From positions 558,001 to 622,000 of the forward strand of contig NW_026570273.1 of the NCBI RefSeq assembly GCF_019649055.1: DNA of 64,000 nt. The letters are read 5' to 3'. Each line of letters begins with the position of its first letter. Within the stretch, counting starts at the first letter, position 1. The notes under the pieces were generated by a model. That model was not told where the DNA came from, did no database searches, and worked only from the letters and a program-made list of their open reading frames with translations. The stretch is from Paramacrobiotus metropolitanus (taxonomy: Eukaryota; Tardigrada; Eutardigrada; Parachela; Macrobiotidae). Below, one piece after another: positions 1-64,000 of this stretch. A program made the translations under genes and the position numbers.

Positions 1-80
1 CCAACGAAACCAAAGGAAACTAAGAATTTGGGTTACCTAAGAAAGAAACCCTAAGAACCCAAGAAACCAGCCGCTAATGT
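1..80. repeat. CCTAAGAAA-rich degenerate repeat
   Basis: This stretch carries repeated variants of CTAAGAAA and AAGAAACC. The same vocabulary recurs at 57283-57423 and, inverted, at about 15520-15600 (TTTCTTAGGGTTTCG). The pattern is degenerate, so it could be a decayed dispersed repeat or a simple-sequence tract. The window begins inside it, so its left edge is unknown. Confidence 0.35.
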
Positions 81-478
81 AGAACGGTTTTTACTTGATC
101 GATTAATTTGATCACGTGACCTTTTTCTGAACAAATTGGCTATAGGAAGTTGATTTCTGCTGGGGAAACATAAGAAATTTTATAATAAAATATATAAATC
201 ATTGTCGGCCATGACCTTTAGATAACCTTTCCTCTCAAAAGGTCATGACCATTCAACTCAGAAAGAGAAACTGAGTCGAATGGCATCATCGGTTACGTCA
301 TAGCAATCTTGGGGGTATATTCCCATTATTTCATGCTGACAATTACGTACCAGCACCAGTGCCACCACCATCATCATTACCGCAGCCACTTCTTGAACCA
401 GTATCAATAACTAGAATTACCGGCGATTTCTTTCTGAATTTTGTAGATGTTTTCTATAGAGATTATCGTTGGAACCAT

Positions 479-600
479 GTCATTTCAAGATTCCGGCAGT
501 TGCCACGTTTTATCGCCTGCCAGAACGCGTAGTGGCAGCTGCCACTGCCGGTGGCAATTGCCAGTGGCAGGTGCCACTGCCACCTTTTACCCCCTGCCTT
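479..600 (+). repeat. TGGCA/TGCCA dispersed foldback repeat, copy 1
   Basis: A roughly 120-bp GC-rich block is built from short inverted motifs (GTGGCAGCTGCCAC, GGCAATTGCCAGTGGCAG). Copies occur inverted at 25936-26056 (almost identical over the full block), in the same orientation at 28087-28190, and diverged at 25676-25800. The dispersed copies and self-complementary core suggest a small non-autonomous element or structured repeat. Reading frames across it (447-861) look like by-products of the repeat. Confidence 0.75.
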
Positions 601-603
601 CCT

Positions 604-2260
604 TCACGCCTTTTTGGCTGTACGGTTGTGTTTCCTATCTTACAGTATCAGCAAAAGATTCTGGGTTTAACTGGCCTTCTTAAGTTGTTGATATCGGGCA
701 ACCCGATCCCGTTGCCTTATTTTCTTGACCGCGGTTCCGCTGTTTCTGTAACCTTTATTGGCCCCAAGCTGGACGGTTTGCATTGCCTCCGACACGAAAA
801 ACCATTCCAAAGCACAGAATCTGGTACTCAAGGCGAACTACCTGTTAGCCTTTTTGTCTAGTAACAGTATATCTTGAAAACAGTAGAAAACCGTTTCCAA
901 AATTCTACGAGTAATTGGAATCCATGTTCCAAAGTTTTCGAGCTGTAGCGTACGTAGTGATTTTTTACTGGCTTTGTAGAACTGCTGCCCTTCGTAACGA
1001 TGACTTCATCATGCAACTGCGCTCATAATTAAGCTGCCTTGTCAACTTCTTGGGAGGGAGACCATGGGTTTTCTTGGGCTCACATTGCACAGGAGCCGCA
1101 TGAACAAAAACAGCGCGATACATCAAGATCTCCTGGTTAAACACAGCTAGGTGCATGTTGGCATATCCTGTTTCGGAAGTCCTATGTTGTTGCGACAAAT
1201 GACAGTTCGTCACACTGGCCGCTTGAATTGCGTCCTTAAATTCCCAAAACGATGCTTGGCAGACAACGTTTCAGTGAACAGTAGCGGAAGTGAACGTTAG
1301 GTTGCGCAGGAGCGATCCCCCGGTTTACTGTTCCCGTGCAAACATTACAGCTAGCTGTCAAGCGCACTATCCGCGCACGAATAAACCCCGATGCGGGATT
1401 GCAATACCGCTTTTTAAAGTGAAACATGGATGGTAACCGGCAAAGTACTGACTGCCGTGTTAAAACAACTGGCTAGTGGCTACATTGTTGCAAATTTCGA
1501 TCGTTGTTTGTTCGGTGCAGTGTCAACGGAACCTTCTGCGTCAGCTCTGATCGACCAGTGTGCTATGAAGTATTGTATGCGTATAAACCAGCTGACATGC
1601 ACACGCGGTAGCATACTGATTCTGTTCAATTACTGCAAACTCAAACCCGATTCTATCTCCGCGTTCGAGGGAGCTTCTGATATCGTTTTGCAACATGAGT
1701 TCTTAAAATCCCCTTTTCCGGTGGAATGACGGACATGGTTAGGACCAACCAGAGCTCTGGATAGTCCGGCCATCTCCGTCACTCAACGGGCATCGTTTCT
1801 GGCGGTTCGAGCCGGTTACGATGCAGCCATCAGACTCATCACTGTCTTCAGCAACATACGTACTCTTCCACTGGGTCTTTGAATTTTAATCGTCGTTTGA
1901 TTTGTCATATCCTGCAAGGCACGTTTATTTGAAGAAGATTGTTGAAATTTGACAGATGCCGTTGGCGAATTAGTAATACAATGTGCCGGATTGACCCAAA
2001 AGCCTGCGAGCCGAGGATTTTCGGTCATTCTGACGCATTGAACTATTGATTTTCCAATTAACAACTAAATATTGGTGCAAGTTCTGCATACGGTAAGCCA
2101 TCACCGTAAGTGTAAAAAAAGGTTGTGCATTGTGAAAATTCTGCAAGCACAAAGTTTTTTTTATTTTCGTGCTTGGCGCGAGAACGTGCTTCATCCGGCT
2201 ATTATAAACCACGTTAAATCTTGTACGGAATCCATACAGTACGGATTAGTGTCAGTCGCT
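604..2260. other. No recognised gene
   Basis: Open frames of 60-100 codons occur on both strands, for example 1430-1729 (+). None shows a recognisable domain, a signal-peptide exon or a consistent splice structure. I see no repeat that recurs elsewhere in the window. Confidence 0.4.
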
Positions 2261-2266
2261 ACGGAT

Positions 2267-2346
2267 ATCTGCTTAAAAAAATATTAGTGCTATTTACCCT
2301 TTTCACTGTAAAGGAACAAATAGCACTAATATCTTTTTAGGCAGAT
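2267..2346. repeat. 80-bp near-perfect hairpin
   Basis: The left arm (2267-2296, containing AAATATTAGTGCTATTT) pairs with the right arm (2318-2346, containing AAATAGCACTAATATCTTTT). The loop begins CCTTTT and ends AAAGG, so pairing continues inward around a small TCACTGT loop. The arms are about 29 bp with few mismatches. It could be a miRNA-like precursor or a solo foldback element. No second copy is seen in the window. Confidence 0.6.
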
Positions 2347-2349
2347 TAG

Positions 2350-3445
2350 ACTGCTGTCGGGTGGACGCATTCGGGTGCACGCCAAGGGAAAAGTGCACAA
2401 TGTTACTAAGCAAGCTCTTCGAAGTTTTGAACGCCAAACCATTATTTAATCTAGAATTCCAGTGTGATGATAATCTCATGCAGAAATATCAGTTAACCAT
2501 TTTATGGGAACCAGAAAAAATAACATATTTTTTAATTATTTTTTAAATTTATTACGATTTTTTTAATTATAATTTATTTTACAATAAATATTTAAGGAAC
2601 TAGAAACAACTTAACTATGGCAAGGGCTGCAGGAAAATACTGTCGCGTTCTCCTTGAGACAGCGGCTACGCGAGAACGATCGCCACACAATCGTCTGAAA
2701 ACTGTGATTCATGATTTGATTTGCTGCAAACTGAGTTTGAAACCTTTCTTTACTACTCAGTAGCGTCCAGATCCTTTTAATTTTTTTGATCCTACGTCGC
2801 TGGAGGAACGAATCGTGCCGCATTACCCGGTGCTGTTCGTGATACCACACGAGCAACACCCAAAAAACGCGCGAATCCACAAGAGCCGTTTGGGCGAGAG
2901 AGCAGGCTACCTGGGCCACTGGAACTGAGGTTGTCCGCGGCATTTACTGGCACTATAACTATCTTTTGTTGCCATGGGCATGATTATCCCGAATTCGCTT
3001 TAAACGAATTCTGACTCGGTTTTCTCAATAAGCGCTTCACTGTGTATTGTAAGGGAATGGTGGTTTTTGCGAGGTCTGCTGCCATCTGTCGGCAGTGTGT
3101 ATTTATTTTGGATTTACTTTTGTGTATTTTCTCATCTTGCTTAGGCGGGAGCTTGTCCCCATTGCTGGAAGTATTTTTTACTTCACTTTATTTTTAAGAC
3201 AGTGAATATGTCTGTACAATGTACATAATTAGTGCAGTGATTAACCAGTGAATAATTTGCAGTAATTGAATAGTGATTTCAGTGATTAAACAGAGAGTAA
3301 TTTGTTTTCGAAATCGTATGGATGTATCTGAATAGTTCTCCTTGACCTGACCCTCACTTACTTTAAAATGAAATAAATGTTATGGTAGTGGAAGAGACAG
3401 CAATGTCTATAAATAAGGTACTCGTAGTTCACTTTCTTGAAACAG
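2350..3445. other. No recognised gene
   Basis: One minus-strand frame (2611-2943, 110 codons, basic centre) matches no family I can name. The signal-peptide exon expected upstream of the decayed TFP gene at 3446 could not be found here. Confidence 0.4.
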
Positions 3446-5535
3446 GAACCGGAGCGACTATTTCGTGTTACCACTGCAACAGCCATGCCGGCATGGCGTG
3501 TGGATTAACGGCCGGGTGGAATGTTACCGATCTAGAGAAAAGTGTGAAGCCATGTCCGGATGGATTCTGTTACACATAAAAAAAGGTAGCGAAAAATCAT
3601 CTTAAGATCTTGTGCTCGGTCGGCGATCGGTCAATAATCATTTGCCATTCTTTGCAGACCGAAACATTTGCAGGAAAAGGTTAGTAGAACAAAACGGTTT
3701 TTTTAAAAGGCTTTTTTGATGATGTTGCTGTTGAAGAACGTTTACAAACCCTATACTGATTTAGCGTTGGGATTGGAGCGCGGTTGTGGTCGAATATCTT
3801 GCTGCTCGCTTCCCTATCAAGGAGATATTTCGGAAGTGTGCGACGTGAACGCGGAGGATTATACCAGGACAAGTAAGAATGTTCCCGCTGGACCGCCATT
3901 TAATCAGCAGTATACCTTTATCAACGAGAATCACACCGGGCGACTGCAGTACTGCGATAGCGACCGGTGCAACAGTCAGACCACCCACTTCGCAGGGGAT
4001 AGCGAACGTGAGTAAGCTTATAAAAATTAGGTCCCATGACGCACTGCGTACCCCGTACCGAAGTTCAAGGGAACATAAAATGTCATTTTTTGGTTTTTCT
4101 GATATACTACACTAATAATTCAGAATCCTTTTGGTGTTCTTGCAAATTGCAGTGGAAGCCGGGGCCGGCGCCCATATCACTGCGTTACGTGCAAAGGTCC
4201 AGTGAATGCATCCTGCGGTATTTGGGGCGCCAGTGATGAAGCAGTGCCAACGGGTCTTGCTCCATGCCTTTCTGGCTACTGTTTTACTTACGTTTGGGTA
4301 AGTCTTACGGTCGATACCTGCTACATATTCCCCTGATAATTTAATTGATCGGGAACATGCCTGGTGCAAATTTCGTATAATATGTCAGCCGCAACTGTTT
4401 TTCGTGCATTCCGAAACAGTTTTCTACTGTTTGTTCTTGATTATGGATCCACATACATTGGCAGAAAAAATCCTGCGTGCAAGCAAAATCAGATTCCTGC
4501 GATGCATCCATTAGAAAAACTAAAAAATGGATGGTTTGTTAAGTTTCCCGTCGAATTTTTTTAAAAAGAAAGATTTTTTTTAAGACATGACCTAAAGCTG
4601 AGTCCAGATTTCGTGTGTGTCTTCTGGCATTCGCGTTCCCGCTCCGTCCCATCGTTTTCCGATCTTGTCACAATACTCGGATGCATACTTCGGACGAGTT
4701 TTAAAAAAAATTTCGAAAATTTAACAATCCGCTTTGAAAATGCAGGAAAAGATTCGGTTGAATTCGTCTTCGAATTCTCTGCTTTTAGCCAAAGCTTGTA
4801 GGAGATTGAATAATATATAGCTTTTGGCACACCTTACTGCGTTTAAACCGATTTTCTCGGATGATTTTCTCTTGCTAACTAAGGCAATTTAAATAATTCG
4901 TTTTTTAGGCTGAAGGCAATAAAAATGTGCCGACAGTATGGCGTGGCTGTGGGCTGTTGGCATGCAAACATGTACCGGGTGCAATGGGAACAGCCGGCCT
5001 TTGTAATGACGCGGATGATGTGAAACTAGTCGATACCAGGATTGGGGACCCCTTTAATAAGATTCGCTCGTTCGCGGCTCGCCAAGAACCCACCTGGAAA
5101 CTGCAAACCGGCACGCTGCAGTACTACAAAGCCGGTGATCTGTGCAATTATTAGTCGGTTCGCAGTTTCCCCTTGAAGAACTTTTATCCGCACCGTGCGC
5201 CAGTAAGTCTGTGATTTGTATGACGAAAGATACGCTACCAAACTTGCCAACAAAGCTGCTTGAATCGGTAACGTAATGATATGATGTCTTTGTAGTTTCG
5301 ACGGCCGCCGTAATAGCTGTAGGTGCAGACAGTTCAAGAAGTGTTGGACAATCTTAAGCTACAGGATGGTGCACCTATTAATTCCGAAACGTCAAAGAAC
5401 GCAGCGACGCAGCTGTTTCATACAATGGATACAAAGGGTAGTGGAGACGGGGTAGTAGAGGAAACGGAATTTACCAACAGCGGTGTCCGCAGTACACTCG
5501 GCAGAAACAGCAGCACAGCTTGTTACGTGCATTAG
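3446..5535 (+). pseudogene. Decayed two-TFP/EF-hand gene, duplicate of the gene at 49151-51374
   Basis: Six recognisable exon remnants (3446-3585, 3658-3679, about 3774-4007, 4153-4297, 4909-5202, 5329-5535) match exons 2-7 of the intact gene at 49151-51374 in order, size and sequence, including SCYHCNSHAGMACGL, YCDSDRCN and the final EF-hand exon. It is broken. The first TFP exon has TAA where the intact copy has TAC (3577-3579). The splice acceptor before the third remnant reads AT instead of AG. The 4153-4297 exon is frame-shifted by one base. The conserved Cys of QYC is Tyr, and CNY is followed by TAG (5152-5154). The EF loop has a two-residue insertion (DTKGSGDGVVEE). No signal-peptide exon is visible. 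It is a clear relic of a segmental duplication. Confidence 0.85.
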
Positions 5536-6788
5536 ATTCTGCATGCGCTGCACTTTCGTTTAAGGCTACGGTGTATGTCAAGACTGCAGTAGAATTTCCG
5601 TAAAAATCTGTTTAAAACAGTAGAATACAAAATAATTTCTAATTGATCTTATTTTGTTCTTCGTGCTTCGTGGAATAGTTTCCAGAAGTAAAAAATGGAT
5701 GATCGGATATTGACTATCACTATCTGTATTTCTCGTTAGTTAACGTGACATGAGGGTCCGTCATGTAGAGTATGCAGGATCCCTTTATATTAAAACTAGA
5801 TGAATAAATCACAAACCCGAGCTTTACACAAACGCGATGTCTGCAAATAACTGCAAAGCAGTTTTCTGATCCATTATTGCTCATTTCATGATTGTCGCTT
5901 CCCTAGAACTCAGCAGGCTAGCGATATGTATAGACGGACAACAAAATATGAAATTGAAAGTAACTGCGGCTTCACAGTTCTATCTATGATCTTTGTCCTT
6001 TCAGGTAAGTTAAAAACATTAAAAATTTTATTAGTCTTGCAAAAATTGTATAACCATCTCTGAGCCTGGCCGAAAAATTGCGAAAAGCAGCAGTGCAACC
6101 AAAGAGTCACCATGCGAATAGTGCTAACTGCGGCCCTGATGGTCTGTTTTTCGATGGTTCCTTTCTTTCACCATTTGTTGGGCCACCCGACAAATCACGC
6201 AATGCCGATTCCGGACCAAATGCTGTAGAGGGGAGGTGACTTTAACGTCGACATAAGTGCTTTTCGTGGTTCGCATAGTTACGTTTGTGTCCCATAAGTG
6301 AACTGTTCTAAATTATACAGTGAGAACAGTACATATCTAACAGCTGACGTTTATACAGTCTTATAAGTTGTCTGGTAATTAGTTAACACTCGTACTAGCT
6401 GAAAGTTGGTAAAAATTCAGTAACACTAGTACCTCTAGATACCTTTATGAAGTTTCTGTCTGTTTGGTAGTGTGTTTTCTTCAAACAACTGGAAGGCACA
6501 GAAAAGGCTTTACTCGCTTAACAAACATCTGCTTATAATGCATTTCCGATAGCAAGCTCCATCTCGCGAAGAATCGCGATGGAAATTGTAAGATAGTGCG
6601 TGATCAACCGATAACAAAAATTTTCATCGATGCAGAGCCCTGCGACAGTTTGTTTTCTCCATACGGCATACGGTACAGCTGTCGCTGCAACATGGTTTAA
6701 CTGGTCGATAGTCGCGGTTTCCTAGTTTTGCAGTTAGCTTTTCTCTGTACTTCGGACATTATCCATACTGTAAGTACAGGCCCAAAAC
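5536..6788. other. Duplicated intergenic DNA, no gene
   Basis: No gene is seen. Parts are recognisably similar to 51375-52026, for example GAAAAGGCT followed by GCTTAACAA and ATCGCGATGGAAATT. The segmental duplication therefore includes non-coding DNA between the two TFP-type genes. Confidence 0.6.
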
Positions 6789-7231
6789 ATGAAAATGAAG
6801 GGGGAGTAGTTGCTATTTTACCGTCTCTCTTCATGACCGTTGTCTTTAAAGGTTTGTATAATGCTTAAAGAGTCTTACAACGATCTTATAAAAATTGTAC
6901 ATGTACTGATCTGTACACCTTATCGCAAAAGCAATAGCGTAAACAAAAGGGCATGTTTAATTAAAAGTACGATGCGAATGCCGAACTATTCTCGTAATGG
7001 CGTGTTTTTCGATGATCCAACATGGGAGCCTCGGCGAGTTCACTATTGTGTGCGATAATTATTGTTTATATTTTGCCGTAGTAGCGCGCGGTAATACTCC
7101 TTCATATCCATGCATCTCCTGCAAAAATTTAGCGAATGAATCATGTGGCGCATTATGAGACGCCACAGGAAGTGAGCATTCATGGGCCCAATGCGCGCCG
7201 TCGGTTACTCATTCACTTACTGTACGTTTGG
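6789..7231 (+). pseudogene. Decayed duplicate of the short TFP gene at 52027
   Basis: The exon at 6789-6851 corresponds to the signal-peptide exon at 52027-52090 but has a TAG after about six codons (ATGAAAATGAAGGGGGAGTAG). The block at about 7085-7231 corresponds to the exon at 52366-52515. It keeps CATGCATCTCCTGCAA, AATGAATCATGTGGCGC and the closing TACGTTTGG before a GT donor, but is interrupted and frame-shifted. The third and fourth exons of the 52-kb copy were not found downstream. It follows the larger relic in the same order as the intact pair. Confidence 0.7.
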
Positions 7232-7499
7232 GTATGTACTGAATGCAGACTATGATGTACAGACTCTGTACGACGAACAACCAAACGGACTGTGCCATAA
7301 ATCAATAACAATTAATAGCAATATCTTACCAGTCAGGAATCGCTTTACCTCTGCAACTGGACGATCGAAGCCGGCATTAGTGTACCTGCGGACTAGATAA
7401 AGGCATTGGCAATTCCGACAGTTACAAAAACTTCCTTTGCGTTTTCCTACCAGCCCATAGTAGAATTGTTGAAAACAGAAACGCCAAAACCGAGATTTG

Positions 7500-7620
7500 A
7501 CCCGGTACATAGTTACATTCGGGTATATGCACGAAAACTTCCATTTTCGTGCACTCTGAGACACGTCTTTTCTTTCTTTTATGAAATTCTTTAGCCAGAT
7601 GAATTGACAACGGCACAATC
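7500..7620. repeat. Fragment of palindromic MITE family
   Basis: The stretch resembles the left arm of the MITE at 38243-38938: GGTACATAG, ATGCACGAAAACTTCC, TTTCGTGCACTC, then TTTATGAAATTCTTTAGCCAGA followed by GAATTG, in the same order and spacing. It is a single diverged arm. Confidence 0.4.
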
Positions 7621-9959
7621 GCTAATGAGGTGTGATTTCGGCTCTATTGTGTCATTACAGATGAGACGCTTCGCAAGGTTAAGCATATGGGTCTATGGGG
7701 AAAGCACCAGTGCAGTCCACATTTCAACGTGTATACACTTTTCTACTTGTTTTTTTTTTCAAGTACAATCAAAGAGAAGTTATTCAGCACAAGAATTACT
7801 ATAAAACTAAACTAATCTTAACAATTTGAGCTATACCAGCAAAATGTCACACTCGGTTTTATGCGTAAGTAAATTATGTCCCAAGTTATAGCTCTTGCCA
7901 TATACACGTAACCAGGGCGGCGACTTCTCTGTACTTGCATGGATTTCGATTTACTCTTGTACAGAACTTGTAAAGTGCGAGCGTCGTTTACTAGTTGTTA
8001 CTCGATTGTGAAAAGCGATTTTTGACAAGTTTTTAGCAACGACTTACAAAGTATACAGTATATATTACATATCAGCACTTTTCTACAATTTATTACCCAT
8101 TTTTTAACTTTTATACAAAAATGAATTAATTTTGAAAAGTTTAAGCGGAACGTTGGAGTGTCGCAAACCAGTAACGTTGTCGATTTTGTATAAACTTCAG
8201 CTCATATTATCATGTATTGTGAAATGTTCAAACCGCGATCTAAATCTAATATCAGCGATTTCGCTGCATGATGTTTCGTTTAAATTATAAAAATTATTAT
8301 AAGTACAACTACTAGTAGTAACTAGCAGTAACTACTGGTAGTCTACTGCTACTCTGCAGTATTACAAAGTATCTGACGACGAATTATTTATATCCAGTAT
8401 ATCCTGAAGATATCCCAGACGACGCATGCCCGCCCTATGAGATCCAAAATAAACTTTTATTTAGCGCGCGTTTTTAGATAATCTTAGTCATTAGTAACAT
8501 TTGCTGGTGCAACCATTCTATAAGCTAAAACCATTTACTGGGATATACTTACCGTTAGCACAATTCCAAACAAAATATATTCATTTTCAAATTCTGCGTA
8601 GCATCACACAACTACAGAGTGCAGATATAACTTCAACAATGAACTCTCAAACAGATTTCCACCATGTTAGTGTCAATTATAACTTTATTTAATTAACTAT
8701 TGTTATAAAAAAGATATTAAAAGAAAAATGGCGTTGAAGCAAGTTGTTAGATCGGATTCGGAATGGAGTTTTGCATATGGTTGTTCAGAAGTCCTATATG
8801 TCTCGCGATATTGTCTCAACTGAAATGACAATGGCTAGGCACGCTACGCCTCGTATACCCTCGGCACGCCTGATTGTGCCGTTGTCAATTGGCCAAGCAG
8901 AAGATGACCATGTCGGACTAACACGCTTGGTAACCATATTGCACCGACACGTTATCCATTGACGCCTAAGACAGCCGATAGAAAAATCGCACAAGATACG
9001 CAATGCCTCAAACGATAAATCTTACCGAGTACTTCAATATATTTGCATTTTGCAACGTGATGTTCATCAAGATGACCAGTGGTCCAGAGAAATTTAAAAG
9101 CCAAGAAGCACTAATATGTACCAGTACTTAGGTAATTTATGCTTTGGACAATTGGTCATGCAGCTAGTTTGGTTTTACGTTAAGTCATTTTTGCAGTCCA
9201 TTGTAGCTTCAAGCTTGTAAGTAATACGGGTAAAAGCTATCTTACAGCTACCAAGAGCAGTCATCACACACTTTTTTGCACTTGATTTACATTCATTTTA
9301 TTTGTGTTCAGTCAAAAATAACATTTTTTAATTTCCGGTATGTATTCACCAGTGGCCACTTTGCTGAACACTATGCTCAAATCAGTTAAATACCGCTTTT
9401 TACGGGCTTTTTAATTGATTGTTTAGAGTACCGCCTACGATGCATCTGCCAACTCATATACATTTTCAAAGAGTATTATGAAATTAATACCATGCCCAAC
9501 TGTTTCAAAACCGACAGGGTATTTTCAGTTGACCATCGCTGACCAGTAAAAGTTTTTCACTAAATTTTGTTTCGTTTTTGTGTAAAACCTTTCAATTACG
9601 TCTTCTGTGATTCTTCTGGTTATCATCATGCGGAGGTGGCTGTAAAGGCCAGCATGACCACCGAAAGCCCCGTTTGGTCAGTTCTGACCATGTTTGGTCG
9701 ATCATCACCGCGTTGGATGCTACACAGCTGACCACGCTGACGGCGGCCGCCTTGAGCGACGGCATCGATCCGCAAGACATGATTTTTTACACATACTGCA
9801 TGCGGAATTTTTTTCTTTGAGCGAAATGCTTACTCAGGTTTAAGGGCACTCGACAAGCGTTTTACAAAGGGAAATAAACTCAACTTGTACGTTTGTAAGC
9901 GTCGGAAAGTGGGACTACTTCAAGTAAAGACAGAAAAACAGCCGCTGATACGGAATTTT

Positions 9960-10205
9960 GAAAATTTGAAAATCGATTTTAAAATTGGGAAAAAAAAGGA
10001 ACTGTGAATCCGTATAAAGACGATCTTCATAATTATTTGCATTTACAGGCGAAATTTCAAGAACATCGGTCCGTATGGAGACTTTTGGTACACGTGAACG
10101 CTTTTAAAGTTTTTGGGAGTTTTTTCACCTGATTACGCCGCGAACGAATATTGCGCGCGTAAGTAAAATTTTCACGCCTCTGTAAACAAACAGTTGGCTG
10201 CACAA
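9960..10205. repeat. Fragment of palindromic MITE family
   Basis: It matches the right arm of the 38243-38938 element: AAAGACGATCTTCAT, TTTGCATTTAC, GACTTTTGGTACACGTGAAC, then TTTTCACGCCTCTGTAAA, with scattered substitutions. Only one arm is recognised, so it is a truncated or decayed copy. Confidence 0.5.
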
Positions 10206-10494
10206 TACCAAAATCAATCCAGAAGTCGGCGTTAGGCCGTTAGTGAAAGCAACCAAAATCTTTATCTTCACGTAGGTGAAAGGTACGTACTAAGCAGCCG
10301 CAGCAGTTTCCTTTAACAGCAACCAGATTATACCATTGATTAAGAAAAGCAGTCGCACGCACTACTTAAGTCTGTTCACAAAACTTACAACCCATAAAAT
10401 GAAATAATTCGCTAAAGTGGGCTTTATAAAGGTGATAATAGCAACAGCCGATAGTTTCAGCCTTACGGAGCTAGTTGAGGGCCGTAGGTAGGCG

Positions 10495-11490
10495 TTAACG
10501 CCATTCTGAAGTGCACTGTAATATTTTTCTCAGCAATGTGCGACGCAACTCTTTCGATCCAACCACTAGAAGAATCGGATCCACTAATGGCTGCAATGTG
10601 AAGAGATAGCTGGCGATGTTGTACCACAAGGGCGAAACTGACCCGATTCCCCAACCATATACCAGAAAAATAACCACAGCTGGAGTATAACAAATGGACG
10701 AGCTGATGGTCAACAGGGAGAACACTAGTAATGTTTTGGATGTCTCCCGATTCTGCATGATGCTTCTGTCAGGGTGCTGTGTAACTGAGCCGCCATTGGC
10801 ATTCTGCTGATCCGCTCTGGCATTATTGGGCGCTGCCATCAGCCGGCGTTGTCGTAAGCGCTTCCACAAGGAGTAAAACACTAATGGATACGCTGTCCAG
10901 ATAATTACCACCGTCACGTCCGACATGACTACTTCATAAGCGCGCGCGATAAGGGGCTGTGCGGTGGCATCCATGGCACAGCGTGTCCGTTGTCGATACC
11001 ACGACGCATCGGTGGCAACATATGCGATGCCTATCGTGTGCGTTACCAGCCACACCACTGCGCACATGGCCACGGCGGTTTTGAAGGTATGATGCGTGCG
11101 GTAGGAGAGAGGGAAGCCCACGGCCCAGAGACGGCTGATGGTGATTAGGGCCTGCGACCACATATGGTACGGGGCCACGACGTAGTCCATGTACATGTAC
11201 ACCCCGCAGCCCACGATGCCCGGATACCAGCGCGATACGCCCCGGGTAATTATGGCGAAAGGCTCATGGACGGCGTGGAATAAGAAATTCGTGCCAACGA
11301 TGTTTATCAAGTAGACGGTGAATGGATTGCGGAGGTGTCGGTGAATTAGAAAGGTCAGGAAAATCGTCAAGTTTAGAATTAGGCTTAAGGTCATGATCGT
11401 CAGTTTGGCGACCGCGGGCGCACTCCACCTGAATACCGGTACATTATTTTCCGTTTCTCTAGAATTTTCATTAGACCGGGTGATATTCAT
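10495..11490 (-). CDS. Rhodopsin-like (class A) orphan G-protein-coupled receptor
   Basis: An uninterrupted 331-codon frame with seven hydrophobic segments at roughly residues 27-49, 58-80, 98-122, 138-160, 185-208, 252-276 and 285-308. A short N-terminus starts MNIT, a likely N-glycosylation site. The paired extracellular cysteines are visible (GIVGCGVYMY before TM3 and RTRCAMD in loop 2). The basic cytoplasmic end of TM5 reads SLWKRLRQRR. The DRY-type motif is replaced by SRLWAV and the TM7 NPxxY motif by VDPILL, so coupling may be atypical. It is a single exon, unlike its intron-rich neighbours, as expected of lineage-expanded receptors. By family it is a plasma-membrane receptor; the ligand cannot be inferred. 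The first ATG is used because it precedes a typical short N-terminus. Confidence 0.85.
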   Translation of the reverse strand: MNITRSNENSRETENNVPVFRWSAPAVAKLTIMTLSLILNLTIFLTFLIHRHLRNPFTVYLINIVGTNFLFHAVHEPFAIITRGVSRWYPGIVGCGVYMYMDYVVAPYHMWSQALITISRLWAVGFPLSYRTHHTFKTAVAMCAVVWLVTHTIGIAYVATDASWYRQRTRCAMDATAQPLIARAYEVVMSDVTVVIIWTAYPLVFYSLWKRLRQRRLMAAPNNARADQQNANGGSVTQHPDRSIMQNRETSKTLLVFSLLTISSSICYTPAVVIFLVYGWGIGSVSPLWYNIASYLFTLQPLVDPILLVVGSKELRRTLLRKILQCTSEWR

Positions 11491-13885
11491 AGCGGAGATG
11501 TATTACCGAAGGCCATCGTTGAAGGATCCGTGAAATGCGAGTGCTCTAATGCACCACAACAAGCTTTGGAGAAATAAATGGATACCAGACCTAGCTCGAA
11601 TAATCGGGCTCACGGGTTCGACAATGTTAAGAAGAAGCTTGACGAGGATACTGCAATGTCAGAATTTGTACAGTAAAAGACGGCGGTTAATCAAGTCGAG
11701 TTATTCAGCAATCCGAAATTCTTCGAAAACCATGAAAACAATGACAGCCGTAGAACGCAACGTAAGTCTTTTTATAAGCCTAAGATAATTTGATATTCTG
11801 ACCCTCTCTGATTCTCAAGATCGCTGCTCTACATTTTCACACATTTAGCCTTCATTTGCTACCGGTACATTTCCAGTTATTTTGCACGAGCTGCAAACAA
11901 TTACGCGATTTCACGTGTGGCGGAAGCAGTGTGCTGCTACGCATCATGCACCTTCAGATATTACCGGGATTCATTTACAGGAAGAGCAAGTACTGGAAGA
12001 GCAAGTACGGTGAAAAACATATTTTCCAATTACTACCATTAAAATTACTTTTCCACAATTTAATTAGGATTATAGAGCGTTGTTTCAATTGAAAATCCCA
12101 CAAAACCAGCACGAGCCAACGAACCGATGTGGACAATTCGAATCAAAGTGTGTACTGACTAGAAACGTCAATGCGTGTTCATTTTTGCTGGCGCATCCAA
12201 TTCGACGTAAAGAGCTCGGCTGGATAACGTAAGGAGAACCTTCAACCGATAAGCAGTTACACAATTGAATTCAGAGGACTGGAGCAAGCGATTGTTCTCT
12301 GTATTTAACAGGCAACGCCGCTTCCGTTTTCGGAACCATGGAAGGAGGGGCAGCAATGTGCTCGGTCCACTAGCCTTCAACAGAATTCGCGTTCGAGAAT
12401 CTTTATTCAGTTTAACGATCGTTTGTTGAAGTCCGCTCAGTGCATTCATTGTAACGTTTCTGGTCAGTCAGTTTTGTGAAAGACGGCGCTAATACCGTGT
12501 GCACTTCAACATACTGTGAGATCATAGCATCACTTAATTGTTTCGTTTTATCAGCATTTCGCTCTATTTCTTAGATTCTTTTTTCTGCGTGTAAATAAAA
12601 AACGTTTTATTGTTATATTGTCTACTCTGTACGCTGTACAGTTTGTACACAAGACTATGTAATTCCAAATTAGCTACGCTATACATGCTACTTTAGGTAC
12701 TGACTCTAACAACGCCACGCCGTTTACTACGTTATGTATTTACCAACAAATAAAAATAATAATATGCTGAAGTTATTACAAATGATGAAAAAAACCATGA
12801 TCATTTAATTAATAGTAACAAAAATAATTCAATGGTATGTAAAAATAAGTGCGGTAAATACTGTATTGATATTATGTATAGCGAAACATTATGTATTACA
12901 ATTGCACCACATGGGCCATGCGCCGGCATGCGGTACGTTTCTCCTAGAGAATCTGACCAAATTTTTGCGGCAAGGCGCAAGCTGCCGAAATGGCGTCATT
13001 TTACTGTCGTACATTTTTTCGTAAGTGGACGCAGAATATCAAGTTTCAGACTCAAACTTTTAGTAGTCAGACTCAGCCTTTTAGTTGTAAAACGAAACGG
13101 GAGCGGCACAAACCTCGTATAATGAAACTAAATTTGTTTGTAGCCTGGTCACCAGTATAAACTTTTTTTCCAAAATTGAAAGCTTATGTAGTTACGTAGA
13201 ATGATAGACTATCTAGTTTATGCACAGTAATAACAATTATCAGTATTTGAAAAGTATACCCGTGCAACGTGTCATTAAACTACTGCAGAACGCGTCTCTG
13301 CTTTTGGCCAAACACGCTGCCTTATATTCAGCAAAACTTTATTTCAACAGAAGCTGGTGCATCTCTCAGTACGCAACCGAAGTAAGGAATGCACAGGATT
13401 GTGGGGAATGTGGTTATCTGACGATGTAGAACAACGACTGGACCAATAAACTTGACTTATGAAGCTTTGACGATGAATATTGCGCACAATTGTAATCAGA
13501 CCAGCCCTAAAATGAATAGTGTCGGATCCATATTCGGGTAGGAAAGCGTGAAACGAACTGCGTGACCGTTTGTCTGAAAAAAAAAACAAAAAAAACGCTG
13601 GGTTAGAATCTACTACGCGGACTTCTTGTGAAACCATCAAAGTTTCGTCTGTTGTTTGTAGATATTTCCTCGTTAATATATTTTTTGTCAGATTCCAACG
13701 TAAAACATATTGGTCTATGTATCTTTACATCGGATAACTCTGGTTCACGATACTATGCAGCTTATGTTGTTAATGTGCGAAGCCTTAGCGCTTCCTACTT
13801 AATTCTGAAAACTGTCCGACAACCGTAGATTCTGCTGAGCATAATTTACAAACTGTAGATCGGTATTTGCCTTCCCTTTGCGTGT
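11491..13885. other. No recognised gene
   Basis: Scattered frames of up to 98 codons (12168-12449 -, 12832-13122 +, 13344-13640 -) show no domain or consistent exon structure. The region is AT-rich around 12500-12900. Confidence 0.35.
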
Positions 13886-14537
13886 CTAGCGTTCATCAAA
13901 GCGATCAGTTAATCCTAACGTTAGACTGGCACCGGGCAGGGTGAGAGGATTGGCTTCGGCAAACGCCGACGGCGCGAAGAACCAGGTCAGAATTCTGTTG
14001 GCTACAAAATATTGTACAGGTGACATACAACGGCGACAACTCTCTACGGACTGTACAGTGATACTACAGAACCAGCTAATAAAGGATAACGAACTCTTTG
14101 GCACAAGGAAAAGATAATATGCTTATTGTATAGAGAACTGTGTGAAGCAGTTAAGCACTTACCGGACCCGATCGCTGGATCAACGTCCACTCTGGTGATT
14201 ATACTTAACAGAAACATTGAATGTCCTGGACAGAGGATAAGGTACAACCGTTCCGCGTAAAACTGGATTAAAAGTACAGTTCGCCGGCTTGAATTCCGAA
14301 GAATTATGCCTCTCTAGGATGAATTGTACACCTCCGTACTGGGAGCGGCTTATGTAATCCGGACTCGACTCACGATAATTGCGAAACATTTTTTGTTAAA
14401 TCTCCTGATACAGCATTTCACCCCGCCGTGGTTAGGAATGCACGCCTTACAGATTCGGTCTGTGATTGATAATAAAGAATTCCCTGTCTTTCCGTTGAAG
14501 CGATCATTTACAGGAATCCAGACCATGACATCACAAG
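13886..14537 (-). CDS. Candidate exons of an unrecognised, probably extracellular protein
   Basis: Three minus-strand segments look exon-like. The first starts at 14537 after an acceptor TTGCAG and reads CDVMVWIPVNDRFNGKTGN, then ICKACIPNHGGVKCC. The second (about 14389-14170) reads YGGVQFILERHNSSEF and GTVVPYPLSRTFNVSVKY, ending near a TCCG/GTAAGT donor. The third (about 14104-13886) ends in LTLGLTDRFDER and a stop. Cysteines and N-glycosylation sites suggest secretion. The phases do not join cleanly between segments, so this may be a decayed gene or a wrong parse. No family is recognised. Confidence 0.25.
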
Positions 14538-17500
14538 CTGCAATTTGAATACAACGCGTGCTGATTAGTGCAGTGCAGCATGCACATATATGTAGCTTTG
14601 TCATCGCAGATATTTTTTGCCCTCTCTCATTCTGCCATTAACGTAAGTCCGTGCAAACTACTTGCTGGTCTAGCTATTCTGGTCCTTTTGGCCCGAGAAG
14701 TCGTGGATTAACTTATTTAAGTAACCGCTGCATGAAGAACTGTGCGATGATCTTAAGAAAAGCAGTAACAAAAAACGGCGTAAAAGCTCACCGAAAGCGT
14801 ACTGGCTCATCATATCTGGAACGGCCAGTAGCGATTGCAAGCTGATTTGCGGATTTGTGTACAGGCGGAAAGACTTAGGTTTATCAGGAAGGAATATCAT
14901 CCTGTAACAAAAGACATTGCCTGACACCTTTCCTCGGGCTTGTGCCGGCGTACTGTCAGAGAAGTGCGTGGACGGTGTTGTTGCTGGCGTGTCGTTGGAA
15001 ATGTGATAAAGTCTGCATGTGACTACTAGCCTTGCGAAACAGAAATGAGCTGTGATGTGAGTAATCTCGAAACCATCAACGCCGTGCTAGCGCTGTAAAA
15101 CCACTAAGTGGGGGGTAAGGAACACATAGCACAATACTCGTACGCCACTTTCAAAACAATTAAACTTTAAAAACAATTATTTGGACATTTATGCGTTAGT
15201 GCTTCGCTCTCGAATCTCGATGCTCTTTCTAGTACCGTCCATGCTGTTTTCTAATGTACTGTTCTAGCTAGTGGAACCACTGGCTGTCTGCCTTCCCGCA
15301 CCCGGACAGCTGGGATTGTCACATTTCGTTCTCGCAAATTCCACGCGCAACTTTTCTCCGCATGACATACGGACGATGCGACTCTAGGGTTTCGGACATA
15401 CCGCACTGAGACATTCTGCCTTTCTGACACTTCGACACAAGACGTGTTTTGCTGGCAGTTCGTCTCAGGACTCTCGAAGCATGCGACAGATTTCGATGCG
15501 CTTAGCTTTCACAGGTTTTTCCAGATCTTGTTTAAGCTTTCTAAGGTTTTCTTAAGCTTTCTTAGGGTTTCGTTGGCGTTTTTGAATGCTTTTTTTCCGT
15601 TTTCTCGTGTGTTTTAGCGATGATGTGGCGAAATGTCTGCGACTGCCCTAGATGTCCTGGGGATAGGTATAATCGGCGAAATCTCGCGTTACGCTGCCTA
15701 CCGTCTTATTGGTTTTGTGTCTGCTAAAAATTAGCGAAGTCATGTAAGTCTCTGCTCGGAGTCTCTGCTTTATTTTGTATTCCACAGATTGTCCAACATT
15801 CTCCGTTATTCGTAACTGCTCATGTATTACAGTAAAGAGAAGAACGGTATCTGCGTCTTCCACGTTCTCAGTGATCTCGTAAAAAACAAAATTAATAAAC
15901 TAAATATACGTTAACTACGAATCAAAAAGCTTGCCGGACAAAATTAATGGCAGCGTCATTTGACTTTTACCGAATATGTTTGCAAAGCATCCAATTCTCC
16001 TGATTTATTTTGCCACCTTTTGTTTGCTTTCCTAAAGAAAACAAATTTTTGTATGCAAACAGATCAATGATCGATCTACACCAGATTTGGGTGAATCCGA
16101 TGACTTTGTGAGCACCGTCTGCGCGGCATCCCGGAAAACTCATTGCGTGTAACCACAGTCCACAGAAGATTATGAATGTCAAGAGTGCTTCTGCTGCCAG
16201 TATTACGGATATGGATCTGTATTTCATTTTTTGCTCATAAAAAAGGCATAAGCAGAAACGTATCCTTCACCAGACGGTCCTTATTACACGCATGAGGCAG
16301 ATAAGTACATATTACATATAACTATGCTTTAAATTTTGTTGTAATATATTTATGGAATCAAAGATTGTGCAATGTTAGCACTGCGAATTCTCCATGCTTC
16401 GAGATACTTTTGTACATTTTGACATGTTTCGAGTCTCTCGACAAATGAATCATTATCCTACACTTCCCCCGTACACGGGCAAGATAATAATAATATGTCT
16501 TTGTGTTACTGTTATGTACACAGAAACAGTTCATAACAGCAAAATTCGGTTCAGTTAAGTAACAGCAAAATTTTCCACGAGATGAACATTGGTCCCAGAC
16601 TCCCAATCCATAACGTTTGGTGATTTTGTTGTAGGAATTGCATGGACGTATCAATAAAATAAATCACCGTGGGATTTTTCAGAAAGTACTGTACAATGTA
16701 CTTGGTTAGTCTGAAAGTACAAGATTGGCTAATCCGATAAAGGTTCGCTGTAAGGAAATTAAATTCTAGTGGCGTTATCTGATGTGATCAAAGAGCGTAT
16801 ATAGCACTCCTGTCGGAATGCCGGTAAAAAAACAGCCTGTTTTTCACCTTTCCTGCTGCTGTAGATTTTAATAAGTAATTTACTATTCGTAAAATGAGAT
16901 TTTAACTGCTTGCAAAACACCCCAACTACTGCATATTCCCCGTATTCTTATTGTAATAACTGAATTAACTAAAATATTATTTACTGCGTGAAGGTCCTCG
17001 GCACGATGCAGATTTCGGTCGTAACTGCTGTACAACATATCAACAGTTGCCTATTGCAGTCTGTTAACTCAAACAAAGCTCCGCAATATCGATCGTAGGG
17101 CAACGGGGTCATGGCCCAATGATGTAAGGATCTCAACAGACCGAGGAGAAGACCGGAAATTTATAGTTTGTAACTTCAGAATAAATAAATTGTAGCGTAG
17201 TATATGAACTACCCTAGTTTGCTTATTGCTGCAGAATTCATGATGTACAATAAAATACAGACTGCCACTGGAAAAATTGTAAGGAGCGCACTGCATACGG
17301 CTTTAGGGCCGTTTACCAACGAAACACACAAGGACAAGCACTAGCGCATGGCGGAATTCGACTTAAGCAACTTGCTGCTTCGGAGAAAGAGAGCTGCATG
17401 GGTCCGTATATTCTATCGAAATGTCTCGGGCCAAGATACTTATACCTGTACTCGTAATGTGCATACCGCAGACGGATGAATAATGCAACCGGGAGCACTT

Positions 17501-17624
17501 TTTTTGTAGTAACATATTTAACGCACTTTCGCAGCGGATCGCTGCGGCCGCTACAACACTTCATGACAACTATCTAATGTCAAAAATTGACAACAACACC
17601 ATCCGCTATAAAAGTCTTGCGGAG
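14538..17624. other. No recognised gene
   Basis: Only short frames are present. One minus-strand frame (16227-15967, 86 codons) starts with a hydrophobic stretch (ILAAEALLTFIIFCGLWL) that could be a signal or membrane segment, but nothing else supports it. An inverted CCTAAGAAA-like patch lies at about 15520-15600. Confidence 0.35.
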
Positions 17625-19332
17625 ATGCCGTCATCTTTATCTTGGAAATTCAACGTCGAAATGAACGAAACGGTGAGATCCCACAAACAGCTAAAAATAT
17701 TCCTAGGAGAAAAAAATATTTGGTAGATACACGATAGAACCCCCGATCCAAAATTTGGTTCGATACATAGGTATTATGATAACGTTACTACTTTTAGCCA
17801 TGAAATTTTTTTTAAAGGTAGTGACTGATGTACTGAGAACTCATTAAATTATTTGCATCACTGCTTGTGTTAAGGTTGCCGACTGCAGCCGCAGTTATGT
17901 CATGCTCCTCGATTGGCTGCCCAACGACAGTCAACCAATCATCGAAGACGTTCAGTACAGCGCTGGACTGGACAAGACAGCGTTCCAGCCTAACAGCCTG
18001 GCTGATAAATCGATAGGGTAAAATACTTTGCGAGAATGTTATCGCATTCCTTCGGAGACAAACTAAACTGGCCGTTTTGTTTATGTTTTGGGAATGAGTT
18101 TAATTCGATGAACATCAATGCGTGTAGTGTACTAATGTCTTCCGTAATTAGCGTAAAAATGACTGAAGTCTGACCTGTTTATAATGCCATTTTAGATGGC
18201 AATATTTTAGCACAATCACAGGACCACTTCGATTATACTCCGGCCGTGAGTGTCATAAAAATGCCACGGACTACACGCGTGATGGTGACCCTAGACTCCA
18301 ATCATGGTAAGCTTTGCCCGATGGTTGAGTGTTGACTCATTTGCCTTCTTAACCAGTGGATTGTTATTGTGCAGGATATACGAGTAGTTATACTTCCGAC
18401 GTACATTTAAAGTAATGTAGTTTTTCGTTTCCAGTTTGCCCGTCGTATGTAACTGCAGAATCGGTTGGTGGTTGATACATTTTTGTTGTTTTATGTGGTG
18501 ACATCTCTTGGTAGGTACAACTCGGTCGCGAGCGGACCCAAAGATGTCGTAATCGTTATCGACTGCAGGCAAGAAGCTTTATTCCGTTTTTTTGTGGTGT
18601 GTTTAGAAAAAGTGAAAAAGACATCACAATAACGTATATTGTTGCTTTCCACTTAAATTCAGCGTTTCCATGAATGACAAAGACTTCTCGGTTGCTAAAT
18701 CGGTGGCTGTAACTGTGATTCGGGCTTTAACTAGTCGCGGTACGGCGGTTAATTACGTTTGAAAATCGTTTGAAATATCGTTCTTGTGTCCGTTTGCTAT
18801 CGTACATCTGTTTTGAGCAACTCTTTGTCGGTTTCTAGATTTTTTAAATGTAATCTGTGCACGAGAAGAGGACCGGACTACACGAGAGTAAGAAGCTATG
18901 CACTAGCTCAAAATTACGGTCGCCTTCCTTGGTCCGTATCGATAGACATACAGTAAAATAATATTATATCTTATATATAATAATATTTACTAAAAATATT
19001 ATATATTAATATATAATATTATTTTACTGTCTATAATATAGAAACGCTTCAGCCCAATCTACCATATATCTGGGCAATGGCATACTCAAGGGTTTTTTGT
19101 ATATTTCAGTATGCAAAAAGGTACTCTTGAGTACCGTAATAAGCTAGCACTTGAAGACTATTATAGAATATTGTGTAACGCACATGTTTGCTAATTTCAG
19201 TTCGGGTGATTTCGTGTCTCAGAATATGGTAGGTTGCAATAATGCATCCTTTGTGCCAGCCACAACGGCCAATAAAGCGAGCCTCATTGAGAAGGTCAAC
19301 CGTCTACAGACCACTGGGAATAGCGATCTCAG
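17625..19332 (+). CDS. Partial alpha2delta/CACHD1-like (VWA-Cache family) exons
   Basis: Four exon-like blocks with splice sites occur at 17625-17672 (a later ATG at 17661 is possible), 17875-18017, 18211-18306 and 19201-19332. Phases join correctly for the first three. Exon 2 contains VQYSAGLDKTAFQPNSLAD and exon 3 GPLRLYSGRECHKN and TRDGDPRLQSW. These resemble the segment before the VWA domain of voltage-gated calcium channel alpha2delta subunits and CACHD1 (acidic stretch, RLYPG, DPRxRxWY). Exon 4 reads CNNASFVPATTANKASLIEK, like the VWA segment with Cys, PAT and NK. The exon that should carry the MIDAS loop between exons 3 and 4 is not found; a long AT palindrome lies there. Family members are membrane-anchored extracellular proteins. 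TATAAAA occurs at 17607-17613. The locus may be decayed, and the family call rests on remembered patterns. Confidence 0.4.
18949..19032. repeat. AT-rich palindrome of about 84 bp
   Basis: ACAGTAAAATAATATTATAT on the left is matched by ATATAATATTATTTTACTGT on the right, with AT-only sequence between. The arms of about 40 bp are nearly self-complementary. It sits in the long intron of the VWA-like locus. It could be an expanded AT microsatellite or the core of a small AT-rich element. Confidence 0.6.
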
Positions 19333-20916
19333 GTAAACGTAAACAAAGGAATAATTATTGTACATCAGGGCGTGCACGAGAGAGGGTGCAGCCCACGACT
19401 CACTCGGTAGTAAAATCAGTCGTGCCAACGACTGAAGTACACCCATGCTGCATAATATGCATCTGACTGGTAACAAACAAATTTCACCGTCATCCGATCA
19501 GCTCTTTTCTCTTTTCTCATTCTTTCCGATTGACGGTCTCCCTTGGAAGTGAAATCTAGAACATTACTCCTATACGCCACGCGAGAAAGTTGGGCTTGGA
19601 CTTTACTTCCTTTGCGCAGATTTGCCGAAACATGGCCGGAAACGGCTCCAAGCCATCACAAAAAACGAACGAAAACAAAAAAATTTTAACTCAGCAAGTG
19701 ACACAAGTTATCATTGAACATTTCCGAAGTTATACCATTTCATATACACACATTACTGTAACAGAGAGACCATTAAAAGAGGGGGCGTGTCGTGTGTCGT
19801 AACACCCGGATTCCTTGTCCCTCGGAATCCATTCCGACGAGAAATAAGTTCATGCGAGGCCATTGCTGCATGGACCATATCGAACGCACCAGATACGGCA
19901 ACGCAGAAACATGCACTGTACCAACCGCTAAATTTACCTAAGTTCGATAAAATTTGTCTTTATTAGTTCTTACCGTTTTCGATAAACGGCATCAGTCTCT
20001 TAACGCTTTATTAATATCGTTGTTCCGAATCTTTTATCAGAATGTTGTGTTATCTTTTAATGCGTACATTTTCTGTATGCAAACTGACTGTTCAAATAGT
20101 GTTTTCCTTGCTGCTTGTACTATGCCATCATTACGCTTTCTAAACATACTGCACCATTTGACGACAGTGTCGCTCGGCGCGGAAGTACCGCAGGAGATTG
20201 ATGTCGGACTGGCACAGCGCGAGCATGGATAAAAACTACTGTTGAGTATGCACCGTAAGAGAGGGCACCAGCCAGCAAGCAAGGAGCATCGAGACAACGG
20301 GCAATCAGGGCCTTCCTACAGTGTGCAGTTGCATTTTGCGGGCTACGAATCGGAACACCACAGTATCGATACTTTATGCAACACAATACCATTTTTATAT
20401 GACACGATGTAGCTGTGCTATCGTGTACGCACAGTACTTAGGCTTTTTTATAGTTCGCTCACATCTAAATAAAATCTATGAACTGGGCAGTGGACACTGA
20501 CATGTTTCAAAAAATTTGACTTCGCTCTTATTGTTGTCAAACATTGTTGCCGGCGTGTAATTACAGTGATGTCACTGATGTGTAAACCGGAGAGTGCATT
20601 ACAAAAACAAAGTAGAAATCTTCTGGTCGATCTGCGGTCGCGTTTCACCTGCTTGTTTTTGTCGTCCATTGTGGTTTATGAGTAAAAATTTATTAGCGAA
20701 ATACTACTTACAAAAAAGTCCATTGTAACAACTTCGCTTTGTTCGCGAATAAAAAATCCGTGGGAGACCGTTGCATGAGTAATAAACTTTATTATGCTCA
20801 CGATGACAGCGTTACGAAAAAATGGAAGTACTGGTAGAATATGACACAGCAGCTCAGGCTGCGTGAACCGCGGGCCGATTGGCCGATTTTCACTTTCTTC
20901 ACCCTAAATGTGTTGT
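19333..20916. other. No recognised gene; small inverted motif family
   Basis: No gene is supported. The sequence around 20630-20670 (ATCTGCGGTCGCGTTTCACC, then TTTTTGTCGTCCATT) recurs at 21115-21160 inside Helitron-like element A, with GTTCGCTCACA flanks in both places. A minor dispersed motif is therefore shared across the Helitron boundary. Confidence 0.35.
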
Positions 20917-20973
20917 TGACTATGTATGTAAAACTATGTATTTAAAACTATGTATTTAAACTGTGTTGACTAT
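20917..20973 (+). repeat. 57-bp direct repeat, left copy
   Basis: The 57 bp starting TGACTATGTATGTAAAAC and ending GTGTTGACTAT are repeated exactly at 24605-24661. The two copies flank Helitron-like element B with its nested element A. The unit is made of ACTATGTATTTAAA modules, so the host site was probably a small tandem repeat. Confidence 0.85.
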
Positions 20974-20993
20974 CTCTATATATTAATAAAATA

Positions 20994-23253
20994 TAGTAGA
21001 CCCCGCGCAAACTGCGCGGAATAATTTAATCAGCGATGTGTTAACGTTAAATGCAAGAAATATCATCGTTATTATATTCTACGTATAGAGTACAGTGGAT
21101 GACAAAAATAAGTAAAAATCTGCGGTCGCGTCTCATCTACCTACTTTTGTCGTCCATTCTACCGTTCGCTCACACTTAAGTATTATTAAAAATTAAAATT
21201 AGAAACAGGTACACAGAGTACTTACAAAATATTCAGGTGCTACCGCTGTACTTGTAAGTTGTAGATCAGTTTTACGGTCGATAGCAATAATTTTTATTCT
21301 GGTCATTTCGTATAAACATCTTCCCGTTTGCTGCATGCAGAAATAACCTTCATGAATGAATTAATTGCAAAGATAACCTTCACGGACGTAAAAAAAATTT
21401 GGCGTTTTTGTATAAGCTGTTTTATAAAAAATCCTTTGGGTTTTCTCGCCTATCAGTCTTCTAAATAATTCCGCTGAATTGTTAATAATCTTGGCCACCA
21501 TATTTTTTAACTACTTCCTCGGTATGCGCTTTCTTAATTTCAGCCTGTCCGATAACAATAATCTGTATGTTTAATTACGTCTTGCGTTCAGTTCGGGTCT
21601 TGCGGCAACATCTTGCGTTCAGTTCAGGTGATTTAAATTAAAAGCCCTTCCCATTAACATAAGACGGAACCGTTCCAAATTAACACTCTGAGCATTATCA
21701 CGTGGCACGTTGTTAAGCAGAGATAACAACAATATGCTGATTCGACATTTTAAGATTTAGCTCATTCCCCTTTAATTTATTACACGTTTTCCCATTTCAC
21801 ACCGGATACTGTTACGCAATACGCATGGCCCACTGTGTCGCTTCTAGCTCATATTAGCCTATTTCAGATTGCACGGTTTGTGTTAGTTTCGGCTCCGGTT
21901 CCATGTGGAACCTTCGGTTCCGGGTTGTTTTACGTCCGTTCGCGACGTTAGCAGCTGTAACCTAGCGTCGTGCGGTGACGCGTAAAAACTATCTGCCTTA
22001 CGCGGATGCTTGCAACGGCTCAGACACATGAGTGAATGGCAGGCCAGCGTATGCTGCCCGTGGATCTTTTTTGAGCACTCAGACCGCCGACCGTTAGCAG
22101 GGTGGTCACGTCCTTGCGCGCACTCGACTCGATTTATTTTTTCGTTGCTGTACGTGACCAAAGTGTAACCGCACAAAGATCTGAAGCAGTTTTCATCCTG
22201 CCAACGTGCTGCTTATCTGACGCCGTGCGATTCTGTGTACGGAGCCTCTACCGTATGCAATCTGAAATAGGCTATTGCTGCTCCGCGAGCTCCGCTCGCG
22301 CCGCAGCTCGGCGTCGCCTGCGGCTCCGCCTTCTAAAACGTTGTTTATACGTGTCTAACGAACTGAAGAATTTAATTTGAGTTTTCCAAAAATCCTTTTT
22401 CCAAAATATTAATGAAGCACTCCAGCTTATTTAATGCACTGCGCTAATGCAACTCCACAGTCCACACTATCTGTATTCGTTTAAAACGAACATGATTTAG
22501 ATTGTAGCAGCACCGTGGTGAATTCGCATTAATTAAACGTTTTACATCCAAAGTCGAAACACTACGCGAATCAAACAGCATGTTGCTTTTCAGAACTAAC
22601 CATAAAGAAGCCAAGTTGCCCCACGTGACTATCTCGGACACGATTTCTACAGAAAACAAAAAAATTTGAAAAACGGCTTTCACAAACCGCTGGCAGTTCA
22701 ACAAAAAGACAACCGCGCCCGCCCGTGAAAGCGCTTACAGTATAACTACGCGACGACTTACTAAACCACTGCAGAGGGCAGCTACTCGTACCTGAAAGTA
22801 GACTGTCGAACCTTCCCAGTTTTCCACATTCGTGGAATCTCTCGGCCATTTTTGTTCAGTTTTACTTTCTTTCTCAAACTAAATTTTGATGAGAAATGCA
22901 CAAAGTTGCTACAAACTCCGACCGAAGGAATATTATCCGTTATGGAACATGAAGTTCCATCCAGCTGCAGCGTACAGTAATTTGGAAAAATGCGTGTTGG
23001 CTGTTGAGCCAGTGGTGGAGTGGTCGCTTTAGCAGTGGTGGATTCTTAGCTTTTCCCATAGACTTTTTATGTTAAAGTTTTTTAAAATTTTCTTTTAAAC
23101 GTAACATTTTCTTTGAAAACTGATTTGTGATGACAAATCTCCATTCTAAGGGCTGTCGAACGGTATGCAGACAGGAAAGTTTGGTTCAATCTATCGTTCA
23201 GAAAAGGGAGTTTTGAAGGGGATTTCGTAAGGCTTATTTTATTAAGATATAGA
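20994..23253 (-). mobile_element. Helitron-like element A, nested inside B
   Basis: Read on the minus strand it starts near 23253 with TCTATATCTTAATAAAATAA and ends near 20994 with CCGCGCAGTTTGCGCGG plus GGTCTACTA. Its interior aligns in order with B and C but is clearly diverged: the CAGTGGTGG block near 23010-23040, the GCTGCTCCGCGAGCTC block near 22280, and the ATCAGTCTTCTAA block near 21455. It is about 2.26 kb, longer than B and C, so it is a different subfamily. No Rep/helicase frame is seen. Removing it rejoins B's AATAAAATA to AGCCTTAGCGG exactly as in uninterrupted C. Confidence 0.65.
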
Positions 23254-23751
23254 AAGCCTTAGCGGATTCCATACAAAGCTCCCTTTTTTGAGCGACACAC
23301 TTAACGAAACTTGGGTGTCTATATATCATTCGATAGCGCCAGGTTTGCAGATGGCGCGACACAATCTGTTTTTGAGAAAAATGAAAAGTTTAAAAAAGAA
23401 GTTTAAGAAAAGCTAACATACAAAGTCTACGGGAAAAGTGAGGAACCCACCACTGCTAAATCGACCACCCCACCACTGTCTTGAGTCGACAGGTGAAACG
23501 CCGTTCTTCAAGCTCTTCTTCGAATGGGGTGCTTATGTAATGACATGTATCACCTTATAGCCGTGGTTTAGATATTTTTACCAGAAATTTTTGTTTGCAA
23601 GACAGTTAAAGCTGAAGAAGTCAGAAAGATCAGTCAAAGCAGTCCGCGAGTACGGAACAGCTGCAAACCCAGTTTTTAAAGCAGTTGTTCGAGCTTCTTT
23701 ATGGTAGCGCCTCCAAGGGCGGATGCGCGTGCCGTTATCACTTGCCTACCG

Positions 23752-23810
23752 TACAACCGCGTAAAATCCATACTACGGTGGCACCGTAGTATGGATTTTA
23801 CGCGGTTGTA
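23752..23810. repeat. 59-bp perfect palindrome inside element B
   Basis: TACAACCGCGTAAAATCCAT is followed by ACTACGGTG and then its full inverted repeat, ending CGCGGTTGTA. The same 59-bp structure is at 26817-26875 in element C. The centre is GGTGGCACC. Confidence 0.85.
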
Positions 23811-24604
23811 TTAGAATGTGGTGCAAGTAGCGGAAGTGCGAATTTTTCACGACGCTGCTGTGAAATTAAATGATTATTATTAATTAACTAATTAGTTAAT
23901 TTAAATTATTATTCACGACGCTATTGTGAAGCGACGCTATTGTAACAGAAGGCGAAGCCGCAGGTGACCCCGAGCTCCGGCGCTAGGGAGCTTGCGGAGC
24001 AGCAATATTGATAGGACTAATGCGAGTATAAGATAATAAGCGAGACACACTCAGACACTGCGTCGTGAGTGACTGCGTCTGCGCATTGTTACCGGACAAA
24101 CTGAAATTTAAAAACCCATGACTGGGATTATGTTAATGACTTGATAAGTGTGGCTGCACTGGCTGGCCAAAATTCTAATACTTAACAACGGGCAATATAT
24201 TACAATTCAAAGATACCGAATAGCAGACTGATAAAGAAGAAAACTCAAGGGAATTTCTATAAAACAGCATATACTATTTAAACGGCAAGTTTTGAAGTTT
24301 ATTACGGTTTTCTCTGCAGTGCACCGATCGCCGATCGGGAAAATGTTAACACAGAACGATCAATATAGAATCTTCGGTAAAACAGTGAACCCAGCTACGA
24401 CTACGAGTACAGTAGCAGCACCTTATTTTAAAATTTGCGAAATTTAAGATTTTTAAATTTCTAAGCATGAATGAATTCAACGAAGCGTAGAATATATCTG
24501 AATTTGACAACGTACGTATCTTAGATGTCATGAACGATGATATTTCTCTGCATTTTAATCTATCACTGATTTATTCCGCGCAGTTTGCGCGGGGTCTACT
24601 TTGC

Positions 24605-24661
24605 TGACTATGTATGTAAAACTATGTATTTAAAACTATGTATTTAAACTGTGTTGACTAT
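24605..24661 (+). repeat. 57-bp direct repeat, right copy
   Basis: Identical to 20917-20973, beginning five bases after the 3' end of element B. A partial third module (GTATTTAAAAC) follows at 24662-24672, consistent with a short tandem repeat at the site. Confidence 0.85.
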
Positions 24662-24672
24662 GTATTTAAAAC

Positions 24673-25675
24673 TTTTCTGTTGCAAATGCAATATGAAGTT
24701 TCGGAATTTCGATTACGCAGCCTACCGGCAGAATTCATCGGCTGACGCTCGATATGGCACGTACTCTTCATCGGTTGCTGGCCAGGGTAGGTTGCTTAGG
24801 TCATCTTGACTTTGAGAACTCCACTTTTAGTCGCTCGGGGTACGATTCGCGCAACTCGGCGCATGTGTCCGCCAACGCAGTCGCTGCCAATCCGAGCAGC
24901 AAGGCGCACGAACAGATCCTTTTGCTGGCTTTATATGCGGTGGGACAATGCTTATTATTCAGTAATCAACGCTGTTTCAGTGCTTACTATTCAGTAGTTT
25001 TTATTCAATAAACAAAACCTTTAAACTGATGGTGGCTTAAACGCTCTGCTGGTTATTGACAAAAATAACCAGCAATCACCGGCTGACAAGTGAGCGGGAA
25101 AAGCGGGAAGAAGAATATAATGTAATTGTGCTGCCTTTTTAAAACTCCTTTAAGTAAGTATTTTTGGCGGCACAAGCGGGAGTTTACGTAATTACTAGTT
25201 TGGATTAGACTCGGTTCGATCAGATTTAGAATGATAAGGTAACCGACATCTACTTCCGGAGAATCCCCGCATCTTTCATCAATACCGTGTTATTGGCAAC
25301 CGCAGTATAGTACTACGAAAAAAACGCACGTGGCCGCATTTCTGTGATATTTTTTTTGCTGCGCCACCTGATAATTCGTGGTTGATTGTTGTGTTAGACA
25401 TACAGCGCTGAGCGCGGCACATCAGATCTGAACCAAGTGAGCAAGCACTAAACACTTTACGGCTTCACCCGCGACGTGGAATTCCAGTTGCACCGTGACT
25501 TTTAACACGAGGCTAACCAGCGAGTATCACCGATGTTAGTGGGGTCTGTCAGTAACGGTCAAAAGCCGGTGAATTTCGTCTAAGCAATTAATACGGTGTA
25601 ACAACAAAAATTTCTGTTCACATCCGTTTAACGATGCAGATGGTCACGCGAGCACGTGGAACGATTGGAAGGGTA
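24673..25675. other. No recognised gene between Helitron copies B and C
   Basis: One plus-strand frame (24754-25011, 85 codons) shows no domain. Nothing else is recognised. Confidence 0.35.
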
Positions 25676-25800
25676 AAACGTGGCAGTGTCACCTGCCAGT
25701 GGCACTATTGTGGCATGGCAAACGATAAAAGATGGAGTCTCCGGCAACTGGCAAGCGATAACACCTGGCAGATGCCACATGAAATGTGGCACCACACATA
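25676..25800. repeat. TGGCA/TGCCA repeat, diverged copy
   Basis: Motifs AAAACGTGGCAGTG, CACCTGCCAGTGGCAC, CCGGCAACTGGCAAGCGATA and CAGATGCCACAT recall the family seen at 479-600 and 25936-26056, but with many substitutions. It is about 135 bp from the second copy. Confidence 0.55.
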
Positions 25801-25935
25801 AGAAGTAGACTCGGAATGGTTGGTCAGATCTATAATTTTTGAATGTGACGTTACGGCAATACATACGGTTAAATCAGGCGCGGTACATAAGCACCATGTT
25901 TAGCCACAACGTAAAAGTCCAGCTGGGTGACGGGG

Positions 25936-26056
25936 CAGGGGATAAAAGGTGGCAGTGGCACATGCCACTGGCAACTGCCACCGGCAGTGGCAGCTGCCAC
26001 TACGCGTTCTGGCAAGCGATAAAACGTGGCAACTGCCGGAATCTTGAAATGACATT
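25936..26056 (-). repeat. TGGCA/TGCCA dispersed foldback repeat, copy 2
   Basis: The reverse complement of this block matches 479-600 almost base for base, from CATTTCAAGATTCCGGCAGT through GCTGCCACTGCCGG to the CCCCTGCC end, with only a few substitutions. The two copies are about 25 kb apart. Confidence 0.8.
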
Positions 26057-26135
26057 TGCTGCACGGAAGAGCTCCTTTGTTATGAAAATAATTACACAAT
26101 TTTATTTAAGTATCTTTGTAACAAAATATATAGTA

Positions 26136-27393
26136 CTAGTAGACCCCGCGCAAACTGCGCGGAATAAATCAGTGATAGATTAAATTTCGCAAATTTTAAA
26201 ATAAGGTGCTGCTACTGTACTCGTAGTCGTAGCTGGGTTCACTGTTTTACCGAAGATTCTATATTGATCGTTCTGTGTTAACATTTTCCCGATCGGCGAT
26301 CGGTGCACTGCAGAGAAAACCGTAATAAACTTCAAAACTTGCCGTTTAAATAGTATATGCTGTTTTATAGAAATTCCCTTGAGTTTTCTTCTTTATCAGT
26401 CTGCTATTCGGTATCTTTGAATTGTAATATATTGCCCGTTGTTAAGTATTAGAATTTTGGCCAGCCAGTGCAGCCACACTTATCAAGTCATTAACATAAT
26501 CCCAGTCATGGGTTTTTAAATTTCAGTTTGTCCGGTAACAATGCGCAGACGCAGTCACTCACGACGCAGTGTCTGAGTGTGTCTCGCTTATTATCTTATA
26601 CTCGCATTAGTCCTATCAATATTGCTGCTCCGCAAGCTCCCTAGCGCCGGAGCTCGGGGTCACCTGCGGCTTCGCCTTCTGTTACAATAGCGTCGCTTCA
26701 CAATAGCGTCGTGAATAATAATTTAAATTAACTAATTAGTTAATTAATAATAATCATTTAATTTCACAGCAGCGTCGTGAATAATTCGCACTTCCGCTAC
26801 TTGCACCACATTCTAATACAACCGCGTAAAATCCATACTACGGTGCCACCGTAGTATGGATTTTACGCGGTTGTACGGTAGGCAAGTGATAACGGCACGC
26901 GCATCCGCCCTTGGAGGCGCTACAATAAAGAAGCTCGAACAACTGCTTTAAAAACTGGGTTTGCAGCTGTTCCGTACTCGCGGACTGCTTTGACTGATCT
27001 TTCTGACTTCTTCAGCTTTAACTGTCTTGCAAACAAAAATTTCTGGTAAAAATATCTAAACCACGGCTATAAGGTGATACATGTCATTACATAAGCACCC
27101 CATTCGAAGAAGAGCTTGAAGAACGGCGTTTCACCTGTCGACTCAAGACAGTGGTGGGGTGGTCGATTTAGCAGTGGTGGGTTCCTCACTTTTCCCGTAG
27201 ACTTTGTATGTTAGCTTTTCTTAAACTTCTTTTTTAAACTTTTCATTTTTCTCAAAAACAGATTGTGTCGCGCCATCTGCAAACCTGGCGCTATCGAATG
27301 ATATATAGACACCCAAGTTTCGTTAAGTGTGTCGCTCAAAAAAGGGAGCTTTGTATGGAATCCGCTAAGGCTTATTTTATTAATATATAGAGA
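26136..27393 (-). mobile_element. Helitron-like element C, uninterrupted
   Basis: On the minus strand it starts at 27393 (flank GAAA, then TCTCTATATATTAATAAAA). It ends at 26136 with hairpin CCGCGCAGTTTGCGCGG, GGTCTACTAG and flanking T. This gives the canonical Helitron arrangement A/TC...CTAG/T. Most of its 1258 bp are near-identical to element B. It lacks about 110 bp near the 3' end that B carries (about 24447-24556), with TTAAA at the junction, suggesting a microhomology deletion. It has no transposase frame. It also contains AT palindrome TTAATTAACTAATTAGTTAA near 26735. Confidence 0.75.
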
Positions 27394-28080
27394 TTTCAGA
27401 TAAGTACTGTGATTCATCCTATCAGACCTATCTTTGCGCGGATCACGCGCTGGCGCGCAATCGAGTCTCGACGAGTAAGCTTTGCGCATGCGAAACCGTT
27501 TGGAGGATAAATCAAAGGAAAACATCCGCTTGTGTTGTTCGTATATTTTCGCATGCTTGGCAGCCAGTACTGGATGGGTTTGACCCCAAAGCTTCACAAA
27601 AATGTGCTCTTCGGTCCTCACTGACTGCCTGACATGTAAAAGTGTATAAGAAATACAAGAGGACATTCTTTGTCCTCTAAACGCGTCCATGAGTTTCTCA
27701 GCTGCTTGTTGGTTACATAATATAGAGGAAAAATTTCTTTACAAAACCATAGTTTTATTTTCTGAAGCTTAAAGGAAACTTATTTTAGTGAAACTTAAAA
27801 AAAAGCGCACGAATAGAACGAAGACAGTTTTCTCTCTGCCGTCCCCCTAATTTTCGACAACCCCTCAAACACTTTTCACGGCAGTGTGCGTGCGCCACGA
27901 TAATAAAGCCGCACGACTGCTCGAACATCGGGAACTAATTATGAGTTGCGAGTTGATGTTTAAAATAAATGCACAGATTTTGCAGTACTTATTTTAGTAT
28001 TGGTACTTATACGTTTTGTAGTACTTGTTTCTCTCATAGGTTCTTTTACTGCACTAGAAATCATACATATTTGTATATAG
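27394..28080. other. No recognised gene
   Basis: A minus-strand frame (27690-27211) crosses the 5' end of element C, so it is partly transposon sequence. Its upstream part (MDAFRGQRMSS...) matches no family I know. Confidence 0.35.
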
Positions 28081-28086
28081 CCAAAT

Positions 28087-28190
28087 CTGGCAACTGCCAG
28101 TTTCCACAACAGTGGCAACTGCCACTGCCGGTGGCAGTTGCCAGTGGCAGGTGCCACTGCCACCTTTTATCCCCTGCCCCTGCCGGGTGA
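28087..28190 (+). repeat. TGGCA/TGCCA dispersed foldback repeat, copy 3
   Basis: CTGGCAACTGCCAG, GTGGCAACTGCCACTGCCGG and TGCCAGTGGCAGGTGCCAC are followed by the shared end CACCTTTTATCCCCTGCC. The right half matches copy 1 closely; the left half differs. Confidence 0.75.
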
Positions 28191-29198
28191 CGGCAGCAAG
28201 TACGGGAGACGGGAGTGCTTGCCTCGGCAGTTGAATTCCCCCTTTAGATGTACGAGTACAGTACACATTTAAAGCGTCCAACTGGCGCTACTGGAACGTT
28301 ATTAATTTTATTTGATATTGTCACGGTGATCGTGTAACAAGCATATACAGACTCCAGACGTCTAACAAATTTATGTGTCCTTAACTGTTCTCACACTATA
28401 ATTTAAAATAGCTCGTCTAAAATTTCTGTTGCGCACCCTGTACCACCTAATAGTATAAATGTTCGCAATATGAATACAGCCGTAGGGTGACTGTTAACCA
28501 TAACATCTCGCTAGCACTCGATACAAAAACTAACACGAGCAAGTAAATCTACAGTTTTTATCTTGCTGATTTTAATCAAGTAATTTTATGCAGCGCTGCG
28601 ACTAAAATCATGAACACCACAGCTAGTTACAAATTCAAAATGACGGCGTTAGTTTTTTGGTATAGCGCATTTGCCGCTGATAAATATGTATCACGGACAA
28701 GCAAACATCACGCTGACGGTCTTAATATGATTCGCAAGTATCTTATCTAAATTTATTGGTTATACGAAGTAGAACCTTTTAATTAACTCGTAAATCAACA
28801 AAAATCTTATACGTAGTTAGTGATACGAGCAGGCGCACACAGTGTACGTAGTGTATCCCTTTAGGTTGAGAACTGTGGAGTTCCAGTAATAATTTAGACA
28901 AAAAAGGTGCAAACCCATACTAAGCTATCTAATATACAGACTAATTCAAATTTAATCTCCTCGTACTCCGTCACACCCTGATCTTATCCACCTAGATCAA
29001 GTCCATACTTCACAAACTCATCGGTAACGGCAGGTGCCGTAATTGCTCGGTATTCAAAAATTGCGCCGTACGCAGCAGATTTTAACGCAACTGTATCGCT
29101 TCCATTCCGTAATGATTTCTGAGACGCTGTTGTTCTGCACGCTAAAGGCGATATACGTTAATAAAAACTGTATAACCATTAACCCGTATACGAGAAAT
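28191..29198. other. No recognised gene
   Basis: AT-rich sequence with no long frame, domain or recurring repeat that I can see. Confidence 0.4.
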
Positions 29199-30155
29199 GG
29201 GAATTGACGGAAGTGTTCTCAAGTGGTTACAAGGTTTTGATTGGCCGTATTCAGAGGGCAACGACCGGCAGGAATGTGTCAGTTTATCTGCCTGTCATTT
29301 CGGGAATGCCGCAAGGACAGTACTGGGTGAATAAGTCTAATACTGTTCAATATTTATCTCACGCATTTTGCAGCGGTACTGCAGCGAATACGAAACTGAA
29401 GCATTTGCCGACGACACCATTATGTACGTACGCGGTAAGACAGGCTGCCGCGGCAAAACGATTAAACGAAGCGCTAGCGAAGGCATCGAAATGGTTTGTC
29501 GACAATCATTTAGTGCTGCAACGTTAACAAATGTGCCGCTATATTCATCACCAGTGATAGGAAAAGGACAGCGGAAGCGAAATCAACAGAGATATTGAGT
29601 GGTCATGCAGCCACTCACTGCTAAAAAGCTCGTAACGTATCTTCGTTGAAGTGGACGAGAAACTGAAGTGGAACAAGTAGTCTCAGAAAGTAAAAGAAAC
29701 ATCAATTACGGCATTCAAAAAATCAAGCGCACAAACTAGACCCAGCATCCCCAGTGAGTTACCCTTCACAACGCCTCTGTTGTGCCATTCTTAGATTACT
29801 GTGGACTGGCTTGGTCATCGGCGTCCTCGGGTGAGCGGACGAAGCAGATGAAACGGCAGCATGCGGCATTGCGGACCGTCACCGGTAACAGGATACGGGT
29901 AACACCAGAACTGTACTGGCAGCTGGCGAGTACGCCGGCAGAATAGCGATGGAAAGGGGAAGGAAGGAAGGAAGCAGTATGGCTGTATAGGATACGAAAT
30001 CGGGAGAGCTTTCCTAATACCATCGTACATGGGCGATTCCCTTTCAAGGAAACCAGCACTCGATACGCCCTTCGTATCAAGGAGCGTGAGGATACCGTGC
30101 CGCGCAGATGTATTGGAAAGATTACCTTGGTAAAGCGGCTTGAAGATTTGTTTGT
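29199..30155 (+). mobile_element. LINE-type non-LTR retrotransposon fragment (reverse transcriptase)
   Basis: Broken frames carry typical non-LTR reverse transcriptase landmarks in order: GIDGSVLKWL, VISGMPQGQ (the usual SGVPQGS motif) at about 29300-29320, FADDTIMYVRG (catalytic FADD) at 29403-29435, then AKRLNEALAKASKWFVDNHL. Further on is ILDYCGLAWSS near 29790, the family's C-terminal conserved block. The segment between PQG and FADD is shortened and shifted, and several frame changes separate the blocks. It is a 5'-truncated, decayed copy. The family (Jockey/CR1-like) is inferred from motif wording only. Confidence 0.75.
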
Positions 30156-31970
30156 CAAAATACTGAAAAGCGGTGACGAAAGTTTTGCCTGTGGTTCTGT
30201 TAAACTCTACTTATCGATACTCGCATGATCGCATCTACCAGTTTGTTGTAATCCTCTGTGCATTGTTGCTTTATTGTTTGTTGCTGTTTACGATCATGTG
30301 ACCAGACTTAAGAGCGCCCCAGGATTTGTCTGCTCGAAATAAATTAAAAGAAAACTATATACGGTAGGTACTCGTAATAAAGCATGCAAAGAAAGTGAAT
30401 AAAAGTAATCGATGTACAAAGAGAAACATTATTTGTAGAATGGTAGCAGTATTTGTAGCATTGTGTTGCAATCCGCAAAAATAAATTGAGGCATGCTTTT
30501 TTGCATTCCAGGATTTAGTTGTTGTTTCGCGGTCTATTTGTGCTATCACAGAGCCGATCAACTAACAATACGAATTACGAAGCACGTTTCTAATGGTAAG
30601 TAAAATATGTTTCATTATATCATTTTGTCCGAGTATGGTTAAAAAGAATACGGTAGCTGCATAAGTCAGCACAGCAATTTCTGGCACTGCTGAATTCCAC
30701 TAAAAATCATTTACCGGAATTTGAACAATCACTTCTCCCAACCATCGAAAATTACTAGTGTCTTAGTCCGAGAATGTTAAGAAAGATTGACGCCGACAAC
30801 AGGCGCTCCGAAGAATATCAGCAGGTGTTTAGCCGCACCAACTGCAAGGACACATCATCAACCACACCGGGCTTGAAAAGTAAGCCGTGCAGCAATCGGT
30901 GCCGTCGCCTCCTTCCTGCGGTGGAAATGGCCGCGCGCTGCCGGTAGCTGTCGGGTCAACGTTCGGGGGCATGGTGATTGGTGCTTTGGCGCCAGTACTA
31001 GCCAGTGGTGCGTTTGCGGAATCCATGGTTTGTCAGCCACAGTAATCTTATAACACTGCAGGAAGTAAACGTAGAAGAAATTCGCAGTGCTGGCGCAGGA
31101 CGTGTCGCGATTAGTAAAAAAGTAGGACAAGAATAGCGGTGCTCACTAAAGAATGTGATCTATGAGCCTGACTATTCCGCGTCAGCAAATTCCTAATGAA
31201 ATAATATTATAATATCGCCTGCAGGCAAAGTTGTACTCAATGGTGAGTACTGGTTATACGGAATGCCTGATCATTCGAAAACTGTCACTATTTATATGCA
31301 TCGGGGAAGTACAGTATTGTACATATAAGCAACGTTCGGCGTGGCAGATCAGTAAAATTGATATCTCGGTAGCACTGAAAAAATAACCAGAACTGCCGTT
31401 GAACCGGTTTGTGCAGAACTTATGCAGCTGCATGTAGTTCGCAGTATTATAAATTCAGGCCTACCTGATGATCCACAGGGTGAAGTCCTGAGTCACTGTG
31501 TGTGTTTGCTGTACCCTATATGATACTTAGAAGTTAGAACAATTTTACGGTTAGTATCATTCAGTTAATTTTTTGAAACCATGTATGCAGTGTGCCTAAT
31601 GAAAGTTATAATATTATTATGAACGTGAACGGCTCGTTATACGATACGAAGTACTACTAGTAATAGTCACCGTTTTCTGTATTATCCATTATTTTATCAA
31701 TTTCTCCGAAGTATTGTGATTTGTATGATGCCGACGATATACGGCTGATTTGTACGGTCGAAAGCCAAAACAACGAGAAGGCGGGTTTAGTCTGCAGCCA
31801 CTTTTTCGTTAATAATCAACAATCGGCACAGAGTGAGAAGTTTAGCCACCACAAGCGATGCGTATAAAATAATGGTGAAATCAGTATTACAGAGACCGAC
31901 AAGACAGAATTGCAGGATGAAAAAAGGCGAGAGACGAAAGGCATGCGTGTCTGTACAATGGCTACAAGTG
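30156..31970. other. No confidently recognised gene
   Basis: A minus-strand frame at 31026-30829 (65 codons) starts with a Pro/Ala-rich segment (MDSANAPLASTG, then ARPFPPQEGG) and could be a first exon, but no second exon or family is evident. The rest shows nothing recognisable. Confidence 0.3.
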
Positions 31971-32199
31971 CTAGGTTATTGAGCATTTGCTCTTTAGCTT
32001 CTCGGGCGTCTTGCTGCCCTTTTTGTCGTCGAGATTCACCGACAGCTTCCGTTTCTTCTCCATCTGCAAGAGTGCCTGGAAGAACTGGTTTACGTTGTGG
32101 GTGGGCTTGGCCGAGGTTTTCATGAAACCGCATCCCCATGATTTCGCTATCCTTGAGGCGTCTTCGGTTTTCACCTGCAAAAATAACATTAATTTTACC

Positions 32200-35100
32200 G
32201 CTTCCGGTGACCACTGTGGGCGCTGGAACCCCGGCTGCTGGGCGACTGGTACCCTCGTGAGCGGCTGTGTGCGGTGACCGTGGGTCAGCGAGAAGCCGGC
32301 CGACCGGGGGTCGGCGGAAGAGAGCGACCAGTGCCCTGCTTAACCGAAGGCCCCAAACAAACCCCAAACAACATCCATGATCAGGCGTAAGGATTGATTC
32401 CGTCCGTTGGAATTTGGCTGCGGACGTAGGCGGAGAAACAGTTGCTTTTCCAGCGTCCAAGGCGTTGGATTTCATTGTCGCTGGATCCTCCAACAGCGGC
32501 TGTTGTGGTACCGCCGATGCGGAAGCTGTGGGTTCCGTAACGGTGATGTTCCGGCAGGGGGCACAGCAGGTGCTTCAGTGTTCGATCGACGTCTTGACGA
32601 GTCAGGTAAGCTCTGCTGGACAGTATGAAAAGCGGTTCACGCTTACTTCCGAGTTCGAGTCTTGACGCCGCGTATGTCGCAAGAGCACGAACTGGACAAA
32701 CTGAACGCCCTGTCTTACGCAGTAACAGCTTGTAACCGTGACTGTATTGGTCAGTTTTTGTCGTTTTAAGGGACACGGTGATGATGTCAGCGGTAAGCGC
32801 GATATCATTGAACAGCAGCGTGCGCGCCGTACTGTAGGATGCTGGTGATGGTGCCGTGTACTCGCTTACTCTGAGAAGTCCGGCAAAGGCCATGGTGAAT
32901 GCCGCCCAGTACATATGCTTGTCGACCGTGGCAAGATTCATTGCGGAAAGGCGGTCTTTCAGGTATCGCAAAACAATCGAGCTTGATAGGCAGGCGGTGA
33001 TCCCGAGGCGTCGGTTCCAGTCTCTGGTAACCTTGGAGCGCGCGAGAAACGGCAGCGCTACGTGTCGGAATCCGGAATTCGCATTCAGTATGTTTGTTGG
33101 CGATGGATGCCAGGTAAACTTTGGCTGTTGCGATCGCTATGCCCCGTAAGTGAAGATCGGCAAGGAACCGGAGCACTGTGTCATCGGATGCAGGGAGTGG
33201 ATGTTCGGCAAAGCGCACGCAAAACTGCTCAAACTGGAACCAACCGGCATCATACGCTTGTCGGGTGGACGCTGCAATGTGGTGGTATTGAAGCCGGTTG
33301 GCTACAGCGTTCAGCTCATTGCACTGATGTAGTTGGCCTCTAGCTCCTCCCATATATCCGGTAAGGCGTCCGGCGATTGTCTGGCGTCCGGGGCAAGCTG
33401 GCGGAATCGCATGTCCTGAAACCGTGACAGAGCGTCAGCGATGCTGTTGTCACATCCATTAACGTGCTTGATAGTGATAGTTAAGTTGTTCTGAGCGACC
33501 GTCATCACCATCCTGCGCATCAGCGAAAGTACTGCTCTGCTAGTGGATCCAAGCTTATCCCACGCCTGACATACACCCATGTTGTCGCAATGAAACATAA
33601 CCTTCAGGATGCGAAATAAGTCCTGCCAGAGGGTTATAGCAAAGAACACGCCAAGCATTTCCTAGTATTCGTTACAGGGATTGACCCTGCTTATCCACGC
33701 AGGCCAACGAGCATTGAACCAGCGGCCTGCGAAATAGCCACCGACACCGATTGACCCCGATGCATCGGTGTATAACTGCATCACGTCAGGGCTGCTCCAG
33801 TCAATCGTGAGAAAACTTGCTTTGTCGTTCCAATCCGGAAGAAACTGCAGCCACCAGGCAATGTCGAGCTGGAATCAGCGTCTAACTGGAGTGACGGCGC
33901 ATGGTGCGGCTGGCGAGGCGGCAGATTTGTCATTTTTTGGATCAAACGTCTGAGAAACAGCCTTCCGGCGGGGATGCACTTCGTAGCAAATTGCAGTGAA
34001 CCAACCAGGCTTTTCAGCTCATTGAGCGAACACGTTGTCTTCTCCGACCAGGACCGGAGCAGCTCGATAAGTTGCTCGAGCTTCCCTGCTGGTAGAGAGT
34101 GCGTACGCGATAATGAATCTAGTGTTATACCCAGGAGCTGAGTGGCGGGTCCCTCTAGCTTGTCTGCTGCGAGTGGAACGCCTAGCTCTTCGCATAGTTC
34201 CTTGAACAGCAGTACAAGTTCAGCGCAAAGGCTACCTGGCGGTTCAATAATCAAAAAGTCGTCAATGTAATGCAGTACGGCATAATGACCGGATATTTGA
34301 ATAAATATTCATTCGATTGCGTCCGGACAAGCGCAGAACAGCCGAAGTGAAGATCGACAACCAAATGGCAGTACGACATCTAAATAGTAGTTACCTTTAA
34401 ACTTGTATCCCAATAGGTTCCACTGTGACTGCATAACTGGTATCAGTCGGAAAAAGCTTTTTATGCCGAGCTTTGCCATAACTGCGCCGCGGCCAGCTCG
34501 AATAATTAGCTTTACGGCGTCGTCAACCGAACAAAAACTTAGAGGCGGATCATCTTTCGGAATGTGGTCATTCACAGAGTTTCCGGTTGGCTGTGACAGG
34601 TCTAGTATGGGTCGAAAGCCACCGCTCGACTTCGCTCGTATGCTGAGCGCAATGCAGACAAAATTCGGTAAAGGGGAAACTTTAAATGGACCGCGTGCGT
34701 GTCCGGAATCGATGCTCTTCTAGATGCATTCAGCCATAGCAGCGGGATGTTCGGAGACTGTACGGGAATTCTGCGTAAATCGCTCAAGCTACGGGCCCGT
34801 GTAGCCAAGGTAAGCTATGTTGGTTAGCATGCCGATCAGGCCGGTTACGTATTGCCAATTAGGATGATCGACGAGGTATTTGGCAAACACGTGTGGCCGA
34901 AGTGGGGTGCGAAGGTCACTCCCGTTTGACGTCGTGGCCACTGCGGCGTGCGCCGTGGGCAACTGTACTCTCCATGGTTGAGCGACTGACCGTCGCTGCA
35001 TTCGTGGACGCGTCCGTGGCGGCATGGCGTTGAGCAAATGCCCTTATTGAAGAGGTTGCAGATTTCCCCCTCTGCAGCAGGGCGGCCTCGAAAGGGCTGT

Positions 35101-36300
35101 TTACAATCCTTTTGAATATGTCCAACCTCTTTGCAGCGTCCGCACTGGAGCGTCGCGTGACGAGCCAAACCGCTAGTGCTAGCCGCCTTAGAGGTGGATA
35201 TCTTGGGATTAGCGATACACTCTTGAAACGACTCTTCGTCGCGTCGCGTCCAAATATCCGTGTCGTACGGATTGTTGGCGGCGTAATTCCGAAATCGCAT
35301 GTCGTACTCGAGGACGTGGTTGAAGTTGTACCCGCGGTCCGGATCGGAAAACAACGCAATGAGATCCATGTATTCCATGAAGGGAACCGTGAACTCGGGG
35401 TGGTTAAGCGTGCGATAGGAGACAAAGACTCCAAACGCTCGAGACCAGGTGGCATAGTTCGTGATTTGCTCTTTTTTAACTGATGGAATGAAAACCGCTT
35501 CACCTGTGGCTGGGTCGTGCATCATCTTTGTGCCAGTTTGGGGACGCTTGGACGGCACGCGATTCTGTGGCAGCAGGTCCACAAAATCGACAAACTGAGT
35601 GTGGTCCAGAAGAGTTTTTCGCAGTTTAGGGTTGACGGCTTGCATATCTTTGAAAGCTGAAGAGGCGGCAGGCTCTCCCGGATAACGGGAAATATTCTTC
35701 GGCTCTGGAGCGCTATCAATAGTTATCTGAGCTATTGGTTGCTTACCGGTGCCAGCGACGATCCGATTTGAGGATTCTGACAATGAGCGGGATCCAGCCG
35801 GAGGGACAGTCAAACTCGCTAATCCGCCACTTGGCTGCAAAGTGGAGACCGTCTGCTGTAAAGCAGCCACTTGCTCCGTTAGCGCTCGGATACTGTCGTC
35901 GGTGCTTGATGTGAACGTGGTAGTAGCTGGGACCACTACTTGTGAACGCAGGCGGCGGGGACCCGGCCGCGTTGGATTCCTCTGTCCGCGCGTAGAATTC
36001 GTGCCGATTCTCCCACGTCCTCGTCCCTGCGTACAGGAGGCATGTTGGTTCGTTCAATCAGCAGTAAACGTTTTATCAAGACGCGAAAAGTTCGAAAATT
36101 GAAGAACTTTAAAAATAAAGAACATAAAGAACAAATCACTCGCGCGCAAACGAACAGATATGCAGTGATAGAGCAAATGCAAATGCAGAACCAAAAGCAA
36201 ACCAAGCGCGGGCACAGGAACTGTGCCGAGCGCAAACGCCGGCGTCGGCGCGTGCAAGGCAGCGGCCGCTTTGATCTAAACGGCCGTAGCGGCGCAGCGC
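32200..36300 (-). mobile_element. DIRS-type (tyrosine recombinase) retrotransposon fossil
   Basis: Read on the minus strand, the parts follow DIRS order. A gag-like region (about 36050-34845) has a coiled-coil-like start, a CCHC knuckle (CGRCKEVGHIQKDC) and a second Cys/His cluster. Reverse transcriptase pieces lie at about 34800-33780, and RNase H sequence at about 33660-33310 (HVNGCDNSIADALSRF). A tyrosine recombinase runs from about 33353 to 32381 (GLLRVSEYT, THSFRIGG, LGRWKSN). The copy is broken, with several breaks mainly in the reverse transcriptase part. Terminal repeats could not be delimited by eye, so the ends are approximate. It lies in the same orientation as the surrounding Di-Ras-like locus, within an intron. 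Moderate decay suggests an old insertion. Confidence 0.8.
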
Positions 36301-37118
36301 CACCACGACCCAGGTAACTGGCTATAGCAGGCGAAAGGAAAGAGCGGGAGCACACAACCTCCAGCTAACATTAAAACCAATTAACAACGTTAATTGTAAC
36401 TTAAATGTTCAGATACTTTGCGGTTTGCAAAACCCATTATAATATTATAAGAGTTTTTATATTATCAGAAAGGTTATTTCCTGAAAACTGTTTTTTTTTC
36501 ATAACATATTATAAATCCCGGCAAATCTTAAAAAAATGTGAGAACAGTAAGAACGGTTTACCAATTCGGATTGTGGTAGAGAATGATTCGCAGACCAGAA
36601 TGATCCGATACACGACATAAAAGAAAACAAAATCGCCAATGGTGTGAACGAGACTCTTTGGACATTTCGTTCAGCAATTTTATTGGTCCACTCATACGTA
36701 GTGCAACTAAGGAAAGAAACATCAAAACTACAACAAGGAAATCTGGTTCAGTTTATCCAGCCCCTCCATCGTGCCCAGCACAGACGCCGCATTAACCCGT
36801 TGAATTTCTATCAACAAGCGCTGCCGTAAGAATTCATGCGAGCGCGCTTCGCCGGTTGGCTGCTTAAGTCTTTTCCCCAGTTCTCTGAAAATTTAAATTG
36901 CTGAGGGTCCCCACGGGCCAAGGTTTGCAAAGGCGTTCGGGACGAATAGGTAGCGGCCGACCAGGTAAGACTAAAATCGGGATTTCTCATCCTCAGCTTG
37001 CGCAGCGGCCGCTCCCGTTGTGGTCGAGGTGGCGTTGACATTTGACGGCGCAACCGTGTGCACACAAGTTACATCCCATGCGAGACACAGTCATCCCATG
37101 CGAGACACGGTCCGCGCT

Positions 37119-37304
37119 TCAAAGCAAATGTCGTGCAGCCGTCCGGACGACGTTCCGTGGTGTGAGAGGTACCACGCGGCTCCAGTTAAGCGGCACACCG
37201 GCGGATACACATGCTCGGCAGACAATGTTGTTTAACCCGTCGTGGCGCGGGTACCTTCCGGCGGAGAAAGCACATAACAGTCCGTGGTGGCCGTAATCAT
37301 CCAC
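37119..37304 (-). mobile_element. Retroelement polyprotein fragment (Cys/His C-terminal type)
   Basis: The minus-strand translation reads YGHHGLLCAFSAGRYPRHDG and then VCRACVSAGVPL. This resembles a C-terminal segment found in many animal retroelement polyproteins (GHHGLSC, SAGRxPRH, SAGxP). A second copy lies at 40732-41200. It is a fossil fragment; the parent family is not certain. Confidence 0.5.
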
Positions 37305-37958
37305 GGGTTTGAGAGATTTCGTTAGTTGTAATACCCTAAATTCAACGGCGAGAAAAAATTAACGCTACAGGAGCCACGTAGTGAATAATTGTATCTCGCT
37401 GGGCAGTATATACGCGATAAGTAGGGCAACTTAACGGTGTTTGGGACAAATTCTTTCACGGACTGCACGAAAGAAGCGATGCTGCGCACAGAGCCGAAAC
37501 TTGTATACAAAGCTGTCCCGCACTTGCAAAAGTGTTCTTAAGTTGGCGCATTATTCTCTACGACTGGAGCCTCGCTCAAAAAATACGGCTTTGTGGTCGA
37601 GAGAAATGAGCGCTGGTTTTTATCAGGGTGTTTAAGATCGGCTTACTCGCTGACCTGACTGGTCCTGACGATTCTACGGAAAACACCGTACTGCCACTGC
37701 AAGCCCAGAGCGGGATCAAGTGTATAGTGCATATGCAATACAATAATACACGAAGCCTTTGTTAACAGCAAATGTCCGGCAGACGTTCAGTCCTTAAACG
37801 AACCAAAAAGCCGGCAGCAAAAAAAGCGTCTGCCCTAAGTTTTCTGCGCTTTCTGAACAAGCTTTTCAGTGTGTGCGCAAAAATTCTGTAGAGTTTTTAT
37901 CAGCCTATAAATTCCAGTGTGCAGACTGTTCTAAATGAGAAGCGGTGGGTATCATCAC
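37305..37958. other. Intronic or unassigned, nothing recognised
   Basis: No gene, repeat or domain is seen. It lies between the second recognised exon of the Di-Ras-like locus and retroelement debris, and the missing middle exon of that gene was searched for here without success. Confidence 0.35.
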
Positions 37959-38242
37959 CTGCCAACGAGCGTCACGGGCATTGACGGCATGGCTTCGGCG
38001 CCTTTGATTTCCTTAATGAGAAGGTAGACCGGCTTGAGCTCCTCCAAAATTATGCATGGAGTAGATGGAGTAGATGAGAATGCAGGTGTGCCCGCGCGGG
38101 ATGGACATCCGCCGCATGGCCGGGAACTGGTGCAAGCCGGCCGTGTCCGTGATCTACAGGGTGCAGACGTTGCTGTCGCAGCTGATCACCTGTGGCAAAA
38201 CAACAGCATGTGGCCAACAATAGAAGCTTTGAGCAACTGCTC

Positions 38243-38938
38243 CACTTAACCATAGCCATACACTTAAGGGAAGTGGGCCGGTACATGGTACCGAATTCGT
38301 GTACTTCCGCGAAAACTTACACTTTCGCGTTCTCCCAAACACATTTTTATTTCGGTTTATGACGTTTTGTAGCCAGAAGAATTGTATACACTGCCGTGGA
38401 AACCGTTTTTGCGCGCAACATCCGGTTCGGGAGTTATGGCTGCTGCAAAATTCCAAAAAGTTTAAATGCGTTCAGGTGTACCAAAAGTCTCATTATGGAC
38501 CGATCTCCCTCAAATTTTGCACGTAAATGCACATAACCACGAAGACCGTTTTTACACCGATCCACTGTTCTAGCATGTTTCTCAAATTTTAAAATGAATT
38601 TCAAAAATTTTAAAATTCATTTTAAAATTTGAAAAAAATCATGGAATTCTGGATCGGTGTAAAAACGATCTTCATGGACATGCGCATTTACGTACAAATT
38701 TGAGAGATCGGTCTATAATAAGACTTTTGGTACACCTGAACGCATTTAAACTTTGGAATTTGCAGCAGCCATAACTCAGACCGGATGTTGCGCTAAACGG
38801 TTTTCACGCCAGCACAATTCTTCTATTACAAAACGTCATAAACCGAAACAAAATGTGTTTGAGTGCGCGAAAGTGTAAGTGCATGTGCACGAATTTGGTA
38901 CCATATATACCCACTTAACCATACTATATGGTTAAGTG
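38243..38938. mobile_element. Near-palindromic MITE, about 0.7 kb
   Basis: Outer ends are CACTTAACCATA at 38243 and TATGGTTAAGTG ending at 38938. The two halves are inverted copies over about 330 bp each. TTTCGGTTTATGACGTTTTG near 38360 mirrors CAAAACGTCATAAACCGAAA near 38835, and GCGTTCAGGTGTACCAAAAG near 38470 mirrors CTTTTGGTACACCTGAACGC near 38735. The centre is an AT-rich AAAATTT palindrome near 38600. It has no coding capacity. It sits in an intron of the Di-Ras-like locus. Single diverged arms occur near 7500, 9960 and 42840. Confidence 0.8.
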
Positions 38939-40158
38939 CGAGCGTATGGTAAGTGTGAATACCATACAAACGCGTCATATGGTGATGGACTTTCAAAGGC
39001 TCCTCTTAACACCTGCCCAATTTAACTTCCCCAGGTATACACTTTTTGAATAGAGAAAACATTTTTGAATGTAAATGTAATTTTTTGGAAAGAGATCGTT
39101 TCACGCAGTGCGAGAAAACAAATTAAATCTGAAGGCACCCAGAGTCAGCTATGCGCCTTCGCTGAGTACTTTGTACACTGCTACCTCGATGACGGTCGTC
39201 CAGCTACACGATAAGGGATGGTTAAGGTATGGTTATGGTGTTTTCTGCTCAAAGCCTCTAATAACTCGAGAAACGTTAAATGGGCGCGGTAAAGGATGGC
39301 GTTAATTGGTGGCGATGGGGGCTTCGGTGTACTCGTGTAAGTAATCACATGTGACAAGTGGTACGCTGTGTGTGTATCTGTGTATGCTCAATAGAAAGGA
39401 TGCGCAGAGTCAGAACGCGGACTTACATCGAGCATCTGCGACATACATCGGAGCGAGAAATAGGCGTACCAAGTCCCAATTGGCTGGGCCTCGTTGTAAG
39501 TCGCTCTTCGCTCGATGTGTCGGTGGGCGTCGACGAAAACCGTAACGAAGATGGGCGTACCTTGTAACGGGTCTGAGCGACGTCCAGGTACTTACAAACT
39601 TCGCGTTTCCGCGATTCTGATTGGTGGGCAGCATTCTGAGTTAGATCGAGGCTGCCGACCGCCAATAGAAAAATTCAGAACCACGTGATCGTTTCTCTAT
39701 ACTTTGAGCTTACGGCGACGGTGATAGAGATAATACGTTACATTAGTCGCCGTGCCACGACTTGTCAAGAGTTATTATGCACCGCTTATGTTATGGGAAT
39801 TATGGACTGATAGCCTCTAAAATTTACCGTCAACAGTTCCGATTCAGCAGTTGCTCAAATAGGCATTGAAAAAATGACGACCACACAACTGAGACAAGTC
39901 ACAACTAGTTATTTTCTCTTAACTGGTTGGCTAAAATTAAAAGCAATGAACTTTTTCCAAATGTCATACGTTTTGCGTCGTTGACGAATGGATTATTAGA
40001 AAAAACTGGCAAAACAGCAAAATCAAGAAAGGTCTGTTTCGGATTTTTTCCAATTTGTGAAGCTTTTGAAATGTTTAAAAATTATATATTGAGAGAAAAC
40101 GATGAGGAAAAATTCCTGAACGTGATTTTCTGTTAAGCGTTAGCCAAAAAACTCTTAC
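38939..40158. other. No recognised gene (intron of the Di-Ras-like locus)
   Basis: Short frames on both strands around 39350-39665 have no domain. Nothing else is seen. Confidence 0.35.
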
Positions 40159-40731
40159 CTGTGTACAAGTGTCCTCGATGGTGGGAATATAGGATTCGCA
40201 AAAGGTCTTTTAACGAACCGAAGCGCCACCGACGACTTGCCCACTTCTCTGTTCGGGCATGGCCACGCCCAGTATTTAGCGTGTCCGATGTGCTCGGGCT
40301 TCGGCCTTGGGATCGTGGTGGGGCTTAATCGTGAAATGCAATATGCCGGAACGACGATGGCAGCTTGTGGCTCGTTGGCCGCCGACGGAGACGCGAGTGA
40401 ATTCTACTTCAACTTCGTATCCTGGAGTCTGTGCCGCTAGGAAGGCGCCCGCTTGGATCTCCGATTCAGTCGGTAGTAGGAGATGCTGCAACAAAGCCGT
40501 TAATCAAACTTTTGGCGGCTTCTTACTCGTACAGTCGTACTAAAAGAAGCAGTACTTTCGCTAGCGCATCTGTAATGGAGAGTAATGGCTGAGTTCGAAG
40601 TCGGGATTGGTTTATAGCAACTAGTACAGTACACTACAAACTTTTATTGGTCAAATCGAACACAAGGAGCAAGATATCGTAACAGAATAAATAATAAAGA
40701 AAAGAGTTATAACCGGTATATCTCGTTTAAT

Positions 40732-41200
40732 TTATCTGCTTCGCCCACGGTCCCGAATACAAGTGTCGCGTTCCACCTTTGGTTTTCCATGCGATTCCAA
40801 TTTGGCAGGCACACCAGCTGACACCAGTCCACGGCATACGATGCTGTTCAGGCACCCATGGCGTGGGTGTCTGCCTGCGGAGAAAGGGCATGACAGCCCG
40901 TGATGTCCGTAGCCATCCACAGGTCTACGACATTTACAGCATTGGTGTGGCTCACAGATTTTCGCGCCCAAGCGATGTCCGATGCTGATCTTCAGGGTGT
41001 CGTCGTCGGGCAAGTTTCCGATATGGGCAGACGGCAGCGCGTTCAGCCAAATGCCGGCCTCAGGTTCAGAGCGCTAGCGGGAACTGACATCGGTACGACA
41101 CGTGCAGATCAACATCGCGGCAGCATGGTTGACGCTTATTGTCCCCAATTGCAAAGTACTTGGGGAAAAGACTTCAACGGATGCACCAGTTGGTATTGGT
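40732..41200 (-). mobile_element. Retroelement polyprotein fragment (Cys/His C-terminal type)
   Basis: The minus-strand translation includes PDDDTLKISIGHRLGAKIC, then EPHQCCKCRRPVDGYGHHGL and SCPFSAGRHPRHG, with a fragment reading AFGW-like sequence just upstream. It is longer and better preserved than the related piece at 37119-37304. It is a fossil; no complete polymerase is present nearby. Family not certain. Confidence 0.55.
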
Positions 41201-42269
41201 TGCGCTTACGGGATTATAAGGCTTGGGTTTTTATTTGAACAGCCAGAGGAACGCACTGTTGATGATGGATATACGCGGAAGTGGAGCACTTAACCGCTTC
41301 CACAAATAGGATTTCAGTACTGTCTTTGTTTACTCGATGCATTTTCAATTAACTTTTGACGGTAATCCTGGGCAGCCTGGCTGGAATGTGCTGAATGGAC
41401 TGAGGGGCACACGGCCGCAGCGTACTTGCCGGACTTTCGACATGCTAGCGATAACAGTGTTATGTGAAAAGCTCTAACATGACTGCTTGCAGAATTCCAG
41501 TACAGCGATACGCAACAAATTGATTAATAAACTCATGCTATTAGGGATTCAAAATAACATAACCATGCCATAGTTGTGTCATCTCCAATCCCTAAATGCG
41601 AATGAAGTCTATTGTACATCCAAGACCATTCATGAAGTAGTGGTTTACAGAGCAGTAAGACTGGAGCGCAAAATTGGATGGTATTTCAACCGCCAAAAAT
41701 ATAATTCTCTGATTATGCGTTCCGGCTTTTCCGCGGGTCTGGTAAGCTTCGTGGGAACATCTCCGCTTGCTTTACTGATTTTCAAGCGGCGTAAGTAATG
41801 TTAGACTACTGTATAATCCTTCGGTCATATCCAGTACAGTTTAACTGGAATATTACTCGTCGACCATTTGCAGCTAATCTTACGTAGCCGGTTCATCAAA
41901 ATCGAGTTTCGAATAAACTAGAAAAGTGCACTCGCTTCTGGCGGGCACTGCATGGTCGAAGCGCAGCAGGAATACATTGTAAAAAATTTATATTTAGACT
42001 GTTGCAGGTACTGGTACTTTTGCAGTTATCGTATTTAGCACTATTTACAGTAATTTATTTCGTAGAGAGCAGCAGGAAATTACAGCAGTAGTAAAATGGA
42101 TGTTACAAAGTATAAAAGAATATATAACCGGTAAAACCGCGCGGGCAAATGAACATTTTCCTGTTCTTAGAACAGCCTAATTTCGCCAGCCTAAAACTTT
42201 AAGAAAAGTAAACCGTTACATAGCACAAAATTCGTGTGCAAGCAAACAAATTTCATTATGGCTGCGTGC
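41201..42269. other. No recognised gene
   Basis: Only short frames (for example 41574-41798 +) with no domain. No recurrent repeat is noticed. Confidence 0.35.
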
Positions 42270-42370
42270 ACTGGTACACACGGGCGTTGGCTGGGTGCAC
42301 GGGTGATCTTTTGGGGTCCCGCACGGGTGTTGGCCGTGGGCACGGGATCCTGCACGGGTGCTGGCTAAAA
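42270..42370. repeat. GCACGGGTG-rich degenerate minisatellite
   Basis: Variants of GCACGGGTGNTGGC repeat about five times within 100 bp of GC-rich sequence, in AT-rich surroundings. The unit is irregular (about 20-28 bp). Confidence 0.6.
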
Positions 42371-43124
42371 AAAATTAATAAAATATGTTAAGAATTCCAT
42401 AGTATTTCCAAGCCATTTTCTGGATTCTATGTGATCAACAAAAGATTGCTTTAATGATGAAGACCATCGAGCGCGGAGCGATTTGCGTTGTTTTATTGTT
42501 CAACAACATTTGACGCAACCGCGAGAAACCGAAACTCGCAGCAACTGTTGACTGCGCAGATTAAACGAGTATTAAGTTATACGCGGCAGGAATATTAATT
42601 ATTCGTATGAATAACCTGACGGAAATGAATGCCTTTGCTTAAATGTAAGCCCAGATTCACAATTTATACTCCAGCCTTCACCGTTTCCATTTGCCGTTCA
42701 AAAAAATCGTTTGGAAGCCTTTCTCGTCATTCAGTAATTAAAACATCAGATTATAACTGCCAGCACCGTTATCGTTTTGCGACATTCTTGCTTTGCGAAG
42801 TGTGAATTTACATATTATTTGCAAAATTTAAAGAAATCCAGCCCATATTGCAACTTTTTGTGCACATTTTTGCGTTTGAACAACTTTTCTGAGTTTGTTT
42901 TTCTCATGATTTCCCATCGGGAGGTTGCGCGCCAAATGGTTTTCACGCCTATGTAAACAAATCATTTTCCTACAAAATATCATAAATACGGGAACGTGTT
43001 TGACAGTCGGGGGGTGCAAGACTGCGAATGTTCTCGCTCGAGCACATAAAATGGCACATAAAGTCAAACTCGATCCATTAACATGCTAATAAAAAACTGT
43101 AATGTTGTTTTGAACATTTTTTAT
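42371..43124. other. No gene; MITE-arm-like sequence at 42840-43060
   Basis: GAGGTTGCGCGCCAAATGGT, TTTTCACGCCTATGTAAAC and ACAAAATATCATAAATACGG recall the right arm of the MITE at 38243-38938 (TTGCGCTAAACGGTTTTCACG, AAAACGTCATAAACCG). It is a diverged single arm. The rest is unassigned. Confidence 0.4.
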
Positions 43125-43195
43125 TTTTGGTTTGTTTTTTGGTTTGATTTTGGTTCGGTTTTTGGTTTGGTTTTTATTTTGGTTTTTGGTTTTAT
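43125..43195. repeat. TTTTTGG simple-sequence repeat
   Basis: About ten imperfect units of GGTTTTTTG/GGTTTTATT on the + strand form a T/G-only tract. Confidence 0.8.
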
Positions 43196-43472
43196 GAGAT
43201 ACAGTACTCGTAAAAGTTACCCAACCTAGGAATCGAACTAAGTACATACCATCTGAAAGCCTATTTCAATATTCTTTTGAATCAGCGAATAATATTGCCA
43301 ATATCGTATATCCAGAGTGGTAAACCATGTTACATAAACTTCTTAGATCGTACTTTGCTCCACACGGCAATGTACACATAACATACTTAGTTGCGAAAGG
43401 CGATCCATCGATAAAAATTCTGCTGTAGTGAAGCAGTTATATCAGTCTTTGCAATCGTGATAACGAAATTGT

Positions 43473-43479
43473 ATATAAC
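43473..43479 (+). promoter_or_regulatory. Possible TATA box of the TFP/EF-hand gene
   Basis: TATATAA lies 80 bases before the ATG at 43559, a plausible distance for a TATA box plus a short leader. AT-rich context makes a chance match possible. Confidence 0.3.
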
Positions 43480-43558
43480 AGCTTTGGAACTGAAAACCCG
43501 TTTGCCGTTTTAAAATTTTTCAGTTTGCCAGTGTTCATCCAAAAAGAAAGCCGCGAAA

Positions 43559-45562
43559 ATGGAAATACTGTTGTTCGCAGCTCTAACTACCTTTTTCATC
43601 GCCGACCGCATTAATGGTGAGTTATTAGACAAAATGCAAAATGTCTGAAAGCAGATAAAAAAACAGATAGCTTATGAATCAATTTTTCTCGCACTGTGAG
43701 CTCAAATATCGCAGCAGCCGGAAGCATCAAAAAACCTCTATTGTTCAAAATACCGAGATCGGTAAATTTCCAAACTATATAAATTTTAATCAGTTCCCAG
43801 ATTGCAGTTCTTTCACAGGTGTGATATTCTTAGCTATAGTAATGCTTTTAAATTCTCCGTGTATCGTTTGCACAGTAGTGAAGTACACATTGTACACATC
43901 CTATAAATTGTAAAATTTGCTGGCATTTGAATTTGAATACGCTGCAAAAGCTATGCTCCCACTAAAAACAATATATTGGAATACTGCAGGTTTATGAAGT
44001 AGTAGAAAACCGCAAACACTCAAAGTATCAGATAGCTATAATTATTTCTTCATCAGCTAGCGGAGCCACCGTATCGTGCTATCATTGCGACAGTCATGCC
44101 GGCATGGCATGTGGACTGGCGGCCGGGTGGAACATTGCCGATCTGGAGAACAGCGTCAAGCCGTGCCCGGATGGATTCTGCTACACTTACCAAAGCGTAA
44201 TGTTAACGCCCCAAACTAGCTCATTAATACTTTCGTCAGCGATTGAAAAGTGTCTTATAGCTCCGTGTTTGCAGAGCGATGTATTTGATACCAAAAGTAA
44301 GCAGACACTGGCACTGATAAAATGCAACAGCATATCGAAAACAAGCTCGATACCGTTGCTTAGAATTTGAAGTAAAACGGGGATGTGGCCGGCTACCGTG
44401 TTACGAGTTGCCCTACGAAGGTAACGTGTCGGCACTTTGTGATGTGGACAGTAGCGGCCATCGAAAGGAAAAAAACGTTCCTCTCCCGTCCGGACCGCCA
44501 TTCAATCAACGGTATAACTTCGTTAGTGAGCTACGGAACCGGACGTGGCAGACCGGACGCCTGCAGTACTGCGATACCGACCGTTGTAACAAGGATCCCA
44601 CGCACTTTGCGGTGGATGCTGAGCGTAAGCTGGAGAGTTTGTTTTTTCGTTGCTAATCACTACTTCGCGAGCGTTTATCGTGTGCTAGATCTGTTCTTAA
44701 TTAAGTCTTTTTGGTAATAAGTTAATTTCGCATATGTTAATTGCAGTATCCAATGCGACGAGCAAAACTTATTACTGTGTTAATTGCCGAGGTCCGGTGA
44801 ATGAATCATGCGGCATTCTCGGCGCAAGTGAGGAAAGGGTTCCATCCGACGAATATCAGTGCCCATCCGGGTACTGTTTTATTTATGTTTTTGTAAGTTC
44901 AGTAGGCATCTATTCCAGCAGAACAGTTACCAACCAGCTCAAGTTCCCACAAAACGTTTTCCTTAATTTGTGGATTTTCCGAGGTATTATTCGATCAGAA
45001 CCTAAGTGTGCGATGATTTGCAGGCGGAGAGCGACCGAAGTGTACCAAAAGTTTGGCGTGGCTGTGGACCGGTTTCTTGCAAATATATTCCTGGCTCATC
45101 GGACTCGATCGGCCTGTGTGATGAAGCTGACAAGTTGGAACCGGTGGATACCAGCAACGGCGACCCTTTCAGCAAGATCCGCACTTTTTCGGCTCGATAT
45201 GGACCCACTGGCCAGATGCGAGCCGGCACAGTGCAGTACTGCAAAACAGGGACGCGATGCAATTATCAGTCGGTTCGCAGTTTTCCCTTGGTCAGCCTGT
45301 ACCCGAATCGTTCACCAGTACGTCCCAGCTATTCAGCCGAACTTATACGCCACTACAAAGAACATGCCTTTCGTAAATAATTGCTGTTTTCCAGACGGTG
45401 CAGGAAGTCATGGATCAGCTGAAGTCACCAAAAGGCCCGATACACAGCAATCCTGGAACGGGAGATAGTCCGGTTAAACAGCTGTTTCGCATAATGGATG
45501 TTAACGGTGATGGTGTACTGGACGAAACGGAATTTAGCAAGAGCTTGAGTCGGTTGTCCTGA
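43559..45562 (+). CDS. Secreted protein with two three-finger (Ly6-type) domains and an EF-hand
   Basis: Seven exons with consistent phases: 43559-43616, 44057-44196, 44275-44296, 44364-44624, 44747-44892, 45024-45317, 45395-45562, giving 362 aa. Residues 1-19 are a signal peptide (MEILLFAALTTFFIA). The first TFP domain (about 25-152) has VSCYHCDSHAGMACGL, CPDGFCYTY, RGCGRLPCY and YCDTDRCN. The second (about 168-298) has YYCVNCRGPVNESCG, CPSGYCF, RGCGPVSCK and YCKTGTRCN. Each has the ten-cysteine C-x2-C to C-x4-CN layout of Ly6/uPAR proteins. Residues 342-353 (DVNGDGVLDETE) are a canonical EF-hand loop. N-glycosylation sites include NRT and NAT. It is likely extracellular with calcium-dependent folding; partner unknown. 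Exon borders match the gene at 49151. Confidence 0.85.
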
Positions 45563-46160
45563 AACCTAAACGAAACACTTTTCGGAAATTTATAAGTTTG
45601 TCTGGCTATTTCAACTGAGAGCAAGTCGAAGTGCTTACATTAAAGAACCTGTAATTAAAGGTACGCTACATTTCGTGTCTACCAGCCAAAATAAACAAAA
45701 GTATTATAATATGCTCTTATTTTGAATGGGTGGTTTTGGCAGTTTTTGTGCGCTGACCAGATTTCTCAGACAGAAGGCCGGTTTCGGCTTTTTTCCGCAA
45801 AAGTCAACTTACGCACTGCGAAAAAAATTATTGGTGAAGTCCTATCTATTTCAATGTGGGCACAAATCATGAATAAATGGCTGTTTTAGCCGGCTATACC
45901 GGCCCGAAGAGCTCCAGATACCGTTCTATTCGTTAAAAGATCGTTGAATAGCCTGCACGTTTCAAGAAAAATGTGAAACAAGTTGTGTATTTGCGCGGCG
46001 ATAAATGGGTGAGCTATACCAATATCGGAACGACGAATCAATTAATCCACATAATCTTGATAGCAGGACAGGCACTGCATGCGCGCGCTCACTTGTAATT
46101 TGTAAGCCGGCTTATACCGTTTGTTTGACCTGGATTATTTTACAGCTTCGCTTTAATATT
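45563..46160. other. 3' flank of the TFP/EF-hand gene
   Basis: A polyadenylation-type AATAAA lies at 45690-45695, 128 bases past the stop codon. No further gene is recognised up to the repeats starting near 46170. Confidence 0.5.
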
Positions 46161-46169
46161 ATATATATA

Positions 46170-46955
46170 CAAAGCTAACTGAGCCGTTTCTTCGGCCAAC
46201 ATCTCCTCCTTCACAGTTTGACGCTAATTTTCGCACGATAGCTTAAAAAACGTCTAAAATCACGTAGTTTGACTCAACGACTTTCGTTTCTCGATCTTTT
46301 CTTCCCCTAATTTATGAGACTCGTTCAAAACGAATTTCCCTGATTGGCGGATCATTAGAAATTAATTGAAGATTGGCGGAAATGCGTAACTTTCGAATCT
46401 AAACCGCTGACACATGGCATATGTACAAACTGATTCATATGCAAAACTGAGCCGTTTGTTCGGCCAACGTCTCCTTCTACACCGTCGCCACTTCTGTAGG
46501 AGTATAGGAGACACACTCACTACACAACGCGCTCGAAACGAATCGCTGATTGGCTTATTGTTAGAAATTAAAAGAGGATTGGCGGAAACGCGAAAATTTT
46601 CGAACGAAAACTGCTGACTAACGGCATGCGGTACAACGACACTTATGATTTTAAAATTAAATATTTTTTTTTAAAATTACGTATGCTATGTTTTTAAAAT
46701 TACTATTATTAATATAAAGAGCTAACTTCATAGTTTTTCTTCATTTTCCTCCTATCCCTTCGGCGCTAATTCTTCCACGATAGCTTAAAAAACGCTTAGA
46801 TTATGTTATTTGTCCTTACGACTTTTGTTTTTCGATCTTCTCGTCACTTAGTTACAAAGCATGACCAAAACGAATTTCGCTGATTGGCTTATAATAAGGT
46901 AAATAACAGCTGATTGGCGAAAATGTGTAACCTTTCGAGCGATGCTAACACGTAG
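46170..46955. repeat. Three diverged tandem copies of a unit of about 230 bp
   Basis: Copies start near 46170, 46440 and 46718. They share AACTGAGCCGTTT, TTCGGCCAACRTCTCCT, ACGATAGCTTAAAAAACG, CGACTTTCGTTTCTCGATCTT, AAAACGAATTTCGCTGATTGG and GATTGGCGGAAATGCGTAAC in the same order. The second copy lacks the middle ACGATAGCTTAAA block. The divergence suggests an old tandem amplification. Confidence 0.65.
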
Positions 46956-47144
46956 TATAATATCAGGTGAGCGGCATCTCATTTAATTGACGAAAAGAAG
47001 AAAAGGATAACTGTACCTTAACGGGGAAAGGTACATAGAAAGACTAACATAAATACTTATTAAAAAGAAGGGACTACGATGAGCACAATAAATGTTCCTC
47101 TAATGCAAAAATTTCCGACTGGAAGATATAACTTCCGATTGTAT

Positions 47145-48565
47145 TTTTGCCGGTGAGACAGACCATGGGGGAGAAATTTTGCCGGTCAGAAAAAAGTACA
47201 GACATTTGCGCCCGTTAGCCCAGATGGGTAGGGATTTTCGACGGTCAGAGAGAAGTACAGGGATTTTCGCCGGTTAAACAGAAATACAGGGATTTTTGCC
47301 GACCAGATAGGGATTTTCGCCGGTCAGATAGAGGTACAGGAATTTTCGCCGGTCAGATAGAAGTACAGGGATTTTCGCCGGTCAGATAGAAGAACAAAAA
47401 TTTTCGCCCGTTAGCCCAGATGGGTAGGGATTTTCGCCGGTCAGAGAGAAGTACAGGGATTTTCGCCGGTTAAATAGAAATACAGGGATTTTTGCCGACC
47501 AGATAGGGATTTTCGCCGGTCAGATAGAGGTACAGGGATTTTCGCCGGTCAGATAGAAGTACAGGGATTTTCGCCGGTTAAATAGAAATACAGGGATTTT
47601 TGCCGACCAGATAGGGATTTTCGCCGGTCAGATAGAGGTACAGAAATTTTCGCCGGTCAGATAGAGGTACAGGGATTTTCGCTGGCCAGATAGAAATACA
47701 GACATTTTTGCCGGCCAGATAGAAGTACCGGAAATGTTGCCAGTCAGATAGAAGTACAGAGATTTTCGCCTGTTAACCAGATGGGTAGGGATTTTTGCCG
47801 GTCAAAGAGAAGTACAGGGATTTTCGCCGGTTAAATTGAAATACAGGGATTTTTGCCGGCCAGATAGAAGTACGGGGATTGTTGCCAGTCAGATAGAAGT
47901 ACAGAGATTTCGCCTGTTAGACCAGATGGGTAGGGATTTTTGCCGGTCAGAGAGAAGTACAGGGATTTTCGCCGGTTAAATAGAAATACAGGGATTTTTG
48001 CCGACCAGATAGGGATTTTCGCCGGTCAGATAGAGGTACAGAAATTTTCGCCGGTCAGATAGAGGTACAGGGATTTTCGCTGGCCAGATAGAAATACAGA
48101 CATTTTTGCCGGCCAGATAGAAGTACCGGAAATGTTGCCAGTCAGATAGAAGTACAGAGATTTTCGCCTGTTAACCAGATGGGTAGGGATTTTTGCCGGT
48201 CAAAGAGAAGTACAGGGATTTTCGCCGGTTAAATTGAAATACAGGGATTTTTGCCGGCCAGATAGAAGTACGGGGATTGTTGCCAGTCAGATAGAAGTAC
48301 AGAGATTTCGCCTGTTAGACCAGATGGGTAGGGATTTTTGCCGGTCAGAGAGAAGTACAGGGATTTTCGCCGGTTAAATTGAAATACAGGGATTTCTGCC
48401 GACCAGATAGAAGTATAGGGATTTTCGCCGGTCAGATAAAGGTACAGGGATTTTTGCCGACCAGATAGAAGTACAGGGATTTCGCCGGTTAAGTAGAAAT
48501 ACAGGGATTTTTGCCGACCATATAGAGGTACAGACATTTTCGCCGGTCAGATAGAAGTACACGGA
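47145..48565. repeat. 29-bp minisatellite with higher-order structure
   Basis: About 49 units of GTACAGGGATTTTCGCCGG plus TCAGATAGAA (29 bp), with variants such as CCGACCAGATAGG, TTAAATAGAAATACAGG and CCAGATGGGTAGG. A block of variant units is repeated with a 398-bp period: 47581-47978 and 47979-48376 correspond almost base for base. The unit holds no stop in several minus-strand frames, so long apparent frames there (48229-48562) are artefacts. It lies between the two intact TFP/EF-hand genes. Confidence 0.9.
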
Positions 48566-49150
48566 TTCAGTACTTGATGTTTAGTAGTTGAAGTAGTTGA
48601 TTTCAGGTAAACCGCTCACACAATATTCGAAATTCAGTCATACATTTTCCCAACCGAGGCTTAAGTTATGTTAAGCGCAAAATGAAATTCATATTGAATG
48701 TGTTACTGACATGTTCTAAACTAAATTTTCTAGAATATTTATGGTTGTTTCTTTACATTTATAGCTCCGTTTATTATATTTACAGTAAGATATTAGCGTA
48801 ATTCAATTGTTCATTTACACAACATGCTCCTTATTCCTTATTGCGTAACAAAAGATCACTAACGCTAAGTGCAATCTTGCTTTACGCCTTGCGACGTGGT
48901 TGTATCATAACGGGAAAACACCAACACTTTCGACCTTCTACCGAAATAACTAACTGACTTAGCTGAATTCTGCAGCATTGAGTACTTAATGACGACAGTT
49001 ACAAATTCAAAACAAACCGCATTTCCGATCCAGTTAATTCCGTTTCCTAAATCTTTGTACAACTACCACATTACTTTCTTCGATTCTAAAAATTCTCAAC
49101 CGAGGCCGGAGGCCGAGGTTGAGCTTGTAATAACAATTATAACCGCAAAC
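48566..49150. other. No recognised gene
   Basis: AT-rich sequence between the minisatellite and the next TFP gene. A short palindrome, CTCAACCGAGGCC / GGCCGAGGTTGAG, lies at 49096-49124 just before the start codon region. Confidence 0.4.
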
Positions 49151-51374
49151 ATGGGGTGCGTTGTTTACTCAGTTCTTACAATCGTCTTTATTACGGGTAT
49201 TACAAAAGGTAAGTCATAAATAAATTTACAAAACGTGGCATTTTAATATTAGATCAATTTAGATGTAAGGATGATTGAATCTGTTAATCAATGTAAAGCA
49301 TGTCGTACATCATTCTTAGTGAAAGGCCGCAACAATCTTTTGCCGGATTTACTTAATATTCGTGTATTAACACTTACGCGACGCATCCATATTCCTTGCA
49401 GTTTATTATGCCTTTGTCGCTCATCTACGCAGTTCTGAAAATTTGCTGACTATAAAAATTAATTGTATATGGAATTAAGAAAACGCAAGCGGTATAATAA
49501 TGGACATTGCGCCAAAACGCAAAGATTTTCCCAGACGATAACGTTCTGGTTGCAGTGCGAAATGGGTGGCCAAATACTAACCTATTAGATCCTTGAATAC
49601 GAGAGTGCACTTGCAAACATCGTTAAAATTATCTGTTCTCACAATAAACGGTACTACACTCTGTACTCTATACAGTGCAACTTATCGGTCGCTTTCCAAA
49701 TTAAATGTTGTAATCAAACAGTCAATGTCCAGAATAATGCCTTTGCACCTAAACTTCTTCAAACAGGAACTGAAGCGACGATTTCGTGTTACCATTGCAA
49801 CAGTCACGCCGGCATGGCGTGCGGGTTAACGGCCGGGTGGAATGTTTCCGATTTGGAAAAAGATGTGAAACCCTGCCCGGATGGATTCTGTTACAAATAC
49901 GAAAAGGTACGCAGAATATTAAGATGAACTGCTCAGCATGGATCAACCAATAATCGCTGCTATGCTTTGCAGAGCGAGACATTTGCAGGAAAGGGTAATT
50001 ACATACACATATAGAACGAATTTATTACAAAACAGTGCTTTTGGTTTTAATTATGACGTAGCTGCTGACAAAGAATTGTAAATTCTACTCGTACGATTTA
50101 GCATTCGGAGTGGAGCGCGGTTGTGGTCGAGTATCGTGCTACGCGCTTCCCTATCAAGGAAATATTTCGGAATTATGCGAGGTGGGCGCGGATAACACCC
50201 GGAAAGGCAAGAATGTTCCCACTGGACCGCCGTTTAATCAGCAGTATACCTTTATCAATGAGCATCACACTCAGACCGGACGACTGCAATACTGCGATAG
50301 CGACCGGTGTAACAGTCAGCCCACACATTTCGCGGTGGATACGGAACGTAAGCACTTTTTTCGGTACGACGTCGTACTGCTTATCCCTTGAGGCTTTGTC
50401 TAGAAATACTTCAGATATTTCAATGAATTGCAGTCGAAGCCGAGGCTCGCGCACCCTACTACTGTGTTGCGTGCAAAGGTCCGGTGAATGGCTCGTGTGG
50501 TGTTTTGGGCGCCAGTGAGGAAGCGATGCCCACTGATCCTTATCCATGTCATTACGGCTATTGCTTTACTTACGTTTGGGTAAGTTTAACCTTCCACCGA
50601 TTCCCCTGATAATAAAACTGAAGGCAATGAACCAGTACACATTTTTTAAAATATTTTTATGATGATTTTTTTATGCCTGAATACCGTTAACATGGCTTTT
50701 GGCGCACCACAATGCATCAAAATGTTTGCTGCTGGTGGTTCATCCCTTGTTAAACACAGGAATTTATGGAGGTTGTTTTCTTCAGGCTGAAGGCAATAAA
50801 AATGTGCCGACGGTATGGCGTGGTTGTGGACCCTTGGCATGCAAGCATGTCCCCGGTGCAGTGGGATCGATCGGCCTATGTGATGACGCCGATAAGCTGC
50901 AACCGGTCGACACCAGCAATGGGGATCCTTTTAACAAGATCCGCTCCTTCTCGGCTCGCCAAGAGCCCACCTGGAAACTGCGAGCCGGCTCGGTGCAGTA
51001 CTGCAAAGCCGGCAATCTGTGCAATTACCAGTCGGTTCGCAGTTTCCCCTTGAAGAACTTGTATCAGCATCGCACGCCAGTAAGTCTATGATTTTTCTGA
51101 GAAAAGATGCGCTGTTTAACATATCCACAAAGTGGCGTGAATCAGATAATACGATGTTTTGAAATTTGGGCAACCTACATGTATGTGATAGCCATGGTTG
51201 CAGACAGTGCAAGAAGTGTTGAATAACCTGATGCTGCCGGACGGCTTACCTTTCGGAAACACCGAACCATCAAGAACCGAAGCTACGCAGATGTTTCACA
51301 CAATGGATAAGAACGGCGACGGGGTTTTGGAGGAGGCGGAATTCAGCAGCGGCGTCCGCTGTACACTCGGCTGA
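49151..51374 (+). CDS. Secreted protein with two three-finger (Ly6-type) domains and an EF-hand
   Basis: Seven exons: 49151-49208, 49767-49906, 49973-49994, 50111-50347, 50434-50579, 50786-51079, 51204-51374; phases agree, giving 355 aa. Residues 1-19 form a signal peptide (MGCVVYSVLTIVFITG). TFP 1 (about 24-148): SCYHCNSHAGMACGL, CPDGFCYKY, RGCGRVSCYALP, YCDSDRCN. TFP 2 (about 160-290): YYCVACKGPVNGSCG, CHYGYCFTYVW, RGCGPLACKHVPG, YCKAGNLCN. Residues 334-345 (DKNGDGVLEEAE) are a canonical EF-hand loop in the last exon. Exon lengths equal those of the 43559 gene for exons 1, 2, 3, 5 and 6, showing common descent. Its near-identical but decayed duplicate is at 3446-5535. Likely extracellular and disulphide-rich; binding partner unknown. 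Confidence 0.88.
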
Positions 51375-52026
51375 GACAGCTAATTACGGGCGTTTGCTAC
51401 TTTTTGTAATTGTTCTTTCGTAGACTGCCACGCAACAGGCCTTGTCTGGCAAAATTTTTCTAGAGTTTCATGTGAAATTGCATTAGTAAATCTAGAGCAT
51501 GCTCATATTAATGCGGATTTGTTTTCGGCGAAACAATTTGCCAAAGTGAAGAAATTAGATTGATCCGATATTGATTCTCGGAATTTCTAGCTAGATCGGT
51601 AGATAATCTGGCCTTGTGCAGAATGCAGTGCAGAATCTAGTATAAAAACTATTAACTAAATGAGTGCTTCACAAACGTTTTTTGTCCTGAAGCCTTTTCT
51701 ACAAGCAAATGTAAAGCATAGAAAAGGCTCTGGTGGCTTAACAAGCATCTGCTTTTCTGTAATGCATTTTCGACAGTACCGCGCCATATCGCGACAAATC
51801 GCGATGGAAATTACGATTGTGTGTGATCAACTGATAACATTCAGTCACCCATGTTTCACCGATGCAGAGCCATTCGATCTTTTCTTCTCCATACGGTATA
51901 GCTGTCAGCCTGCCACTGATTTAATTTAACTGGCATGCAGTCGATGGTTGGGGATTTCTAGTTTCGCGAATATCTCTTCGGCAGAACTTTGGATACTATC
52001 CATATTATATAGATCCACAAAAAAAC
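51375..52026. other. Spacer between two TFP genes
   Basis: No gene is seen. It shares blocks with 5536-6788, marking the non-coding part of the segmental duplication. Confidence 0.5.
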
Positions 52027-53708
52027 ATGAGCATGAAGTGGAGAGTAATTGCTTCTATACCATTTCTATACATGACCTTCGTCTTTAAAGGTATGTATCA
52101 TAGTTTCAGAATTCTAAACCGATCTTACAAAAACTGTACATGTACATATCTGTATCTGTACATTTTCCCGCATAAGCAATAGGGCAAAGTCGCAAACGAA
52201 TAAACAACAGGCATGTTATAACGATGCGAATGTCTAGCTAATAGCTATACGGCTTCAATGGCCGGTTTTTCGATGATTTATTCCTGGCCAGGGCTACGGG
52301 AAAGGCCATCGTCGCGTGACCGACTCGCGTGCAATAATAAACGTATAGAATATGTTTTGCTGCAGCGCGCGGATATGTTTCTTCTTATTCATGCATCTCC
52401 TGCAAGAGTTTGGTGAATGAATCGTGTGGCGCTTTACCACAGGCCACAGAAGGTGAACACATGGACCCAGTGTTCACCGTCGGGAACTCTACCGCACTGC
52501 TTCACTTACGTTTGGGTAAGTACGGAATACAGAGTAGTGAGAGTACGATGTACAGACTCTGTTCCAAACACTGAAACGGACTGTGTCACAGATAAAAAGC
52601 GGCAATATTAGACCAATCAGAAATTGCTTTACCTCTGCGCCCGGACGAGCGAAGCCGGTATTATTGTACCGGCAATTTTAACAGTCACAATTACTTGCGC
52701 TGCATTGTCCTAACAGCCAAAAGCAGAACTGTTGCGAACTTTAATGCCAAAACCGACGTACACTTCAGTCGAATAAGCATAGGAATGATTTCTTAACCGG
52801 AAGCTACTGTCGCGTCTCACTACGCAACAGCACATGCAGGCGCTGTGTCTGCTAGTTTTGAGTTTCATAACAAGCTAAGTGCACATTTGCGAGAGATTTG
52901 CGCTATAGTGAGCCGGCAGTACCGGTAGCACGTCAATTACTTGAACGTCGTTTCGCTTCCCGACAATTTGCTGACCGATATTTTGTTGATCCGCAAATGA
53001 TGGTCAGCAAGTTTTTGGTAGCACGATAGTGGCCAACATATTGTCGTGGCGCCGGCGATATCGGCATTTCCAGTGTTTAGGTTTCTTAACCAAACGGCTG
53101 GACCGACGGGCTGGTAGCTAATCAAAACCAGTGCTACATTCCGTTTTATTTGCGAACCAAAACCCCAGCGTGTGCTCTTCCAGGCTGAACCTCCTGGCAT
53201 GCCAGTGGTGTGGCGGGGATGCGGTGGCAGCATTCCGTGCCGATTGGTCCCTGGTGCTTCGGGTTCGCTGGCTCTGTGCGACGAAAACGATCGACTGGCG
53301 CCCGTTTCCGGCGGGCTACACAATCAGTTTCAGCCATACCACGAATGGATTCGATCCGGGGATGAGCGGTCAGCCACGCTCCTCAGCTGCAACGCAAGCC
53401 AGAAATGCAATTTCCAGCCAGTTGGCGATTTCCCCTTGAAATTCGTCCGATATTTCCCAACAAAGGTAGGAAGTGACCTTCTCCAAAGGAATTAACGCAA
53501 ACGTAGAATTTTTCGCACATGCCGGTAACTGACTATTTGGCGATAATTTGTTCATTCTGATCAATGCGCACAACGGTTTTATAGAGAACATTAAACAAGC
53601 TTTTAACGTCTTAGACATGATGCATGCTTTTTGTATTCACTTAATTTTTGCTGCTGATTTTAGACTGTCCAGGAATACGTAAACATGTTGCTACCAGCGC
53701 GACAATAA
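52027..53708 (+). pseudogene. Short one-TFP relative, probably frameshifted
   Basis: Exons: 52027-52090 (signal peptide, MSMKWRVIASIPFLYM), 52366-52515, 53184-53465 and 53664-53708. Exon 2 has YSCISCKSLVNESCG in one frame and CSPSGTLPHCFTYVW in another. Its 150-bp length breaks the phase needed for exon 3, implying a one-base insertion. Exon 3 is open and well conserved (WRGCGGSIPCRLVPGASGS, SCNASQKCNFQ). The last exon starts TVQEYVNMLL like the EF-hand exon of its relatives but stops after 14 codons, so there is no EF-hand. It matches the second half of the two-TFP genes: one TFP domain only. If exon 2 uses an unseen splice site, the gene could still work. Confidence 0.6.
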
Positions 53709-54711
53709 TTCACTATTCCCAGCGACGGTATGCTGAAAACTAACAGCTGTCGTGATTCGTGAAACCCTGGCCAGCCGAATCGCCTCATCATTCTATGACT
53801 GCCTTCAGAACCGATTGGATACAACCGTTACTTCCACGTCCACTCCAATTTTTTTTAGATTGTCTCTACAATAAATCGTAATGTCTTTTTCTGCTTTGAT
53901 AGACCGTTACCTGACGTCTGATTGCTTTTATTGCTTTTCTAAATAGTCCTGCCAATAAACAGTCATGAGTACAGTAAAACGCCAGAAAAGACAAAAGCCG
54001 CAGTGTACGGTTACGGCCGCAAAGGCAGTACTGTATGTAATATATGGCAGCATGTATGCGTATTCGTGCAATCGTTGTGATGCAAGGGTTTTCATACGGT
54101 ATGAGCGACTTCTGCGAACGCACCCAAAATTCTGTGCGTTGCGACGTACTGCAGCTGTTGCAACGACGTAACGCACGCAAATACTGTAAATGCATAACAA
54201 GCATTTCATTGTGCGGAATTATATTCCACAATAAGAAAATAACTTCTAAAAGTCTATCGCTGCCAGGAGCAATCAAATAATTTATTCCGACGGTAATTAG
54301 GAAAGTGACAGCGCCATCAATAACGCGGCTGTTCAACTAGAGTAGAGAAACATAAGAAACATTGATGCATGCGACTCTTCATTGTGTTGAACCAGAGTAG
54401 AGAAACTTTAATAAAATTAATGGCAATTTCTTGCCAGAGAAAGCTGATACACCGCTGTACTGTAGACAAAAGTAATTAAGTAGTATCTGTAAGTATTCAG
54501 CTGAGCAATAAATAAGTATCCGCCTTTAAGCGTTCTCTGGACGGAACTGCTTGAATTTTATTTTACAGTCCGAATTTTGTATGCTTTGAGTTATTTCTGC
54601 AGTTGACTGGATATGAACTCCATTAAACTTGCTGAGAGCGGTTATTGGAAACTTTTAAGCGAAGACATCATTTGTTGCATACTAGAAGTCCTCGAAGATA
54701 AATTGCTCATC
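53709..54711. other. No recognised gene
   Basis: Frames on both strands (for example 54336-53866 -) have no domain. A frame-open ATG at 54613 lies upstream in frame with the next gene, but the signal peptide begins at the ATG at 54712, which is preferred. Confidence 0.4.
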
Positions 54712-56833
54712 ATGAAATTACGATCTGTTCAATATATTTCGCTTTCTGTGCTCCTGATGGCATGTATCGATGGAGCTTTCTGCTACGACTATTCAGGATT
54801 CGAAGGTAAGTGTTAATTTTGTGCAGTTTTATGCCAAGAACTGGCGGTTAACGAGAATTGTGAGAAAACATCCGTACCATTCTATGGAACTGTTTCTGAT
54901 AGTACGCATGGAGCACTACTGTGACCGGATACTCTACTTATCGTGTCCCGACAGCGACGATGCTGCAGGGCGAGCGGGAAGATTGCACTACTGGATTATT
55001 CCGTTGCAGAACTGCTCGGTCAGCGTGCAGACCGTCTGTACGGCACCGCATGCCATTTATTTCAACATACCGTAAGTAACGCAGAGCGGTAGAAGCATTG
55101 CTTCTCTAATCTAACCTAATGCTGGTGATTCATGCGCATTGGACGGGTCCGCACTGCGCACTGTCCATTGATTTATTTATTAAATTTATAAATAATGGAC
55201 CGACTGGCCGTTTCTTTTTTTGTCTGTATTTTAACATGTATTGTACAGAGGTAGTTAACACGTATAATTAACGTAGTTTTAATTATAATAGATCTTCAGT
55301 ATTAACGCTATGCGCTTATTTGTTTGGTATAAAGTACAAATACGACCGCATTTTATTCTTCCTTTTTTTTAAACTAGACGCTCGGATTTAGCCACGGAGG
55401 ATTCCCTGGAAGTTTATGAGAACGGGGAGTTGGACAGCCATGGCAGCCTTATTAAGCGTATTCCGGGCGGCTCCAGTCCGAGTAACCCTGAGCCCAAATC
55501 AGTAGCACAACTCTTGACATCTGTCAGCAACAAACAACGCCTTGCCTTCAACATGTTCATTAAACCGAAAACTTCGCACAACTACTCGCATGAAGTGGTC
55601 ATCGATTATACCATTGTGAAGGGTATGAAATGTTAATGCTACTCACCCATGTATAGTTGCAGGTGAAAACCATTAAAGCCTACGTACCATTTTGGTAAAG
55701 AAAATAAATTCGGTTTTTTCGTCGAAAGGAAGAAAAACTTACGATAAACGGAACAGACAAAACGGAGCGGTATTGGTAATAGCGTTAAGCGGACTTCACA
55801 GATTTCGATAACTTTACTGGAGAGTGCAGAAATTCTCCAGACCTGGTAATCAAAGTGTAATTTGTGAAATGCTGCAGGTGCGGCAGGACCGAGGGAGACC
55901 TACTGCCGTGCCTTGAACGGTTACATCCACAGTGACATCATCTGTGTGGACAGCAGCGATGACCGACTGAACTGCCCGCGAGCATATGATCACACCATCG
56001 ACATCTCCAATCGCGCTGACGGCCAGCAGACGTGTAATATTCATTCGGTGGTTCCAGAATCAGTCTCCTTACCTTTCCCGCAACTAATCCGTAAATATTA
56101 GCATCTTCATACAGTTACCGCATAAAATGATAACATAGCGACATTTTGTGTAGAACGCCGTCGTACTTTGGATAATGTGATAATACAGTAGTTACAACGA
56201 TTTGCTTTCGACATTACAGCGGCCAGACTTCCAGCAGTAACAAGCTGCATCCAGTGTTTAAGTTTGATTACGGAACAGTGCGGTCTGCATGGCTCGGCCG
56301 CTGGACAAGTGCAGCGCGAAGCTTGCAGCTCGGGATACTGCTATACATATGTTAAGGTACATATGTATGCGCATTATCAATAACACCCGAAAGCATACTT
56401 GATTTTTCTCATATTTGCTTCGCTTTAAGAGTACGTTTTCAGACATTGCTCGAACGTGTTTTAACAGAATGAAGTTTACAGAAATGTTTACAAAAATGCT
56501 TTTAAAATAAAAGCATAGTTTGTCGTTAAAAATTACTTTTCATTATTCTGTGCAGTTCATCAGCTTGTCTAATGATGTTTATCCTTACAGGCCGGTTCCA
56601 TACCGCTCGTTATGCGCGGCTGTGGCGGCGTCCTCTGCAGCTTGATTCCGGGTGCGGGTGGTTCCACTGTCCCGTGTGACGAGCACGGTCGGTTGGTGCC
56701 GGTGAACACCAGTGCCGGCCGGGAGTTCAACCAGATGCGATTCTTCTATTCGTCCGAGCAGGCATCGCAGAGCGGCTCGGTGCAGTACTGCAACAACGGA
56801 CCAAACTGCAATTCCGGACCCGTTCCCGGTTAA
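54712..56833 (+). CDS. Secreted CUB-like plus three-finger (Ly6-type) protein
   Basis: Six exons: 54712-54805, 54903-55071, 55378-55622, 55878-56090, 56220-56356, 56591-56833; all phases agree, giving 366 aa. Residues 1-24 are a signal peptide (LSVLLMACIDGAF). Residues about 36-168 look like a CUB domain: HYCDRILYLSC, WIIPLQNCSV, EDSLEVYENGEL, LTSVSNKQRLAFNMF, VVIDYTIV. A Cys-rich segment follows (ETYCRALNGYIHSDIICVD, QQTCNIHSV). Residues 246-366 are a TFP domain: SCIQCLSLITEQCGL, CSSGYCYTYVK, RGCGGVLCSLIPG, YCNNGPNCN. The final two exons closely match those of the 57852 gene. If intron 4 is retained, a TAG follows at 56099-56101, giving a CUB-only form. Likely extracellular; ligand unknown. 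The CUB call is by pattern and less certain than the TFP call. Confidence 0.8.
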
Positions 56834-57851
56834 ACGCAAAAAAATAGTACAATAATACTGCTTTTATTGCGTGGCGCGCACTCGGAAATTTGTTTCAGGG
56901 GCAAAAGTGTTTACAGACGTAGTTTAATATATGAGTACGTCAGGAAAATTATGCTTATAAAACTGAAAAGCAATGGCATGTTTTCGTTGCGAGGTTTCAC
57001 ACTGTATTTTGGGTACTTGGTACAATTTGAACCACAGGTGCAGTTGTTACTCGCAGAACGTGATAAACCAGTGTTATCAGCTTGCTGTAAAGTTGCTGAA
57101 AATCAGGATCTTTCAGATTGATTCTGTGACGTTTTAAGGACCCATGCGACAAAAAGAAATAATTCAATAAACTATGCGATAAAAAAGGGGATAAACAAAA
57201 CGAAAACCTAGCTATTAAGGCTGCCCAACAAATATCGCTGGATGTTCTGCCAATATTACATAAAATTGGATTCAATTACCTCAGAACATCCTAAGAAACC
57301 TAAGAAAATCCAAGGCCTAAGAAAATCTAATGCTTAATGAGGTTTCTTTTTACTACACTAATTACTCTGTCTTGACTGGCTTGTGCTGATAAATAGAGGC
57401 CTAAGAATAACTTAAGAAAATTAAAAATACGAGCATAGCATACGTAGTAGCATTAAGTGATATTGATTAAAATTAAAGCGATGTTTTAGTGTACTGGCAT
57501 AAATTTGCAAAGGCTGCATAGCTGTCAGGTAGAAAATGCAGTTAAAATCCAATTACAGACCTTAATACTGTCAGCACCGCCAATCCACTCACAGTAATAC
57601 TGCAAAACAAAAAAGCCTGAGAGGCGACTAAACAGGAAATGCTACAGTCGCATGCTATTGCACTTTCACTGGGGAAATTTAATTTCACTCGCTCAAGAAC
57701 GCCGGTAGACATCGGTAGACAAAGTGAATAATAATATTATGTAATCGTCTGTATAAGCAATAAACAGACGCGTCTATAACTATTGTTTAGTTGAAGCTGC
57801 TTGCATTCATCTCCGCGCAATAAATTCTAAAACGTTCCTCCCATTTTTGCG
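56834..57851. other. Intergenic, includes CCTAAGAAA-type repeat
   Basis: No gene is seen. AATAAA at about 57165 could serve the preceding gene. The CCTAAGAAA-rich patch at 57283-57423 recalls the start of the window. Confidence 0.4.
57283..57423. repeat. CCTAAGAAA-rich degenerate repeat
   Basis: Repeated CCTAAGAAA units (for example TCCTAAGAAACCTAAGAAAA) are followed by TTTTTACTNNNNTAATT, as also seen at 1-110. Probably a second copy of the same degenerate element. Confidence 0.4.
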
Positions 57852-60488
57852 ATGGCTTGGATGTGGATCGCGTTGTTCTTGCTGGGTACCGCTGATTCAG
57901 GTTTGGCAATGCCCGTAATTTAAATAAATAAATAAGTTTTGACAACCTTAAAATTTATTAAATTTCACGAAATTAGAAAAATAACCGTGGTTAATTCAAA
58001 AAAATTTGCGGAATACAGTATATAGTATATACCTTGTTGCAAAAACGTGACAAGCCTTTACTTAATATACGTATACGTAGTACAAGAAGTATTACTACTA
58101 GATTACGCGAAGCAAAAATTTGTTCGTGTAGTCGTTTAATTTTCGAAGTTTAATCACGCAAATACGAGCGCAACGGCGTCTTCTTTTTGAATAATTTAAA
58201 AAAAACATCATAAATTGCCTTTTAGAAGTCGAATTTCAGATTAAAATTATTTGTTGGACAGTGAATGGCCAACTTAACAAAAAGTTATTCTTTCATTCAA
58301 GCTTACTTTTTGCAATCAGTTCGCTCAGTGATATACTGTGTGAGACTAATTCACTGCTCTGCAGTTATCCTGTTTATTGTGAATAAAAAACGTTCTACAG
58401 GGCTGGCTGATGTCATTTCGTGCTATAACTGCAATGGCACGGTGGAGCAAGCCGGCGCAGCTGGAACCGCTTGTGGCTGGTACAAAGGATGGACGCCGTC
58501 CAACCTAGACAAGCGGACCGGCATCGTCTGTCCGGAGGGAGTTTGCTTCACTCTTATGATGGTAACCCAACACCATTACGTTTTTTGCTTGCTCTTTCAC
58601 AAATTTACGCGTCTTATTTACTCCCATGTCTTATTCTTAGGGCGGCACTGGTCAAGGTACGAGTACGAACTCGAGAAAAAATGACGAAAATACCAAGTTC
58701 GGCAGACTGCCATGCATCTAACAGCTACCCAAACCGCTTCTTTGTTATACATCGGTGGCAGTCTTACTCCTTTAAATATGAATTACAATTACGGGAACAC
58801 CGTCTACGCACATATTGACAGAGGAATGCTTAATATGCATTACTGTTACTTATCAACAACGATTTTAAAGGCTGGGGTTATGTAGTGGGGACCATATATC
58901 GCGGCTGTGGCTTGGTAACCTGCGATAAGCTGCCGCGTGGCTGGGAGAAGCAGGAAGTGTGTGATAGCACTGCGAACAAAGTCAAAACGCCGTCCGTGAA
59001 TGAAAATGAGAAGTTCAACGACATCCGCGTATTTCTAGCCACCTTGCCCGGCAACGTGAATGTCAGCAGTCTGCAGTACTGCGATAAAGACTGGTGCGGT
59101 ACGGGCGGCGAACTGATTGCCCAACGCTTCACCACAGCGTTAGAAGCTGCCTCTGCGCCACCGGCTGACACGACGACACCAGCGCCACTCGCTCCTGTCG
59201 TGATACCGGTGGTGGTACCGCCACTGGCTACGAAATCTGTCAACAACGGAACTGCCGCGCGATATCAGTCAACCAATCAGCCGGCGAATAACGGAGCGGT
59301 GGCGGTGACCGTTGTTACGAGCGGCATGTCAGGTTCGTTACTTCGCGGTGTACAATGTCGAAAAAGGAAGTAGAAAACCAAAAATTGGTTCGAGTTTCAA
59401 GAATTTATTTTTTAAAGTCATAAAATCACTAATGCGCTTAAGCAAATACTCGCAGACTCAATACTAGTTCGAACAGAGAAGCGCTTCGTTGCGCAGAATG
59501 TGTTAAAACGAAGAACCTTTGTACTTTTATGTTCCTCGGTTTTTAACTTGTATGCTGGAATTTAGGGACGTCATTAGTCAGGCATATTTTATTAAGATCC
59601 TGGTTTCCGCTAAGTCGTAGTGTACAACGAGAACTTGCAGACACCATTTGCCCCTATCTACGTAACTGTAGCTGTGAACAGCTAAAAAAACCCCAGTAAA
59701 ACATTTTGTAATAACTAAACAAAAATAATGTATTTGTATTACAGTGCCCAGCATTCCGTCAGTAAACAGCTGCATTCAATGTTTGAGTTTGGTTACGGAA
59801 GAATGTGGTCTGCAAAGCCCGGGCGATGAACAAGCACAACGGGTGGCATGCAATGCCGGATACTGCTTTACTTACGTGAAGGTACGAAAAACAATAAATT
59901 AAAACGGTAAAATACATTTAGTACAGGTGAAATTTTCAAGAATGCTAATCAAATCTTCTTCATATATTTTGATAAGCTAGCGCAAAAACTATCACTTAGC
60001 TTTCCGGTAGAAATTTCAATCGTTTTGAAAACTCAACACTGGCCGTACACTATAGATAACTTGGGTACTACCTGAAGAATTTTTTTGTTTTCTGATCCGT
60101 CAATAGAGCGCGGCCGGACGCTCGAACATTTGCAGGGCAGCGTAATTATATTCTACGATGCTGTTTTAAATGCAAACTGCGAGCTTTTTCCCACTATTTT
60201 CAGTTGCGTATTTGTTTGATTCATTTGTCAATCTTACAGACCGAAGCCGGGTCTATACCGTTCGTCATGCGCGGCTGTGGTGGCGTCCTGTGCAACTTGA
60301 TTCCTGGTTTCGGCGGCTCCAGCGTCCCTTGTGATGACCACAGCCGGTTGATACCATTGAACACCACAGCTGGCCGGCTGTTCAACGAAATGCGCTTCTT
60401 TTACACGCCCAAGCTGGCAGCACAGAGCGGAGCGGTACAGTACTGCAACAACGGGCCAAACTGCAATGCCGGGCCTATTCCCGTTTAG
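57852..60488 (+). CDS. Secreted protein with two three-finger (Ly6-type) domains and a Pro/Thr/Ala linker
   Basis: Six exons: 57852-57900, 58401-58561, 58641-58656, 58886-59332, 59745-59881, 60240-60488; phases agree, giving 352 aa. Residues 1-16 are a signal peptide (MAWMWIALFLLGTADS). TFP 1 (about 20-125): SCYNCNGTVEQAG, CPEGVCF, RGCGLVTCDKLP, YCDKDWCGTGG, where the usual Asn after the last Cys is Gly. A linker of about 90 residues is rich in Pro, Thr, Ala and Val (APPADTTTPAPLAPVV), possibly O-glycosylated. TFP 2 (about 230-352): SCIQCLSLVTEECGL, CNAGYCFTYVK, RGCGGVLCNLIPG, YCNNGPNCN. It has no EF-hand and no GPI-type hydrophobic tail, so it is probably soluble and secreted. The second TFP is very close to that of the CUB-like gene upstream. 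AATAAA is at 60602-60607. Confidence 0.85.
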
Positions 60489-61076
60489 AAGCAAAAACAC
60501 TGCCGTTAGTTGGATAACATAACTGAATTGTTTTCTGCGCCATAAAAAACGAACCGTTCCAGTTGCTTGCTGTAACGCCGAAAACGTTTCTTGCGTGAAA
60601 AAATAAAAGTAGTGGTGTACTCTTATTCAGGTGACTCAGGAATATGATTGCCGTATTGAAAGCTTAACGCAGGAGCTATAATCATGTTGACACTTTCTAT
60701 CCCATCGTTTAGGTACAGTAGAAACTGGAAACCGTGTAGACTTAAAACGCTTCCACAAATATCCGATTTCAACAAGTAATCCGGGGCGTCCAACACGCCG
60801 ACGGTTACATTTTCACAGAATTTTTCGCATTGTCGATTTAAATTCTGAAGTGGCTGAACACATTTCCGCTGACGCTTTGCAATTACTGAAACCGCTGCAT
60901 CCAAGATGCCATTGCAAAACAACCGACCTACAGCGGAGTGAGAGACCTGACAACACGGGCATACAGCTGCTTGCTTGTCCAGCCACCCGGTGAAATTTTT
61001 TTTGCTTTCCTTGTACAGCTGTAAAACAAATTGTTACTCTTATTCTTTTCAATAAATTTTGCTCTCCAAAAACAAA
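60489..61076. other. Spacer with polyadenylation signal
   Basis: AATAAA at 60602-60607 lies 114 bases past the upstream stop. No gene is recognised in the rest; minus-strand frames here have no domain. Confidence 0.5.
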
Positions 61077-61723
61077 ATGGCAGCGTTACGGATACTGTGC
61101 ATGGTCATTTTCGCGGTTACCGGCGCCGTAGAAGGTGGGTTTTAAGCCAAGCGCGTTTTATAAGTCATGCGCGCAAGCGTGGTTCAAAACCTTTTCGTTA
61201 GAAATTATTTTATTAAAAGTTCTTAGTTAGCTTTTGCTTGTAACTGCAACAAACGGTTGCAGTTTGCACTGATGGAAGCCAAACGATAAACTCTTGTGTT
61301 TTAACTGAAGATAATGAAAATACACTATAACGTTAACTATTGTTCTGGTATTCAGTTTCCAGAGAGGAATCTGCCATCCAGTCAAGCTGCACCCTAACCG
61401 AACACGCTTTTAGTATTCAGGACGTTGTCGCCATCAGAGCGGAGAATCGAAAGCGGAGCGATGACATATTTGCCGAACAGATTATACGCCCATGGCTCCT
61501 GGCTTTTAATGGGCTTGCGCACTCTGTCGCCGTCACTGTCAACGATGACGTTGAACACCAACCATCGGTTTCAACGGACGACTGGACTATTCGAATTCTT
61601 ACGTTTAGCGTCAGTGGTAAGGCGAGCGTGCCGTTGAACATGACCGCTATGCAGAACGAAGTCCACAGCACCATCAGTAAAGCCGGATTCGAGGACGTAT
61701 TAGCCGTATTAAAGCCGCTGTAA
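61077..61723 (+). CDS. Small secreted protein of unknown family
   Basis: Two exons, 61077-61134 and 61356-61723, give 141 aa with agreeing phase. The first exon is a signal peptide (MAALRILCMVIFAVTGAVEG), split after one base of a codon exactly as in the neighbouring TFP genes. The mature part has one Cys (SSCTLTEHAF), a basic patch (RAENRKRSDD), one N-glycosylation site (NMT) and alternating beta-like stretches (HSVAVTVNDDV, WTIRILTFSVSG), ending in LAVLKPL. No TFP or EF-hand pattern is present and I do not recognise the family. The shared signal-exon layout and position suggest it belongs to the same block of secreted genes. Confidence 0.7.
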
Positions 61724-63285
61724 TGTTGTTCAAGCGGTTTACCATTTCGTGATAACTTATTGTGACCGACTTACCATGAATGCAGCCAAGCTGCGTTCAT
61801 GGTTCATTTTAATCGGAAGTTGATCGAACTGAATATAATCCTGGTTTTACTTTGAGTCTTCTTTTAAATGTATGGGGCGAACGGACAAGCTGGCCTGCTC
61901 AGCTATCTGGTAACATGTTGATCCGGTACTTCTCGAATCTGGTGAGTAACGCAGCTTTCATGATCTTACACCGTTTGCTGCCAACACGATCGTCTGCTCC
62001 CCTAAAGGCGATGTATAAGCAATTTCAGTTAGATGTTGTAGTGGCCTTGTTGTTGTCTGGTGAGTGGTGACAGATGGTAACAAATGGGTCCGGAGGTTTT
62101 AGGAAGAGACCACTTATCTGCAGTATAAACTCAGGAAAATATACGCGCGCCTGGCGTGTTACAACTCACACTGTTTTGACTACAGGTGATTCGCGCATGT
62201 GATCGCTCGAAACTCATACAGATAGCTCCCAAAACACAATCATGATGAGTTTCATTCAGAGCACCCTGTATAATTGTATTCCTGTAGAAATCATCTGTTT
62301 CAAGCGTACCTGATTTTACTTTTTACAAAAACCTGTAGACACACGTTTCGAATGGAGAAATTAAGGACTTTGGCACTTGAAGCAGTTGCAAGTGATACTC
62401 CGACAGTGCAAACAGCAAAGTAGCACTTCGTGTACGGAGTAAAAGTCTGTTGAACTCTACTCAATATAATAGCAACGATTTTTAACACTCGAACTTATTT
62501 TTTATTTAAAAAAAACAGCGGCGAATAACAAAAATTCGGGATTTCGCAGGCCCTGTGCCTTATCGAATAACTGCAGGACTGCAGTTCACGCTAGTACCGA
62601 CTCTAGTACCGTTATTTTTCAAACTGGCGCAGTCTATAATGTTCAATAATGGACGGTGAATAATGTTCAATATTTTGCAAAATGCAAAATATCTAAATTT
62701 TGTTAACACCCAGTTGTAAGCCAGTTTACAAAGCAACGATTTTGCGGGACTCAACAGTTCTATGGAAAAGGAAAAACGAGTATGCCGGTACATAACACAA
62801 AATCGGTAAAGCACCCCCACAAAAATCGCTTCGAAATGAGAATATCGGCAACTATTTCACTCCCTTGTATGTACTATAAAACTCCCTTGCACCCCGTTTG
62901 ACCAGAGGCAGCCCTTGTGAATTATGTAACGTTCTTCTGCCTTGATTATGAGGGCGTATGTAATTTACTGGCCACTGCTATTAATTGTTGCGTCGCCTAA
63001 CCATCTTGTGCGTGCCACATTCGCCGGTGGTTATTTAAACTTTACAATGGCATAGCTCGTTCAACATGCAGTAACTGAAGGGCAGCTTTTGTAGTACGTA
63101 ATGTTGCATACTACATGTGAATCTGTACTAGTGTGCAATGATAGCTGTGAAATCTGATGTGTTAGTCCGATCAAACAATCCCCCCCCCTTGCGGAAAAGT
63201 GCCCAGAGACCGCCAAACGCACCCCGTAGAGGCGCATGGTAAATTGTAATCAATGAACAGTATCGTTTGGTGACACGGTCATCTG
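61724..63285. other. No recognised gene
   Basis: Frames such as 61852-62070 (+) and 62820-62560 (-) show no domain or splice context. A C9 run lies at about 63179-63188. Confidence 0.35.
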
Positions 63286-63295
63286 ATGAGCATCT

Positions 63296-63415
63296 GCTCA
63301 GCAAATGGCATATACGGCATTGGCATATATATGGCATTGGCATATATATGGCAGCATATATATTGGCATATATATGGCAGTATATATAAATGGCATATAT
63401 ATGGCATTGGAAGGC
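63296..63415. repeat. GGCATATATAT tandem repeat
   Basis: GGCATATATATGGCATT and variants repeat about seven times, alternating with GGCAGTATATA. Frames through it on both strands simply translate the repeat. Confidence 0.8.
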
Positions 63416-63910
63416 TTCTATGTGATAAGCTGATTTCAAAAGTTTTATTGTTGTTTGTGCTTGGTGTAGCGCGTGAGTCATCATGACTTCCGCTGCGCTA
63501 TAATGCCGATAAAAACCGTGCATGCTGAAATTAAAAAGCTTATTTTATTGTACAGGTGTATCGCCAGCCGAGCCGGTGTTATAGAGCGCAGTCTCATACA
63601 TATTACCAAACAACGCCTTTTCGTTTCACTGTTAGTACTGATTGTCAGTAATTCTGAGCCAGTAATGCCGGCAGATACTAAATGAAAATGAAAATGTCAG
63701 TCTCAGAACTGCAGTCGATTGAAAATACACTTTGTACTGTTCTGTTTGAAGTGACATAATCGGGCTTGTTGTTTGCCGGAAATTGCGCTGCACAAAGCGC
63801 ACTTACGATCGATGTTGTTAACGCTTAAAGTGTGAGTGCGCTGCGCGGTTGGCGCATGCAGATAAACTGGGGTAGTAGTATAGATTACAAGGAAGCGGTG
63901 AAATTTTCAG

Positions 63911-64000
63911 ATGAAATTTACATTTCTGAATCTGCTACTAACTTTTTTGTGGCTTGGCATTTCGGTAATGGATTGTTTCATCAGGAAACCTACTGGCCAG
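63911..64000 (+). CDS. Start of a probable secreted protein, cut by the window end
   Basis: Thirty open codons from the ATG at 63911 to the last base. The N-terminus is a typical signal peptide (FLNLLLTFLWLGISVM) followed by DCFIRKPTGQ. No stop or donor is reached. By position it may be another member of the secreted-gene block, but no domain is visible yet. Confidence 0.45.
   Translation, partial: MKFTFLNLLLTFLWLGISVMDCFIRKPTGQ

Follow-up and report, generated by a model that had tools for sequence, protein, structure and literature searches.

SPARC and STIM1 are secreted or luminal EF-hand proteins, and in both of them a second hand accompanies the canonical one. Lone EF-hands are often weak calcium binders. 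For the LU domain, sections of a 2019 review (PMC6600238) conclude that it probably does not qualify as a bona fide mobile module, given its predominant occurrence by itself or next to copies of itself, and they count GPIHBP1, SP-10 and the TGF-beta receptors among the few exceptions. The same sections distinguish four kinds of LU protein, among which multi-LU proteins are listed only as GPI-anchored; these multi-LU proteins are mostly made of the LU domain alone. Quiver is described there as a GPI-anchored protein with a single LU domain (PMC6600238).

In the whole stretch of DNA analysed here (64 kb, referred to as the window), two genes are predicted to join two LU domains of the Quiver type to one EF-hand. 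The first-pass annotation had proposed for both genes the order signal peptide, LU domain, LU domain and, encoded by the last exon, a lone EF-hand. The gene models, the Pfam matches and the EF-hand pattern agreed on this layout. The product length of 362 aa given for gene 1 was reproduced, and the 355 aa given for gene 2 had to be corrected to 358 aa. The coordinates of both genes and of their local relatives are collected in Table 1.

Table 1. Predicted features of the LU gene cluster, in positions of the window.
Feature	Position	Strand	Description and evidence
Gene 1, predicted	43559..45562	+	seven exons, 362 aa
Gene 1 exons	43559-43616, 44057-44196, 44275-44296, 44364-44624, 44747-44892, 45024-45317, 45395-45562	+	microexon of 22 nt at 44275-44296
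Gene 1, first LU/QVR domain, exons 2-4	44057..44624	+	ten cysteines; QVR match, alignment
Gene 1, second LU/QVR domain, exons 5-6	44747..45317	+	ten cysteines; alignment, cysteine spacing; QVR stretch at lax threshold
Gene 1, exon 7: linker, putative EF-hand, stop	45395..45562	+	EF-hand_1 E 2.8e-5; pattern; model helix-loop-helix
Gene 1, 13-residue EF-hand signature	45497-45535	+	pattern
Gene 2, predicted	49151..51374	+	seven exons, 358 aa
Gene 2 exons	49151-49208, 49767-49906, 49973-49994, 50102-50347, 50434-50579, 50786-51079, 51204-51374	+	microexon of 22 nt at 49973-49994
Gene 2, first LU/QVR domain, exons 2-4	49767..50347	+	ten cysteines; QVR match, alignment, cysteine spacing
Gene 2, second LU/QVR domain, exons 5-6	50434..51079	+	ten cysteines; alignment, cysteine spacing; QVR stretch at lax threshold
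Gene 2, exon 7: linker, putative EF-hand, stop	51204..51374	+	EF-hand_1 E 1.6e-4; pattern
Gene 2, 13-residue EF-hand signature	51306-51344	+	pattern
Copy A, broken copy of an LU-LU-EF gene	3445..5535	+	tblastn, DNA identity to gene 2
Copy B, broken	52383..53708	+	one LU domain, two exons
Gene C	54712..56833	+	signal peptide, ~210-aa non-LU region, one LU domain; EF-hand absent
Gene D	57852..60488	+	signal peptide, LU, linker, LU; EF-hand absent; QVR above cut-off

All 12 introns of the models of genes 1 and 2 have GT-AG borders, as do all 22 introns once genes C and D are counted with them. Genes 1 and 2 share the microexon and have identical intron phases (1,0,1,1,0,0), and their products are 60% identical over the span of the blastp alignment. 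Signal peptides and GPI signals were called by a plain hydropathy scan only; the best 15-residue means of the N-terminal hydrophobic stretch were 2.08 for gene 1 and 2.37 for gene 2, the C-terminal maxima were 0.16 and 0.36, respectively, and the scan revealed no C-terminal hydrophobic GPI signal in genes 1, 2, C and D. Because the C-termini of genes 1 and 2 lack a hydrophobic stretch, a GPI signal is not apparent in either product.

Seven LU domains from these four genes were aligned. The ten plesiotypic cysteines, for which the LU family has the disulfide pairing 1-5, 2-3, 4-6, 7-8 and 9-10, were invariant in all seven, with no additional ones. C10 was directly followed by Asn in six domains, among them both domains of gene 1 and both of gene 2; in gene D, the first LU domain has Gly at this place. 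Whole proteins were compared with the Pfam model QVR (PF17064, curated cut-off 27.3 bits). Gene 2 (E 8.6e-7, 30.3 bits) and gene D (E 2.5e-6, 28.8 bits) were over the cut-off, and gene 1 (E 4.4e-5, 24.8 bits) and gene C (15.3 bits) were under it, as was the first LU domain of gene 1 alone (E 4.1e-5, 24.9 bits). When single LU domains were used, five of the seven matched QVR at E values of up to 10, the best value being 2.9e-6. The domains span 110-128 residues from C1 to C10, with a C8-C9 spacing of 37-43 residues. All seven exceed the 60-90 residues given as the canonical LU length in the review sections cited above (PMC6600238), and five pass a looser rule from part of another paper, according to which the cysteines lie within 120 residues (PMC8763315); the first domains of gene 1 (122) and gene D (128) are over that value.

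In all four genes, every LU domain is preceded by a phase-1 intron, so that the first domains of genes 1, 2 and D lie between two such introns. Downstream of the second LU domain, genes 1 and 2 have a phase-0 intron leading to exon 7; genes C and D end after their last LU domain and have no 3' flanking intron there. Exon 6, which encodes half an LU domain, yielded one hairpin with a mean pLDDT of 55 when folded alone. A Foldseek search of the PDB with this model gave no match with E <0.001 (best E 1.4) and no LU protein among the best 50 of 218 matches. Likewise, a profile of the seven LU domains retrieved no LU chain from the PDB sequences; its only match, ribosomal protein eL21 (three distinct sequences, best E 0.54), was taken as chance. 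A pattern scan with exon 6 of gene 2 through bacterial and archaeal genomes gave 62 matches and zero relatives, a result that is silent on animals. The domains had been described as Ly6-type. The ten cysteines and QVR bear out their membership in the LU family, and the label can be narrowed to long domains of the Quiver (QVR) branch; the domains are thus classified as probable LU domains of the Quiver type, with a putative three-finger fold.

The window contains a wider local family, on which the first-pass annotation was silent, namely the broken copies A and B and genes C and D. Three exon-bearing blocks of copy A align with gene 2 at a DNA identity of about 77%. Exons 2 and 6 of this copy are interrupted by in-frame stops, its second LU domain lacks one core cysteine, its EF loop is two residues longer, and a signal-peptide exon was not found by tblastn. 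The frame of copy B is broken between 52469 and 52495; an exon 6-like stretch is open, and a remnant of exon 7 stops ahead of any EF-hand. Gene D has the microexon and the intron phases 1,0,1,1,0 in common with genes 1 and 2, and the linker between its LU domains is rich in Pro, Thr, Val and Ala. In gene C, the N-terminal region had no supporting match in Pfam (E up to 1; whole protein, E up to 10) or in the PDB (best 0.049), and a CUB- or LDLa-like identity, guessed by eye, was therefore dropped.

Exon 7 of genes 1 and 2 was analysed with a 13-residue EF-hand pattern based on PROSITE PS00018. Across all six reading frames of the window, this pattern occurred twice, in exon 7 of gene 1 and of gene 2, whereas 100 first-order Markov simulations contained it 0.04 times on average and at most once. 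The Pfam model EF-hand_1 scored 23.8 bits for gene 1 and 21.4 bits for gene 2, under its curated cut-off of 25.4, which is a filing rule of the library and not a defining property of an EF-hand; the remaining Pfam EF-hand models were further under their cut-offs. When gene 1 was compared with PDB sequences using phmmer, EF-hand proteins matched via residues 334-355 (best E 0.004). The structure model of gene 1 exon 7 contains a helix at residues 26-34, a loop and a helix at residues 44-54, with pLDDT values of 68 to 84 (10-residue means) from residue 21 onward; Foldseek found no PDB match to it with E <0.001 (best E 1.5). The assignment as a putative EF-hand rests on the loop signature and the predicted flanking helices.

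The loop had been claimed to be conserved in both genes, and a comparison supported this: the loop and the next Phe are identical at 10 of 13 positions, versus 14 of 42 in the remainder of exon 7 (p=0.007). Codon differences within the loop number 3, 1 and 8 at positions 1, 2 and 3 (p=0.019); across the whole exon, the third-position excess was not significant (p=0.086). Between genes 1 and 2, the first and second LU domains had dN/dS ratios of about 0.10 and 0.16, exon 7 one of 0.22 and its linker one of 0.32, all of them rough because dS is saturated. These values suggest constraint on the LU domains and weaker constraint on the EF-hand loop, and the conserved loop may be functional.

Taken from sequence features, it is fairly probable that genes 1 and 2 encode secreted soluble proteins of the Quiver branch, in which two partner-binding LU domains are followed by one calcium-binding EF-hand. 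Both LU domains would be disulfide-rich and would bind a partner protein. The EF-hand would be located in the secretory lumen or extracellularly and would bind calcium there. It would serve as a C-terminal cap stabilised by calcium, or else it would pair with its counterpart in another molecule; the resulting dimer would be a four-LU, calcium-dependent binder. Dimerisation and any ligand are conjecture on our part. The EF-hand exon may have joined the 3' end of an LU-LU gene via a phase-0 intron in one branch of the tandem cluster. This gain is proposed because the neighbouring LU-LU gene D has no EF-hand; alternatively, gene D may have lost it. The fact that copy A lost its loop length along with its frame and a core cysteine was counted in favour of a calcium-binding EF-hand.

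It is unlikely that the EF-hand is real and yet non-functional or merely structural, that is, a late addition with weak or no calcium binding that contributes only a helical end. Such a tail would fit with the 44% identity of exon 7, the lowest among the mature-protein parts compared, with C-terminal ends beyond the loop that are hardly alike in genes 1 and 2, with gene D doing without an EF-hand and with its loss from copy B. However, what we take to be the ligand positions hold D, N, D, V, D/E and E, and these residues are kept in both genes; the third-position bias of the differences within the loop also argues against a mere tail. It is very improbable that exon 7 lies outside the mature message, with transcripts ending in intron 6 or spliced elsewhere to yield a plain secreted LU-LU protein like that of gene D. 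Intron 6 has GT-AG borders and equal phase in both genes, the EF pattern is open in the frame of exon 7 in both, the retention tails of the two genes are mutually dissimilar, and an AATAAA is present at 45690, downstream of gene 1 exon 7. These observations stand against the termination of gene D right after its second LU domain, the short read-through past exon 6, which meets a stop after 20 residues (gene 1) or 3 residues (gene 2), and the lack of AATAAA or ATTAAA within 626 bases after gene 2 exon 7. Just as little credence is given to exon 7 being an ordinary paired domain with a degenerate, hidden first hand and a canonical second one, since an additional helix at residues 2-10 of the gene 1 exon 7 model and an alignment of the two-hand model EF-hand_7 to residues 307-351 of gene 2, under its cut-off, are offset by three predicted helices where a pair requires four, and by a pLDDT <50 and no loop signature at residues 13-22 between the first two.

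For secreted LU-LU-EF-hand proteins, the reading that we prefer, no precedent was found in the open-access literature searched, judged mainly from listings, and the earlier claim that no such family has been described is uncontradicted within these sources. Two Fasciola papers contain both "Ly6" and "EF-hand", and the EF-hand mentions in the passages concerned refer to other proteins. Genes 1 and 2 would thus belong to a known family but show a domain architecture new to it, for which we infer the function outlined above. A bolder version can be put forward only tentatively: LU may be a truly mobile module in this lineage, joined to an EF-hand and, separately, to another extracellular region, and the EF-hand may turn the protein into a calcium-gated dimerising binder. 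If true, a calcium-gated dimerising LU pair would be a control mode for LU proteins not met in the literature searched.

Among known systems, the locus is close to Quiver/Sleepless (PF17064 QVR), to which it is linked by the above-cut-off QVR scores of genes 2 and D, the ten-cysteine pattern and the prevalent Asn after C10. Unlike Quiver as described in the review sections, genes 1 and 2 have two LU domains, no apparent GPI signal, greater domain length with a long C8-C9 spacing, and an EF-hand tail. SPARC and STIM1 also have an EF-hand outside the cytosol, but no LU domain. Tandem LU domains, phase-1 introns between modules and clustered genes are likewise features of multi-LU proteins, for example uPAR, C4.4A, Haldisin and those of fly and zebrafish, in the sections consulted (PMC6600238); genes 1 and 2 differ in being multi-LU without an apparent GPI signal and with an EF-hand. 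According to the same source, GPIHBP1 and SP-10 are LU genes that gained an exon for a non-LU part, which is a disordered N-terminal segment in these two proteins and a C-terminal EF-hand in genes 1 and 2 (PMC6600238). With gene C beside it, in which LU is joined to a different non-LU region, the LU-LU-EF-hand pair would clearly add to the exceptions to the non-mobility of the LU domain, and it would prompt the testable idea of an LU protein under the control of extracellular calcium.

The two neighbouring LU-LU-EF-hand paralogues, genes 1 and 2, were modelled by hand on the sequence, with translation as a check (Table). Their products are 60% identical, the intron phases are 1,0,1,1,0,0 in both, and GT-AG ends were found for 22 of 22 introns in the four genes modelled in the region. 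The first-pass annotation, made from sequence alone, had proposed a signal peptide, two Ly6/uPAR (LU) domains and a single EF-hand in the last exon, and this architecture was supported, with Pfam matches to QVR (PF17064, the Quiver branch of Ly6/uPAR) and EF-hand_1 in both genes. Its product length for gene 1 (362 aa) held, that for gene 2 (355 aa) had to be corrected to 358 aa. When the two gene regions were compared by blastn (E up to 1e-3), the four matches corresponded to exons 2, 4, 5 and 6, minus a few edge bases; no match covered exons 1, 3 and 7, the introns or the flanks, which are too diverged or short. Between the genes, a 29-bp unit is repeated in tandem about 49 times (47176-48567).

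Table. LU-domain genes, their broken relatives and retroelement pieces
Feature	Position	Strand	Structure	Remark
Gene 1	43559-45562	+	7 exons, 362 aa	hand-built exon model
Gene 2	49151-51374	+	7 exons, 358 aa	hand-built exon model
Gene C	54712-56833		signal peptide, N-terminal region without Pfam match, one LU domain	QVR only at E 0.042
Gene D	57852-60488		LU-linker-LU, without EF-hand	above QVR cut-off
Copy A	3445-5535		three exon-bearing blocks	about 77% DNA identity to gene 2 in these blocks
Copy B	52383-53708		frame break	exon 7 remnant stopping ahead of EF-hand
Retroelement pieces	31816-36053	-	ORFs with weak Pfam matches	all under cut-offs

The QVR match was above the 27.3-bit cut-off for gene 2 (E 8.6e-7, 30.3 bits) and below it for gene 1 (E 4.4e-5, 24.8 bits). 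As isolated domains, 5 of the 7 LU domains of the four genes matched QVR within an E limit of 10, the best with 2.9e-6. Alignment of all seven revealed ten invariant cysteines (C1-C10), no extra cysteines, and a nearly constant spacing of 2; 7 or 13; 14-18; 4; 15-22; 4; 12; 37-43; and 4-5. The widest gap separates C8 and C9, which are usually adjacent in LU domains. Exon 6, which encodes half of the second LU domain, was predicted (8 rows) to fold into a single hairpin, with a mean pLDDT of 55; no LU protein was among the best 50 of its 218 structural matches, and a sequence profile of the seven domains matched no LU structure in the PDB. Therefore, the LU assignment rests on Pfam, the cysteine pattern and the intron phases, and the three-finger fold is putative.

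Exon 7 carries the EF-hand loops DVNGDGVLDETE (gene 1) and DKNGDGVLEEAE (gene 2). The EF-hand_1 matches (E 2.8e-5 and 1.6e-4, respectively) were below the 25.4-bit cut-off. A 13-residue PROSITE pattern had two occurrences across the six frames of the window, both in these loops; simulated sequences contained a mean of 0.04 patterns, and 0 of 100 contained two. The conservation of the loop noted in the first pass was borne out, as 10 of 13 residues (loop and following Phe) were identical between the genes, versus 14 of 42 in the remainder of exon 7 (p=0.007). Nucleotide differences at codon positions 1, 2 and 3 numbered 3, 1 and 8 in the loop (p=0.019) and 24, 18 and 30 in the whole exon, where the bias was weak (p=0.086). 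With dS saturated, Nei-Gojobori dN/dS came to about 0.10 and 0.16 in the two LU domains, and to about 0.22 in exon 7. In a PDB sequence search with gene 1 (E up to 10), 37 sequences matched, the best at 0.004; almost all were EF-hand proteins, aligned via residues of about 325-361. The exon 7 model (two rows, mean pLDDT 68.5) contained three helices (2-10, 26-34 and 44-54), of which the second and third flank the loop; Foldseek returned 37 matches (best E 1.5), of which about 30 were EF-hand proteins judged by title. The helix-loop-helix is thus plausible and the loop itself complete, with calcium binding as a prediction.

Gene D shares the phases 1,0,1,1,0 with genes 1 and 2, and in all three a microexon sits in the first LU domain between C5 and C6 (16 nt in gene D, 58641-58656; 22 nt as the third exon of genes 1 and 2, 44275-44296 and 49973-49994). 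LU-LU is therefore what the branches have in common, and they differ in the EF-hand exon. We tentatively prefer its gain via phase-0 intron 6 to its loss in the other branch. The N-terminal region of gene C (54712-56090; about 210 aa, several cysteines) is joined to the LU domain by a phase-1 intron; it had no Pfam match and no convincing relative in a PDB search. A small two-exon gene (61077-61723) possibly encodes a secreted 141-aa protein and had no Pfam match.

A tblastn search inside the window recovered two broken relatives, copies A and B. Copy A is interrupted by stops in exon 2 and exon 6, lacks one core cysteine and has two additional residues in the EF loop; its signal exon was not found. 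The stretch 51695-52756, from 3' of gene 2 into copy B, recurs at 6475-7493 with 68% identity, and therefore copy A and its neighbour resemble, by sequence, an ancient duplication of gene 2 together with copy B. Elsewhere, an inverted duplicate of 1194 bp has 99.8% identity (23254-24447 and 26180-27373).

The retroelement ORFs matched a zinc-knuckle (E 0.002, weak), reverse transcriptase (0.21, very weak), RNase H-like RVT_3 (8.7e-4) and Phage_integrase (0.009), which is suggestive of a DIRS/Ngaro-type element. At the edge of these remains, the C-terminal part of a Ras-family GTPase (31974-32339, minus strand; Pfam Ras E 4.9e-6) overlaps another open frame. At 10495-11502 (minus strand), a single open exon encodes a GPCR of rhodopsin type, about 334 aa long (7tm_1 E 3.4e-22, Srx model 6.9e-7).

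The secreted-type LU-LU-EF-hand layout of genes 1 and 2, with no apparent GPI signal, is very probably correct. Luminal or extracellular calcium would load the EF-hand, and we consider a functional calcium site somewhat favoured. The loaded EF-hand might either cap its own protein or pair across two molecules; dimerisation is perhaps conceivable, but rather unlikely. LU domains in general bind a protein partner, according to a review (PMC6600238), and those of genes 1 and 2 might do likewise.

Among the open-access matches listed, titles and abstract starts did not contain the LU and EF-hand combination; these matches included a preprint on conotoxins (PMC12236594) and a study of EGF-domain hydroxylation (PMC9293771). 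The gene may already be annotated in other sequence collections. The accessible portions of PMC8763315 and PMC11484910 describe no LU domain joined to an EF-hand, and the term 'EF-hand' has no occurrence in PMC6600238. The latter gives LU domains 60-90 residues, whereas those of the window are longer, with 110-128 residues from C1 to C10. The alternative limit of 120, given in PMC8763315, holds for five of the seven.
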